From Tubulanus polymorphus (lineage: Eukaryota; Nemertea; Palaeonemertea; Tubulaniformes; Tubulanidae): DNA of 64,000 nucleotides. The notes beneath the pieces were generated by a model. It ran no database searches, was not told the origin of the DNA, and saw only the letters and a program-made list of their open reading frames with translations. Positions within the stretch are counted from its first letter, which is position 1, and each line of letters begins with the position of its first letter. A program made the translations under genes and the position numbers. This document shows positions 1 through 64,000 of this stretch, in pieces. The stretch is from positions 19,362,450 through 19,426,449 of the forward strand of contig NC_134029.1 in NCBI RefSeq assembly GCF_964204645.1, given 5' to 3'.

Positions 1-2067
1 ATCATAACTTTTGAATTTCGGGCCTCCGTGTGGCCCTTATTCTCATACTGTATGTTTGTGTGTGTCTGACTTTCAGCTACAGCTTCGTTAATAGTGGGTC
101 GATCTTGTTGAAATTTGGGTTAAAAACATTTTAGGATGGGGGTCTAGACCTAGCGACAGAAATAGCCACTATATCTGAAAAACGAGGTCGAAATTCAAAA
201 GGTTGTTTTGCCAAAATTTAGCTTTTGGCCTTAGATACAACATATCCGAAACAATGGGAACTAACGCGTGGTAATTTCAGAGTTCGGATTCGAGCCTGAG
301 AACCGTTGTCACCTACGGCTTGTCTCTTTCAATATTTAAGCCGCAGTGAATTGCGTTAAGCATCATTTTCGTGTTCGATCGAGTCGTGTCCGATTTTATG
401 ATTTCGGTAAATAACATATTGCGAGCATTATCGAGTGCGCGTGCGCATCGCTGAACCTTTCGTCTTACGAGTTGCAGCTCCGTACACCTCGAGCCATGTT
501 TATCGGGTAGGCCATCGATTTTACAAAATGGAGGTATTTTTTTTCGAACTCGCGATCCGCCGTTGCGATACCCGATGCTTTTTACAATAAAGATAGATAG
601 TTGATATAGCGTGCGCGCGTACTGTTCTCGAATAACCGCGCTTGGTTTACAGACGAGTAATATCACGGAACGTGTGCTATAGCTAGTTAGGTTACTCGCT
701 TTGTTTCTTGTTGGTCATAAGTTCACGGTTCGAAATAAATTCGTTTAGTTTCGAAATAAATCAGAACCGGCTATATTTTATCTATTGTATTAAACAAGGT
801 CAGATACGCTATAGAAAAAAACATGATATTTTAGGTAAATGTCGTATCATTGAATAGGTAATGTTTGAGTATCGCAATCGGTTGAGGGATGAAAAATATG
901 AAAATGAATATAGTTTTGATGTGCATTCAGATTTTTGAACTCTATCGATTGTTTGCGCTTTACTTGTTTCTCTTAGTTATAGTACCTTATATAGTTGTTA
1001 CGCTACACCAATGAAAGCGCTACAAAATGCTGAATACATTCGGGAAAAAAGCTTAGGAATATTTCCGCTTGCAAATGTTTAATTATTATTATTATTATTA
1101 TTATAATTATTATTATCTTTATTGCTCCATTTTTTACAAAATTTCGAGCACAGAAAAGAAAATACATTATTGTCACATGCATACATACATATATACAAAT
1201 TACAATTTTAGGGTTCCGGTTTAAATTCGTAGTTTACTACTTAGAGTTGATAAAGCTCGTTTAGTTTCTTCAGAAAAATAGATAAATTACGCAGCACAGT
1301 CATGTCTTTTGAACTAAATAGCTGCGAGAATTTATGAAGATTTGGGTTTTCATAAAATATGCTAATATATATAGTTTACGGAGGTCTTCAAGGAAACTAT
1401 ACACTCCAAAAGAACATGATACTCGTCACTGATTTTGTTTCGGTTAACAGAGAACCTGCGTAAAGACTTTCGTGAAAGCTCGGGGTCCTCGGCACTGACA
1501 TGAAATAATCAGAACTCGATCGATCTGATACAGCCACTTTCGTCAAAATTTCATGCGGAATCGCATGCCTTGTTTGATTTGTTTTGGGCGGCAGCTTTCG
1601 CTTACAAGTCTTTGATGTATTTGAATTCATTGAGATACGTATCTAGAAATAGCTTCGAGATACACGAAAGTTCGTTCAATTCTATCGTTTCATATCGCGT
1701 GTATTTGTTGGTTCTAATTTCATAGCTCATGGTTTCTTGGTGAAATTTCTGACTCGTTTGAATGTTCAAAAAATGTTCTTGAATGTAAGAAGTATTAAAC
1801 ATACTTATTATGAGCCTTTGATTTCGTATCAAGGAAAGGAGAGGGCTTGGAACAAATATACCCAGAGCAGCTGACATAATCTTTATGTTTCAAATAATAA
1901 TGATAATAGTGATAATAATAGTCATCATAATTCATTGGTTTTCATAGCGCTTTACATGAAAAGGATAATAATAGTCATACAATTGTTGAAATACCTTTGA
2001 AATACAGGGATCAAATGGTAAGAGACATTATAATGATGCTAAAAGCTTTCCTAAAATAATATGTCTT
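1..2067. other. Intergenic, no supported gene
   Basis: I see no exon set here with coherent splice sites. A stop-bounded open frame on the minus strand (313-666) begins without an ATG and shows no recognisable domain. The first 150 bases read like a degenerate dispersed repeat, but no ends can be defined. Confidence 0.5.
1081..1116. repeat. ATT trinucleotide microsatellite
   Basis: A run of ATT/AAT units with one interruption in an A+T-rich spacer. It is simple sequence, with no sign of a larger element around it. Confidence 0.9.
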
Positions 2068-2355
2068 AGATGCGAGCGTCGTGGGCGAGTGGTTTGAGCG
2101 TTCGACTGTAGGAAGCCAGGTCGTGGGTTCGAACCCTCGTACTGTACACCGTAGTGTCCTCGGGCAAGACACTTATCCTCATTGCCTCTTTCCACCCAGG
2201 ATTAAATGGCTACCTGGTCTGATAGAAGACTCCTGAGCGCCTAGTAGTTGCTCGGATGTAACTTCTCCCCAAGGAGAGATGACTGATGCATGAATAGAGT
2301 TATAGGCTGGGGGTAATAAAAAATACATAAGTTTTGAGCGCATTTGAACAGACTC
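2068..2355 (+). mobile_element. tRNA-derived SINE
   Basis: The left end is tRNA-like. An A-box-like segment around 2090-2100 is followed by a near-consensus B box, GGGTTCGAACCCT, at 2125-2137, so RNA polymerase III promoter elements are visible. The body continues with a GGGCAAGACACTTATCC motif near 2164, which I associate with tRNA-derived SINEs of marine invertebrates. It ends in an A-rich stretch with a TTTGAGCGC motif near 2333. No target-site duplication could be fixed. Seen: B box, body motif, A-rich tail. Inferred: SINE identity. Confidence 0.65.
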
Positions 2356-3067
2356 TAGTTTGGATAAATGACGATTATTATCATCAATTATGATTAAGAT
2401 TTCATTTGAAAGCATCCAAAAGAATTCATTTCGAACCCGTAGTTCATTGGATCATTCACTATCGAATAGCCGTCCTTAATTGATATAACGTTATATACAT
2501 GCGACTTCAGCGAAACGTAACGCCATCAAGATTCTCAGCGCGATACTCGCTCGAGCACGATATTGCTTCCGTTACGTTTGCATTGGATCAATTCATTTTC
2601 GTGCCTTAGTGGCCGAAAATTGGAAGAGTAAACTCTTAATGCGTCATCCGGGAACTCTTTATCGTATTATCTGTTTGCTGGCACGACAGTTCGGTCTGTA
2701 AACACTGCCTTCATAAATCTTCGAACAACGCCGTCGACCCGGACGAGCACGATGATATCTGAGAGACGTTCTCCTCTCGACCTGTGGCCTGACTCTCGTA
2801 TCGTATATAGCTTATTCAGAGAAAATCACGCACAAAGTTACGTCCTAATTGCCGCGAAGAATTACGAGATTTGCGAAATTGTCATCGGTATTTTGTCTCG
2901 CAGCTTGAGGCTGAATATGAGTTTATTCCCTCAGAATTATTCGCACTCACCAGGTTGAGATGCAACCAAACCAGACTATAGCCATTATTATGTTTATTTC
3001 TGACTGAAAATTCAGCTCGGGAATTTTTTCATAACGATTCACAACATCAAGTCAATACCTCACCATT

Positions 3068-3148
3068 AAGGGACGCCGTGTCTAAAATTCTTCTAAGGGA
3101 CACCGTATCTAAGATTCATCTAAGGAACATTGTATCTAAGATTTTTTT
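3068..3148 (+). repeat. 27-bp tandem repeat, three copies
   Basis: Three head-to-tail 27-bp units start at 3068, 3095 and 3122, each beginning AAGGRAC and sharing a GTRTCTAARATT core. The unit is a multiple of three, so one frame stays open, but the flanks show no coding signal. Confidence 0.75.
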
Positions 3149-3654
3149 CGAGATTCTTATCAAAACTGCATTCAGTTCATCTTTTTTTCATTATAACAAT
3201 CCTATGATCATTCTAAGACATCTCAGAAAAATGCATCCTCCTATAACTTCCCCAAAAAAGCCGCCAAAGATCAAAGCAAATTTATACATCGATTTTGTGG
3301 TTGTGTTTTTCAGACTCAGCTAAATTTCAGCTTATTGAACCAACGAGAAGGGAGTACCCACGGAAATTCATCAACATTTGACATAAGGCCGCAGACAAAT
3401 CGAATATTGCATCAACGGAATTCATCATGGACGAAAATTGAAACTTTACGATTACCGAGATTTGGGGTAAGTTTGAAATGAAAAAAGAAAATGTCGGAAT
3501 CGAGCAAAACTGACTATGATACACTGTACATATTGGCTTGTCGTTTAGAAGAACTTTATTCGGTGAAGGTTTCCTGTTCGTTGCCATTTTCATCTTTTCG
3601 TAAAAGTATATTTTGAGAAGAATCTACAAAAAAGACGGACAATATACGATCTTA

Positions 3655-3985
3655 AATCCTCCATTGAGATATTTCCAAATCTAGATGTATAAAATTAGCC
3701 AGCCAACAAAAATAAATCTCCACAAATCACTTGCCGGTTCGGACTGGTTGGAAGATTGTTTTTATCACGATCCTGGACCGAAATTTCCAATTATGTCCTT
3801 GTATATTTAAACAAAAAAAATATGTTAACTCGACAAACCTTTCATCCAAATCTGTACCTAGATTTTCGAATTAGAAGTCAAATCCCGTTTCGTTACCAGC
3901 AGCAGTTGTGGTGCGTTTTAAGGGCGATTCAAAATAAGTACAAACTAATTAAAATCAATCAATTGAATAAATCAAAGAGAAAATA
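3655..3985 (+). repeat. Dispersed repeat family, copy 1
   Basis: Roughly 330 bp shared, with many substitutions, with 4430-4735 in direct orientation and with 4887-5080 in inverted orientation. Common landmarks are CACTTGCCGGTTC, TTTCCAATTATG and a CCCGTTTCG motif near the right end, followed by an A-rich tail. No TIRs or reading frame define it. A short non-autonomous element is the simplest reading. Confidence 0.6.
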
Positions 3986-4429
3986 ATCTTCCCTGTTTCA
4001 AGAGGCTACAAAGAAGAGCCAACCATACTCGGTGATAGAGATGCACTGCAGCGCCGCAAGCACGCGAAGCCACTTGAATAGACCTCCTCTCCTTTTGCCG
4101 AAAGATTTTCTTCAAAGAACCTCTTATACCTAGTGACTGAAATACACGTATAACGCATCATTCTTAGCGGATGCCGCCAAAAGAACGTTAATGCAGCCAA
4201 TTTGAAATATGTGAAATGTCGTTATAGCATCGTCGACTGTGTCAATTTATAACGTTGTAACCGGAGAGCAACACTATACAACAACCTGAGATCGGCAATT
4301 CTTGGGCCCTTTGATGCGTCATGCCGCTGCTAAAATCGTGTTATCTGGCGCCTCAAATTCGCTAAAAGCTCGAAGATCACGACCAAAAAATATAAAAATT
4401 GACAAAATGATCTTCAACCTTGTAATATA

Positions 4430-4735
4430 GCTATATTTCCAGAATCTCGATGTATTAAATTAGGCAGCCAGAAAAATTCATCCCAATCAGTCGCTTGCCG
4501 GTTCAGACTGAATGGAAGATTGTTTGGATGAACCGGAACCGAATTTCCAATTATGTATTCGATTTAAAAATATTCTGTTAACTCGACCGCCGATCACACA
4601 TCTTTATCTGTACTTGGATTTCCGATTTCAAAATCAAACCCCCTGTTTCGCTCCCGGCAGGTGTGGTGGGTCTGTAAGGGACACTCAATCGAAAAATCAA
4701 ACAAAATTTACCAGCCAAATAAATAAATAATGGGG
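4430..4735 (+). repeat. Dispersed repeat family, copy 2
   Basis: Same order of landmarks as the copy at 3655 (CGCTTGCCGGTTC, TTTCCAATTATG, CCTGTTTCG, A-rich tail with repeated AAATA), about 770 bp downstream and in the same orientation. Confidence 0.6.
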
Positions 4736-4781
4736 ACAATCCCTATTTTAAGATAAAAAAAGCTCGGAGATCTTGTCTCGT

Positions 4782-5080
<299 letters not shown>

Positions 5081-5532
5081 TCGACCCTCGATTCTTCATC
5101 GCTCTTCCTCATTTTACAAACACTGATGCTAGTCTGAATACCAGTCGTTGTTACGGGTTCGCTATTACTTGTTTGGGGAACAACGGCTAGGTACTAGACT
5201 AACACTGATGCGATCTTCACACTCGTTATATATCTTGGTGGCGTGATGGTTAGCCGAGAATCTATCAATTTTGCTCGGAGAATCAAATATCATCTAAACT
5301 GCTAGTGTGGCGCTCTGTATTTTCAGGGACCAGTGAACCTAATCTAAAAACCGGCAAAATACATTCCGCATTTCTGTTGTCACGCAAACGCATCCAGTCA
5401 CATAGGGACATCGTCGGCAGTGCGTGTTGTAGACAGTGCTACCATGTGTGTAATGAAATCCTTTCAGTATTTGCTCAGAATCTTCGTGATGACGCCATAA
5501 AACACCACCCCAGGTGTCAATAACGTCCAATA

Positions 5533-8296
5533 ATGACAAGGTAAGTTACATGTCGCTAATCAATTCATCTGTTTCAATCTAGCAGGGATCAAATGTTCGT
5601 CGTAGAACCAGACGTTAACGACAGAGATAGCTCGGTTCGTGTATCGGCGCTCTGCCTAGCGAAGAAAGACGCAAAGAACAGGTATTCTATTTACCCAGAC
5701 GATCATCAGTCGGCCTTTGAAAAGAGGCACGAAATTCTCTAGTGAACTCTCTTTTGAAATTCCATCGAGGGGAGGAAGTGTCTCATGAGCTTCCTTGATT
5801 ATCGATGTATGGAAGCATAGCATATGCACTGAACGGCCTTTCGATAATATGCTCTGAAAATAAGTTAATTCCTATTCCTATACAGATTACTCGTTTTTTT
5901 TCCAACGAACTTTGAGAGACCTTCGGGAATAATTAGATACATATCTCGCTCCCGTAATTGTCTAAGTTATAAGCAAAGAAAAGTTGACGGTGCAGTTTAC
6001 ATCTCGGCACTAGAGAATCTGCACAGAGAATCAAATGGTGGTTGAGACACCAACACGACTTTCTACAGCTGGACTGATGATGAGCAAAATAGAAATTTGC
6101 GTATAGTGTATTTGTTATACATCGCCATGTAACTAAGTGATATTCGTTTTAACCAATTAGGAATTAATTGAGTTTTCTTCTGCCATAATTTGTAATTCAA
6201 TAAATTTATAGTATCTCGTTGTCACGAGGTCCGCTTTCCCCCAATACATACCTTGCATTTGAAAAACGATTGTATCTTTGTTACAAAAAAACGAAAGAAA
6301 TGTCTTTCTTGGCCCTTGTGTCTTTATTTTTGATCGCATTACTTGGTTTGTGTTGTCGATTTGTATTTCCTTCCCAGGGCATCCCGTTGGTTGGTACAGC
6401 CTTTAGGCTTGGGGATGTGCTTTCAATTATGTAGGACAAGTCGGCAAATTTACAATCATATAGATATTATATGTACATATTTTTGCTCGACTTTAGCTAA
6501 TAGCTTATCGAACTTATACCAGAAATTAGAATGACTTCTCATTGAAATACTTAAACGAAAAAAGTTCCTTCGAACCGCAACTATCAGAAAATGAACCTTC
6601 TTATTCCCGCCGTCTCCAGTTGACTGCCATCTGGTAGAATTTTTATGAAATTATGTATCCCATCAGATAAGTTAGTACAACTGTGATGAGTAATAAGTAA
6701 ATACAACTAGCCCACAATACTATATTGATGAATAAATTATTAATGTTATCATTATTAATAAAAACGCAATATAAATCTACGTTCTGTAGGTCTGTATTTA
6801 AGCGTCAAATAGGGAAATGTGTTTCCTAATAGCGGTTGAATGAATTGATCTAATCCTCTTTCGCCCATAATTACGGACATTGTTTTTCGCTGCATAAGCG
6901 CGCTAATGGCCGTGTGTACGAAAAAACCCGCGTGTGTGTGAGTTTATCAGGTTCGTGATTAATCCTACGGGCACACGCTAGGACAATCTCTTATTCATAA
7001 GTGTTGTTGCTTTTCTCATCTAGGAGTGATGATTACACGTTATTCAGACCGATATCTGGAGCGGCGATAACGCAGCTGAAGCTACACGCTAAATACAGGT
7101 GAATCCAGCCATCCAACGCGTTCGTCATCGCCGTCGTCGTGACAATCGTCTCCGCGTGTGATTATCTGTAAAAAGAGAACCGGCGAGTTTGTTTTTTTTT
7201 CTCTCTCGCTTCATCCCTGAAACGAACAGGATCCCTCGTGGCTGAACTGCACCGATTATAGATAGATGGACAGGCGCCTCGAAGGTAGAGATTTTCCCAT
7301 TCTTGTTATTTTGTTTTTTCGCCAATGCCCGTGTATAAACGCCTTCTTTGTTTGTCAACATCGCCTAAAGATTATCACGATAGATGACAAACCTCATCCA
7401 ACACTCAATCAACAAACAGAAAACTGACTTGAAAGTTTATCGACGTCTTAGAAAATATCTCATATATTGCTTAATTTTTTTTTTCATTTAATTTCATTTA
7501 TTGTTCACTAATAAAATTTGCACTGAACAATTACAAATACATCTCAAGTACAGAGATAAATGCTAAATATGATAAATGATTAATATTATCGACGATAAAT
7601 GATATAATGTAGATTATACAATAACGATCATTAAAGTCATTTTGAATTGAATTGCCCGGCAACCAGTCCAGCTTTTATATGTGACGTAGTGCACATCCTC
7701 TCACAAAAATGAAATCAGAGTTGTGAAATATATTTGATTACAAAATGAACCCCCACAATTGTAATTGTTATTTCGAAACGCTAATATAAGATCACAAAGA
7801 ACCCCTTAAAATAACGCATACTAGGTATCTATGTATATAGACATTATTGTTATGGTTTCTAGGCTAAAAAAATAAAATTCCAATACAAACTCAAGTGACT
7901 GTAGTGAACTGATATAAATCTCAGTATAGTTAACAAGTAATAGTTATCATGTAAGATATCATTACTATCGTAAAAGTCAGTATCATAAATTTGCTATAAT
8001 TGTCAATTTTGACCTTAGCAAAATAAGATATTACAAAATTCTCCTTGAATATGTGAATAAATGAAAGAATTGGTTTTGTTATGGCATCTTCCCGGTGATT
8101 CCGAATATTGGTTCCAAATACTAAATTCGCAAAATTCAACGCTGGAACATTGACGATGATGTTCTCTTTGAGAAAAAGCGTGTTTAGATAAAATATTCAT
8201 GCATATTTTGCATGTGCTTTATAAAAAGAAATAAACACGACGAAACTAATGCTTTTTCTTTGTTGTCTTAATTGCAGATTTCAGTACAAGAAGTGA
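5533..8296 (+). CDS. Small four-exon gene, 65-aa protein of unknown function
   Basis: I do not recognise this protein. Coding exons are 5533-5540, 5586-5681, 7024-7098 and 8278-8296. All three introns have GT-AG ends (first donor GTAAGT) and all are phase 2, so the frame carries from ATG at 5533 to TGA at 8294-8296. A TAA lies in frame just upstream of the ATG. The middle exons encode MFVVEPDVNDRDSSVRVSA and DDYTLFRPISGAAITQLKLH; the protein is basic at its end (YRFQYKK). No signal peptide or membrane segment is visible. The first coding exon holds only eight bases, so most of the first exon would be leader. Support is the consistent phase and codon quality; the risk is chance assembly of short exons, the terminal one above all. 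Confidence 0.5.
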
Positions 8297-11200
8297 AATG
8301 GAATTTCATGCCGAATGGGAGACACTAGTATTACCAACCCACACCCCGTTGATGTCTGTTTTGACGCGCATTTATCGTTTTCCTCGACTGACTGAAAAAA
8401 TAAACAGTTATATGTCACATCTACAAACGCGACCGTGTATCGTAGAAACAAGTGATAAATTTTCATCCGTGATGTGTTCAGAAATTGTGTAGATATCCGA
8501 TTTGCATAAAAGAAACTCTAAATTTTGTATATTTTACATTATATACGTAGGCCTATACATATAGCTATTCGAGATGCTACATTCGTCTTGCGAAACAGCG
8601 TGCTTTTCTATATACCTCAGATATATAATAATTGCTGTCTTTATTTCCTATCGCCTGGTATGAAATGAATGAATACATAATAGATGGTTTTGGCTATCGT
8701 TATTTTTTACAACTATCGACAATATCTCGAGTATCTCGCTTTAATCGTATGGAGATACGGGTCGGATAAGGTAGATGTAGACATACCGATACGCGATATC
8801 ATCGGCATTTCTTCTACGAGGATGCTTTGAGTAGAAAAAGAGACTGCATAAGCTTATAGAGATATTGTCTCGAGTTGCTGCTCAGCTTCCCCGTTAAAAA
8901 AATTGTAGCAACGGCTATCGTTTTGTGATATACTTTTGACCATGTGACTGCAAGTGTCGGTGTGGCAGCTACATAATTATATCTATATAGAAGTTTTCTA
9001 TCTTGAGCGCCAATTTGTGAGGCTCCTCCGCAAAAAATCCGACGATGAAATTAACGAATATTCGTATACACTTTTCGCAGCTTAAGTATGCAAACTGTTC
9101 TGCGTATAGATTTCAATCGTTCCTCGAGTTTTCGTTAAGCTCGAAAACGAATTTCCAGTAAAACGAGCGCATCGGCGGCGATTTCTTTTTAAAAAGAAGC
9201 ATTATTTTTGTATATTACTATACATATATATACATATATAAACTATCGGTGGTGATGCGCGGTACATCCTGATAATCTGTAAATTGTAAATAGCGTTTAC
9301 GAAATAATTAACAAGAACCTGACTATGATATGACCTCATTCGGCGAATGAGTCATTCATCTAGGCCTATAAACCGGCAAATATTAAAATCGGTTTTTATT
9401 TCACGAAAACTGTTGCAGATGTTTCATTCGATTTGGTTGGTCGTATATTTGAAGGGAAGGTGCGTTGACGCCCCTCAACGTATCTTTTTCAAACACTATT
9501 GCCTATATACGTATAACCGGTACGGCATAATTTATGCTGACGACGGTGGTCGTTTGGAATATCACACGGTTTTCGCGCATATACTTGTATGAAATCTGTA
9601 ACATTTTGAACTAAACGGGAAACAAGATACAATTGATTTATTATCGTAACCTGACTTCCAGTATTGTCAGACCTGCAGCGCGTGTGACGGACAGAAGGGC
9701 AGATGAAAAACCATCGACGTTGAAATTCTGTCTTGTTTAAATGTTTGTCCGGTCATTTCTGTTGATAGTTTGATGATAGATATTATTCCTTTCGGCGGTC
9801 TCACGTCCCAATCATAAGGGTATGACTCTGTTATGAAACGGGGGTTTATCTAACTGTTAATTACTAAACAGATACGGTCTACCAACCGGAATATTGTATT
9901 TGACAGATGATTATGGAATTTACATTTTGACTATTAAACTATGTAAAACCTCTATTTCATAACATTTCCACGTTCACAGTTAGATTTAGTTCGGGGTCGT
10001 TGAATCCCCGAAAACTCCAACAATTGCTTTCGTTCTAATACACGTCAGTCACGTCTTATGCGGAAGACTAAGAATTTAAACGCTTTGGATGTTGTCACTC
10101 GATTGAAATGCATGTAGGCCTATTACGGGAGCATAAAAATAGAGAAATTTTGTAAAGCACTAAACAATATATATATAATATGTGTACGTCGATGTAGCTT
10201 TAACAGTTGTCACTTTTGGAAAGTAACTTTTCTAGATGAATTGCCTATGGCAGTCCTAGGTGGTGCACACAAGGATCTTCATTGGTCTGAACTAAAATTC
10301 GTATGGGACCAAAAACTTTTCATGTCTTTGTAACACTTGCTCAAGTTAATTTTTATCCGTGTAAGTTGGGTTTATTAAGTGGATGGTTCCGTGTCGGTGC
10401 TGGCTTGTATAGCAACTAGATCTTGAATATTTGATGATGATGGTATATCTGCATTCTGAATTAATAGGATAGAGTTATAGCTTGCAAGTTGGATTATTGA
10501 ATTTCCGATGGGCAAAGACAGTGCAATTTGCACGGTGTAAATCCTGAGCGCTTTGACAAAAGCCAGGTGTAAGCTAAGGGCAATATTTTGGCTGTGCAAA
10601 AACATTTAGAACTGACGAAGAGAATGATTGAAAGCGAAACCCACGAATTAAGATATTACGTTTGAAATCACAATAGCCAGAGAGATGATGTAACATCAAC
10701 CACATTTCATAATCTTTAACTTAAGATAATGTTAGATTGTGGCCATTTCACTTTCTGTTCTTCCCAGTTTCTGGTGTTGAATTGTATCCGATATGATTCA
10801 AGTTATTTTCGATTGGTCCCGAAAGCCATCAAATGGCGATCGATATTGATGGAGATGATGTAAATACGGAAAGTTTTGTATAATACGGACTGATTATTTG
10901 ATATGATACATGTATTAAGGAACATTGAAATCGATAAGTGCCAAGTGTTTTTTTTTCGAAGGAATGTAGTTCGCTTCACAGTGTGATTCGCGAATATCGG
11001 TGTAGTCTCTCGCTTTGCGGTGATATTGTGATAGGTATAATTAATACATGTAGAATCGCGCGTATGTAACGATACTGTTCTGTTGCCATATTCTATTTCG
11101 ATTTCGGAAAAAAATGAAAAACTTCCGACAATTTCTTGTGGTATGCTATGCGTAGATACCACCACCTCTCTGACGGGAGCATCTCCGAATAAGCTTCGAA

Positions 11201-12733
11201 GTGCCAACCAATACTGGATTATTTTCCTGAATCTTAAGTCGTGTTCTGTTTTTATGCAATTTGTTTTTAAAGACTATCGTTTGGTTATGGATATATAATT
11301 CAAAAATATACTATTTCATTATATAGTATTGATAATTATGAATATCTTCGACTATTGTAATGTTTTTTGAACTTCATACTTCATAATAAAAGATCGTAAT
11401 GAATGTAATAAGCTATTCTGAAGAGCGTTTGCATTGTTTTCTCCGACTTTCAAGTCATTTATCTTATCTGACCGAACAGCAGTGCAGAGTGGAACTTCGT
11501 TATGATACGTACGTACAGCCACAGTATAAGAAACCAATAAATTCAAAACATCGTTTAGTTACTGTGACATAGAATCAATACACTAATGGAAACTAAACAA
11601 GCAATGAAATAAGGCATAACCTAATTACAGATGAAGAAAACTACGAAACTGGTGAAAGAATATAGATTTATATGCAAGTAAAATCTCTTAATATGTATAC
11701 GCCGAAAAACAAAGTTGAAAATATTAAGACGATGGAAAACATGATTTGATGAATTTATGAAGTAAAAAAAGAATCATATCGGTAACTTCAATATAGAGTC
11801 CATGGAAGTTTGTTGTAAGGGCCGTTCATCTAAACGTTCGTAGGAGCGGCCATTTTTAAATATCGGCGCTAATCGTCTGATCATGAGCTTCTTCATTTCA
11901 TGCATTTTGAGAGCATCTCCAACCCTCATGTTACCGCGCAGACGTTCAAAGTATAGGTACATCAAATGTTTTGAGAAAAAACCGTTGGAACTTGAACGGT
12001 GAAAGATCAATACGGACGACTCGCTTCAAAATTCAACCCAATTCACGAGGCTCTAATGTAATACGTGGCATATTCTGTTTAGGTTGGTTACGAATTTGTT
12101 GGTGGTAAGCTTTTATGATGGGCTTATACATGTACCAACACTATAGCTTATACGCGGGAATATGCAGGCAAAAAATGTATAGTCTGTTTGAAATGTCATC
12201 AAATTCCCAGTTTTCTTTGAGATTGGTTCTCCGTCCACGGTTTTCCCAATTGCGGTCATCCCCGATCGTGCTTTCACTGGGAACCTTAGTGTCAGTGGTG
12301 TCAATGGCAATCGCGACCCCTGGTTCACGCGAGCTCTTGGTACACGCAGTATACGAACCGGCCACTCACAGGACTTGGTGAAATCGTGCTAAGCACTATC
12401 GAGGGCTACAGGCTCATGAACACGGGCCAATAGTGACAGTTTTGCTCCCGAAAAGACAACTAAATGACATTCGTCTCGAAAACAATCGCCTCAAGTGCGT
12501 TCAAACAACAAAACGAATATGCGGCGTAATAGAGGCAGTCGTTTTTTTCTGGAAAACAAATAAATCGTTAACCTGTTTAACCCACCAAACTGAATAGAAC
12601 ATCTAATCAAATGATATTTTGTTTGGAGACCTGTTTATTTCTATATAATTCAATCTCGCCAATTTCGGAACCCACGATGGAAATATAATCAGGACGAGAC
12701 GAGCTGATACACAATATCCGTGTATGATGATAA
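8297..12733. other. Long spacer without a convincing gene
   Basis: The first part is probably 3' untranslated sequence of the small gene upstream (AATAAA near 8398). The rest is A+T-rich. Minus-strand open frames at 10375-10605, 10803-11207 and 11774-12010 have no assignable family. A fragment near 12083-12120 (TTGTTGGTGGTAAGCTTTT) recurs near 31998 and so is repeat-derived. Confidence 0.45.
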
Positions 12734-12840
12734 CGAGAGAAATCCCACAATAAATTCAGCCAAAAATGAAAAGTTCTATATAAAAATGATTATATTTCGA
12801 GCAACGTTTCGGCTTCGGCTTCGATGTGGGATTTCTCTCG
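12734..12840. repeat. Foldback repeat with CGAGAGAAATCCCACA arms
   Basis: A 16-bp arm CGAGAGAAATCCCACA at 12734-12749 is inverted perfectly at 12825-12840. The same arm sequence forms the perfect palindrome at 49355-49414, and the flank reading ACACAATATCCGTGTATGA is shared too, so this is a dispersed foldback family. Confidence 0.75.
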
Positions 12841-13107
12841 ATAATCAGGACCCTAATCAATATCGAATAGGACGTAAGTAGGCTTCCTGTGAGTAGACTC
12901 CGCTCGATAACTGCCGTTCAACTCGGATGTTTGTTGAAATAAGTCACACTATTTAATAAAAAAATACATAACATCTAACTCGGATATCACTCTCAAGTCC
13001 GTCACATTTTTACGGTCCAAAGAGATCCGACTTGAGACTATGTATAGTGCTTCTGCCAAAAACCGAAGGAACAGAAAAAAACTCCATCAAACTTTAAGTT
13101 ATGGATA

Positions 13108-13113
13108 TTTATT
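13108..13113 (-). promoter_or_regulatory. Possible poly(A) signal of coronin-7
   Basis: AATAAA on the minus strand, about 950 bp past the last coding exon found for coronin-7. It is a candidate only, because the terminal exon of that gene was not resolved. Confidence 0.3.
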
Positions 13114-13634
13114 ACTTTGTAAAATCAATATATAATATCTCAATATTCAATATGTTATAATATTAAAATCACGATACACCATATAATGACATAATCTATA
13201 AAATCTTGGATATCTGTTGTTTTTTTAATGATAAAAAGTCAATCGTTCCTTCCATCGCCGACGACATTCTGCGATCCTTCGGGCATACACAATTCCCCGT
13301 TAAATTCAGTCAGACTATATAAATAAAACAAAACGATACGAAGCACGATGAAAGGTTTGAACATGATATCTCGCTGATATGTCGACACCAATCGGTGAAC
13401 GGTGCCAATATTTCTAATAACCGCGCACTCGAGGCAGCTCCAGACGCTCCAGGCCGCGATGAATCATCTACGTATTTATTCGTAAATGTATCGGAAAAAA
13501 ATGTTTCCGAACAGCGCGTTCGAAAATAAATTCACCCAATCATGTATGGGGATTATCACGTCAACACGACGAGTAATATAAAGTCCGAAAAGTTTCCATT
13601 AATTAATTGATTCGATGTTTTGTCTATTACCTTA

Positions 13635-14011
13635 GGCCCTTCAAAGTTGATACCGGTACTTTGTTTCTCATGCAAACCAAAACATTTTTTGTTTATGAGC
13701 TTTTTTGAAATAAAAAGGTGGAAATAAACTCAAAAATAATATTTTCATATTTTCCAAGGAGAGATGAGGGCGGGAGGTCTTTTCTTTTTAAATCCAAAAA
13801 TTATTCACTGTATAATACTATTTGAGATGAGGGCGGAAGCAGAGACTTGATCCATAGAAGGTTAAGTGAACAGATCCAAGAAATGTTCATTTTGCTTATT
13901 CTAAAACATCTAAACTGCAAAACTTATTATTTCATTTCTATTTTGACTTTCGGGAGTGACGCGGGCGGCTTTGCGATTTGACGAGAAACAAGGTATCAAC
14001 TTTGAAGGGCC
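13635..14011. mobile_element. Terminal-inverted-repeat element (MITE-like)
   Basis: The left end, GGCCCTTCAAAGTTGATACC then TTGTTTCTC (13635-13669, with a six-base insertion), is inverted at 13983-14011, giving an element of about 377 bp with no coding capacity. The core GATACCTTGTTTCTC also occurs twice downstream of MTHFS (near 34020 and 34380), so the sequence is dispersed. It lies just past the last identified coronin-7 exon and may sit in its final intron. Confidence 0.65.
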
Positions 14012-14065
14012 AAATAGTCGTCTTCAGGAATACTGTTAGCGTTTCATCTATGGTTAAAAACTCAC

Positions 14066-17000
14066 CCATTCATCGGAATCGACGCCTTCCGTTAGATCTT
14101 GGGGTAGAGGGCTATCCTGTACTTCCATTTTAGATACCATTGCACTCAACAACTATTCCAGAATTAACGAAATAAGGTAAAATAGAATCATGTCATGAAC
14201 TGAATTATTCATTTAGAGTTTTTCCAGTTTTTGCACTTTGATTTTGGCATCGCAAATCGAGCCAGGGCCGAAATACGTTTCAACCAATCCAATGCCTCCT
14301 TAAGCCCCAAGGTCTTTTAACCTTGACCCCATCTAACAGATATAACTTAGAGTTAGAAGCTGATTAGAAAACAGTATGTACAGACCTCTTCTTTCTTCTG
14401 TTCGTCAGTTTTGAATTCTTCTTCCTTATAACTTTTATATTTCTTCGGTTTTGGAGCACTGACTGGAGCCTCACTCACTGAAAAATTCAAAGGATTCACA
14501 AAAATGGTATACATTAACTCTATTTTTACTATATGCTCACAAAACCGATTTATATGGTTTAATTACTGTGGACTCAGTTGCAAAGTCATTGCTTAGATTT
14601 GTCTAAGACCATCTCATTTCCATAGTCGATCTGTCCCGAATGTGCAACTGACCCCTGTATCAAATCAACTATTTTATCAAATGTGAGTACATGAGCCGAG
14701 GGTCTGATCTAAGCACTTGCCCGATTGCCCGGGGCAAGTTAATTTTCATTAGGGCAAGTAGGTTATCATTATCACTTTTCCACCGGGCAAGTGCGATTTA
14801 ATGTCTCAAAGCTTTTTTCCCACTTGATACAACTGATGATCATGCCACCACACTGCCTGTGTAGAGCAAGTTGATTTTTGAGGGGGCCAGTGAAATTTCA
14901 CTTGCCACACGGGCAAGTGGCTTTTATTCCCTGAATCGCACCCTGTGAGCGCAGATATACTTACGTGGTTTCATGTCTGAAGGCCGCAGACTGATTTTCT
15001 CGAACACTCGACTAGCACCGTTCATCCATTCATCAGCAGTCATCGTTGGTTTCGTAGTATCATTCGTATCGGGAAATATGTCGTCTTGAAAATATTCCAT
15101 CTGTTAAAGACGTAGATTTAAATATTCAACAGATCGTTTAGACAATATGAGTTGAAGAATTTATCACCGGTCAATTTGAAAGGGATAAAAAACATATTTC
15201 AATTGAAAAATGGTTAAGTGGTAAATATCGTCTTTCAATCCAGCATCCTATGGGTTTGAATCCTGGGGTCGGCTGAGTTTCCTAGTCGCAGATTCTTCTC
15301 AGGTATTTCTACCCTTAATCGAAAAAAATTTCAAACCCGCCCTGAGTTCTCGCCGTGTTTGAGGATGAAAAAAGAAAATATCAACGAAATTGGTCATAAA
15401 TCGCAGGGATAAATCACCTTGACTCGTGGCACCGTGAAAGAAATAGGCTCGATCGACGACGCGGTTAATCGGAAACCTTTGGCGAATTCGACGTTCTTCA
15501 CATCGCAACGTAGCTTCGGCAAGAAACCGATGGCCTGGTGTAGACTGTCCGCTTTATAGGTCGACAGCGGAAACAAATGAGGATACTCGGTGTAGGCTTC
15601 GAATGCGTAAACTGCGGAATCGCCCTGAAATTGAAGAGGAAACATTCTACAGTCATTTTATCTGTTCAATAAGGGCTACTAGGCCTTTAAAGTAATGAAA
15701 TTCATTGGAACATTAAGATTTGTTCATCTTATACCAATGGTATATACAGTTGACTCCGCTTGCCTCCATCTCACGCACCCAACAAATCTTCTCTTCAGGC
15801 AAGAACAATCTGGGGCAGTTGGAGCGAAAATAGGCTTCCATTGCATGAATTGGAATACGAAAATTCTAAACATTTTAAGTCCACGGCATGTAATAATTTG
15901 AGGTTATTAGCTCAGTGACAAGTAGATTCTACAGTAAATTTAAGTGGATTAATGAGCAAAACCCAAGTTGATGATATAACAGTTTAATCTAACAGTTTCA
16001 AAGTTTTGACTAAACTTCCATCATCAGAGAAATGAAAATAACATGAAAATGATACACAGTAATTCAAAAATATAGATGTTTACTGAGGAAGGTTAGGGAC
16101 AGGAACTAAGAGACAATCGCTAATATACAGAGAAGACTGTCAGTTAGTTTAGTTAAGAAGAATTTTACGTCCTAACTGCAAGTAACGCTAAAGGCCAAGG
16201 CCTTTTAATAGGTTGTTATGGTTCACAACCTGACTAAATCCGAATAAACTGTTATAAATATCATCGACTGTGGGTTCACTCGTAAACTCTGAGATACAGA
16301 GATCGATATCAATCTACCAGCTGTAAATGGTTTACGTAACTTACACGCCCGGTAAGGAAGATCGTGGAGCTATCTTCATCGTAGTGCGGGATGATAATCG
16401 ACGGGGAATAATCAAGTTCGTTGCTAAAAAGTTGACTAGTGAGATCAGAGGCGTCATAAACTGCTATCAATCGATTTCCTTTCCTGCATAAAATGTACAA
16501 AATACCGGTTTATTTCACATGACACAGTGGGAACTTCAAAATATCCATATACAATAGTACTGCATAAATCCAGGTTTTGTCTAATCCAAGTACTATTTAC
16601 AATTCACTGATACGATAGATGTAAATTGTATGTCGAAACCGGATTTCTCCAAAACCAGATGAATTTCATCAAAAATACATGTATTTTTTATTTCATTGAT
16701 CCCAAATGATCCGGATCAAGCTACGGTCTACTTGAATTCCATATCATTTGTCTATGCCCATCAGATATGAAACCATTTGAATTGACATTTTCAAATGAGA
16801 AAATATGGTCAAGGATGTCCCTATTATATATGTCAAACTCTGGTTGTAATACATGTACATCTACTTACTTATCAAAACCTGTAATGGCCAGATATTTTCC
16901 ATTGCATACCCAAACAATTCGGGCACCCCTAGTACCATCAGGCCCAGCGCCACCCTATTGAAATAGAATAATCTACGGTGTACATGTAAATTAGGTACAG

Positions 17001-20000
17001 ATGTACAGATATGTATTTGTTATCTAATAACAAAGGCACAATTGTGTTTGAAAAAAATATTAGGTACAGTGTTTAGGTAATCGAAAATCCATGAAAATGA
17101 TGAAACTATAAATCATGTTTTCTATAGGAGTATTAAATGTTTATACTCATTGGAAAATGAAATTAATATTGTTATCGTTTCTATGAACATGTGTTCATGA
17201 AGTGGTGCCTCAAATCATTATTAAATTTTTTTAAGAATAATAACAAGCAAAATTGTTCAATAAAGGTTAAAACTCACTAAAATCGGTTGCGTAGAAGTTC
17301 GCGGTTCGTAGATGCGTATCTTTCCATCTTTACAAACCGTAGCGCATTTGCTCCCGTCCGGGCTCCAAGAAAGACAGAATATCTGAAAAAAATTGTGTCA
17401 TTTCTAAATAAAAACCCAGATTCATCTTAAGATTCAAATACAAATGACTTGTAAATGAGAAACCTTACAGTGTCCGTATGGCCTTCTAATGTTATCAGCA
17501 CGCTGCGAGTTCCTAGGTCCCAGATTTTGACGGTCATATCGTAAGAAGCCGACGCCAAGATATCTTTCGCCAAAGGATGAAATCGCACGAAATATATCTT
17601 CTCATTATGACCTAATAATAGAACGCACTGATTTACAACATACATTCAGCTTTATTTTGTGGATTTCAGGGCTAAAAATGTTCTATTCAAGATGGATTCT
17701 TAATGACTAGGGAAAGTCTACAGATTTTGACATGAACAGTTAGATAACGGATCATTGTCCACTATACAGACAAACCAGACAGATTTCCAAACAAAAATCA
17801 GACAACAATTTTCAAACACAGAATTGTACGCTAATTCTCTAATATCGCCAGCTACCTGCCAACCACTGCACTGCTCATAATAGACTGGGCTGACATGACG
17901 ATGAGTACGAGGCACTCTAATATACTTTTGAATAAAGTACCGTTTCATCTGTTGAATTCTATTTGAACAATTTTTTCTCATTTCTCTGAATAATGTTAGA
18001 CTTTTTAGATTTTTTTTTCAGGACTTTTTGAATCCTATCCCCTGGCAACGCTACGTATTAAAAGAAATGTCTCTGATTGCATACCGGTCAGATAGAAATC
18101 TGGCGCTTCCAGCGTTTCCGTCAGGCCATCATCGGGAATCGTCCACACTTGTATGCGCGCGTCATCGCAGCCTGAAAACATTGATTGAAGCGTTATCTTC
18201 GTAATTATAAAGTACATTACACGATGTAATGATAATGATAACTCACCGACTACTAGCCTTGAATCATCGAATGGATCGAAAACGAAGTCCGAGACATTTC
18301 GACCATTTTGAATAATCGGGATTCCGCTGTCTGGTAATCTGCAGGGTTTACCAACCTGACGAAATACACAATGCACATGTTTAATAATAACTGACTCGGC
18401 TAGTACATAACTAAGAGGTGCAAGCATAGCTAAGTGATGGAAGTACAATGCATTCAGCTTCTACGAAATGAAGACGAACTACCGTAATGGAACAATGGAG
18501 CTATGATAGGTTAGAAAAGGGATTGGCCAAAAGGTGCAGCTAGATGGTACAATAATAATAACTCAGTGTGTTTTCTAAATTTTTAATAACTGAATACCAC
18601 CAGTCAATAAAGCGCGCTCCTAAAAAACCTAAAACATGTAAGTAATTAGCATCTGCTGCGAAATGAAGACCTGGAAGACTACACAGGCGAGCAGCTAAGT
18701 TTCGAAGTACAGAAAACCTCGCCTTACTCAGACATGGCTAACGTGGAATTTCGACAAAATCGAACAAAATCTAAATCATTTTTGTGACTTTTCCTATCCT
18801 TAACTCAGACTTCATTAATACCTCAGACCAATTTTGCCGGCCCCAGTTTGCCAGAGTTTGGCGAGGTTTACTATATTCGGCCCGGACAAAATTCAAGATT
18901 GCGACCCGAAACAACCAACCTCGAAAACTGCAATAATTCCTCCGGCACCGGTCAGCGATACGGCACATCGTTGGCTATTCACAGCGAACCCGTCACTCTC
19001 ACCAGGAACGCTGTTACTCAGGTTACGAATGTTGTCGATGTGAAGACTTTTGTGAGCAGCAGTTCCTTGGAAATGGCGGAATTTAGCCTGGTGCAGATTA
19101 CCTGTAAAATACACATATATATTTATCCAATTCATTATCATACAATAAATCATGCTAGTTCCAACTACGGTATATATAGAGTCTTCTTTATCGAGCTTCT
19201 GTTCTATTTCTTCAATTCCGAGCTACCGTTGCTTACTTGTGAATATAGTTTTCGGTGTCGGTCTATGTTCAGCAGGCGACGAAGTCGGACTAGATCGCGA
19301 CGGCTTATTTTTTATCACTTCTAACATCTGTTCAGCTTCGGTAGGTGGCTGCGCGCTTGCTTTGTTCTCGTAAATGGTAGCTTTGATAGTTGTACTGTTA
19401 TTCGCAGCCGCGTGTGACTGATTATCGGCTTTGCTGATTTCGATCGCTTTAGCCGCACTTTTAGCAGTAGCACTCGCAACACATTTATAACTGCTGGTAC
19501 CATTCTGTTTTGAAGGATCCAAAGATACCTTCTCCAGCTGTAAATGAATACAGTCAACAGTCAGAATGGACCATTGTTGAGGACGACGAATAAATGTCGG
19601 TAAATATTGGCAACTTACAAGGGCATTTTCACCGTTAATCCATTGTTCAGCTGTCATGGCCGCTTTTCTAACATTTGTGTCCGGAAATAATTCACCATAG
19701 AATTCAGTATGAGTCTGAAAACGACACAGCTGATATTTTCAGGGGCCAGTTTCATAGATTCTCATTGGGCTACTGATAGAATATATATATGAACAGCTTA
19801 TCACCAGTTTTATTTTCAGTTAACTACAATAAATCAATTCTTCAACTAAAAACTGCAGAATAGGATCGAGATTATACCTTTCGAGGTACTTGATACGGCA
19901 GTGGGATGATCGAATTCTTCGTTAGGACCATTAATCTCGCTACTTCGCATTGCATAACATTCAATGCTAATTTAGGAACCATAGCAACGCCTTTCACCTG

Positions 20001-23000
20001 ATCGACCATATCGGAATTAACTAGCGATGCAAAAAGGGAAACAGATAACAGATTCCATGACGATTGATGCTACCATATTGTAAAATTATCTTCATAAGCC
20101 GCAATCACACAAGGCACAGGCCCATTTGGCACCGATGTGAACAGTTGTTCCTGGCCAAATCGGGCCCTACCACAAATATCGGACCAGACTCGAGCCAAAT
20201 TCTAGCACAGAACAAATGATTGCGTTTGAATTGCAAATAGTTCCGAAAGTGACTCATTTCACTTTGTTTGAGCATTGTTATCATTTTAATTATATCATTA
20301 ACAAATTATATTGTTAAGGATCGAGCGAGTGGTTTACGTGTGAACACGCTCACTAATTAGGCATGGGCCAAATCGTCTCTGTGTGATTGCGGCTATATTT
20401 TTCACATTTGTTCCGTGTTAATACAGCTTTTATCGTAAACTTAAATACTTACATTCAGTGAGATATGGATCTTTTTCACTAGCTTCATAGAGACTTATAC
20501 GAGTATCTCCCTGTAATGTATACATGTACAATTATGAGCCTAGTTTAATAGACAGGTACGGCGAGTACACACAAACATAATATATATATATATATATATA
20601 TATTCAACTGAATCATGAAAATAAATCTTCGTTACGTCAAAACGGCCCTGTATGCCATCTATTATCGATGCGACAGGGTGTATCACAGCGTTCCTACTAG
20701 CTCAGCTAGCAGGAATGTTCTCTTTGGCTCAGCGGTATAGCGTCTGCCTTCGACGCCAGGCATCGAGAGTTCAAATCTTGGAGAGGACACATATTTCTTC
20801 CTGTTACATTAAGCTACTGAAAGTGCAACCTAAAAGCAATTGCAAATACGTACCTTTCCAGCTAGGAATACCAGATTTGTATCTTCATCGCGCAATGGCA
20901 TTAAAGTTCTGAAAGAGGAATGATTAAAATCGAAAAAATCTAGAAATAATTCGTTTATAAGATTTCGAATACTTATAATTAACGTACCCCGTATTCGAAT
21001 CCAATTCCATGACTTTAACAGGCGCTGATAAGGCTCGTTGATCGTAGATATGAATCTGTCTCGACCGATTCTGAAACAGCCGAAATATGACGCTTTTTCC
21101 ATTTAAATGAAAAGATATCACCGTCGAAAGTAATTCAGAGCCTAATTGCTCAAACTTAATTCGTGAGTACAATTGTAATCTTTAACCCATTAGCACTCAA
21201 GCCGCCTGTATCTGCCCTGCCTATTACTCCTCAAGCAGCCCGAATCCGCCCTGACACTTTTTTCATCTGCTACAAAAACGGTTGCAGTGGGATTCGAACC
21301 CAATAGCTTATGGTCAACGAGACATCCAAGTTGTCAGAATTCCGTACAGTAATCGACACCTTTCTATTTGAAACATAGCGAAATTCCTGAGTGCTAATGA
21401 GTTAACTACAGAACTGGGCTTGATATCACCCGTCCAATCTTACAAACTCACCCTTCCAAAGCCTGTTGAAAGAATGTACGGCGTATCTCCGAGCCACATT
21501 ATTCGCGAATCTTTGACATTGTCGTGTCCCGGACCTTCCTGAGGAAAAAAAATAATATGAGAGATTGTTTAAAATGAACCGCGGACGCTGTAGGTATGAC
21601 TATACGCTTATTAATTCATTTCCGATCTACAAACCGCGGACACGGCAAATGCTCTCGGATCGAAAACTCTGACCATCTTATCCCGAGCGGTTGTCGCGAT
21701 CAAACTTCCATCACCTTTCCACGATATACTCTGAATTTGGTCTTCGTGGCCGGATATCGCTGAAAAAAGGAATAGGATGAGAAGAGATCAGTTCGAAATG
21801 CTTTTAGGTAAAATTCAATTTTCGCTCTAAAAATCCATCCATATGTTCGCTTGAAATAAGAAATTGAAAGATGTGCCACCAATAGAATAGATTTTCGTTG
21901 CAGTTTGAAAATTGGATATATCTGATTATTTCAGGATCCAACACCTATCCATCCTCGCTTGCCAGGACCTGATTGCCTCCCACCTGGGTTTGTGTTGGCA
22001 TGAGCTTTGGTGAGAGGCAATCAAGCCCTGGCAAGCGAGGATGCACGAATCTAGAATGGCTCCTTACCATATTTAGGTTCTTGAGCGTTAACGTCATATA
22101 TCTTCAGGTGCTGATAACAAGACGTAGCTAAGATATCTGATGCGGTAGGATGCCAAAGGACATTTTCGACGCGTCTCTCCTGATTGGGGAATGTTACGAT
22201 CGCGTTGTACACATTTTCATCGATCTCATCGGGAATTTGCCAAATTTTCACCTGATAGTAGAAAACTGAATTTGAAAGGGCGACTTAATCAAGGCCACCT
22301 TTTTTGACAGCTCCAACCTTTCGACAATAACAACGATTAGTTGAAGCCTAAAATCCCATCATAGAATGCTCTATGGCTTTACATTAAAGTTCAATAAGAG
22401 CTGATAAAAATGTCGTCTAAATAGGCAGAATATAGACTTTCAATAGCGTTGGTTACAATCATTTTAATATCTATTGCAAAATTAGCAATGGCAGAAAGCC
22501 CTGTTACATGCAGTTTTAAGATTAATCCTAAGAACTTCTAGCGTGAACTTATCATATGTGCTGAGTGATGGTATTGAAAATCAAATAGACATCTCTTAAC
22601 TATTGGTGTCTGTGACAAATTTGCTGTTTTAATTTCTATTGGGTGATTTTGATTATTGAAAAGTTTGAGTCAACTACAGAAATGAGGGTCTAAAAACAGT
22701 GACACTAATTTGTAGCTTGATTAGTAATGATGGGTAATTAAAGCTGGAATGCAACTTGTAGCCATTGTCCATTGATAGACTGCCTTGCGAATTAAACTAA
22801 GCCTATCATGATCCCATTCTATTTCATCTGGTGTTAGTGGAAATAATGGCAGTATACGTAGGTCAAAAAGGTTTGCCAGCACTTACCCCTCCATCTTGCG
22901 ATGCCGTCGCGAGCAAATTGTCGTCGAAAGGGCTGAAATCAAAGTCACTTACAAATTCTGAAAACAACAAATAAGAGAATGATCGCAACAATATTTAAAT

Positions 23001-23559
23001 TCCGGATAGTGATTTGAATAAAAAGCAATTTCGTGGTATCTTATGATTCATTATGGAAATACAAACCAGTGTGAGCTTGGATCAATGGCGGAGATTTGGT
23101 CAATTTACCAGTCGTTTCAAGCGGCAATATTCCCAAGCAACCTCCACCTGTAACGGAAAAAGGAGCAAATTCAATGAAATCAAGAATATGATAAAATGAG
23201 AAACTCGGCGATTGAAAATGCATAATTAATAGCAATAAACCTGAACACCTACCACCACTTTCAACATTAAATGCAATGTATTTACAGCTAGCTTTGATAT
23301 GGTTGCCACATGAATTCATCAAGTTTCCCACAGGAACATTTCCAATAATTTCCTACATATAATTTTTAATTAAAAGAGCATTATAAGGCCATATAGTGGG
23401 CGTGTCACTGTATGGAAAAAAAAGACTTTTTGATCATACGCTTAATTTCTGTGAACAAGCTCAGTAGCCTAAGGCTTCCAGACTGTTAGATGGATTTACC
23501 TCTTTCTTTGGTAACTTGGGAGCAGTGTTCTTGAACTTGGAAACTTTGAACTTCCACAT
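14066..23559 (-). CDS. CORO7: Coronin-7, tandem beta-propeller coronin (last codons unresolved)
   Basis: Coronin-7 has two coronin propellers in one chain and acts at the Golgi in actin-linked membrane traffic. Coding exons, 5' to 3': 23559-23500, 23352-23253, 23147-23067, 22957-22887, 22251-22068, 21759-21635, 21538-21452, 21070-20988, 20908-20854, 20510-20453, 20020-19878, 19714-19619, 19537-19237, 19101-18920, 18355-18247, 18171-18085, 17611-17469, 17382-17278, 16954-16869, 16483-16345, 15624-15418, 15100-14965, 14477-14386, 14152-14066; phases match throughout (939 codons). The N-terminus MWKFKVSKFKNTAPK is coronin-like; propeller 1 covers about 20-380 (SDFDFSPFDDNLLATAS), a Ser/Ala-rich linker 382-481, propeller 2 about 482-834 (GESDGF, DFVFDPFDD, EPISFTVPRVK). 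The tail ends LPQDLTEGVDSDEW, one or two residues short of the usual end, so a tiny terminal exon is missing from my model. Confidence 0.95.
14714..14920. repeat. Repeat rich in inverted GGGCAAGT motifs
   Basis: ACTTGCCC and GGGCAAGT recur in both orientations five or more times in an intron of coronin-7, which allows several hairpins. No clear ends or target duplication are seen. It may be a degenerate foldback element. Confidence 0.4.
20580..20602. repeat. Short TA microsatellite
   Basis: About eleven TA units in a coronin-7 intron. Confidence 0.85.
20717..20789 (+). pseudogene. Degenerate tRNA-like sequence
   Basis: The segment is 73 nt long. GTTCTCT (20717-20723) pairs fully with AGAGGAC (20782-20788, one G-U) as an acceptor stem, and an A follows as discriminator. 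TGGCTCAGCGG matches an A box. The T arm (loop TTCAAAT) keeps only about three pairs, and the anticodon stem pairs only if an eight-base loop is allowed. It lies in a coronin-7 intron on the opposite strand to the gene. A decayed tRNA or the head of a tRNA-derived SINE fits better than a working tRNA. Confidence 0.4.
21182..21405. mobile_element. piggyBac-type MITE with TTAA target duplication
   Basis: TTAA at 21182-21185 and again at 21402-21405 flank a 216-bp element. Its ends are CCCATTAGCACTCA and, inverted, CTCATTAGCACTCA (one mismatch in 14). TTAA duplication with CCC-starting ends and a GCACTC motif is typical of piggyBac-class elements. No transposase frame is present, so the copy is non-autonomous. 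Inside, on the minus strand, is a B-box-like GGGTTCGAATCCC. It lies in a coronin-7 intron. Confidence 0.8.
21951..22042. repeat. Strong hairpin, 29-bp arms
   Basis: Arms at 21951-21979 and 22014-22042 are inverted copies with two to three mismatches, starting ATCCTCGCTTGCCAGG, around a 34-nt loop. It ends 26 bp before the donor of a coronin-7 exon (exon end 22068). The arm contains GGACCTGATTGC, also found in the repeated leader cassettes beyond 42 kb. Confidence 0.8.
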
Positions 23560-23870
23560 TTTCTATCTGGGACAGAGCGGCTTTAATATAGGCCTATTCG
23601 AAGTTCTCTAACTCTGAGAAAAATTGAATGACAGTCAGTTGATAGTTAGAATGAGCCTGTATTTAGAGATAAGCTTATTCAAATAATCCTTCATACTAAA
23701 ATGATTAGATGTGTACCTTTGATATAGTTTCTCAAGCCAAAAATACAAACCCGGAAGTAAAATTCACAAAATACAACTCTAAATTGGGATTCGAACCTAC
23801 TTTCCGGAATTATAACCTCCGCGGGTAAACAGCGTAAGCTTGTTCTGTCAAAGAATTATTAGGGCGCACG
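23560..23870. promoter_or_regulatory. Shared upstream region of coronin-7 and frataxin
   Basis: Only 311 bp separate the two divergent start codons, so both promoters and leaders must lie here or overlap. A tRNA T-arm-like GGGATTCGAACC occurs at about 23788 on the plus strand. No TATA box stands out near either start. Confidence 0.6.
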
Positions 23871-26151
23871 ATGCAGCGACTCCGGTTGATTTTTGGCCAG
23901 TCAGCGAGCGCGGTTAACTCAAAGCGGCTATCGTCTAGATTTCATTGTAGCTCATCATTTCAAGTGAAACTACGTCAACCATTAGTTAGTCAATGTGAAA
24001 ATAATGACAATGTAAGGATTTCTGATTTCACAATACTTACTGGATTCTATATAAAATCCAAACCCCTAAAGTCGTCAATTATTCGGTCAACAACTCTTTT
24101 CTCGTCTGTGAAGTCTTGTTATAAACCTTCGATTATTTACCATTAGATTCAACTACTTCTAAAGTAAAGAATTCTCGATATCACAAATTAATGGGAGGCC
24201 TTACCCCACTATATATGCCTACCATACCTAAACGATGTCGGTCCCAATGACTATGTGGTGTATAACTTAAAGTTGGTCTAACTGCAGTTAGGGTTGCGTT
24301 TCCACTGTGTGGCGCTAGTGTTGTGGTTAGATTAGGTACATAACCACTGGGGACTAAACTGCAGTGAATCCTAATATTGACTTTATAGTTGCCAGTGAAA
24401 CCCCTGGCAGCTATGAGCCTGTTATGACTCGCGTCTCACAGCTCAACTAATTATCATTATTTCGCATTACAGTTTTTGCCTTGCTGCACGAAGCCTGTTG
24501 TTCCTTTAAATCTCACTAGAACTTTCTGTTCGGAGCCAATGTAAGTAACAACTCCATGATGATTATTCATGTCACACGCGTTCTTTTCATAATTTCCTCA
24601 CAATCTGATCTAATCGTGATATTTTTCAGCAAAAATCTCAGTGAAGCACAGTATCATTCAGTTGCCGATGAAACTTTAGATTCACTTACTGAAAAATTTG
24701 AAGATCTGGGGGATTCTGGTGTCACCAGGGAGGAGTATGATGTTGTCTTAGGGGTAAGATATAGATGCCAAAGAGGTGGAAATTTGCAATTGTCTTGAAT
24801 ATGGCCACAAGCGTTCCTTGGTAATCATAATGGTTTTTAGTTAAAATCAATAATTCTGAGTCCTCAACGCTCAATTTTCAATGTATTGGTGTTTTGATTG
24901 TGGGTTTGACAGTAATACCCAGCTTGGTTGCTTGAGCTGATTTCAATGTTATTAACCGTTCCTGATGTCAGATCCTATCTAAATATGAATGTCGCAATTA
25001 TCCAAAAGGCAAATTGTAAGATAAAATTCTTATCAAGAGCAGTTTATAGTAGATGTTATCTAATGGATGATGTCATTCATGTAAATACAGAAATCGTTGA
25101 CAGCAGCAGATAACTTTGATAGAAAGCTAATCCCTTAGATATTGCCTAGTTACCGCGCTCAAGGAGGTGATCCTTGACAAAATATAAGCAAGATGGCAGG
25201 GGTGGGTCCAGAGCTTGTGCTCCCATCGCAATTCTTCATGCCCTTTTGAAAATACAATGGCAATATTTTTCAGGGCACTTTTTCCACCAACCTGTAACTA
25301 ATAAAACAGCAGTCCACAACGCAAGATGAAGCTTATATTTTCTTCACGTGCCCTCACGTGCCTAGAAATTGAATGAAAATGCACTGAAATTTCAAAATTT
25401 TGCAGACCCTCGTTTATGCTGGATATTAATTTAACTTTTTCAGTACGGTATATATGCCCTTTTCCTGTCTTTGTACTCCTATCAAAGTCTGTCCCCGGAG
25501 GGTGGCTGTTTCTTAAAGTTTACCAACATTTTCAGCAAGGCGTTTTGACAGTAAAAATTGGTGGTGATCATGGCACTTACGTCATCAACAAACAGGGTCC
25601 GAATAAACAGATCTGGTTGTCTTCGCCGAAGAGGTAAGATTCTGAGTTCTGTGTAATCTTAGATCGATGTTGTAAGTATAGCTGGTAACATGTATTTGGT
25701 AAAATTTCAATTCCTTAATAAAACAAAAGCCCCCCGGTAAAAAGGCATGTACTAGAACAGTTGACTTGGCTTGTCTCAGATCTTGGGGAATGAATTTTTT
25801 CCCTGAGGTGATTGAATTCTGGGGCAACAGCCTCGTCAGTGTTCACATGAATTTGGGTTGTAAAATTTCAAATCATATTTTGTTCGGGGTATCTGATAAT
25901 CCAAAACAATCGGCTCTGTGGTATGGGGAGTCCATTGTACTGTCTACTTTACGCCTGTGTTTCGAGTTCTGGTAATTTATGTAACTTGCATTTTCAGTGG
26001 TCCCAAACGGTACGATTTCAACGGCAAAGAGTGGGTTTACAAACACGAAAGCTTTTCGTTACACGAACTTCTCACGCTGGAAATATCCGAATTGTTCGAG
26101 AAAGAAGTGAATTTTAAGAACTGTGAACACGGTGGTGGTGGTACGAGTTGA
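23871..26151 (+). CDS. FXN: Frataxin, mitochondrial
   Basis: Frataxin is a mitochondrial matrix protein that binds iron and activates the NFS1/ISCU complex for Fe-S cluster assembly. Five exons: 23871-24011, 24473-24540, 24630-24753, 25536-25633, 25998-26151, with GT-AG introns and matching phases (194 aa; human is 210). The first exon is rich in Arg, Ser and Leu and lacks acidic residues early, as expected for a mitochondrial presequence. Exon 3 carries the acidic first helix (residues about 70-100, with [12 protein letters not shown] and EKFEDLGD). Exon 4 carries the conserved sheet, [20 protein letters not shown] then [10 protein letters not shown]. Exon 5 has GPKRYDF and the last helix [13 protein letters not shown]. 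The short Gly-rich end (HGGGGTS) is unusual. It is divergent from coronin-7. Confidence 0.95.
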
Positions 26152-26190
26152 TAGTTCAGGGTACCATGAGGGTCGGCCTAATGACAGTAT

Positions 26191-26196
26191 AATAAA
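26191..26196 (+). promoter_or_regulatory. Poly(A) signal of frataxin
   Basis: AATAAA, 40 bp after the frataxin stop codon. Position and exact match make it the likely cleavage signal. Confidence 0.65.
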
Positions 26197-26960
26197 TGAG
26201 ATTGTGTGAAAATAATTTTACAGGTTAAATATAAACTAGCTCCTTTCAAAGTTTCATTTTACTTTTTCTCTCTTCTTGGAATTGAAGCAGAAAATTGTTT
26301 AGTGAATTTCTTTGTCAGCAGCACTGACCAATTGACGATCGATTTGAAAAAATGTATCGCAAGTCTGAGGAGGAAGCGCTTTGATCATTTGTCATACATG
26401 GAAAGGTGCTTTACAAATTGCTAAAATTATAGTAGAACTCAGATTTTTCATTACAGATTTTCACTTAATTTAGATGAAATGGTATTAATCTGGAACCTTG
26501 TGAACTATTATTAATAATTTGAATTTTACTCAATTCAGAGAAATCTGGGCAGTCTCTAGTATTCTGAATTAAGTGAGTTCTACTGCAGTATTACTAATAT
26601 TCTCAACTAAAACCTCAAGGGTATGTTTATCTTGCCTACAGGGTCAAAAACCTTCCTTCATAATTAGACCCTAACTGTCGAGGTAAGTCATACGCAGAAC
26701 TTTTGTATTCACAGTTAGATAGGGACTGGTAAACAAATACAGTTAGGAGACTGGTAAATGCCGCATGGAGATGCCTTATTCATGCCTAAAAAGACAAATT
26801 CAAAAAGAATAGATATCTTTTTATACATAAAGTACACATAGTTAATTTCTTTATTTACAGTAAACTGCAATATTACATAAAAGAATTGTTTAAAAGATCA
26901 TCGGTGTATAGAATAGTCTTACAGCTCCTATTTGATATGTTTGATTTTTACTTGGTTGCA
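26197..26960. other. Convergent spacer, frataxin to Nudix gene
   Basis: The two genes meet tail to tail. AATAAA on the minus strand near 26849 is the candidate poly(A) signal of the Nudix gene. Nothing else is seen. Confidence 0.5.
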
Positions 26961-29900
26961 TTATGACACTGGTGAATGAATGTCGCTGAATTCGAAACCT
27001 TCTTCCAGTAATAGTTGTAGCGAAAAGAACAGTTCCTTTCTCGGTGGAAGATCTTCCCATTTACACCAAAACCAACCTTTAATTTATGAAAATGTGGAAC
27101 AATTTTTGTAAATACGCGTAGTAGCATCATAAATACAGCTTCTGAAATGATGGCTAAATTTGACATCTCTAAGATATAGAAATAACTGTTAGTTCATTTG
27201 AAACCCACACTGAATCAAGACCTAGTCCCCAACTCATAATAACAGTTAAAACATCAGAAATGAACTTATTTACCCTTGAGTCACAAACTAAGAACTGTTG
27301 AACAGAGTCCAGATTTTTCATTCGAATTCATCTCCCTTAATTCTTAACAATTTCAACATAAAACACTAATTGTATACAACTCACTGTACGATATTGTACA
27401 ACAAGATATCGGCTCGATTTTCTGACCAATCAAATTTAATTGGGTTCGACTGTAAAACTGCTTAAAAAGCTGATGTTGATCGAAAAATGTTGATATTCCA
27501 TTCATAACGAATTCAAACGATCCAAATTTTGTTTACAGACATAATGAACGGCCCGTTATCTCACCTTCGCATCGGTCGGGTTCTGAATTTTCGGGTTCCG
27601 ATTTGAAGTCTACGTCCAATTCTCCGTGCACGACTATATCCAAGTAATGGCGGTCTTCGGCTTTCGAGTACGCGTTCACGGGACGTATGAGAGAAACCGT
27701 CTTCAACTTCAAACCGGTTTCTTCCATAACTTCTCTTGCAGCACAGTCCGCATGATCTTCGCTGTCGATAAATAACGACAATTATATACAAGTTTTCATT
27801 GAAAAAATTTGTGTCAATATCGTGATGAAATGAGTCGAATTCATGAAGCCTTTCAGTGCGATATATAAACCGCACACCCTTCATTGCACCTACCCCTCGG
27901 TGCGGTGTATCCAAGTAATCATTTATTAGTTAAAACCTGCACTGAAAGATGGCAGCACCAGTACTGCTAGGTAGAAGCAATAAAGCAGTACCGGTATGCC
28001 CATTACACATTGAACTGAGGCTTGAGCATTTTGGGGTTTGAAAGGGTTTAGTCTGATAAGTCGTGAAAATGTTAGTCCCAAATTTACTTTTTCCAGTTCA
28101 ATTTACTAATTCTAAGTCAACATACTGGTAAATTGACAACACAATGATTGTTCCAGCTATGACGAGTTAAGCAATTTTGTTGGGAATTAATGAAAGTAGC
28201 TTGAACAGAGCCGTTAAGGCTGTACATGGACGAATCAAATTTTTAGTATAAACCCTAAAACCTAACATAAAAAGATACATCGTTTTTCCATGATTGGTTT
28301 GTTGAAAAAAACTAGGCCAACAAAGATAAATTAACAAGAATTAGATAGGAAGATTGCAATTCCTTAAAGCCTCATTGAATTCTAAAAAAATTATTCTGCT
28401 AAAAGTGTGGCTTCAAAAAATGAGATTTTTGTAGTCTAACAATGAATGTTCCTCCGAAGCCAATTTCCAAACATTCAACATTCATTAATTCAAATACTTA
28501 CAACATTTCTAGACTTCCGCCTGGAAGCTGATATAGTCCGGTTTCTTTAACTTCGCCTTTCCTGCGCCCGAGCAGAACGCAACCGGGATGTTGAGAACTC
28601 GTGACGAAAACGCCGACTCCGATGTGCGGTCGTTTACTTTTGTCGGGTTCCTCACTCGACGTATCGTAACGGGGAGTCGCATTGACGGCAACCGGCGATC
28701 CGAATATACTCCGCGGCTTTTCTTCGAAAGGATTGAAGCCTTGTTTGATGATTATTTTTAAGCAGTAGAATATTTCTTCGGTCGGCGGTAGTTGATTCCA
28801 ATCGCACCAAAACCACTCTGTAACAATAATTATTAATATTTGTTTCTTTTTAACGCTTGACATTAAGCCCAACGCACATGATGCAGGGAAACAGGAAACA
28901 AGTTTCAAAGCAGTTCCCTGTGTCGTGTGGGTTCAGGACTAACTGAGAAACATAGTTTGGGAGACAATGTTTCTGAAGTCATACATGTTTGATTCCGTGT
29001 TTCTATGTTTCTTTGTGTTATACGTTTGGCTTAAAAACAATCTCGAAACTCTTGACAAAAATCTAAAGCAGATAATATTGACAGTTAGTAGAAATAAAAT
29101 TAGTCCAAATATAGTAGAAATTACGCAAACTAGACAGATTTCAGCTGGTTCGTTCTTAGTCCCGATAAAGAAATTTTTAATTTTATTTGGCTGAATGAAA
29201 AAAACGGTTGACTCCTTCTTCATCAGTACCAGTCAAAGGCAGGTAAGTTTCTAAGTTACTAAGGCAGGTTTCGATTGAACATATATTCCGGTATAAGAAT
29301 ACAAATTCCAGATTACGAACTCTCTACTGGCTTTCCATCAGATTTAGAGAATTCCGCAATAGGTAGATCGTATTCTGGTTGAAAGAAGAGAATTCCCGAA
29401 TCGATAGAAACCAATTGAAACCTGCCTCCCAAGACTTTCAATTTGCCCGGTTCACAACTTTGTGAAAGAAACATTTATTCATCATTCCACACTACTGAAC
29501 TACTCAGTAAGACCGAGTCGACTGTTTTTACTTCAATTAATACAAAAAATTGGCTTTATACGAGACATTTGATACGTCACCTTCATTTTTATGCGGTTCC
29601 GTATTCACAGGTTCCGTGGAATGAGATTCATCCAGTTCGCCGCTTATGAAAATGGTGATGTAATGATAATTGGTGTTACACTCAGTTCCGTTGGTGACAC
29701 ATTCGTATTTACAGTTTTTTAGTTTGAGATTTGTCTCTTCAAGCGTTTCGCGCGCGCCACAATCTATCCAATCTTCTCTAAAAGAGTAAATAAAAAATTC
29801 AGATTAATACCAATCATTATATTTCATAGCCCTTTTACCGCTTAAATGTGGCATGCAATTTTATGAAAAAAGATGATTGAGACACAGTTCATTTGTCAGA

Positions 29901-30149
29901 CACTTCAAACAAACCTCATCGAAGTAAAATTAACCTAAGTAATTATGATGTAGTTTGTTTTATTGAATTGTTAGCAACTTCACTTACCCATTTTCTAAGT
30001 GACCTCCAGGTAGTTGATACAGACCAGATCCCATGACAGTCCCTTTTCTTTTACCGAGTAGAACGCAATTAGGATATTTTCTCGACCAGACGAAAACTGC
30101 GATACCAACCATTGGCTGTTTCAGAGTGCTGCTATTATCGTTAGCGTTC
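26961..30149 (-). CDS. Dual-domain NUDT15-like Nudix hydrolase (first exon not found)
   Basis: Nudix enzymes of the NUDT15 type hydrolyse (oxidised or thiolated) nucleoside triphosphates. Exons found: 30149-29988, 29777-29581, 28817-28502, 27761-27565, 27076-26961 (stop TAA). Domain 1 has [28 protein letters not shown], then a Nudix box with RETLEETN and the NUDT15-like tail [15 protein letters not shown] linker of about 40 residues follows in the same exon, then domain 2: [37 protein letters not shown] and [14 protein letters not shown]. Both boxes keep the metal-binding RE..EE; domain 1 has Asn where the consensus has Gly. The two middle exons are both 197 nt with the same phase, which points to an internal duplication inside one gene. 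The open frame runs across the linker, so two separate genes are unlikely. A short N-terminal exon above 30149 is missing. Confidence 0.85.
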
Positions 30150-30846
30150 CTGAAATAGTATGTATCATAAAAAGGTCCATCGACGCATACAGCAGGGGCC
30201 TTTGGGAGGCTTAGATCTGGGCGACATTCCTTTACATCTGCAGGCTCACTGCACTAACTAATCCATGGTGTTCGGAAATCTATCACTTACATTTAAGCAC
30301 ATATTTGAAGTTTGGGAGTAAACTGTACAGATCACTCCCAAACTATAAATACGAGCCCCTGTGTATTAAAGAGTGTATTTTTTGTATGAGGAATCGGATG
30401 TTGAAATCAGAAGAAAATATAGTGTAGGCCTATATAATATTTTCTTCATCAGGTTCAAATCCCTGCCAGGGAAAATTTCAGATTTCTCATACAAAATTGG
30501 TACCAGTTATTTCTTTAGGCGCGTTGGATGCAATTTTTGATTGCTGCGGCCAATTGCCGATTTTTTTTACAGGTTCTAATGTAGCCACAGGGAATTTACT
30601 TAGATTTCATGAAAAACATAGTACAGTATCCAATGAAAAAAGCCATCCAGTAGATTATTGCAGCAGCTTTCACAGCTGCAGTTCCAATGCCACCGCTTTC
30701 TTAGTGACGCAGGTTTGACAGTTACATTTAATATTAGACGGCCAGCATAGTGCGTTGTGAAAGTAAAAGAATGCCAAGATCTGAAAGCAAAGCTAGTATC
30801 ATTAGTTGACAACATTAGACTGGGCTGGCTGTCAATTTTGTACGCT

Positions 30847-31240
30847 GTGGCTATTCGTACGGACCCGTACGGATTACTTTGGAGGCTATTCGTACGGAAC
30901 TAGGAACTGTATGCTAATAACTGTCGCTGAATGGCCGATTAACGCCGCGCATGCGTACAGAGGTGCGCGACTTAGAAAATTCAAGGAAAGTGTGGAGAAT
31001 AGAGTTAGAGAAAAATAGAGCGGGTCAAGTGAGACTCGAACCCGGGCCAGTAAATTTCAGCGCAGCATCATCCTACTAAACCACCGAGCTTGCTGAATGT
31101 TTTAATTAGATATTGGCATTGGCCTAGCCTCACCCTACCCTATCCCTATCCCTTCCCGTAGGATTAATTCCAGGGTAATCCGTACGAGTCCGCACAAATA
31201 GCCTCCGGAATTATTCGTACGTGTCCGTACGAATAGCCAC
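30847..31240. mobile_element. MITE with long terminal inverted repeats
   Basis: The left end (from 30847, GTGGCTATTCGTACGGAC) reappears inverted ending at 31240; similarity continues for about 55-65 bp on each side, including an internal GGAGGCTATT. The element is about 394 bp with no transposase frame. It lies between the Nudix gene and MTHFS and contains a tRNA-like sequence on its minus strand. Confidence 0.75.
31022..31092 (-). pseudogene. tRNA-like sequence inside the MITE
   Basis: On the minus strand an A-box match TGGTTTAGTAGG is followed at normal spacing by a B-box match GGGTTCGAGTC. The acceptor stem does not close over seven pairs, so a working tRNA is unlikely. Either a SINE landed in the MITE or the MITE captured a tRNA. 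Confidence 0.4.
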
Positions 31241-31348
31241 TTCGAATAATTTCGTAATAGTAATCTGGTCATGTTGACAAGTCGAGTAAAACAACAGTAA
31301 GTAAGTCGACAATCACATCACTCCATGGATTAGACTACCTACATAATG

Positions 31349-31459
31349 TTACTGTTTAATCAAATGAACGGTGCTGTTGTCATGTGTTAAGTATTTATGG
31401 ACGGGTGGTTTAGGAGGAGCAGGATACGAATCGAATCGAGTGTTGTTTTTAGTTGTCAT
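31349..31459 (-). CDS. Short open frame upstream of MTHFS, unknown
   Basis: ATG at 31459 opens 36 codons on the minus strand, divergent from MTHFS (31599), with a Pro-rich core DSYPAPPKPPVHKYL. I do not recognise it. It could be a small gene, an exon, or chance. The only support is the ATG, the composition and the divergent position. Confidence 0.2.
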   Translation of the reverse strand: MTTKNNTRFDSYPAPPKPPVHKYLTHDNSTVHLIKQ

Positions 31460-31598
31460 GTCGAAAAATCCATGGCCAACGACCTTCAGATTCACTCCCG
31501 CGTTCCTATGAATTGAATTGAACTTTTCTTCTCAAGGTCGTTGAGCTGATTGTTTATTTTTTGAGGGGTGTCAAAATTTGACAGGCTTTTAAATCGAG

Positions 31599-33882
31599 AT
31601 GGCTTCAATAGCTGCTGCAAAACAGGCTCTTAGAAAACAAGTTAAAACCCTATTGAAACAACTTCAACCGAGTCAAATAATGACTCAATCTAATAAGATT
31701 TGTGAAAAGGTAAGACCGTTTCTTCATGCAACTGTCTCACTCTCAGTCATGACATCTGCATATGTGAGGCCTCAATAATAGTCATCCCCTCTGGTTTATC
31801 TTACTCATTCCCATCTTGACTAATAGGTTAGCCTAGATAAGCACAGCCAGAAGTGACTGTCTATTCTAGTATTATTATCGTCAGGTGCCTTTAGCCCCTA
31901 GTAGGCCCTAGTCTAGTACCGGTACCTAGCCGCTGTTCCCTTGTATTAACTTGTAGGGAACCCGTAATGACTGGTATTCAGATAGTTAGTTACGTAATTG
32001 TTGGTGGTAAGCTTTTTATAATCGGATGGGCTTGGTTTGTGAAAATATCCGATCATGAAACTAAACCACAGACAGGTTACTGACTAGCATTCAGACTACA
32101 TGAGCGCCTAGTCTAGTCCTAGACCCCTTGTCTCTGATAGGGATGGCTTACCAAGATCAGCCGGTCAAACTACGAATCTGAAGGTTCAAATGTTTTGCAC
32201 CAGACTCTGCCTACCGTACAATGCCTTTCAAGGTAGTCAGTAACCAGATCGTAGGAACTCATAGGTCTACCCTGGCTGATGTAGGTGGTAAACTTTTATA
32301 ATAGGATGGATTTATACTAGGCCCTACCAACAAAAATATCTGATCATGAAACGTAACCACTGACAGGTTACCAATTACCTGGCTGCAGTTTGAAAAAAAT
32401 CTTGAAATAAGATTTAAAAATTTTTCCCCCTATCTAGTTGATCGCGCATCCAGATTTCCAGAAGAGTCATCGAATTTCGGTTTACCTCAGCATGACGAAA
32501 GAGGTAAACACCGAAAGAATCTTCGAAGAAATTCTAAAAACCGGGAAGAAATGCTTCATCCCATACTATAAAGGCGACAACATGGAAATGTTGCTGATGA
32601 AATCGCAGGCCGATTACGATTCTCTGCCGGAAACGGCTTGGAAGATAAAACAACCGGCCGATGACGACGTGCAAAACAGAGAAAACGCTTTAAACACAGG
32701 TTTGTTACATGAAAAATAATTGATATATTTTTGATCTATTTCCTAAAAGCTTCTTGATAGAATGAAACAATTAATAATTTGTAACTGAATGTAGATTTTA
32801 ATTCGTAAAAATTTGTCTGTAGATTTGGCAATATCAAGAATATATACAATACATGACCCAGTTCCACAGTTCCTAGTTAAGATTTAACTCGGAGTTAACT
32901 CATTGAAAATGAACTGATTTTAACTCAAGAGTTAACTCTAACTGACAACTGTGGAACTGGGTCCAGTAGACACTGCATTGTCCGGATCATTTGGGGCCAA
33001 ATGGAATTAATTCAGTTTATGAGGAATCTGGATTGAATGTCATATTTTGTATACACCTGGTGCATTTATTTATAGATGGACCAAAAATAATATCTGCATT
33101 GGATCAAAATGCGGGACTATACAGGGTCTAGGCCTACTGTTTATACAACTTGATGCCTTAACAAAGAATCTTAGTTAACCTATGAAAAATTCATACATGA
33201 AAACCATACTGTTCTAGATTCAAGTTTTGGTAAATATGGAACCTCTAAAATCCAGGAACTGCGAAACCCATCAAAATCATATTTTAAAATTTGATGAAAT
33301 TTCATGGCAAGACTTCTTCGAACAGTATACCAGTGTCATAGTAAAATTACTGTCAGCTTAGAGACTGTGGGACACTCAGTGGTTCCTCTCGGCTCAGTCC
33401 ACAGCCAGGACAAATCCTCGCTTTTGTTGCAATTTTTGTTTGGCCAGAATTTTCATGATAGCTTTCAGAAGTAGTAATTGACTAACCTATAGCGGACAAT
33501 CATTAGTTACATACCAGTAGGTATTTCATCAACAAACTTTCGATCATCCAGGAATCACGCAACAAATGGTAAATGTTTGAGGGCAGTTCCAGGCTGCGAA
33601 TTGGACAAAATAAAAACATAAATTAAAACTGATTTCATTTTTAATTTAATTTTGACAGGCGGTTTAGATTTGATCCTCGTACCGGGATTAGCTTTCTCGA
33701 AGGATGGAAACCGTTGCGGTCGCGGGAGAGGTTACTACGATAAATATCTACAGCGTTGCATCGACGAAACGAACAAAACTCCCGTTACGATCGGCCTGGC
33801 ATTCAGCGAACAGATCGTCGACGATGTACCCGTTACGCCTAATGATTTTAAAGTCGATGCGGTTATATACCCAACTGAATAG
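31599..33882 (+). CDS. MTHFS: 5-formyltetrahydrofolate cyclo-ligase
   Basis: This enzyme uses ATP to convert 5-formyl-THF to 5,10-methenyl-THF, returning folinate to the one-carbon pool in the cytosol. Three exons: 31599-31709, 32438-32699, 33659-33882; GT-AG introns in phases 0 and 1 (198 aa; human 203). Exon 1 is the N-terminal helix with AAAKQALRKQVKTLL. Exon 2 has the HRISVYLSM strand and KKCFIPYYKGDNMEML. Exon 3 carries the family signature: LDLILVPGLAFSKDGNRCGR, then GRGYYDKYL (the glycine-rich phosphate/substrate loop) and IGLAFSEQ. All expected motifs are present and intact. A 109-bp MITE sits in intron 2. Confidence 0.95.
32855..32963. mobile_element. 109-bp MITE, perfect 17-bp TIRs
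   Basis: GACCCAGTTCCACAGTT at 32855-32871 is inverted without mismatch at 32947-32963. The interior has several TTAACTC motifs. It lies in MTHFS intron 2; a related copy lies in a POLK intron at 40446-40541. Confidence 0.85.
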
Positions 33883-33902
33883 CGACACGATTACACAATA
33901 AT

Positions 33903-34530
33903 GTTGATCACCTATCAACAATTAATGGTCAAACTCGCTTAAGAGTTGTTGTACAGGAGACTCTGCCTACTGACCATACACCCAACTGAATAGCAATACA
34001 ATTACAAGGCTAAAAAAATTGATACCTTGTTTCTCTGGTCTGCTGAGCTTAAAAGTTGACACGGCTGGCCGCCTATCTACCCTGTACATTACCTTTTCTA
34101 TGATCAATTCTACCATAACAGACCTGGCAGCTATAAAAATGAACTGATTACAGATTTCATTCATTTATATTAAAATGACCTGGCCACTGCGGAGTAACAA
34201 GGTACAATTTTTGTTTAGCCTGATGTTGATCACCTATCAACAAGTAACAGTAAAACTCGCTTAAGAGTCGTTGTACGGGAGATTCTGCCTATTAGCGGTA
34301 CCGGTCGATTCTGTACTCCGTTCAAACCGGTAGCACGATAAAAAGATTTTGTCTCTACCGTTTGCTAAGGCTCAGAAAATGATACCTTGTTTCTCCTAAT
34401 CGGCCGGACCATTTTGTAAACTGCAATAAAATTAGGCGGCTGGCCGGGTCGACTTTTAAGCTCAAAACAGAGATGAGAAACGAGGTTTCTGAAAATCTAT
34501 ACCGGTAACATTTTGCTACCACTATAATAG
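33903..34530 (+). repeat. Direct repeat downstream of MTHFS
   Basis: A segment starting TGTTGATCACCTATCAACAA occurs at about 33903 and again at about 34222, each followed by CTCGCTTAAGAGT and, farther on, by GATACCTTGTTTCTC and a GGCTGGCCG motif. The spacing is near 320 bp, consistent with two tandem or independently inserted copies. The GATACCTTGTTTCTC core is also the end of the element at 13635-14011. Confidence 0.6.
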
Positions 34531-35027
34531 GCAGTGTTGTTGGAACCATCATTACGTTAATGAATTATTCCAAATGACGACTTAGTCTATTGAATCAAGA
34601 CTCAAAAATAAAATGGAGATGATTCCAGTGATGTGATGACTTATTCGGATGACGAATTACATACAATAAGCAAGTTTGATTGTACAGTAAACCTTGCTTA
34701 ATTCAGATCTGATATCACGACTGATGAAATAAATCCAGATTAAACTGAAATCCAGATTACCATGAAAATTGTATTCTACGTATGTTTCAGCGCAAATGGA
34801 TTTTAAATAAATGTCCGGATTAGATCAGGTTAAGCAGGTTTTCCTACCCAAAATAACTGAAAATTATCGTTACATGTACGCAGTATCAGTCATAGTAAAT
34901 AATGTCAGTATGAATGAAAAATGTGCCATAAATCAGTATTAATTGACATGTATATTTTGAAACATAATAAAACATAAACAAATCACGTTAATCTTGAGTT
35001 CCTATTTCTTATTTGGTGGAGAAAATT
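34531..35027. other. Spacer between MTHFS and POLK 3' ends
   Basis: A+T-rich convergent spacer with no gene and no clear minus-strand AATAAA close to the POLK stop. Confidence 0.45.
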
Positions 35028-38000
35028 TCATCTGAAGAAACTGTCGATTGTTGTTGTCTGACTCAACGGCAACAAGTCCATTTTCTTCCGTTTGGCATGA
35101 GATGGTTGGCTTAATGAAAGAGAAGTATTTTTCCTAAGAAAGAAGAAAAACATTCAATTAAAATACCCAATAGATATTCGCACAGTAGACTCGGCATACT
35201 CGGATACATACAATTAAATAGTACGGTATTTCGTAATACATTGTAACTACGTCAACACTAGCTCGTTGAATTAAGAAGCAAGTGTAGAAGGAGCTTGTAT
35301 TGCCTAACTCTGAGTTAAGTCAGACAAATTCTTGAAACAACCAGATTCAGTACAGTAGAATGTGCATAAGTCGGTTCATTTAGGCCAGATGAAATTCATC
35401 CCGTTAATGAGGAATCCTGATAAAACATCAGGTACTACTTACAAATCTTTACATATAGACGGCCTGTCAATAACATCCAAAAATCTGGCTTAAACTGATC
35501 CCGAATTAAGCAGATTTCACCAAAATGTGTACTATAGAAATCGCATATCGTTTAATGTATATACGTAGATATATATGCAGAGATATACGTAGTCATATGA
35601 TAAACAGTCAAGAGTGGGGGCGGGGGGGGGGCGAAGAATTAGTGGATTCAATTGAGATTGACTTGAATACCCCGTTTATCTAAACATATCACATTCTTAC
35701 CGTTTAAGACTGGAGTCGAGCTGTTTCTGCTCTTGCAGTATTGTATGAATAGTTCCTCGGCTCAGACAGCCGTCGACGTGGTCGTTAAACGACGCTAAAT
35801 CTTTCAGTTTAGGTTGCGGCAGATTACATATTGGACAGACGAATCGCTGCGACTGCTCGTCGGCTGCCCGTTCGTCGTCTTCATCGTTAACGAAATTCGA
35901 ACTAATATCCTGACTATCGGTTATCCAAGTTTTAATATCGCAGCCGTTTAGAGACGTGTCTTTCTTTTTCGACGACAGTTGGCTGGAATTTCGTTTTCGT
36001 CGCTTCGTCGTAGCTGGCGGTTGTTTTACTTTGACCTTGGTTTTAGAGATTGTCCGAATTACGCTGATATCCGATTGTTTGTCGTCGCGGTCGGCGACTT
36101 CTCGAGACGACAAACACGCGTCTAAATGATCGTTAAAATCGCGCATCACGTGACAAGTAATGTCGCGATTACACACGGGACACATGTATACAGTTTCGAG
36201 ATTTGTATCAGCGGTGGCGAATTCCAGTTCCGCACGAGCGATCGGACTCGGCAGATCGCAATCCGTAGTCGCGGTGAGATTTTCTACTATCACACCCGGG
36301 CTATCGCTATTTTCGACGTTAGTTTCGGATTTTGAAACCTCATTCGCAATTTCACAATCGCGCAACTGATGATGAGTGTCGGTAACCTTAGAGTCAGTGT
36401 TCTTTATTGCAGAGTCAATAATTTTTGGTTTACTTAGCCCAAGATCGCAGTGCTGGTCCGACATATCTGCATCAGAATTGCGAGCACCGGTCTCGGTTTT
36501 GTTTTCGCTAGTTGAAGGTTCTTTTTCGACATGATTCGACGCAGAGCCTGCTGAAGAATCGTTACCATGTCGAGCAGTAGCCCTTGACGACGAAGCATCC
36601 GCTGAACTCTCATCGTTGGAATCAACTTTGCATGAATCCAGTTCATTGATCCGATGATGATTAACGGTCAAAAGGCTTTTAATCGTTTGCTGTTTAGATC
36701 TGGCTACCGCGTCACCGGCGTTCTGCAGATTTGAAAGTCGGACACCTATTGTTACGACAAAAAAGAAAATTGCGCGTATATTTTGATAATGTAAAACTGT
36801 GTCAGTACATGCTGCATATCTAAAATTCTATGGCACGAATTTTTGTCCGCCATCAGGTTCGAATCTGTGCACGGGACGATGATAAATCAAACCTTAACTA
36901 TAACTTAATTTTTCCGATACATACCCAGTAAACGAATTCGAAGGTATTCCGGCGCGACCCTCTGGATTTCAGTCGTAAGCAGGCGTCTGGCGGCGCAGCA
37001 TATCAACGCGAAATCGTTAGTATAATCGGCCATCGTCAAAGCTCGGGTGCGAATCTCAAAACTGATTGTTTTTAGCTTTATAGTAACTGTTTTGCCCTAG
37101 AATAGAGTGAAACGTTTTTAAATCGTAGACAACTCGAATTGAAAAAAAATTCTCAAATCGGGAACATTGCTTAAAAACTGTTAAATCTAAGCCAAGTTTG
37201 AGGTATAAATTGAGTTTTCACCGTAATTTTTTCTAGTTTAAGATCTTCCACGAGTGCCTCGACGAGCTCAGTGCATTTCGCGAATAGATCTTCAGGTCGA
37301 TACAGTTCGGTGAACGTGCGTTCCGTGCTGATACTCTTTCGTCCTTCATCTCTGAATGAGCAACCAGAAAATGACTCGGATACAGAGCTACATACGTATA
37401 TACATACACTAATCTAGGTAAAATAAAATGGTGAAATATGAGAACGTTGATACTTTCTTCTCGCGCACACATACCTTTCCACTCTAGTCGATCCCAGTCC
37501 TAAGCAGACCCTCAAAAAATAATTGAACGATATTTTCGAGTAGAGATGGTAAACACACGCGAGATTGTTGTAAAGGTCGGTGCAGGTAACGACGCCGATT
37601 GCGCTAAGCATTTTCTCGGTAACTTTTCCGATGCCGCAAATCTATGAAAACACGCAAATACAGGTAGTTATCTCAAACACTGGTCTAGTAACAGTAACAG
37701 TTTCATCGGGTTCATACTAATACGTCACTCCTAGATTTGAGGACTTTCTGCGAAGTATTCAAGAAGAGAAATTACAGAGGCTTACGGTGACTTAGGCATC
37801 AAGTATTCTGATAAAACATTATGAGAAAACAATCTGCGCAACAATTTCTTGTGACGCATTTCCCCCTACCCACATTCGTCCATAAACACAGTGTATAATA
37901 TGTATTGAGCACTAGTTCCCTTTTTTCAAAATTTTAAGTCTATGGATATTTAGGTACTTAGCTGATTACGGCAGGGTTAGGAGTTTAATTTAGGAGTTTC

Positions 38001-41000
38001 AAGGAGTTGGGCCTATTTATAAAAACTAGAGCAGATTTGATGTAGAGCGTTGTCAAGGAATCAAGAAGTACCGACAGTATGAACCCAGATTTTGATGTTC
38101 ACAGCGATCTTACTTTTCTGAGCGGTAAGTCCTTGATAAACTCTATGACTGCTTCACGCGACAGCGCGATCTCGAACTGGCCATTCGGTTTGTTTCTATC
38201 CGAACAAACTTTCGCCAGCATCATATTCGGTGCAATGCCTGAAATGAAGCGTATAGCGGATATGCATATACTGTTACTGGTACGTGATAACAGTATTTAC
38301 AGTAGACCCGAATATCCTTTCAAGCCAAATTATCACAATCAAACAAAAATCTTCGAATCATGGAGACAGTTCGGACTCATGGCAGTGTATATATAGCATG
38401 TAGATGAGACCAAACCCAAAATCATAAGAAATACACCTAATATATCTACTACAATCTATTACAAGGAGCCAATCGGTTTATATAGTTCCGTTGTGTGATT
38501 TGAAGAAATAGAAGCTGCATACCACAAACGAACAGACGGATGACGACGGCTCACCCCCTAACCCATTAGCTTTGCTGACCTGTGGTCCCAGCGGAGCTAA
38601 AAATTCAGATGATCTTTTAGGTAGAATGCTCGTGCTCATCTTCAGAGTATTCATTTTTATGATCAGTCACTGAATATACGTCTTGGAGACAACAATTTTT
38701 GTCACGAATTAGGTTACATAGATACTTCAGGATATTTTATAACCGACCACCCCAATAATTATTTTGAAGATGGGCAGAAGCTTCAGCTTAATGATAATAA
38801 CAACACTGTGCCAATGAAATCTATTTCATTATCTAAGATAAATTGTTAAAGCATTAGAATGCGATGAACAAATTACCTGCGCTTGCTGTTAGTTTGGTCT
38901 TCTGTTGGATTTTAAATCTCATTTCTCTCACTGCTTCAGCGACGGACGTACCGAAAACGATTACATTTTCACTCAAATTCTTATTGCACTTTGTGCAAAC
39001 ATGAGTTGACCGATCACCCGTCGCGCCGCGCCGGTCGAGATCGTAGGAATCGCCCGCCATTTCATTTCCGTTCGCGTCGAGAAGCAGCTGATTCCCGGTC
39101 GATGTTGTTCCGCAAACGCATCGATCCTCTACATCGGAATTCCGAACGAACGTTCGCCGCTCGAGCGGATAGTTTTTTCTCGCCGACACGTGCTTCGTTA
39201 AATCCAAATACGCTTCGTCTAAACTCATCGGACAAAAATGTTCGTCGTATTCCGCGAGTACCGAACGTATTTCTTTACTGACCGACGTGTATTTCTCGAA
39301 GTCCGGCGGCACGATTACCAACTCAGGACAAAGTTTTCGAGCGATAAATCCGGGCATGGCCGCGCGAACTCCGTATCTTCTCGCGATATAATTCGACGTT
39401 GACTGGAAAAAAGATTTTTGAGAATGATTAATCATCTTTAATACCGGTACTACTAGATAACTTAAGATACTAAATTTCAATAAAAAATCTTATCAAATCT
39501 AATATAATAGGTAATCAATCTAAAGTTGATATGCACAACTTTTTTCATTTTTCTGAACAACACTATCAAATTTTCAAATCAAATCAAGCTCCGTAGTGTT
39601 TGTCAAACAGACCCCACAAGAATCCGGATCAAATTGATACACTTTGTAGGATATCTGAAGTTAAGAAGTTATGAGGCATTGCTAGCCATGGTCAATGAAA
39701 GCATCACATGAATTAGGGTCCCTTGCTCGCTGAACCAACTATCGAACCATGATTTTTGAGATGGCTACAACAATATTACACAGCTGAAGAGCTGGTCTCC
39801 TATAGGCCTAGATAGGCATGATTCTTCACTCTTCCTCATCTCTTCTTTCTTTCGCGTAAAACTTACCAACATGGAGTTTCCACCGACTGCCATCGGCTTG
39901 TCGCGCAGCGTTTCGTCGTCCCTCATTTCTACCGCCGCGTAGAATGCGTCCATATCGACGTGCACGATTATCCGATTCAATTCGCGTTCGCATTCTAGCG
40001 ATTCGATCATTTGTTCGACCTAGGTATGAAAAACAAAAGAGTATTCGTCAGCCTACTACAATTTAGTTCAGTAATAACGACTGTAAATACAGTATACATG
40101 TTACTTTCTTCTTTCTCTTAGCTTAACAAGGTTTATTAGTACTACATTCAGATTACATAAACCAAGGGCGGAGCCAGGATTTTTGTAAGGTGGGTGACCA
40201 GGGTACTGAAGGGCACAAAAGTAGTCGCGAAGGGCATTAAAGTAATCATGCATGAAGGGTACCCCAACATGACGAGTGCAACAGGCGCAAAGCCATCAAA
40301 GGGGGTCTGTTCAAAATTTTGAAATTTTGGTGTTCTCTTATTGACAGCTGCCATGATTTACATTTTTCTTGATGAAATTTAAAAAAAATGTTTTCCTAAA
40401 TTTTTTTAGGTCACCTAAAAAAATTTAGGGGGGGCTAGTCCTTTGGATTCAGTTCCACAGTTTCGAGTTAAGATTTGAGTTAACTAATTGAAAATGAACT
40501 TACTCAGAGTTAAACCTAACTCACAACTGTGGAACTGGGTCCTGGTCCATTTTTTCAATCAATAAGTCTTTAAAATTGTGAGCACTAAATAGTTAGCAGT
40601 CTCAAATAAGTTTACTGTTTTCTTAGTGTTTTAATCTAATTTAGATATCTAACAAATACCATGATTTTAGTTGAAGCTATCTGCTGCGGTGACACTTGTT
40701 CCAGAATTTGCTGTTGTTTTCGAATGCGTTCTCTAATTTCGTCTTCTTTCTTCAGTTCTTTTTCATAGAATTTCGAGCCTGAAATTGATCAGAAAATGAT
40801 AAAATAAATCATTTTCTTTAACATTTCAAACAAATATCCATCAAGTGTCGAGATCAATTCAAACAATTCATCATCGGTCTCGCCCAAATATACCTTTCGA
40901 AGCGTCAAAAATTATCTGATTAATTCTGGCTTTATCGAGTGACTGCATTCCAGCCTTGTTATCATTTAACGTCAAGCCCATCAGAGGCTTCTCTCCAATT

Positions 41001-41020
41001 GCTGAAGTTGAAGATGCCAT
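35028..41020 (-). CDS. POLK: DNA polymerase kappa (Y family)
   Basis: Translesion polymerase that bypasses minor-groove N2-dG adducts. Coding exons: 41020-40894, 40778-40660, 40019-39867, 39402-38877, 38238-38114, 37641-37475, 37351-37222, 37096-36925, 36745-35701, 35133-35028; phases agree, 889 aa (human 870). The N-clasp motif [19 protein letters not shown] is in exon 1. Catalytic acids are in [18 protein letters not shown] (Asp104) and SLDEAYL (Asp195, Glu196). [22 protein letters not shown] and LGLGSTRVE mark palm, thumb and little-finger boundaries. Two UBZ4 ubiquitin-binding fingers lie at about 695-717 (CPVC...HLDAC) and 810-833 (CPIC...HVDGC). The C-terminus TTTIDSFFR resembles the PCNA-binding tail. 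The open frame runs upstream of 41020 without another ATG, and the start falls 26 bp from the edge of the segmental duplication. Confidence 0.95.
40446..40541. mobile_element. MITE, second copy of the GACCCAGTTCCACAGTT family
   Basis: The ends match those of the element at 32855 (left 15 of 17, right 17 of 17 bases), and the interior shares GAGTTAAGATTTGAGTTAAC-like sequence. It lies in POLK intron 2. Confidence 0.75.
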
Positions 41021-41066
41021 ATTTCTTTCTTTTTGATAACTGCCCAAATAATTGTCACTGCCCAAC

Positions 41067-42398
41067 CTACGTGCCTGGCTGGTCTCTAGAGGCTCGGCTC
41101 TGGTCTTGCCCAGTTACACTTACAGCGTTGTTAATTTCAAGAACTCTCTGAAAGATATTTAGATATTTAAAAGAAAATACTTCAATTTGTTCATTTGTCA
41201 TAAATTTTGGTGTGGACAGACAACAAGGGGTTTCACCCAGTCCTGAGAGTGGCCGGTTCGGGGCGCCCCGTATACTAAAGAGCTTGCGTCGATAGCGATA
41301 ATAATAATATATAGGCCTACCAACTGACAGTCTAAGGTTCTCGGCGAACAAGAGGTCCAATAAGGCAATATAATGAATGGTATCCCATGACCATGTAACA
41401 TGACAATTTTTTTGCCTTACACGTCTCTAACAATTAACTAACCACAGCCCCGCCCCGTGTTGGATTTAGATTATGCATTTCGTTGACGGCATTGATCAGT
41501 AGTGGCACCACATAAAACCGGCATATTTCCCTGCCCTGCACCAAACAAAATGCGTAACGTTGTTATCATGGTCGTGCAATAAGTAACCAGTATAGGCCGA
41601 TTTGGTTAAACCTACCCAGTGAGATTCATTTAGGATGTCACCTCGTAATTCCCGGGATTAACAGAATTCTGAGAGTTTTATTTTGGCAATTAGTTCGATT
41701 AGTTAAAATCCCCGACTTTGCAGCGGCGTACTCGCTTCCCTGTGCACGCATCACTCGCTTCCCTGTGTATGCATCCCTCGCTTCCTTGTGAATGCATATA
41801 TCGCTTCTCGGAGCCCGCCTCTCACTTCCCGCACTACATGCAAAATTGGTTCCTTCCTGAATTTCAAGGTTCTTTCTATTACGAACTCCATCGATTGTAG
41901 TTGTGTCAGCAAAAGAACTTGACTGTGGTCCTTCTTTATGTTAAAACTAGAAAATCCCCAAATTTCAGAGTCCTTTTGGAACATCGTGCGCATCCCGTCA
42001 ACAATGCAATAATCAAATTTGGCTCCGCGTCCGTTGAAAATGCTATTGTCCTCGTGAACAAAATTATAGTAGTTGAAAATTCGTCGAAGGCTGATAGATT
42101 CATGTTGTGGCTGTCTTCGGCTGCGACGAATGGACTAATTTTGAGGAATATCTAAGGAAATCTACACTTTTACTTTTGATCATGAAAAAAACGGACAGAA
42201 ATCCTTTCACATTTGCAAGAAATCCATGAAATTTCATGCTTTCGGTACTATTTCCAAGCGTTATTCAAAGAAAATAGAGGATGATAGAGTAAAAGTGCTT
42301 GAGAAAATCAAGATAATTTTGATGATTTACATATAACCGCGAAGTTGAGACTAACTTGAGAGTTGGCACCGAGGATAGCTGCGCTGTATTATATTAAG
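41067..42398. other. Duplicated spacer upstream of the GPCR cassette
   Basis: No gene is supported. Open frames here are kept in both duplicates only because the DNA is nearly identical; a 6-bp difference near 41302 is in frame but sits in a simple ATA run. A block at 41841-41935 (TTCCTTCCT then CTCCATCGATTGTAGTT) resembles 45941-46041, downstream of the GPCR, so it is an older internal repeat. Confidence 0.5.
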
Positions 42399-43316
42399 TG
42401 TCCAGTCATGAGAAACACATTGTGCTCTGGTCTTTCAAATAGTTCAATTTGAATTGAACCAGTTCAGAGGATTAATTCTTAGCATACGTTGAATTCACTA
42501 TACACGCGCATATGCGTATGTTCGGTCCTCGCGCGCGGTTAGGTGAGTTGAATTTAGAAATGTTTTTTTCCCAGAAAGCTACATCATTCAAAGAATTAGT
42601 CGAGTAAATTTAGTTCCACAATTTTAAGAACTGGTTCGCGAGGTTGCCGGTTCATTTCGGGAGTGATCTCACCCGGGCAACTGACCTATAAATATCGATT
42701 CTTCTAGTCGAAATCAAAATTTATACTGTACCAAATCGTTGATTTTTTTCAGATCGGTCATTCCTCACTTTTTCATCATCGGGATCTGATTGCTGCTCGT
42801 ACCGCCAGGCCGACTTAGCCAACTCTTGTGATCGAATTAATCCATGATGCTCCACACAGAAATTGGTGGTGAGTACTTTTCTTGTAACAGAAAATAATGT
42901 ACATGTACATGTGTTAAGTTAACAGTTCTAATAGCGATCGTTGCGGTTCTTTTAGATAAACTCTGTCCAGCAGGACCTGATTGCTTTCAATACATGTTGA
43001 CTTGGCCAACAAACGCATTGTGTGGACCTGATTGCTGCTACTGCATGCTGCGAACTAAAACTAACCTGGCCCAATAAATGACTCCTTTGATCTGAGTACT
43101 GTAGTCTGGACGTTACATCTCCCGAGGAAAATCTCACTAATCGAAATAATCCAAGAAGATGCACTTATAAATCAGTGAGTACATATCTTTCGGTTGTCGG
43201 GTTTAAGCTTATTCAAACAGATGGCCGACCCTCGTTACAGCAAACTCAGATACTGCAGACCCCTAACACTCTTAACTCGAATTAATTTGTGACCAGTGAT
43301 TTGTGTTTGATTTTAG
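42399..43316 (+). promoter_or_regulatory. Promoter/leader cassette A, upstream of GPCR
   Basis: It begins TGTCCAGTCATGAGAAAC. It contains TATAAATA (42687-42694) and then two exon-like blocks with good splice sites: 42753-42868 (acceptor TTTTTTTCAG, donor GTGAGT) and 42956-43174 (acceptor CTTTTAG, donor GTGAGT). A third acceptor (ATTTTAG) is at 43316. The blocks have many stops and so would be untranslated. This reads as a TATA promoter with a spliced 5' leader for the GPCR at 43767. Similar sequence occurs four more times in the window. Confidence 0.55.
42687..42694 (+). promoter_or_regulatory. TATA box in cassette A
   Basis: TATAAATA, preserved at the equivalent site of the two other plus-oriented cassettes and degraded in the two minus-oriented ones. 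Confidence 0.5.
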
Positions 43317-43766
43317 CTACCAAGTCAAATTATATCGACATCTCATTTTACGTTATATACATGTATTAATATTATATAATGCCTTCAATACTGTATTTGA
43401 TTATTCTTTGCTTGAATGACTCCGGGCAGTGTGTAAGTCGTTCCTAGTTCAACCAGTTCGCATCATCAATTCGAGATAAAACCCGGACGACCAGTACTGT
43501 CGATTCGATGACAAATTGTACAGTTTAGCACTCTGAAATATACAACAAACAGTATCGTGAAATGCCATGCGTTTTGTTTTCGTTGTCTGGCTGCTAATAT
43601 CGTCTTGGTGCTTTCTGACCGTAACAATATACATATGTAAGTTCATAGAACCTATATGGTAAGTTATAGATGATTGTTCTAACAATGATTTCATAGTCGA
43701 TTTGCAACCAAGCATGTGGTGAATTTATCCTGGATTTATCGATTCAACTATAATTCAACCGTAGAC

Positions 43767-44819
43767 ATGGTCGTGGTGGTGACGATAATAACAGCTAATA
43801 GCTCGCATCAGTGTCCGCTGCAGCCGTTCGCTCCGATCATTATAACATCCGTGGCAATTTTACCGACAGGAATTTTAGGTGTAATACTGGATGTGATCAC
43901 TGTATTTGTCTATCGTCGCATTGCCAGAGCCCAATCGAACAAAGGCTTTCACTCATCCACTTGGCTCATGCAGCTGTGGGCTGGTTTTGACGCAGTGGCG
44001 CTTTCTACCAGTTATCTGGCTTTCTCACTCCGATACACGGCCGCGCTAGTTACTTATGGCGAACTTGCATTTCACATTCATAAAGGCAATATTTTTCCAC
44101 ATTTCTACTTATCCGCTTCAGCTGGGGTAGGTATGGTGCTCAAGACTACAGAACCATGGATGATCGCGATGCTTACAATTGATAGATTTTTGCACGTTTA
44201 CGATCCGTTCAGAGCCCCACAGTGGACCAGCGAATTCAACTTGTCTTTAAGTTTTGGTTTCATATTATTTTGTTCCGCATTTCAGAGAGTTTTACTATTG
44301 ATGCCTTTTCCTGCATTTAAGCCAATGGACAGTATTGACTTGGTCCCAGTCAGTTGCCCTTACGGATTACCCGGTTATAAAACATTCTTTAGGAGGAATA
44401 ACGTGGAGAAATTTCTATCGAGATTTCGTATAGGTATATACGGTGTATTAATACCCATATCGATCATATCAATGTTCAGTATTGGTATTCTGATTGTAGT
44501 TTCTAAAAGCGCCCTTTCGATTAAACGAAATGTTAGTATTCCTAAATTTCACAATGCCCGAGCAACCGCCGTCGTACTTTCAATTGTGTTTAGCTACCTG
44601 TTACTCAAGGGACCTGCTGCTATGATACATGTCTTTAAGGGTGTCACACCACAGGGTAAAGCCTTTAAAGCCCTATACAAGCGACCGTGGCTTTACGCAT
44701 TTACACGGAACATCGGTTCCTTTACCGGTATCGTCAATTTCATAGTCTTTTCATTTATTAACCCTACATTCAAAAATGAACTCCGGCACATGTTGTACCG
44801 TAACAAGAGGAAAAAATGA
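43767..44819 (+). CDS. Rhodopsin-class GPCR, copy 1
   Basis: An intronless 350-aa seven-helix receptor, probably for a peptide. Start taken at ATG 43767; the frame is open farther 5' but has no other ATG, so an upstream coding exon is possible. Helices are at roughly 24-48, 62-90, 118-145, 159-183, 220-246, 264-290 and 308-332. The end of helix 3 reads TIDRFLHVYDPFRAPQW, a DRY variant with DRF. Helix 7 ends IVNFIVFSFINPTFK, where the usual NPxxY is absent and an NP lies farther on. An N-terminal NSS sequon fits an extracellular N-terminus; the tail ends RNKRKK. A leader cassette lies upstream and a duplicate at 60828 differs at five residues. Subfamily cannot be assigned by eye. Confidence 0.8.
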   Translation: MVVVVTIITANSSHQCPLQPFAPIIITSVAILPTGILGVILDVITVFVYRRIARAQSNKGFHSSTWLMQLWAGFDAVALSTSYLAFSLRYTAALVTYGELAFHIHKGNIFPHFYLSASAGVGMVLKTTEPWMIAMLTIDRFLHVYDPFRAPQWTSEFNLSLSFGFILFCSAFQRVLLLMPFPAFKPMDSIDLVPVSCPYGLPGYKTFFRRNNVEKFLSRFRIGIYGVLIPISIISMFSIGILIVVSKSALSIKRNVSIPKFHNARATAVVLSIVFSYLLLKGPAAMIHVFKGVTPQGKAFKALYKRPWLYAFTRNIGSFTGIVNFIVFSFINPTFKNELRHMLYRNKRKK

Positions 44820-46888
44820 GATAGAAAAATTCAGGGGTTCCTATTTTTCATTGTGAAGAGCTTTCGGATGGGACTAAAAATAGACTCATGTTGTAATTGC
44901 AATTTTGCATTTCTCAATGATAAATGTATTGTTGCTTTTCATTTCGTTCAACAATGAATTACCTATTATATAATAAACAACTATTGTTTATCAATAAGTA
45001 TACAGTATTATTGTCTTAAAGTTCATGAACAGGATTTTGAAATTTACTGTATACCTAACAAGCTCCACGCCCTTGTTAGTTGTCTGTATCCCGGTGGCTG
45101 GTTGCAGGTTTCACCGTCACATATTATCACAAACCACACATACATGTATGGTGTAAGCCCATACGATCATAAAGCATACATCGCCAACGATGCAGACGCT
45201 CCGTAACACGGGTAGTCCTCCGTCACGGACCACCGAGCGAATCTTATACTGTAGTCAGCAACCTGTCTGATGGCGACCTTCATTTGGGGGCATGCTTGGA
45301 TCCCAAATGGTAAAACTCCCCCCGCCCACCAAAAAGACCACATTTCTAATAGCTACAATAATACTGAATCAGAATATATATAGTTTTCCTATGTTTATGA
45401 TTATACACAGCAATAAAGTTGAAAACCGGATAATTATGACCAAAATTAAATCAGTGAAATCTAAGAATTTCTTAATTTATTATTACACGTGGATAGGGAT
45501 TTATAATGTATATATAATGTCCCAGTAGTGTATCTAATTAAAACCTGTTTAAAATCGAGGTAAGGCTTTTAACGATTTCAGTTGTGGTTAGATTTTTAAA
45601 TTGATAGTTCACTGTATAATTGTGACAGCGGTTATTATTGATTTGTCACCAACGGGATCTTTGAATTCCGCTTGAGTGATAGAATGTTTAACAAATCGTC
45701 CAAGAAATAACGAGTCGCAACACACAGAGTTCCTGCCTTCAGAATTACTTTTATTACACGAACTGATCTCAACGATCTAGATGGTTACAGCGGTCTCCCT
45801 TAACCGTTCAAAACAACAAGTATATATAGTTCACTTCTTAATTATCTAATCAATAAACCCATTACCAAAACAGTAAAAATTGTCGTTAGCTCAACCTGCG
45901 TTGGACGAAAAACCATTCAATCTCACTTCAGGCAAGCTGCCCAGAAAATTAGTTCCTTCCTTGAGCGGTTCCAAAAGGTCTCCCTATCACGAATCAGCTC
46001 CATCGATTGTAGTTATCTTGACTGACTGCGGTCCTCCTAAAACCTCCAAATGAGTCACTTTCAGGAAAACCGCCGTCAGTTTGTCCAAAATCACTGATAT
46101 ATTGCTCTGTGGGGATTTTTTTTATTATGAAAATAAAGACATAGGCCTAGCTGGAAAAGCTTTTATTGTGAAATTTCTAAGTGGACCCTGAGCCATTCCA
46201 CCTGATATACGGGTTCCGGAACAACGGCTAAGATACTAGACCAAGCCGCGGCTGTTTGTCAAGGGCCGAAACGTTATGGATTCATTTTTATCAAATGACA
46301 TTCGAATGTGGGACTTTTTCATTTAAAATGTGAATTGCATAATTTTCAAAGCGCATCACCACCGCCAAAAATTCGACTAAAACCCCATTTTTCAATCCAC
46401 GCCATATCTACGTGGCTTCGTGCTGTTTCATTAAATGGGAAATCCGACATTTCTGACATTCCCCGCGGAAATCTACGAACATTTACAGAAAAATATTTCA
46501 ATTAAAATAACCATGTTCAATGGGAATTCCGGAATACTGTTTCCATTACTGTTTCATTATTCCATATAAAATTCATAAACCAGCACAAATTTTACACTGC
46601 TCAAGAATTATAAGTTCATGCCCGGATCCCGAACGCGATTTTATGTACCGCGTATTGCTGAACTTTCAAGCGTTTTAATAAATGCAGCTCATACGGCGGT
46701 TTTTAGCACAATGCAAAATTTGTTCATTCAAATTTTGCCACACGATTTAGAGTTCCCGGTACCTGTATATTGTAAGACAAAAAACGTGATATGTGAAATA
46801 CCTTCCCAAGTGTTGAGTATTCAATTTGTGCGTTTATCAGGCTGGAATGATTGTTTGGCAATAGTAAGCAGATTGAAGCGCTAACTTT
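44820..46888. other. Spacer between convergent GPCR genes
   Basis: Includes the 3' end of the plus-strand GPCR gene (AATAAA-like sites near 44970). Around 45100-45200 lies a fragment with CACAAACCACACATACATG resembling repeats elsewhere. A GGAACAACGGCTAAGATACTAG motif near 46217 matches sequence near 5183. No gene is seen. Confidence 0.45.
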
Positions 46889-47866
46889 TCAAACGAGTTT
46901 CTTCAGGGTGTGGAGAAACTGTTTGTTAACTATACAATACAGAATGAAATTAACGCACGAATCTACGTCACCCGATATATGAGCTATATCAAACGCCACC
47001 TCCCAGATAACCGCATTCGGCAACGCGTAAGAGCGCACTTTCGAAAACGTTTCGGGCATTTCCAACAGAAGAAAAGTTATACTCATCGATATTACCATAC
47101 GAGTGGCTTTAGAATCGCCTTTCAACGTTTGTTGCGAGCCGGTGCCCCCTAATTTCTTTCGTTGTCTAAATTTTACGCATAATGTCGCGATAAGGGCCGT
47201 GTTTACGATGAGAATTATCGCGCTCGGAAATATCAATCTGAAAACGGGATCCAGGAGCTTGTTGCAAAGAAAATATATTTTCGGGTTCTTAGAAGCAATA
47301 CGGTATTGTTGGCCGTAACAGGGATTCGTATAATCTTCTATTTTAACGCTCAATGGAAAATATATAGACCACAAAAAGAACGACAACGTCGCCACGGTGA
47401 TGATACGGTTCATACGCTTTTTTGTCCACCATTGACTGGCTTTTAACGGGAACAGAACGGTCAGAAGTCGTTCTAACTGTATCAGAACTGTCAACCAGTT
47501 GCGTTGGTACATGAATCCGAACCGCAACACGCGCGCTCCGTAGGCGTACATTTTCGGGTAAATGTGGAATGGATCGATAAAAACGTTATCACCGTAATTT
47601 ACGTAAAACAACAAATATCTCAGAGTATCGGCCAGAAAGTGACTCAACAGTAAACTGATATCGGCAATCGCGAGGCATTTTAACAAGTGTATTGAAGGGT
47701 GTGACGATTTCAATCTGGTAAAAATAGCGATGATTAAAGAATTCATAACCAATCCGGTGAGCATAATTTGAGGAAGTACGAATACGTTGATGTAAAATCG
47801 ACCAGACCATTCGTCATACTGCTGGACGCAAGACTCTTCTCGGGTTAGGTTCCGTACTGCGACCAT
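46889..47866 (-). CDS. Rhodopsin-class GPCR, second receptor type
   Basis: An intronless 325-aa receptor opening with ATG at 47866, probably a peptide receptor. The N-terminal NLT sequon (residue 6) suits an extracellular start. Helix 1 is about 24-51 with Asn42 in GLVMNSLII; helix 2 has the classic LAIAD at 65-69; helix 3 ends LERLLTVLFPLKA (ERL in place of DRY). Helix 4 is about 154-172, helix 5 about 208-232, helix 6 about 254-272. Helix 7 ends CVNFILYCIVNKQF, the slot of NPxxY filled by VNFILY. It shares little with the plus-strand GPCR beyond the fold, so it is a different subfamily. The genes point at each other. A second copy begins at the right edge of the window. Confidence 0.85.
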   Translation of the reverse strand: MVAVRNLTREESCVQQYDEWSGRFYINVFVLPQIMLTGLVMNSLIIAIFTRLKSSHPSIHLLKCLAIADISLLLSHFLADTLRYLLFYVNYGDNVFIDPFHIYPKMYAYGARVLRFGFMYQRNWLTVLIQLERLLTVLFPLKASQWWTKKRMNRIITVATLSFFLWSIYFPLSVKIEDYTNPCYGQQYRIASKNPKIYFLCNKLLDPVFRLIFPSAIILIVNTALIATLCVKFRQRKKLGGTGSQQTLKGDSKATRMVISMSITFLLLEMPETFSKVRSYALPNAVIWEVAFDIAHISGDVDSCVNFILYCIVNKQFLHTLKKLV

Positions 47867-49064
47867 CTCGACTGTTTGTTGTTACCACGATAACGTCAGG
47901 ATTTCCACGCTATTTGCGCAGCATTTATTCCCGCATTATTGGCCACACCGGGTGCATTCTTTCTAGTCTAACGGGCGTCGGCTGCCTGGACTCTCATAGT
48001 GGCTGCGATCATCCGAGATCGCGTCGAAAATATTCCGCCGCACGTAAAAACAATCTCGACAATTCAGGCTCAACTTTCGTTAGATTGACGTTTAAAAAGA
48101 CCCGTTCAATAACGGTTAATTTCAGGCAGTTCTTTGCCGAAAGATCGACGAAAACGCTCGCGATTTATAAATGATACACCGAGAATGAGAGAATATTTTT
48201 CTTGCTCACAATCTTCGAACTGGCAGCCTTTCAAAGACTTACTTGTTCAACGGGCTCAATTTTCCTCCATTAGAAGATCGATGAAGTTGCAATTTGATGA
48301 TAGAACGATTGCATCCATTATCAGAACGGGTTACCTCGATCGATCGATGTGTGTTGCGTAAAAACTTAAAACTGCGATATCAACAGTTGAATAAGTGTAT
48401 TCCTAGCCTTGTCATTTATTCGTGATGTACAAAGTTACTAACTGGTTATGTTTTGTTATTGGGCAACATTCCGCCTAGTAATTTTTTAAACTCTAAGCAA
48501 GTTGCTGTGATGGGAATTCTACGAGTTTGTTGGTATGGCTTATGATTCTTTAATTGAATCAGAACCCATTCTTTCGCTCATTATCTTGAATAGTCAGCAC
48601 GCGTCTCGCTAAGGTGTAATCAGTTCAAACGCACGTCTGTAACAGCTGCTTTACCAAATACATTTCACGATAAAAAAAATTGTAAAAAAGTTTCTCGGCA
48701 GAAAGATGCCTAAGATAAAGTCAGCCCCGATAACGCCCACATCGGCGCAGAACGATTTTGGCGGTATAGAGAGTACGGCGGTATATCGGGGTGTTTTACT
48801 ATGTATTTGTATAGAGATGTATGTACATTGAGAAAATCTTACGGTAGGCGGGGGGGGGGGGTGGCTGTGTATGGGAGGGCGGTATATAGGGGGTTGATCG
48901 TATATACTAACCTGCCGAGTTCTGGGTGTTAAATATTTGGGTGGGACTACAGGTAGTCATCGGATTCCGAGATGATTCAACTTGACAGGATTCTAAATTG
49001 ATATTAGTTAAGAATATGCTTAAAGGTTAGAAACAAAATGTACAGGGTCAGTCTGGTATATGTA
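47867..49064. other. Upstream region of the minus-strand GPCR
   Basis: It should hold the promoter of the receptor at 46889-47866. A G-run lies near 48850. Plus-strand open frames around 48134-48361 have no recognisable content. Confidence 0.4.
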
Positions 49065-49354
49065 TTCTAGCTAAAGGCGAGATGTCCTGTCCAATGAACC
49101 GCCGCATTCAAACCAGTTCATATCGTGTCCAGTCATGAGAAACACATTGCGCGCTGGTCTTTTAAATAGTTCGATTTGAATTGAACCAGTTCAGAGGATT
49201 AATTCTTAGCATACGTTGAATTCACTATACTGCGCATATGCGTTTGTTCAGTCCTGGCGCGCGGTTAGGTGAGTTGAATTTAGAATTTTTTTTTTCAGAT
49301 AGCTACATTATTTAAAGAATTAGTTGAGACATTTAGGTCCACAATATCAAGACT

Positions 49355-49414
49355 ATGACGAGAGAAATCCCACAATAACAATGGGCTTTGTTATTGTGGG
49401 ATTTCTCTCGTCAT
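49355..49414. repeat. Perfect 27-bp palindrome
   Basis: ATGACGAGAGAAATCCCACA and seven further bases (49355-49381) are inverted without mismatch at 49388-49414 around a six-base loop. Copies A and D of the cassette lack it, so it inserted into cassette B. Its arms match the foldback at 12734-12840. Confidence 0.9.
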
Positions 49415-49514
49415 CTTCATACACGGATATTGTGTATCTTCACGTCTAATCAAGAACTATGGTTGGCGAAGTTGCCGGTTCATTCCGGGTGTGATCTCAC
49501 ACGCACAACTGACC

Positions 49515-49522
49515 TATAAATA
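49515..49522 (+). promoter_or_regulatory. TATA box in cassette B
   Basis: TATAAATA at the same place as in cassettes A and D. Confidence 0.4.
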
Positions 49523-50500
49523 TCGATTCTTCTAGTCGAAATCAAAATTTACACTGACCTAATCGTTGATTATTTTTTTCAGATCGGCCATTCCTCACTT
49601 TTTCATCATCGGGATCTGATTGCTGTTAATAGCGCCAGGCCGACTAAACCAACCCTTGTGATCGAATCAATCCATAATGCTCCACACAGAAATTGTCGGT
49701 GAGTACATGTGTTGTTTTTTAATCTTGGAGTAATCGTTTAACAAATGATCACTCCAAGATACTGTATGTTACAGACTATAATGTAGTATCAAGTCAAGTT
49801 AACAGTTCTAATGGTGATGGTTGCGGATTTTTCAGATAAGGCCTCCTCTGTCAGCCTGAGTCCAGGACCGGATTGCTTTCAATACATGTTGACCTGGCCA
49901 ACAAACGCATTGTGTGGACCTGATTGCTGCTACGCATGCTGCGAACTAAAACTAACCTGGCCCAATAAATAACTCATTTGATCTCAGTACTGTAGTCTGG
50001 ACGTTACATCTCTCGAGGAAAATCTAACTCATCGAAATAATCCATGAAGCTCCACTTATAAATCAGTGAGTACATATTTTATCTCTTTGTTGCATATGAT
50101 ATTTAGGTTAGGTCGAGTTTAAGGTTATTCAAACAGATGGACCCTCGTTACAACGAACTCGGATACAGTAGGCTTCTAACACTCCTCTTAACTCGAATTA
50201 ATTTGTGACCAGTGATTTGTGTTTGATTTTAGCTGAAAATTCGATAGAATTGAATTAATTGGTATTCTACAGTATAATTGCAATGCTTTCGAAATTTGTT
50301 TGATTCGGCATATACTTTAGCTGATAATTTGACAAACCGAATTGATATTCTATTGTTGCAATGGTTTCGAAATCTGTGTTCAAGATTATTTTTTTCTTAT
50401 GATTCAGCTTTAATGGATAACAATTTGTCGGATAAACCTGATTATGAAAAATTACTTGTAAAACCGGTTCAATCGCCTAAGACATGTATACTTTGTGTGC

Positions 50501-52451
50501 CATAGTTCAGTGACACGCGCTCAATCGTCCAAAAACATATTGTTTGATTCAATTGATTGATTGTATCATTCCTATATTTTTGAAAATACACCTCAAAAGA
50601 TCTTACCGGTTAAGGACGGTTAACCGGTTTCGAGCGAAAATATTTTCTGGACTCGCATGAAGTTCGGGTTTGACTATTTCACTGAATGGCTTCTTATCGT
50701 AACGATTTAAAAATGTACGGATCGGGTTCTCGAAGATTGTGGATACCAGGATGGTTCTGAAAAATTCAAAAGATGTCGCCTTCGCTAATTTACACTTGTC
50801 GTAGAGTTTTCTCAGGAGATTCAGAACTTGGTGGTCACAGGACGGCGCTCCGGCAAAGCGGCGAAATTCATGAAATTACAGACTTTTTACTGACTGGGTT
50901 TTTGCACTTTGCGACCGACGGATGGTCACTCCGTTCACCAGACGTAAAGTCTTGCCACTGCTGTCAGCCTCGCTTAGTTCAACATCTGAGTTATCGCATT
51001 ACAAATATTTCATAATGACAGATTTCACATTCATAGAGTATATATACGCCTCAGCCCTTTTGATAAGACATAAAATGATTCTCCCAATTCCGATAGCAAT
51101 TTTCCTTGTTATCTGAATAAAGACTTGAAATAAAACAACTCTTTTTGACCCTTAGAAACATGATGACATTTGATGAAATCGTTTCTTATTCAATTCTGAA
51201 TAAAGTTTATGGGATTTAGAATTTGTTCTGTGTCAGCTTGTCATTTTGTCTTACCTGCGACAAGTGTAAATTAGAGTCGATCTTTATTCGAACAATTCAG
51301 TCCGATGCTTTAAACTAGTAAACCAGTACAATACAAATCAAATTGTCAAACCCATGGGATTTGTGGTAATGAGTGTCCATCGTATTACGCTTAATGCAGG
51401 CATATCGGTCTTTATCCTGGAACCACTTCCCTTCAAGTGAGTGTGTATGATCGAACAAAATGTATATTGTATTCTCGGGTCAGGTAAGCGATCAAGAAGT
51501 ATGGTGATAACCTACAGAATACCCGAGGGCTAGCAGGGTCCAAGCTGTAGATTGAAACCTGCATTATTTCATATAAGGTTTAGAATCGATTAAAACATGT
51601 TACTATGATACTGTATGTAGTAACTCTGATATTATTGTGAACGGGTCCGTCTAAATCCTATCGACGACAACCACTTTTTAAACGGCAGTTCGTTTCTGGA
51701 AATCCCTACTTTCATTGATCTTCAACATTAGTTTTGAGTCCCACTTCATGCTTTTACAGCACGTACTATCAAGATGACAAGTTGCAATCTGAATGGTCCA
51801 GCTCGCATTTGATTCGACCACGTCCTTTTACGTTTTCCGCGATATCCATTCCAAAACCAATTCATCCACAAAAAATTAAAATAGATAACATTGATAATAA
51901 CAATTCACTTCGACTTTATTGAAAATTTAGCCAACTGGTAAAGTGTATGATCAACAAATTTCATTATAACGCCATCCTTTTTATTGTCGGACACTAACAT
52001 TGATGACGTAGTACACGTCGATTCGCACCCCAATGACTCGTAGTATCAATGCATATTAAAAAATTATTCTAACGATCTTTTCGGAGTAAAAAAAGTCACA
52101 GCGGAAAAGCAGATCGGTTGCTTATAATAATTATGATTTGATAATTTTTTTAAAATTTTTTAATTTTTTTCTATTTCATCTACATAGTAATCTTGAATTT
52201 ACTTGGCTACTCTATTTCTTCTAGACAATCGATTAATTTATTAGAATCCAAGTATTCACAAATATCATATTTACAAAATCACACACGGAAGGTCGGCAAT
52301 TGGAAAAACTTGTGCGTCTTTCAGGTCGTGAACCCGCGATCCCCGGTATTTGGTAACGTACAAAATGCGTAGCCTGAAAATTCAAAAATGAAACATTATG
52401 CAATAGTTGGTTGTGACTGATGGGATTTAGATACGGCCCCTTAAACGCCAA
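50501..52451. other. Spacer without supported gene
   Basis: An 80-codon open frame with an ATG at 50773 ends at 51015 and is unrecognised. The rest is A+T-rich with long A/T runs near 52140-52180. Confidence 0.4.
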
Positions 52452-52647
52452 ATGATTGTTGTATACCGATTATACCAAATGGAAGTAAAACTATGGTCTT
52501 CAATAAAACCTATTGTTTAACTTGTTATTTTGACATTGATGAAGCTAATTTCAATGGTTCAAAAGACCAAACAATAGGTTGATTGAAGACAATTAGTAAC
52601 TAATATGGTTTTACCTCTATTTGGTCTCATCGGTATACAACAATCAT
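52452..52647. mobile_element. Foldback element next to the minisatellite
   Basis: A left arm starting ATGATTGTTGTATACCGAT (52452-52518) is inverted with a few differences and one small insertion at 52569-52647. The arms include CAAATRGARGTAAAAC and CCTATTGTTT. A non-coding foldback or MITE about 100 bp left of the minisatellite. Confidence 0.7.
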
Positions 52648-52751
52648 AGGGTAAGGAACCATTGAAAATACAATTTAACTTATTGTTAGGGCTTTGGCCT
52701 TCAATTTTGTTTCGGAATTTGAACACTTCCGATTGTATAGCCATTAAGTCC

Positions 52752-54061
52752 GACTCCCGACACACCGGCATACTGACATACCGGCACTCCCGACATACTA
52801 ACACTCCCGACATTCCGACACTCGCGACATACCGACACACCGGCACTCCCGGCACACCGGCACTGACGACATACCAGCACTCCCGACATACTGACACTCC
52901 CGGCACTCCCGATATACCGGCCACATCGGCACTCTCGACACACTCGACACTACGGCACTCACGACACTACGGCACTCCAGACACTCTGACACACCGGCAC
53001 TCTCGACACTCCCGACATACTGGTCTTGCCGACACACCTGACACACCGCCACTCCCGACATACCGACACACCGGCACTCCCGACATACCGGTATTCCCGA
53101 CACACCGCCACACCGGCTCTCCCGACATACCAGCACTCCCCACACTCCCGACACACCGACACACTGGCCTCCCCACACACCGGCACTTCCGACATACCCG
53201 CACTCCCGACATACCCGGTACTCTCGACACTCCCGACACTCTCGACACTCCCGACACACCGGCACTCCCGACATACCCGGCACTCTCGACACTCCCGATA
53301 TACAGGCACTCCCGACACACCGACACTCCCGACATTCCGACACTCCCGATATACAGGCACTCCCGACACACCGCCGCTCCCGACACACCGCCGCTCCCGA
53401 CACACCGGCGCTCCCGACACATCAGCGCTCCCGACACACCGGCGCTCCCGACACACCGGCACTCACGACATTACGACGCTACGCCGCTCCCGACACTCCG
53501 ACACACCGCCACTCCCGACACACCGACACTCCCGACACACCGGCACTCACGACATTACGACACTCCCGGCACACCGCCGCTCCCGACACACCACCACTCC
53601 CGACACCGGCACTCCCGACACACCGGCACTCCCGACATTCCGACACTCCGGCACTCACGACATTACGACACTCACGACATTACGGCACTCCCGACACACC
53701 GGCACTCCCGACACACCGGCACTCCCGACACACCGGCACTCACGACACACAGGCACTCCCGACACACAGGCACTCCCGACACACCGGCACTCCCGACATT
53801 ACGACACTCCCGACACACCGGCGCTCCCGACATTCCGACACTCCGGCACTCCCGACATACTGGTCTTGCCGACACTCCCGCCACACCCGACACACCGGCA
53901 CTCACGACATTACGACACTCCCGACACTCCCGACACTCCCGACACTCCCGACACACCGCCACTCCCGGCACACATGACACTCCCGACATACAGGTACTCC
54001 CGACACACCAACACTCCCGACAATCCGGCACTCACGACATACCGACACTCCCGACACATCC
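52752..54061 (+). repeat. 17-bp minisatellite, about 1.3 kb
   Basis: Tandem units close to CACTCCCGACACACCGG, with variants such as CACTCCCGACATACCGA, CACTCACGACATTACGA and shorter CACTCCCGA steps, giving roughly 75 units. The C-rich strand lacks stop codons in any frame because the unit contains none, so long artificial frames arise on both strands (three units equal 51 bp, a 17-residue period). The array is much more G+C-rich than its flanks. Confidence 0.95.
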
Positions 54062-54063
54062 AG

Positions 54064-54365
54064 TATTAAACAAAAACAATTAATCTACTCACCACCAATT
54101 TCTGTGTGATGCATCATATATTTATTCGAAAGGTCTTGGGTCACCAGTGTTGGTATAGTCAGCCTTGCACTATTGGCAGCAATCAGATCCTGATGATGAA
54201 ACAGTGAGGAAGGGCCGATCTGAAAAAATCAACGATTTGATACATTACAAATTTTTATTTCGACTAGAAGAATCACTAATTATGTATAGGTCAGAAATGG
54301 ATCTGCAACTTCACCAAGCAGTTTTTAAATTAATGGACCTAAATGTACTCGATCAATTCTTTAGA
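54064..54365 (-). promoter_or_regulatory. Cassette fragment C', inverted
   Basis: On the minus strand it matches the first exon-like block of the leader cassette (ACACAGAAATTGGTGGTGAG, CTGATTGCTGCCAATA) and its upstream part. The TATA position is mutated. It directly abuts the right end of the minisatellite and lies 480 bp before the CBM20-like gene on the opposite strand. A truncated relic is likely. Confidence 0.5.
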
Positions 54366-54847
54366 TAATACAGCTGATAAGAAACAAAAAAAAAATGATA
54401 GAAAATGAAGAGAAAATATTTCTGAATCAATGAAAACTAGTACCTTATATTTTTCTTTTTAAATAACTGTATAAAACATTTTGTACGAATATACACATCA
54501 ATTCAGGAAATCGTTAAAAGAATTAATTTTTTCTTTCCTGATACTCATATTTATTCTTTTCCGCGCACATCGGAAAACTGTAATATTGATCAATAAGTTG
54601 ATGCTGACAGTATACGGTAGGAAAAAATAATCCTAAACCGCCAATTTGTTTAATTAGAAACTGAGAAATACACGCTCATGGTTCCCGGCTACTGTCGGCA
54701 ATTTCCGTGGTTGGTTACGTTGTAATGATGTCACGAATCAGTTGCCAGGAAGCTGTTGCCGCGTTGCTATGTTAGCATCAGTTTTCACTACACGTGAAAT
54801 CGCTTTTACACGCGCGCTTTTGCTTGCAATTGTTGTTTTACGACAAA

Positions 54848-56433
54848 ATGGAAAATTCAGACGAAATGGTATCTAATTTTGTTGATCGGGTGTTGAGATC
54901 GAGCGTCGAGACGACCCCAAAATATGGTAAAAGCATAACTTTTACAGAAGTTGATTCCTAATTAGATAAATGCAAGTTTTAGAAAATTTTTCTTCATTTT
55001 TTAGATTCCGAAAACGAAAATGTATTCTGCCTCAATGGCGAATTCTACTCTGCGGAAAACATAAGAACACTTCCAGGTAACATATATAAATATGGAAAAT
55101 CCGTTTTCAAATTGAATAAAACTTTTAACTAAACAAACTATAATCTACTTAAATCATACGATAGCCTGAAATTACTATGCTATTCTGTAGGTATTCCAAA
55201 ATCGTTCTGGTTATCAATCCGTCAGAGGTCTGCCGTGATTATGACCCATTATGAGACATCCCCGGGTGAAACAGTTAAAATGTTCGGCAAAACCATCGGT
55301 TGGAGCGATGGCACATTTCTTCAGAGAATCCCGTACAGTAACTGGTGGGAAGGTCACCTGACGGAACAACAACTCAGAACTGAATACAAGCTGGCAGTTG
55401 TGAGTGAAAATGGAGATATAAAGTGGGAGCCGAGAGCTAATCGATTTGTTAAATCGGCGGGAATTTACTTCTGCCAGTGGGGCCAGGCATCCGTGATTGT
55501 CGATGGTAAGTTTTGATCTTGATAACGTATGTTGCAAATAGTTGAACGATAGAAACAGAGTAGGACGTTCCAGTTTTTTTTTCTGTTTAAGACAAGTCGA
55601 ATAATCATCAAACTGCAGGAGGAATAAGAAAATTAACATCGACTGCAGCTCAACGAGACGTTGCCGAAGTGAACGGAATGGGAGCTGTGCAACTAAAACG
55701 CTATTCCGAAGAAAAGCTAGATGTAGAAAAGCATTTAGTTGAACACAAACCAGTGAGACCAGAGAGTGAGCGTTCACTTCCTCGTGAGATAAAAGCTGAA
55801 ATTCATGTCACCGAATACAAAGATGGTAAATCATCTAATGATGCAGAAGAAAGAAATCGCTTAAAAAGAAACGATATCGAAGTACAAATCAACCAACCGA
55901 TTATAGCGATTATACCACCCACATGTGAAATCAAACCAAACATTTCTGGCATCGATTTCGAGGGTGAGTGATTTAAATCGGAATATCTTACACTAAGATT
56001 GAAAATGTCTATGACTGGTTGGTAAATGTTTCATGGTTTTATCATTATTATACAGAACCAATAGATGACAAGAATATGATTACGGAAAAAGTTGACATTG
56101 ATGAAATATCGCTTGATGGAAGAGAGCAGAAGAACATAAAACCAGGGATGGGAGTCGGATTAAAATCTGAAGAACCGACGACAAGATGCGGAAAATCAGA
56201 AACTCGTGGTAAGAGCTTCACTGACTTGCAGATTGAGAAATCCGACTTTGCAGGTGTTGACATAATCCATATTCAATTTGTCAGCTTTTCTGATGAAGTT
56301 TGGAAATTGTAGTAGTCGTCATTCTAAACTAACTATGTATTTATATTCTCTATCTGTAGGAAAAGTGAGGAAATTCGCTAGATATTTACGTCGAGGCTTT
56401 CGCAGATTATTCATATGCAATGCTGGTCGATGA
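54848..56433 (+). CDS. CBM20-like (starch/glycogen-binding fold) protein
   Basis: Six exons: 54848-54926, 55005-55076, 55191-55505, 55592-55963, 56056-56208, 56360-56433. Every intron is phase 1 with GT-AG ends, giving 354 aa. Exon 3 holds the only domain I recognise. Residues about 65-140 follow the CBM20 pattern: GETVKMFGKTIGWSDG, an NWWEG turn, then EYKLAVVSENGDIKWEPRAN, where EYK, WE and NR are the family's hallmark. Tyr/Trp around 102-103 and 129 could line a glucan site. There is no signal peptide, so a cytosolic glycogen-linked role is possible by analogy with laforin or STBD1, but no phosphatase domain or membrane anchor is present. Residues 156-330 are charged and low in hydrophobics; the end (VRKFARYLRRGFRRLF) is a basic amphipathic helix candidate. 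The precise orthologue is unknown. Confidence 0.7.
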
Positions 56434-56537
56434 AATTGATATCAACTTCATCATGTATATACTCTGAATGTGATGATTCGTAACTACCAATACCTCCGCC
56501 TGAGTCTCATATATTTGTTAATACGACCTATGCCGCC

Positions 56538-56543
56538 AATAAA
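56538..56543 (+). promoter_or_regulatory. Poly(A) signal of the CBM20-like gene
   Basis: AATAAA 105 bp past the stop codon, with no competing signal closer. Confidence 0.6.
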
Positions 56544-56754
56544 TGTTATTTCTTCAAAAAGTCTTTTAACAGAGATTTTCGTTACTTGTCCACCTGTAGG
56601 GAACTATAGTGATCTTCAGTGACGCGTTAGAAGCCACCAAGGGGTACATACAATAGGAATGTTTATGCAGGATTTATGGGTACTTCAATTTCATCAGAAC
56701 TTCAGCGTGTGTAATTGAACTTTGGCACACCAAGTATAAATATAGTAAAATTAT

Positions 56755-58030
56755 ACACGATTGAACCGGTTACAAGCGGGTTACAAGTCGGTTTTACGAG
56801 TAAAATTTCATAATCAAGTTCAGGGAATAAATAAAAATACCTTGCTTTATCCGATACATTTTTATCAATTAGAACTCTTATCTCTCACCTTACCTCAAAT
56901 TCTTTAAAGCCGAATTATCAAAAAAACCTTGACCACAGAATTCGAAAGCATTGCGACAATAGAATATCAATTCAATTTAGTTTAACTCGAATTATCAGCC
57001 AAAATCAAACACAAATCACTGGACATCATAAATTAATTTGAGCTAAGATGACTGTTAGGATCAGTCTGTATCTGAGTTCGTTGTAACGAGGGTCCATCTG
57101 TTTAAATAAGCTTAAACCCGACCTAACCTAAATTTCCTATGCAACAAAGTGTCAAGATATGTACTCACTAATTTAAAAGTGGAGCTTCGTGGATTATTTC
57201 GATTAGTTATCTTTTCCTCGGAACATCCAGACTACAATACTCCGATCAGTTTAGTAAAATCGCAGCAATTGGCAGCAATCAGGTCCTGAGGAAATGAGGA
57301 AGGTCTGACGTTCACAATGCATTTGTTGGTTAAGTCAGCACGTTTCGAAGTCAGCATGGCAATCAGGCTGGAGAAGAAGGGTTTTTCTGAAAAAAAAACC
57401 CGCAACGATCACCATCGGAACTGTTAACTTAACTCGATACATGTACATCATAGTCTGTAACATCCATAAAACAAAAAATAATCTACTCACCACCAATTTC
57501 TGTGTGGAGCATCGTGGATTAATTCGAAAGGTCTTGGGTCACCAGTGTTGGTTTCGTCAGCCTGGCGCTATTGGCAGCAATCAGATCCTGATGATGAAAA
57601 AGTGAGGAAGGGCCAATCTGAACAAAATCAACGATTTGATACATTACAAATTTTGATTTCGACTAGATGAATCAATATTTCATGTGTAGATCAGTGTTGT
57701 GCGGGTGAGATCACTCCCGAAATGAACAGGCAACTTCGCCAACCAGTTGTTGAAATTCTGGACCTAAATGTACTCAATCAACATTTCTTTATAGCAATCT
57801 GAGTTTTTTAAAAAGTCTAAATTCAACTCACCTAACCGCGCGCGAGGACTGAACATACGCATATGCGCGTGTATAGTGAATTCAGCGTATGCAAAGAATT
57901 AATCCTCTGAACTGGTTCAATTCAAATTGAACTATTTGAAAGACCAGCGCACAATATGTTTCTCATGACTGGACACAATATGAACCGGTTTTGTCACAAT
58001 GCGGCTCATTGGACAGGACATCTCGCACTA
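56755..58030 (-). promoter_or_regulatory. Promoter/leader cassette C, inverted
   Basis: On the minus strand it follows cassette B closely, including the outer parts that A and D lack (ATTGGACAGGACATCTCG near 58010, and the block with GATTATGAAATTTTACTCGT near 56800). The TATA position reads as a mutated sequence, though splice-flanked blocks remain. With B it forms an inverted pair around 50.5-56.75 kb. Confidence 0.5.
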
Positions 58031-59401
58031 GTTAGAATATATATAATAAATAATTGTCACTGCCCAACCTACGTGCCTGGCTGGTCTCTAGAGGCTCGGC
58101 TCTGGTCTTGCCCAGTTACACTTACAGCGTTGTTAATTTCAAGAACTCTCTGAAAGATATTTAGATATTTAAAAGAAAATACTTCAATTTGTTCATTTGT
58201 CATAAATTTTGGTGTGGACAGACAACAAGGGGTTTCACCCAGTCCTGAGAGTGGCCGGTTCGGGGCGCCCCGTATACTAAAGAGCTTGCGTCGATAGCGA
58301 TAATATATAGGCCTACCAACTGACAGTCTAAGGTTCTCGGCGAACAAGAGGTCCAATAAGGCAATATAATGAATGGTATCCCATGACCATGTAACATGAC
58401 AATTTTTTTGCCTTACACGTCTCTAACAATTAACTAACCACAGCCCCGCCCCGTGTTGGATTTAGATTATGCATTTCGTTGACGGAATTGAACAGTAGTG
58501 GCACCACATAAAACCGGCATATTTCCCTGCCCTGCACCAAACAAAATGCGTAACGTTGTTATCATGGTCGTGCAATAAGTAACCAGTATAGGCCGATTTG
58601 GTTAAACCTACCCAGTGAGATTCATTTAGGATGTCACCTCGTAATTCCCGGGATTAACAGAATTCTGAGAGTTTTATTTTGGCAATTAGTTCGATTAGTT
58701 AAAATCCCCGACTTTGCAGCGGCGTACTCGCTTCCCTGTGCACGCATCACTCGCTTCCCTGTGTATGCATCCCTCGCTTCCTTGTGAATGCATCTATCGC
58801 TTCTCGGAGCCCGCCTCTCACTTCCCGCACTACATGCAAAATTGGTTCCTTCCTGAATTTCAAGGTTCTTTCTATTACGAACTCCATCGATTGTAGTTGT
58901 GTCAGCAAAAGATCTTGACTGTGGTCCTTTATGTTAAAACTAGAAAATCCCCAAATTTCAGAGTCCTTTTGGAACATCGTGCGCATCCCGTCAACAATGC
59001 AATAATCAAATTTGGCTCCGCGTCCGTTGAAAATGCTATTGTCCTCGTGAACAAAATTAAAGTAGTTGAAAATTGATTGCAAAACTCGTCGAAGGCTGAT
59101 AAGATTCATGTTGTGGCTGTCTTCTGCTGCGACGAATGGACTAATTTTGAGGAATATCTAAGGAAATCTACACTTTTACTTTTGATCATAAAAAAAACGG
59201 ACAGAAATCCTTTCACATTTGCAAGAAATCCATGAAATTTCATGCTTTCGGTACTATTTCCAAGCGTTATTCAAAGAAAATAGAGGATGATAGAGTAAAA
59301 GTGCTTGAGAAAATCAAGATAATTTTGATGATTTACATATAACCGCGAAGTTGAGACTAACTTGAGAGTTGGCACCGAGGATAGCTGCGCTGTATTATAT
59401 T

Positions 59402-60377
59402 GTGTCCAGTCATGAGAAACACATTGTGCTCTGGTCTTTCAAATAGTTCAATTTGAATTGAACCAGTTCAGAGGATTAATTCTTAGCATACGTTGAATTC
59501 ACTATACACGCGCATATGCGTATGTTCGGTCCTCGCGCGCGGTTAGGTGAGTTGAATTTAGAAATGTTTTTTTCCCAGAAAGCTACATCATTCAAAGAAT
59601 TAGTCGAGTAAATTTAGTTCCACAATTTTAAGAACTGGTTCGCGAGGTTGCCGGTTCATTTAGGGAGTGATCTCACCCGGGCAACTGACCTATAAATATC
59701 GATTCTTCTAGTCGAAATCAAAATTTATACTGTACCAAATCGTTGATTTTTTTCAGATCGGTCATTCCTCACTTTTTCATCATCGGGATCTGATTGCTGC
59801 TCGTACCACCAGGCCGACTTAGCCAACTCTTGTGATCGAATTAATCCATGATGCTCCACACAGAAATTGGTGGTGAGTACTTTTCTTGTTGTTTAATAAT
59901 CTTTGAGTAATCGTTTGACAAAATGATTACTCCAGATTCAATATTGTATGTAACAGAGAATAATGTACATGTACATGTGTTAAGTTAACAGTTCTAATAG
60001 CGATCGTTGCGGTTCTTTTAGATAAACTCTGTCCAGCAGGACCTGATTGCTTTCAATACATGTTGACTTGGCCAACAAACGCATTGTGTGGACCTGATTG
60101 CTGCTACTGCATGCTGCGAACTAAAACTAACCTGGCCCAATAAATGACTCCTTTGATCTGAGTACTGTAGTCTGGACGTTACATCTCCCGAGGAAAATCT
60201 CACTAATCGAAATAATCCAAGAAGATGCACTTATAAATCAGTGAGTACATATCTTTCGGTTGTCGGGTTTAGGCTTATTCAAACAGATGGCCGACCCTCG
60301 TTAAACTCAGATACTGCAGACCCCTAACACTCTTAACTCGAATTAATTTGTGACCAGTGATTTGTGTTTGATTTTAG
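59402..60377 (+). promoter_or_regulatory. Promoter/leader cassette D, upstream of duplicate GPCR
   Basis: Counterpart of cassette A in duplication copy 2, with TATAAATA at 59691-59698 and all splice-like sites intact. It keeps the 62-bp intron segment that cassette B also has, so copy 1 is the one with the deletion. Confidence 0.55.
59691..59698 (+). promoter_or_regulatory. TATA box in cassette D
   Basis: TATAAATA, identical in setting to cassette A. Confidence 0.5.
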
Positions 60378-60827
60378 CTACCAAGTCAAATTATATCGAC
60401 ATCTCATTTTACGTTATATACATGTATTAATATTATATAATGCCTTCAATACTGTATTTGATTATTCTTTGCTTGAATGACTCCGGGCAGTGTATAAGTC
60501 GTTCCTAGTTCAACCAGTTCGCATCAATATTTCGAGATAAAACCCGGACGACCAGTACTGTCGATTCGATGACAAATTGTACAGTTTAGCACTCTGAAAT
60601 ATACAACAAACAGTATCGTGAAATGCCATGCGTTTTGTTTTCGTTGTCTGGCTGCTAATATCGTCTTGGTGCTTTCTGACCGTAACAATATACATATGTA
60701 AGTTCATAGAACCTATATGGTAAGTTATAGATGATTGTTCTAACAATGATTTCATAGTCGATTTGCAACCAAGCATGTGGTGAATTTATCCTGGATTTAT
60801 CGATTCAACTATAATTCAACCGTAGAC

Positions 60828-61880
60828 ATGGCCGTGGTGGTGACGATAATAACAGCTAATAGCTCGCATCAGTGTCCGCTGCAGCCGTTCGCTCCGATCA
60901 TTATAACATCCGTGGCAATTTTACCGACAGGAATTTTAGGTGTAATACTGGATGTGATCACTGTATTTGTCTATCGTCGCATTGCCAGAGCCCAATCGAA
61001 CAAAGGCTTTCACTCATCCACTTGGCTCATGCAGCTGTGGGCTGGTTTTGACGCAGTGGCGCTTTCTACCAGTTATCTGGCTTTCTCACTCCGATACACG
61101 GCCGCGCTAGTTACTTATGGTGAACTTGCATTTCACATTCATAAAGGCAATATTTTTCCACATTTCTACTTATCCGCTTCAGCTGGGGTAGGTATGGTGC
61201 TCAAGACTACAGAACCATGGATAATCGCGATGCTTACAATTGATAGATTTTTGCACGTTTACGATCCGTTCAGAGCCCCACAGTGGACCAGCGAATTCAA
61301 CTTGTCTTTAAGTTTCGGTTTCATATTATTTTGTTCCGCATTTCAGAGAGTTTTACTATTGATGCCTTTTCCTGCATTTAAGCCAATGGACAGTATTGAC
61401 TTGGTCCCAGTCAGTTGCCCTTACGGATTACCCGGTTATAAAACATTCTTTAGGAGGAATAACGTGGAGAAATTTCTATCGAGATTTCGTATAGGTATAT
61501 ACGGTGTATTAATACCCATATCGATCATATCAATGTTCAGTATTGGTATTCTGATTGTAGTTTCTAAAAGCGCCCTTTCGATTAAACGAAATGTTAGTAT
61601 TCCTAAATTTCACAATGCCCGAGCAACCGCCGTCGTACTTTTAATTGTGTTTAGCTACCTGTTACTCAAGGGACCTGCTGCTATGATACATGTCTATCAG
61701 GGTGTCACACCACAGGGTAAAGCCTTTAAAGCCCTATACAAGCGACCGTGGCTTTACGCATTTACACGGAACATCGGTTCCTTTACCGGTATCGTCAATT
61801 TCATAGTCTTTTCATTCATTAACCCTACATTCAAAAATGAACTCCGGCACATGTTGTACCGTAACAAGAGGAAAAAATGA
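60828..61880 (+). CDS. Rhodopsin-class GPCR, copy 2
   Basis: Duplicate of the receptor at 43767-44819, intronless and 350 aa from ATG 60828. It differs at five residues: V2A, M132I (helix 3), S272L and F290Y (helix 6) and K291Q at the extracellular end of helix 6. The frame is intact and most base changes between the copies are silent or conservative, so both copies are probably functional or very young. Helix 3 DRF and the missing NPxxY are shared. Confidence 0.8.
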   Translation: MAVVVTIITANSSHQCPLQPFAPIIITSVAILPTGILGVILDVITVFVYRRIARAQSNKGFHSSTWLMQLWAGFDAVALSTSYLAFSLRYTAALVTYGELAFHIHKGNIFPHFYLSASAGVGMVLKTTEPWIIAMLTIDRFLHVYDPFRAPQWTSEFNLSLSFGFILFCSAFQRVLLLMPFPAFKPMDSIDLVPVSCPYGLPGYKTFFRRNNVEKFLSRFRIGIYGVLIPISIISMFSIGILIVVSKSALSIKRNVSIPKFHNARATAVVLLIVFSYLLLKGPAAMIHVYQGVTPQGKAFKALYKRPWLYAFTRNIGSFTGIVNFIVFSFINPTFKNELRHMLYRNKRKK

Positions 61881-63947
61881 GAAAGAAACATTCAGGGGTT
61901 CCTATTATTCATTGTGAATAGCTTTCGGATGGGACTGAAAATAGACTCATGATGTAATTGCAATTTGTTGCTTTTCATTTCGTTCAACAATGAATTACCT
62001 ATTATATTATAAACAACTATTGTTTATCAATAAGTAGACAGTATTATTGTGTTAAAGTTCATGAACAGGATTTTGAAATTTACTGTATACCTAACAAGCT
62101 CCACGCCCTTGTTAGTTGTCTGTATCCCGGTGGCTGGTTGCAGGTTTCACCGTCACATATTATCACAAACCACACATACAAGTATGGTGTAAGCCCATAC
62201 GATCATAAAGCATACATCGCCAACGATGCAGACGCTCCGTAACACGGGTAGTCCTCCGTCACGGACCACCGAGCGAATCTTATACTGTAGTCAGCAACCT
62301 GTCTGATGGTGACCTTCATTTGGGGGCATGCTTGGATCCCAAATGGTAAAACTCTCCCCGCCCCCCAAAAAGACCACATTTCTAATAGCTACAATAATAC
62401 TGAATCAGAATATATATAGTTTTCCTATGTTTATGATTATACACAATTTTTATCACAATGATTATACGCAATAAAGTTGAAAACCGGATAATTATGACCA
62501 AAATTAAATCAGTGAAATCTAAGAATTTCTTAATTGATTATTACACGTGGATAGGGATTTATAATGTATATATAATGTCCCAGTAGTGTATCTAATTAAA
62601 ACCTGTTTAAAATCGAGGTAAGGCTTTTAACGATTTCAGTTGTGGTTAGATTTTTAAATTGATAGTTCACTGTATAATTGTGACCGCGGTTATTATTGAT
62701 TTGTCACCAACGGGATCTTTGAATTCCGCTTGAGTGATAGAATGTTTAACAAATTGTCCAAGAAATAACGAGTCGCGACACACAGAGTTCCTGTCTCCAG
62801 AATTACTTTTATTACACGAACTGATCTCAACGATCTAGATGGTTACAGCGGTCTCCCTTAACCGTTCAAAACAACAAGTATATATAGTTCACTTCTTAAT
62901 TATCTAATCAATAAACCCATTACCAAAACAGTAAAAATTGTCGTTAGCTCAACCTGCGTTGGACGAAAAACCATTCAATCTCACTTCAGGCAAGCTGCCC
63001 AGAAAATTAGTTCCTTCCTTGAGCGGTTCCAAAAGTTCTCCCTATCACGAATCAGCTCCATCGATTGTAGTTATCTTGACTGACTGCGGTCCTCCTAAAA
63101 CCTCCAAATAAGTCACTTTCAGGAAAACCGCCGTCAGTTTGTCCAAAATCACTGATATATTGCTCTGTGGGGATTTTTTTTTATTAAGAAAATAAAGACA
63201 TAGGCCTAGCTGGAAAAGCTTTTATTGTGAAATTTCTAAGTGGACCCTGAGCCATTCCACCTGATATACGGGTTCCGGAACAACGGCTAAGATACTAGAC
63301 CAAGCCGCGGCTGTTTGTCAAGGGCCGAAACGTTATGGATTCATTTTTATCAAATGACATTCGAATGTGGGACTTTTTCATTTAAAATGTGAATTGCATA
63401 ATTTTCAAAGCGCATCACTACCGCCAAAAATTCGACTAAAACCCCATTTTTCAATCCACGCCATATCTACGTGGCTTCGTGCTGTTTCATTAAATGGGAA
63501 ATCCGACATTTCTGACATTCCCCGCGGAAATCTACGAACATTTACAGAAAAATATTTCAATTAAAATAACCATGTTCAATGGGAATTCCGGAATACTGTT
63601 TCCATTACTGTTTCATTATTCCATATAAAATTCATAAACCAGCACAAATTTCACACTGCTCAAAAATTATAAGTTCATGCCCGGATCCCGAACGCGATTT
63701 TATGTACCGCGTATTGCTGAACTTTCAAGCGTTTTAATAAATGCAGCTCATACGGCGGTTTTTAGCACAATGCAAAATTTGTTCATTCAAATTTTGCCAC
63801 ACGATTTAGAGTTCCCGGTACCTGTATATTGTAAGACAAAAAACGTGATATGTGAAATACCTTCCCAAGTGTTGAGTATTCAATTTGTGCGTTTATCAGG
63901 CTGGAATGATTATTTGGCAATAGTAAGCAGATTGAAGCGCTAACTTT
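61881..63947. other. Duplicated spacer downstream of GPCR copy 2
   Basis: Same content as 44820-46888 with small indels, for example an extra TTTTTATCACAATGATTATACG-like stretch near 62447. No gene is seen. Confidence 0.5.
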
Positions 63948-64000
63948 TCAAACGAGTTTCTTCAGGGTGTGGAGAAACTGTTTGTTTACTATACAATACA
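63948..64000 (-). CDS. C-terminal end of second-type GPCR, copy 2 (partial)
   Basis: The last codons and stop of a second copy of the receptor at 46889-47866 (CIVNKQFLHTLKKLV). The one difference seen is silent (GTT to GTA for Val). The rest lies beyond the window, so whether it is intact is unknown. Confidence 0.8.
   Translation of the reverse strand, partial: YCIVNKQFLHTLKKLV

Follow-up and report, generated by a model that had tools for sequence, protein, structure and literature searches.

The locus raises the question of whether its repeated block drives receptor genes or belongs to something else. Between 42399 and 60377 of the window (the whole stretch of 64,000 nucleotides that was analysed), the earlier note had seen a TATA promoter plus spliced leader used as a repeated cassette. 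As judged from the sequences, the best reading is a spliced, lncRNA-like family that duplication has spread, and we see about an even chance that the block in the window is a member of a clustered family of spliced, non-coding transcription-unit-like sequences.

Window copies and a 17-kb tandem duplication

Repeated blocks are indeed present at about 42.4, 49.1, 54.1, 56.8 and 59.4 kb, and their aligned pieces share 73-97% identity, with W42 and W59 reaching 98-100%. They do not stand as five independent copies. The segment 41046-58047 is tandemly duplicated from 58048, and therefore W42 and W59 are a single copy seen twice, and the two copies said to precede a GPCR reflect one event. In the self-comparison, the duplicated units are 97-99% alike across most of their length and 89-96% across 51096-54544, with the junction at 58047/58048.

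41046..58047, plus strand: tandem unit of 17,002 bp, head to tail; the second unit runs from 58048 past the window end
42398..43318, plus strand: cassette copy W42, truncated on its 3' side
42753..42868, plus strand: exon b of W42, with a preceding AG and a trailing GTGAGTA
42956..43174, plus strand: exon c of W42
49060..51020, plus strand: cassette copy W49, the fullest within the window
54072..54294, minus strand: cassette copy W54 (BLAST bounds; the alignment suggests an outer edge at ~54390 rather than 54294), adjoining a 17-bp satellite array
54093..54219, minus strand: exon b of W54
56701..58042, minus strand: cassette copy W57
57169..57386, minus strand: exon c of W57
57491..57617, minus strand: exon b of W57
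59397..60379, plus strand: cassette copy W59, W42's counterpart in the second tandem unit

Anatomy of the cassette

The cassette is longer than previously described: a promoter-like block a precedes the TATA-like site, and homology extends to ~51020. Its parts in W49 are as follows.

49160..49268, plus strand: block a, promoter- or first-exon-like, ending in GGTTAG at a GTGAGT donor
49515..49522, plus strand: TATAAATA, the TATA-like site between block a and exon b, unconserved in the family
49583..49698, plus strand: exon b
49836..50065, plus strand: exon c
50600..51030 (query range), plus strand: downstream conserved block, with matches on contigs C5, C6, C8, C9, C11 and C22

Block a has 60 invariant columns across nine aligned copies (three from C5, two from C3, four from C9) and is weak or missing in the C6 copy, the C12 copy and one C8 copy. 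Among the 40 of 50 candidates scored, it occurs only on cassette-bearing contigs, in some places away from the listed copies (C8 at 3.40 and 3.77 Mb, C12 at 8.41 Mb and several on C9). In 15 of 16 copies, exon b is between 93 and 127 bases long; for exon c, the length is 191-315 bases in 13 copies. Both share related modules, TTCCTCAC...GGACCTGATTGCTG...ACTAAACCAAC, with a similar 3' edge followed by GTGAGTA.

The TATA-like site TATAAATA occurs, as had been reported, in the three plus copies (42687, 49515, 59691) and is missing from both minus copies. A TATA promoter does not follow from this: the site is found in four of 19 aligned copies, all from a single C5 subgroup, lies at the 40th conservation percentile, and its 11 occurrences in the window are modestly above chance (shuffle mean 6.0; 3 of 100 shuffles reach 11). 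Since it is restricted within the family to one C5 subgroup, it looks like a gain there rather than a loss in the minus copies. We therefore rejected a TATA-box promoter, as the site is not kept in place across copies, and regard block a as the better candidate for a promoter or first exon.

Distribution in the genome

At least 63 whole or partial copies, partial ones being common, are listed on eight contigs (C3, C5, C6, C8, C9, C11, C12, C22) of the 267.8-Mb genome. The copies found sit in clusters on several chromosomes, with 65-84% identity off C5, and some have travelled inside larger duplicated segments (C5, C9). Among nine C9/C22 units, identity is mostly 91-98%; the 1.5-kb flank of the C9 unit has long matches only at eight C9 places and one on C22, whereas a 340-bp repeat nested in it is widespread, occurring on C1-C8 and C10 (40 of 1,461 candidates scored for both). 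The hundreds of random copies that would mark an ordinary transposon were not seen, nor was the genome-wide dispersal of an inverted-repeat DNA transposon, as judged from the C9-unit flank and the clustering. The apparent distribution of the cassette is unlike that of an ordinary transposon with dispersed copies.

Coding potential, folding and splice signals

Of the 48 frames of exon b, 40 contain stops, as do 40 of the 42 frames of exon c, and the eight stop-free exon b frames are differing frames, not one that is shared. The module period within the exons is 77 in copy L048 and 85 in L044, neither divisible by three; no module array was found by TRF in L037. Because reading frames are not kept, as would be expected of a spliced lncRNA gene, we consider the family non-coding. 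This upholds the absence of a coding frame claimed by the earlier note, whose suggestion of a duplicated unit, possibly a non-coding RNA family, is supported as well. A GPDC frame noticed by eye in exon c of two C5 copies had raised a cysteine-rich peptide, which was discarded, as stops or shifts break the frame in other copies.

A known RNA family was also rejected: Rfam gave zero matches at gathering score across the whole window, and the six matches within 41000-61000, five of them inside 49314-49435 at a palindrome, are all sub-threshold. For exon b, the consensus fold reaches -3.3 kcal/mol with a covariation term of +0.08 and five of ten pairs kept via two-sided changes in some copy; for block a, it reaches -14.7 kcal/mol with one of 25 pairs so kept. 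Neither fold was counted as support for a structured RNA.

The conservation of the splice signals speaks for a spliced transcript. When 8-base conservation is ranked over 13 divergent copies, exon b scores percentiles of 99.7 (acceptor) and 99.9 (donor) and exon c 93.6 and 97.0, in tests that, like the quadruple test, treat copies as unrelated and windows as non-overlapping. Thus the exon-like blocks with conserved acceptors and donors hold, the exon b signals being the best-conserved points of the family. Over the 13 copies, the donor of block a ranks no higher than the 24th percentile, since it is absent from some of them, so that conserved splice edges are a property of exons b and c and not of this donor. 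Exon b has a mean pairwise identity of 0.72 (0.719) and exon c one of 0.64, against 0.55-0.65 for the sequence between blocks. It speaks against the lncRNA-like reading that exon c is no more conserved than the b-c intron (0.640 vs 0.648) and that the stretch 3' of exon c (50080-50230) is almost as well conserved as exon b (0.706 vs 0.719).

In the lncRNA-like reading, block a would act as promoter or first exon with its GTGAGT donor, followed by exons b and c, which are built of related modules and would close before GTGAGTA. The family would be transcribed and spliced, and by analogy with repeat-exon lncRNAs selection may keep the RNA itself or the act of splicing. If transcribed, it would offer a natural series of several dozen paralogous non-coding genes within a single genome, where splicing constraint can be told apart from sequence constraint.

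Receptor genes near the copies

The following GPCR reading frames lie near copies in the window.

43767..44819, plus strand: GPCR reading frame (Pfam 7tm_1), 0.45 kb 3' of W42
46889..47866, minus strand: GPCR reading frame (Pfam 7TM_GPCR_Srw), 5' of W49 and divergent
60828..61880: duplicate of the 43767 GPCR frame, 0.45 kb 3' of W59

A role of the cassette as promoter and spliced 5' leader of receptor genes would fit the position of W42 and W59, 0.45 kb 5' of a GPCR frame, and the presence of GPCR frames within 5 kb of six of the nine distinct copies with fetched flanks (the window, L033, L037, L039, L044, L048); none were found at L034, L050 or the amplified C9/C22 units, nine in number but entered as a single copy. 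However, the receptor lies 5' of block a and not 3' of the exons at L033, L037, L039, L048, W49 and for one L044 frame, and neither its place nor its strand with respect to the cassette is constant between copies. Elsewhere in the genome, the 43.8-kb receptor has 14 further strong matches (E up to 1e-50, 66-86%); these and the relatives of the 47-kb receptor (62-77%; on C7, C2, C10, C12 and distant C9) are all away from the listed copies, lists that are lower bounds for this comparison. In the single upstream region that was read, 1,477 bases ahead of an 86%-identical relative, the cassette is missing, and a placement in fixed orientation 5' of related receptors is thus not what was found. Since this close relative of the W42 receptor does without the cassette, the nearby receptors are better seen as neighbours than as leader targets, and we give a leader feeding receptor genes hardly any chance. 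A signal-peptide exon suspected by eye between W42 and the receptor frame was dropped, as the frames failed to join.

An enrichment of GPCRs around the cassette is a lead only. Two PF00001 loci, both on C8, lie within 6 kb of a listed copy where 0.31 are expected (P 0.04; 147 of 2,664 candidates scored), at a distance picked after looking. The neighbourhood P of 1.7e-5 (0.005 at triple density) was computed for six of eight flanks; the right count is six of nine, and the receptor queries came partly from the same flanks, hence its standing as a lead. It is very unlikely, in our estimate, that the copies are non-coding RNA genes with repeat-module exons, often in facing pairs, that keep to the surroundings of chemoreceptor-like GPCR genes on several chromosomes and regulate these neighbourhoods, for instance through long double-stranded RNA or a local chromatin state set for receptor choice.

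Alternative origins

The copies might instead derive from an old mobile element of low copy number that carried spliced non-coding exons in its 5' part, which we consider possible but less likely. Facing copies would then be long terminal inverted repeats, and some insertions would have been amplified by later local duplication. In line with this, copies on contigs other than C5 have diverged to 65-84% identity, the 31 neighbour pairs within 15 kb comprise 21 convergent, 9 tandem and 1 divergent (9 convergent vs 1 divergent with each duplicated unit counted once by hand), and the C3 arms match inverted over 928 bp at 75%. The conserved splice signals could likewise be a legacy of the ancestral element. 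Against it, arms within a pair are about as divergent as arms between pairs; those on C9 are 71% identical where measured, vs the 91-98% of most C9/C22 units. In the exon c tree, the plus and minus arms of C5 form one clade (support 0.908), and therefore the C5 pairs arose locally. Moreover, the left edges vary by comparison (49002, 49057, 49084), places with block a only form divergent pairs too on C9, and the CBM20 gene inside the window pair is unmatched inside the other listed pairs. An unsystematic look brought up no target-site duplication. No gene common to the interiors of facing copies was found, those on C6 and C8 having been fetched in part. As an element relic, the cassette would exemplify a relic mistaken for a promoter cassette, as the tandem duplication doubled a single receptor link.

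The non-coding exons with good splice signals and the many partial copies would also suit leftover copies of a single protein gene's untranslated 5' exons, duplicated without the coding part and drifting. We regard this as unlikely, as drift alone is not expected to hold splice signals above the remaining sequence and a partial look at the sequence 3' of the copies (ORF lists and the downstream-block alignment, 10 rows) brought up no coding exon in common.

Comparison with known systems

No comparable family showed up among the listed results of literature searches. FIRRE is a mammalian repeat-exon lncRNA whose exons carry a repeat module. Its exons are described as being of low identity, with one splice site conserved (PMC4739325), and to that extent the cassette is similar, with module-bearing exons in which the sequence diverges and the splice site is kept. 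Unlike FIRRE, a single mammalian locus, it would be a putative RNA family with at least 63 copies in clusters.

Like spliced leader RNA genes, the cassette has a short block with a GT donor at its end. Such genes are stand-alone units without 3' exons in cis, whereas here the acceptor-bearing exons b and c follow in cis and no Rfam match reaches gathering score, so that a spliced leader is unsupported. MITEs and other inverted-repeat DNA transposons likewise occur in inverted pairs with copies on several chromosomes; the cassette differs in its variable left edges, in arms as divergent as the copies and in the regional spread of the C9 unit. One copy, L048, is followed by a frame that we take to resemble a DIRS-like tyrosine-recombinase retrotransposon. 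This frame has no meaningful Pfam match, and a DIRS element was rejected, as it fuses an abundant repeat to the block: residues from ~67 onward match genome-wide, and for residues 1-72 all matches among the 150 of 286 candidates that were scored lie where C9 has cassettes.

Copies of the cassette and their spread

Repeat comparison places the cassette at five positions in the window (42.4, 49.1, 54.1, 56.7-58.0 and 59.4 kb; copies W42, W49, W54, W57 and W59), and the five-copy cassette described in the earlier note was mostly right. Its extent was underestimated, as three merged searches of the assembly (267.8 Mb, 77 contigs; window at C5:19362450-19426449) with the whole block, exon c and the downstream block (best 40 of 719, 81 and 51 candidates, respectively) gave at least 63 whole or partial copies.

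Cassette copies per contig (each number a minimum)
C9: 34
C6: 8
C5: 7
C8: 5
C3: 4
C12: 2
C22: 2
C11: 1

The cassettes at 42.4 and 59.4 kb are one copy doubled by a tandem duplication (unit junction 58047/58048), the second unit of which runs past the window end and carries more copies at C5 19428564, 19433264 and 19436098-19437204. Nine fetched copies from C9 and C22 belong to a larger unit, 9 kb or more in length, whose sequence is mostly 91-98% alike from place to place; three others (L037, L039, L044) are less alike. Among the best 40 of 1,461 candidates for a 1.5-kb stretch of this unit outside the cassette, long matches occur at eight places on C9 and one on C22, a nested 340-bp repeat has matches on C1-C8 and C10, and C8 also has a single 60-base match falling outside that repeat. 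Since the long flank matches listed are confined to C9 and C22, the unit is taken to have spread via regional duplication. On C3 (22314318-22445078), two cassette pairs resemble the arms of a 130-kb inverted duplication.

Conservation of the putative exons

In the numbering of W49, the cassette comprises:
49160-49268, block a, candidate promoter or first-exon block
49515-49522, TATA-like site
49583-49698, exon b, putative
49836-50065, exon c, putative

When 8-base windows of a 19-copy alignment were ranked by conservation, the exon b donor GGTGAGTA (49698) and acceptor TTTCAGAT (49577) came first and second, and the exon c splice sites eleventh and twelfth (15 copies). With 13 copies and 962 windows, the donor and acceptor percentiles are 99.9 and 99.7 for exon b and 97.0 and 93.6 for exon c, and the block a donor reaches only 24.0; none of 200,000 random quadruples attained the mean of the four exon b and c sites (13 copies), results to be read as a ranking rather than an exact probability because windows overlap and copies are related. 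In the raw sequences, 15 of 16 copies have the exon b acceptor AG in the aligned position (in L050 it is shifted five bases earlier) and 15 of 16 have the donor GT, L023 having no exon end; both exon c sites occur in all 13 copies in which exon c is complete. Pairwise identity averages 0.72 across exon b, 0.64 across exon c, 0.65 across the intervening intron and 0.53-0.59 upstream. Stop codons interrupt 40 of the 48 frames of exon b and 40 of the 42 of exon c, and a module common to both exons has a period of 77 in copy L048 and 85 in L044, neither divisible by three; in L037 no tandem array of it was called.

TATA-like site and receptor genes

A TATA promoter feeding receptor genes, as proposed earlier, is not supported by these data. 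TATAAATA occurs in 4 of 19 aligned copies, namely W42, W49, W59 and a further C5 copy (W66), and lies at the 40th percentile of conservation; W54, W57 and the C3, C6 and C9 copies have different letters there. On a plain reading of the alignment, it would have arisen within a single subgroup of C5 copies. Upstream of this site, block a holds 60 invariant columns among nine copies from C3, C5 and C9, ends 3' in the donor, and has matches on C3, C5, C8, C9, C12 and C22 (best 40 of 50 candidates).

Two frames in the window, 43767-44819 and 46889-47866, encode GPCRs. For the first, the closest relatives are on C11 at 2.19 and 2.70-2.72 Mb (80-86%), at C5 17.26 Mb (77%) and, as long matches, at C1 23.2-23.3 Mb (66-72%); none of these is at any listed cassette copy, the copy list being a lower bound, and relatives of the second are likewise away from listed copies. 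The 1,477 upstream bases read for one C11 relative contain no cassette (best cassette match E 0.1), and only about the last 50, adjoining the ATG, match the window's upstream above chance. GPCR frames lie near six of nine distinct fetched copies, in mixed position and strand; the association is at most a neighbourhood effect. The C11 2.70-2.72 Mb locus is a cluster of seven of the 80-86% relatives.

Origin of the cassette

From the earlier mechanism, the non-coding RNA stands in part; the promoter and the receptors do not. We give about even chances to a putative spliced non-coding family spread by duplication, and regard a relic of an old element as the less probable alternative, at about one chance in three. 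Among 31 copy pairs at most 15 kb apart, 21 are convergent, 9 tandem and 1 divergent. Because the C9 pairs mostly go back to a single duplicated pair, independent pairs were counted by hand, giving 9 convergent versus 1 divergent; when block-a-only places are included, C9 has additional divergent pairs. The facing order would result from either inverted duplication or an inverted-repeat element. In the exon c tree, plus and minus C5 copies group together.

Other features near the copies

A conserved stretch 3' of exon c (50135-50200) includes GACCCTCGTTACAACGAACTCGGATACAGTAG and has the look of a putative pogo/Tigger-type transposon end. W49 and its duplicate contain a palindromic MITE-like insertion (49349-49422) with 91-97% matches on C1, C8, C10 and at window 12697-12753; the hairpin of this insertion is the source of weak Rfam microRNA matches. 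A 17-bp satellite, ACTCCCGACATACCGGC (52753-54056, about 80 units, strong GC skew), adjoins W54 at its end, and another 17-bp array of different sequence, AATGAGCTAGGTCTGGG, is found immediately 5' of a C9 copy (L040 2746-3797). Bases 1-1700 of L048 hold an abundant retroelement-like frame, with 982-aa open frames at many places; it resembles a tyrosine recombinase, and the parts scanned gave no meaningful Pfam match. Between facing copies lies a CBM20-like frame (55133-56312; Pfam match below cut-off) with nine relatives (89-91%) at C5 7.30-7.33 Mb, and a Y-family DNA polymerase (Pfam IMS; 38857-39489) and a 5-formyltetrahydrofolate cyclo-ligase (32438-32716) are each represented in the window by fragments.
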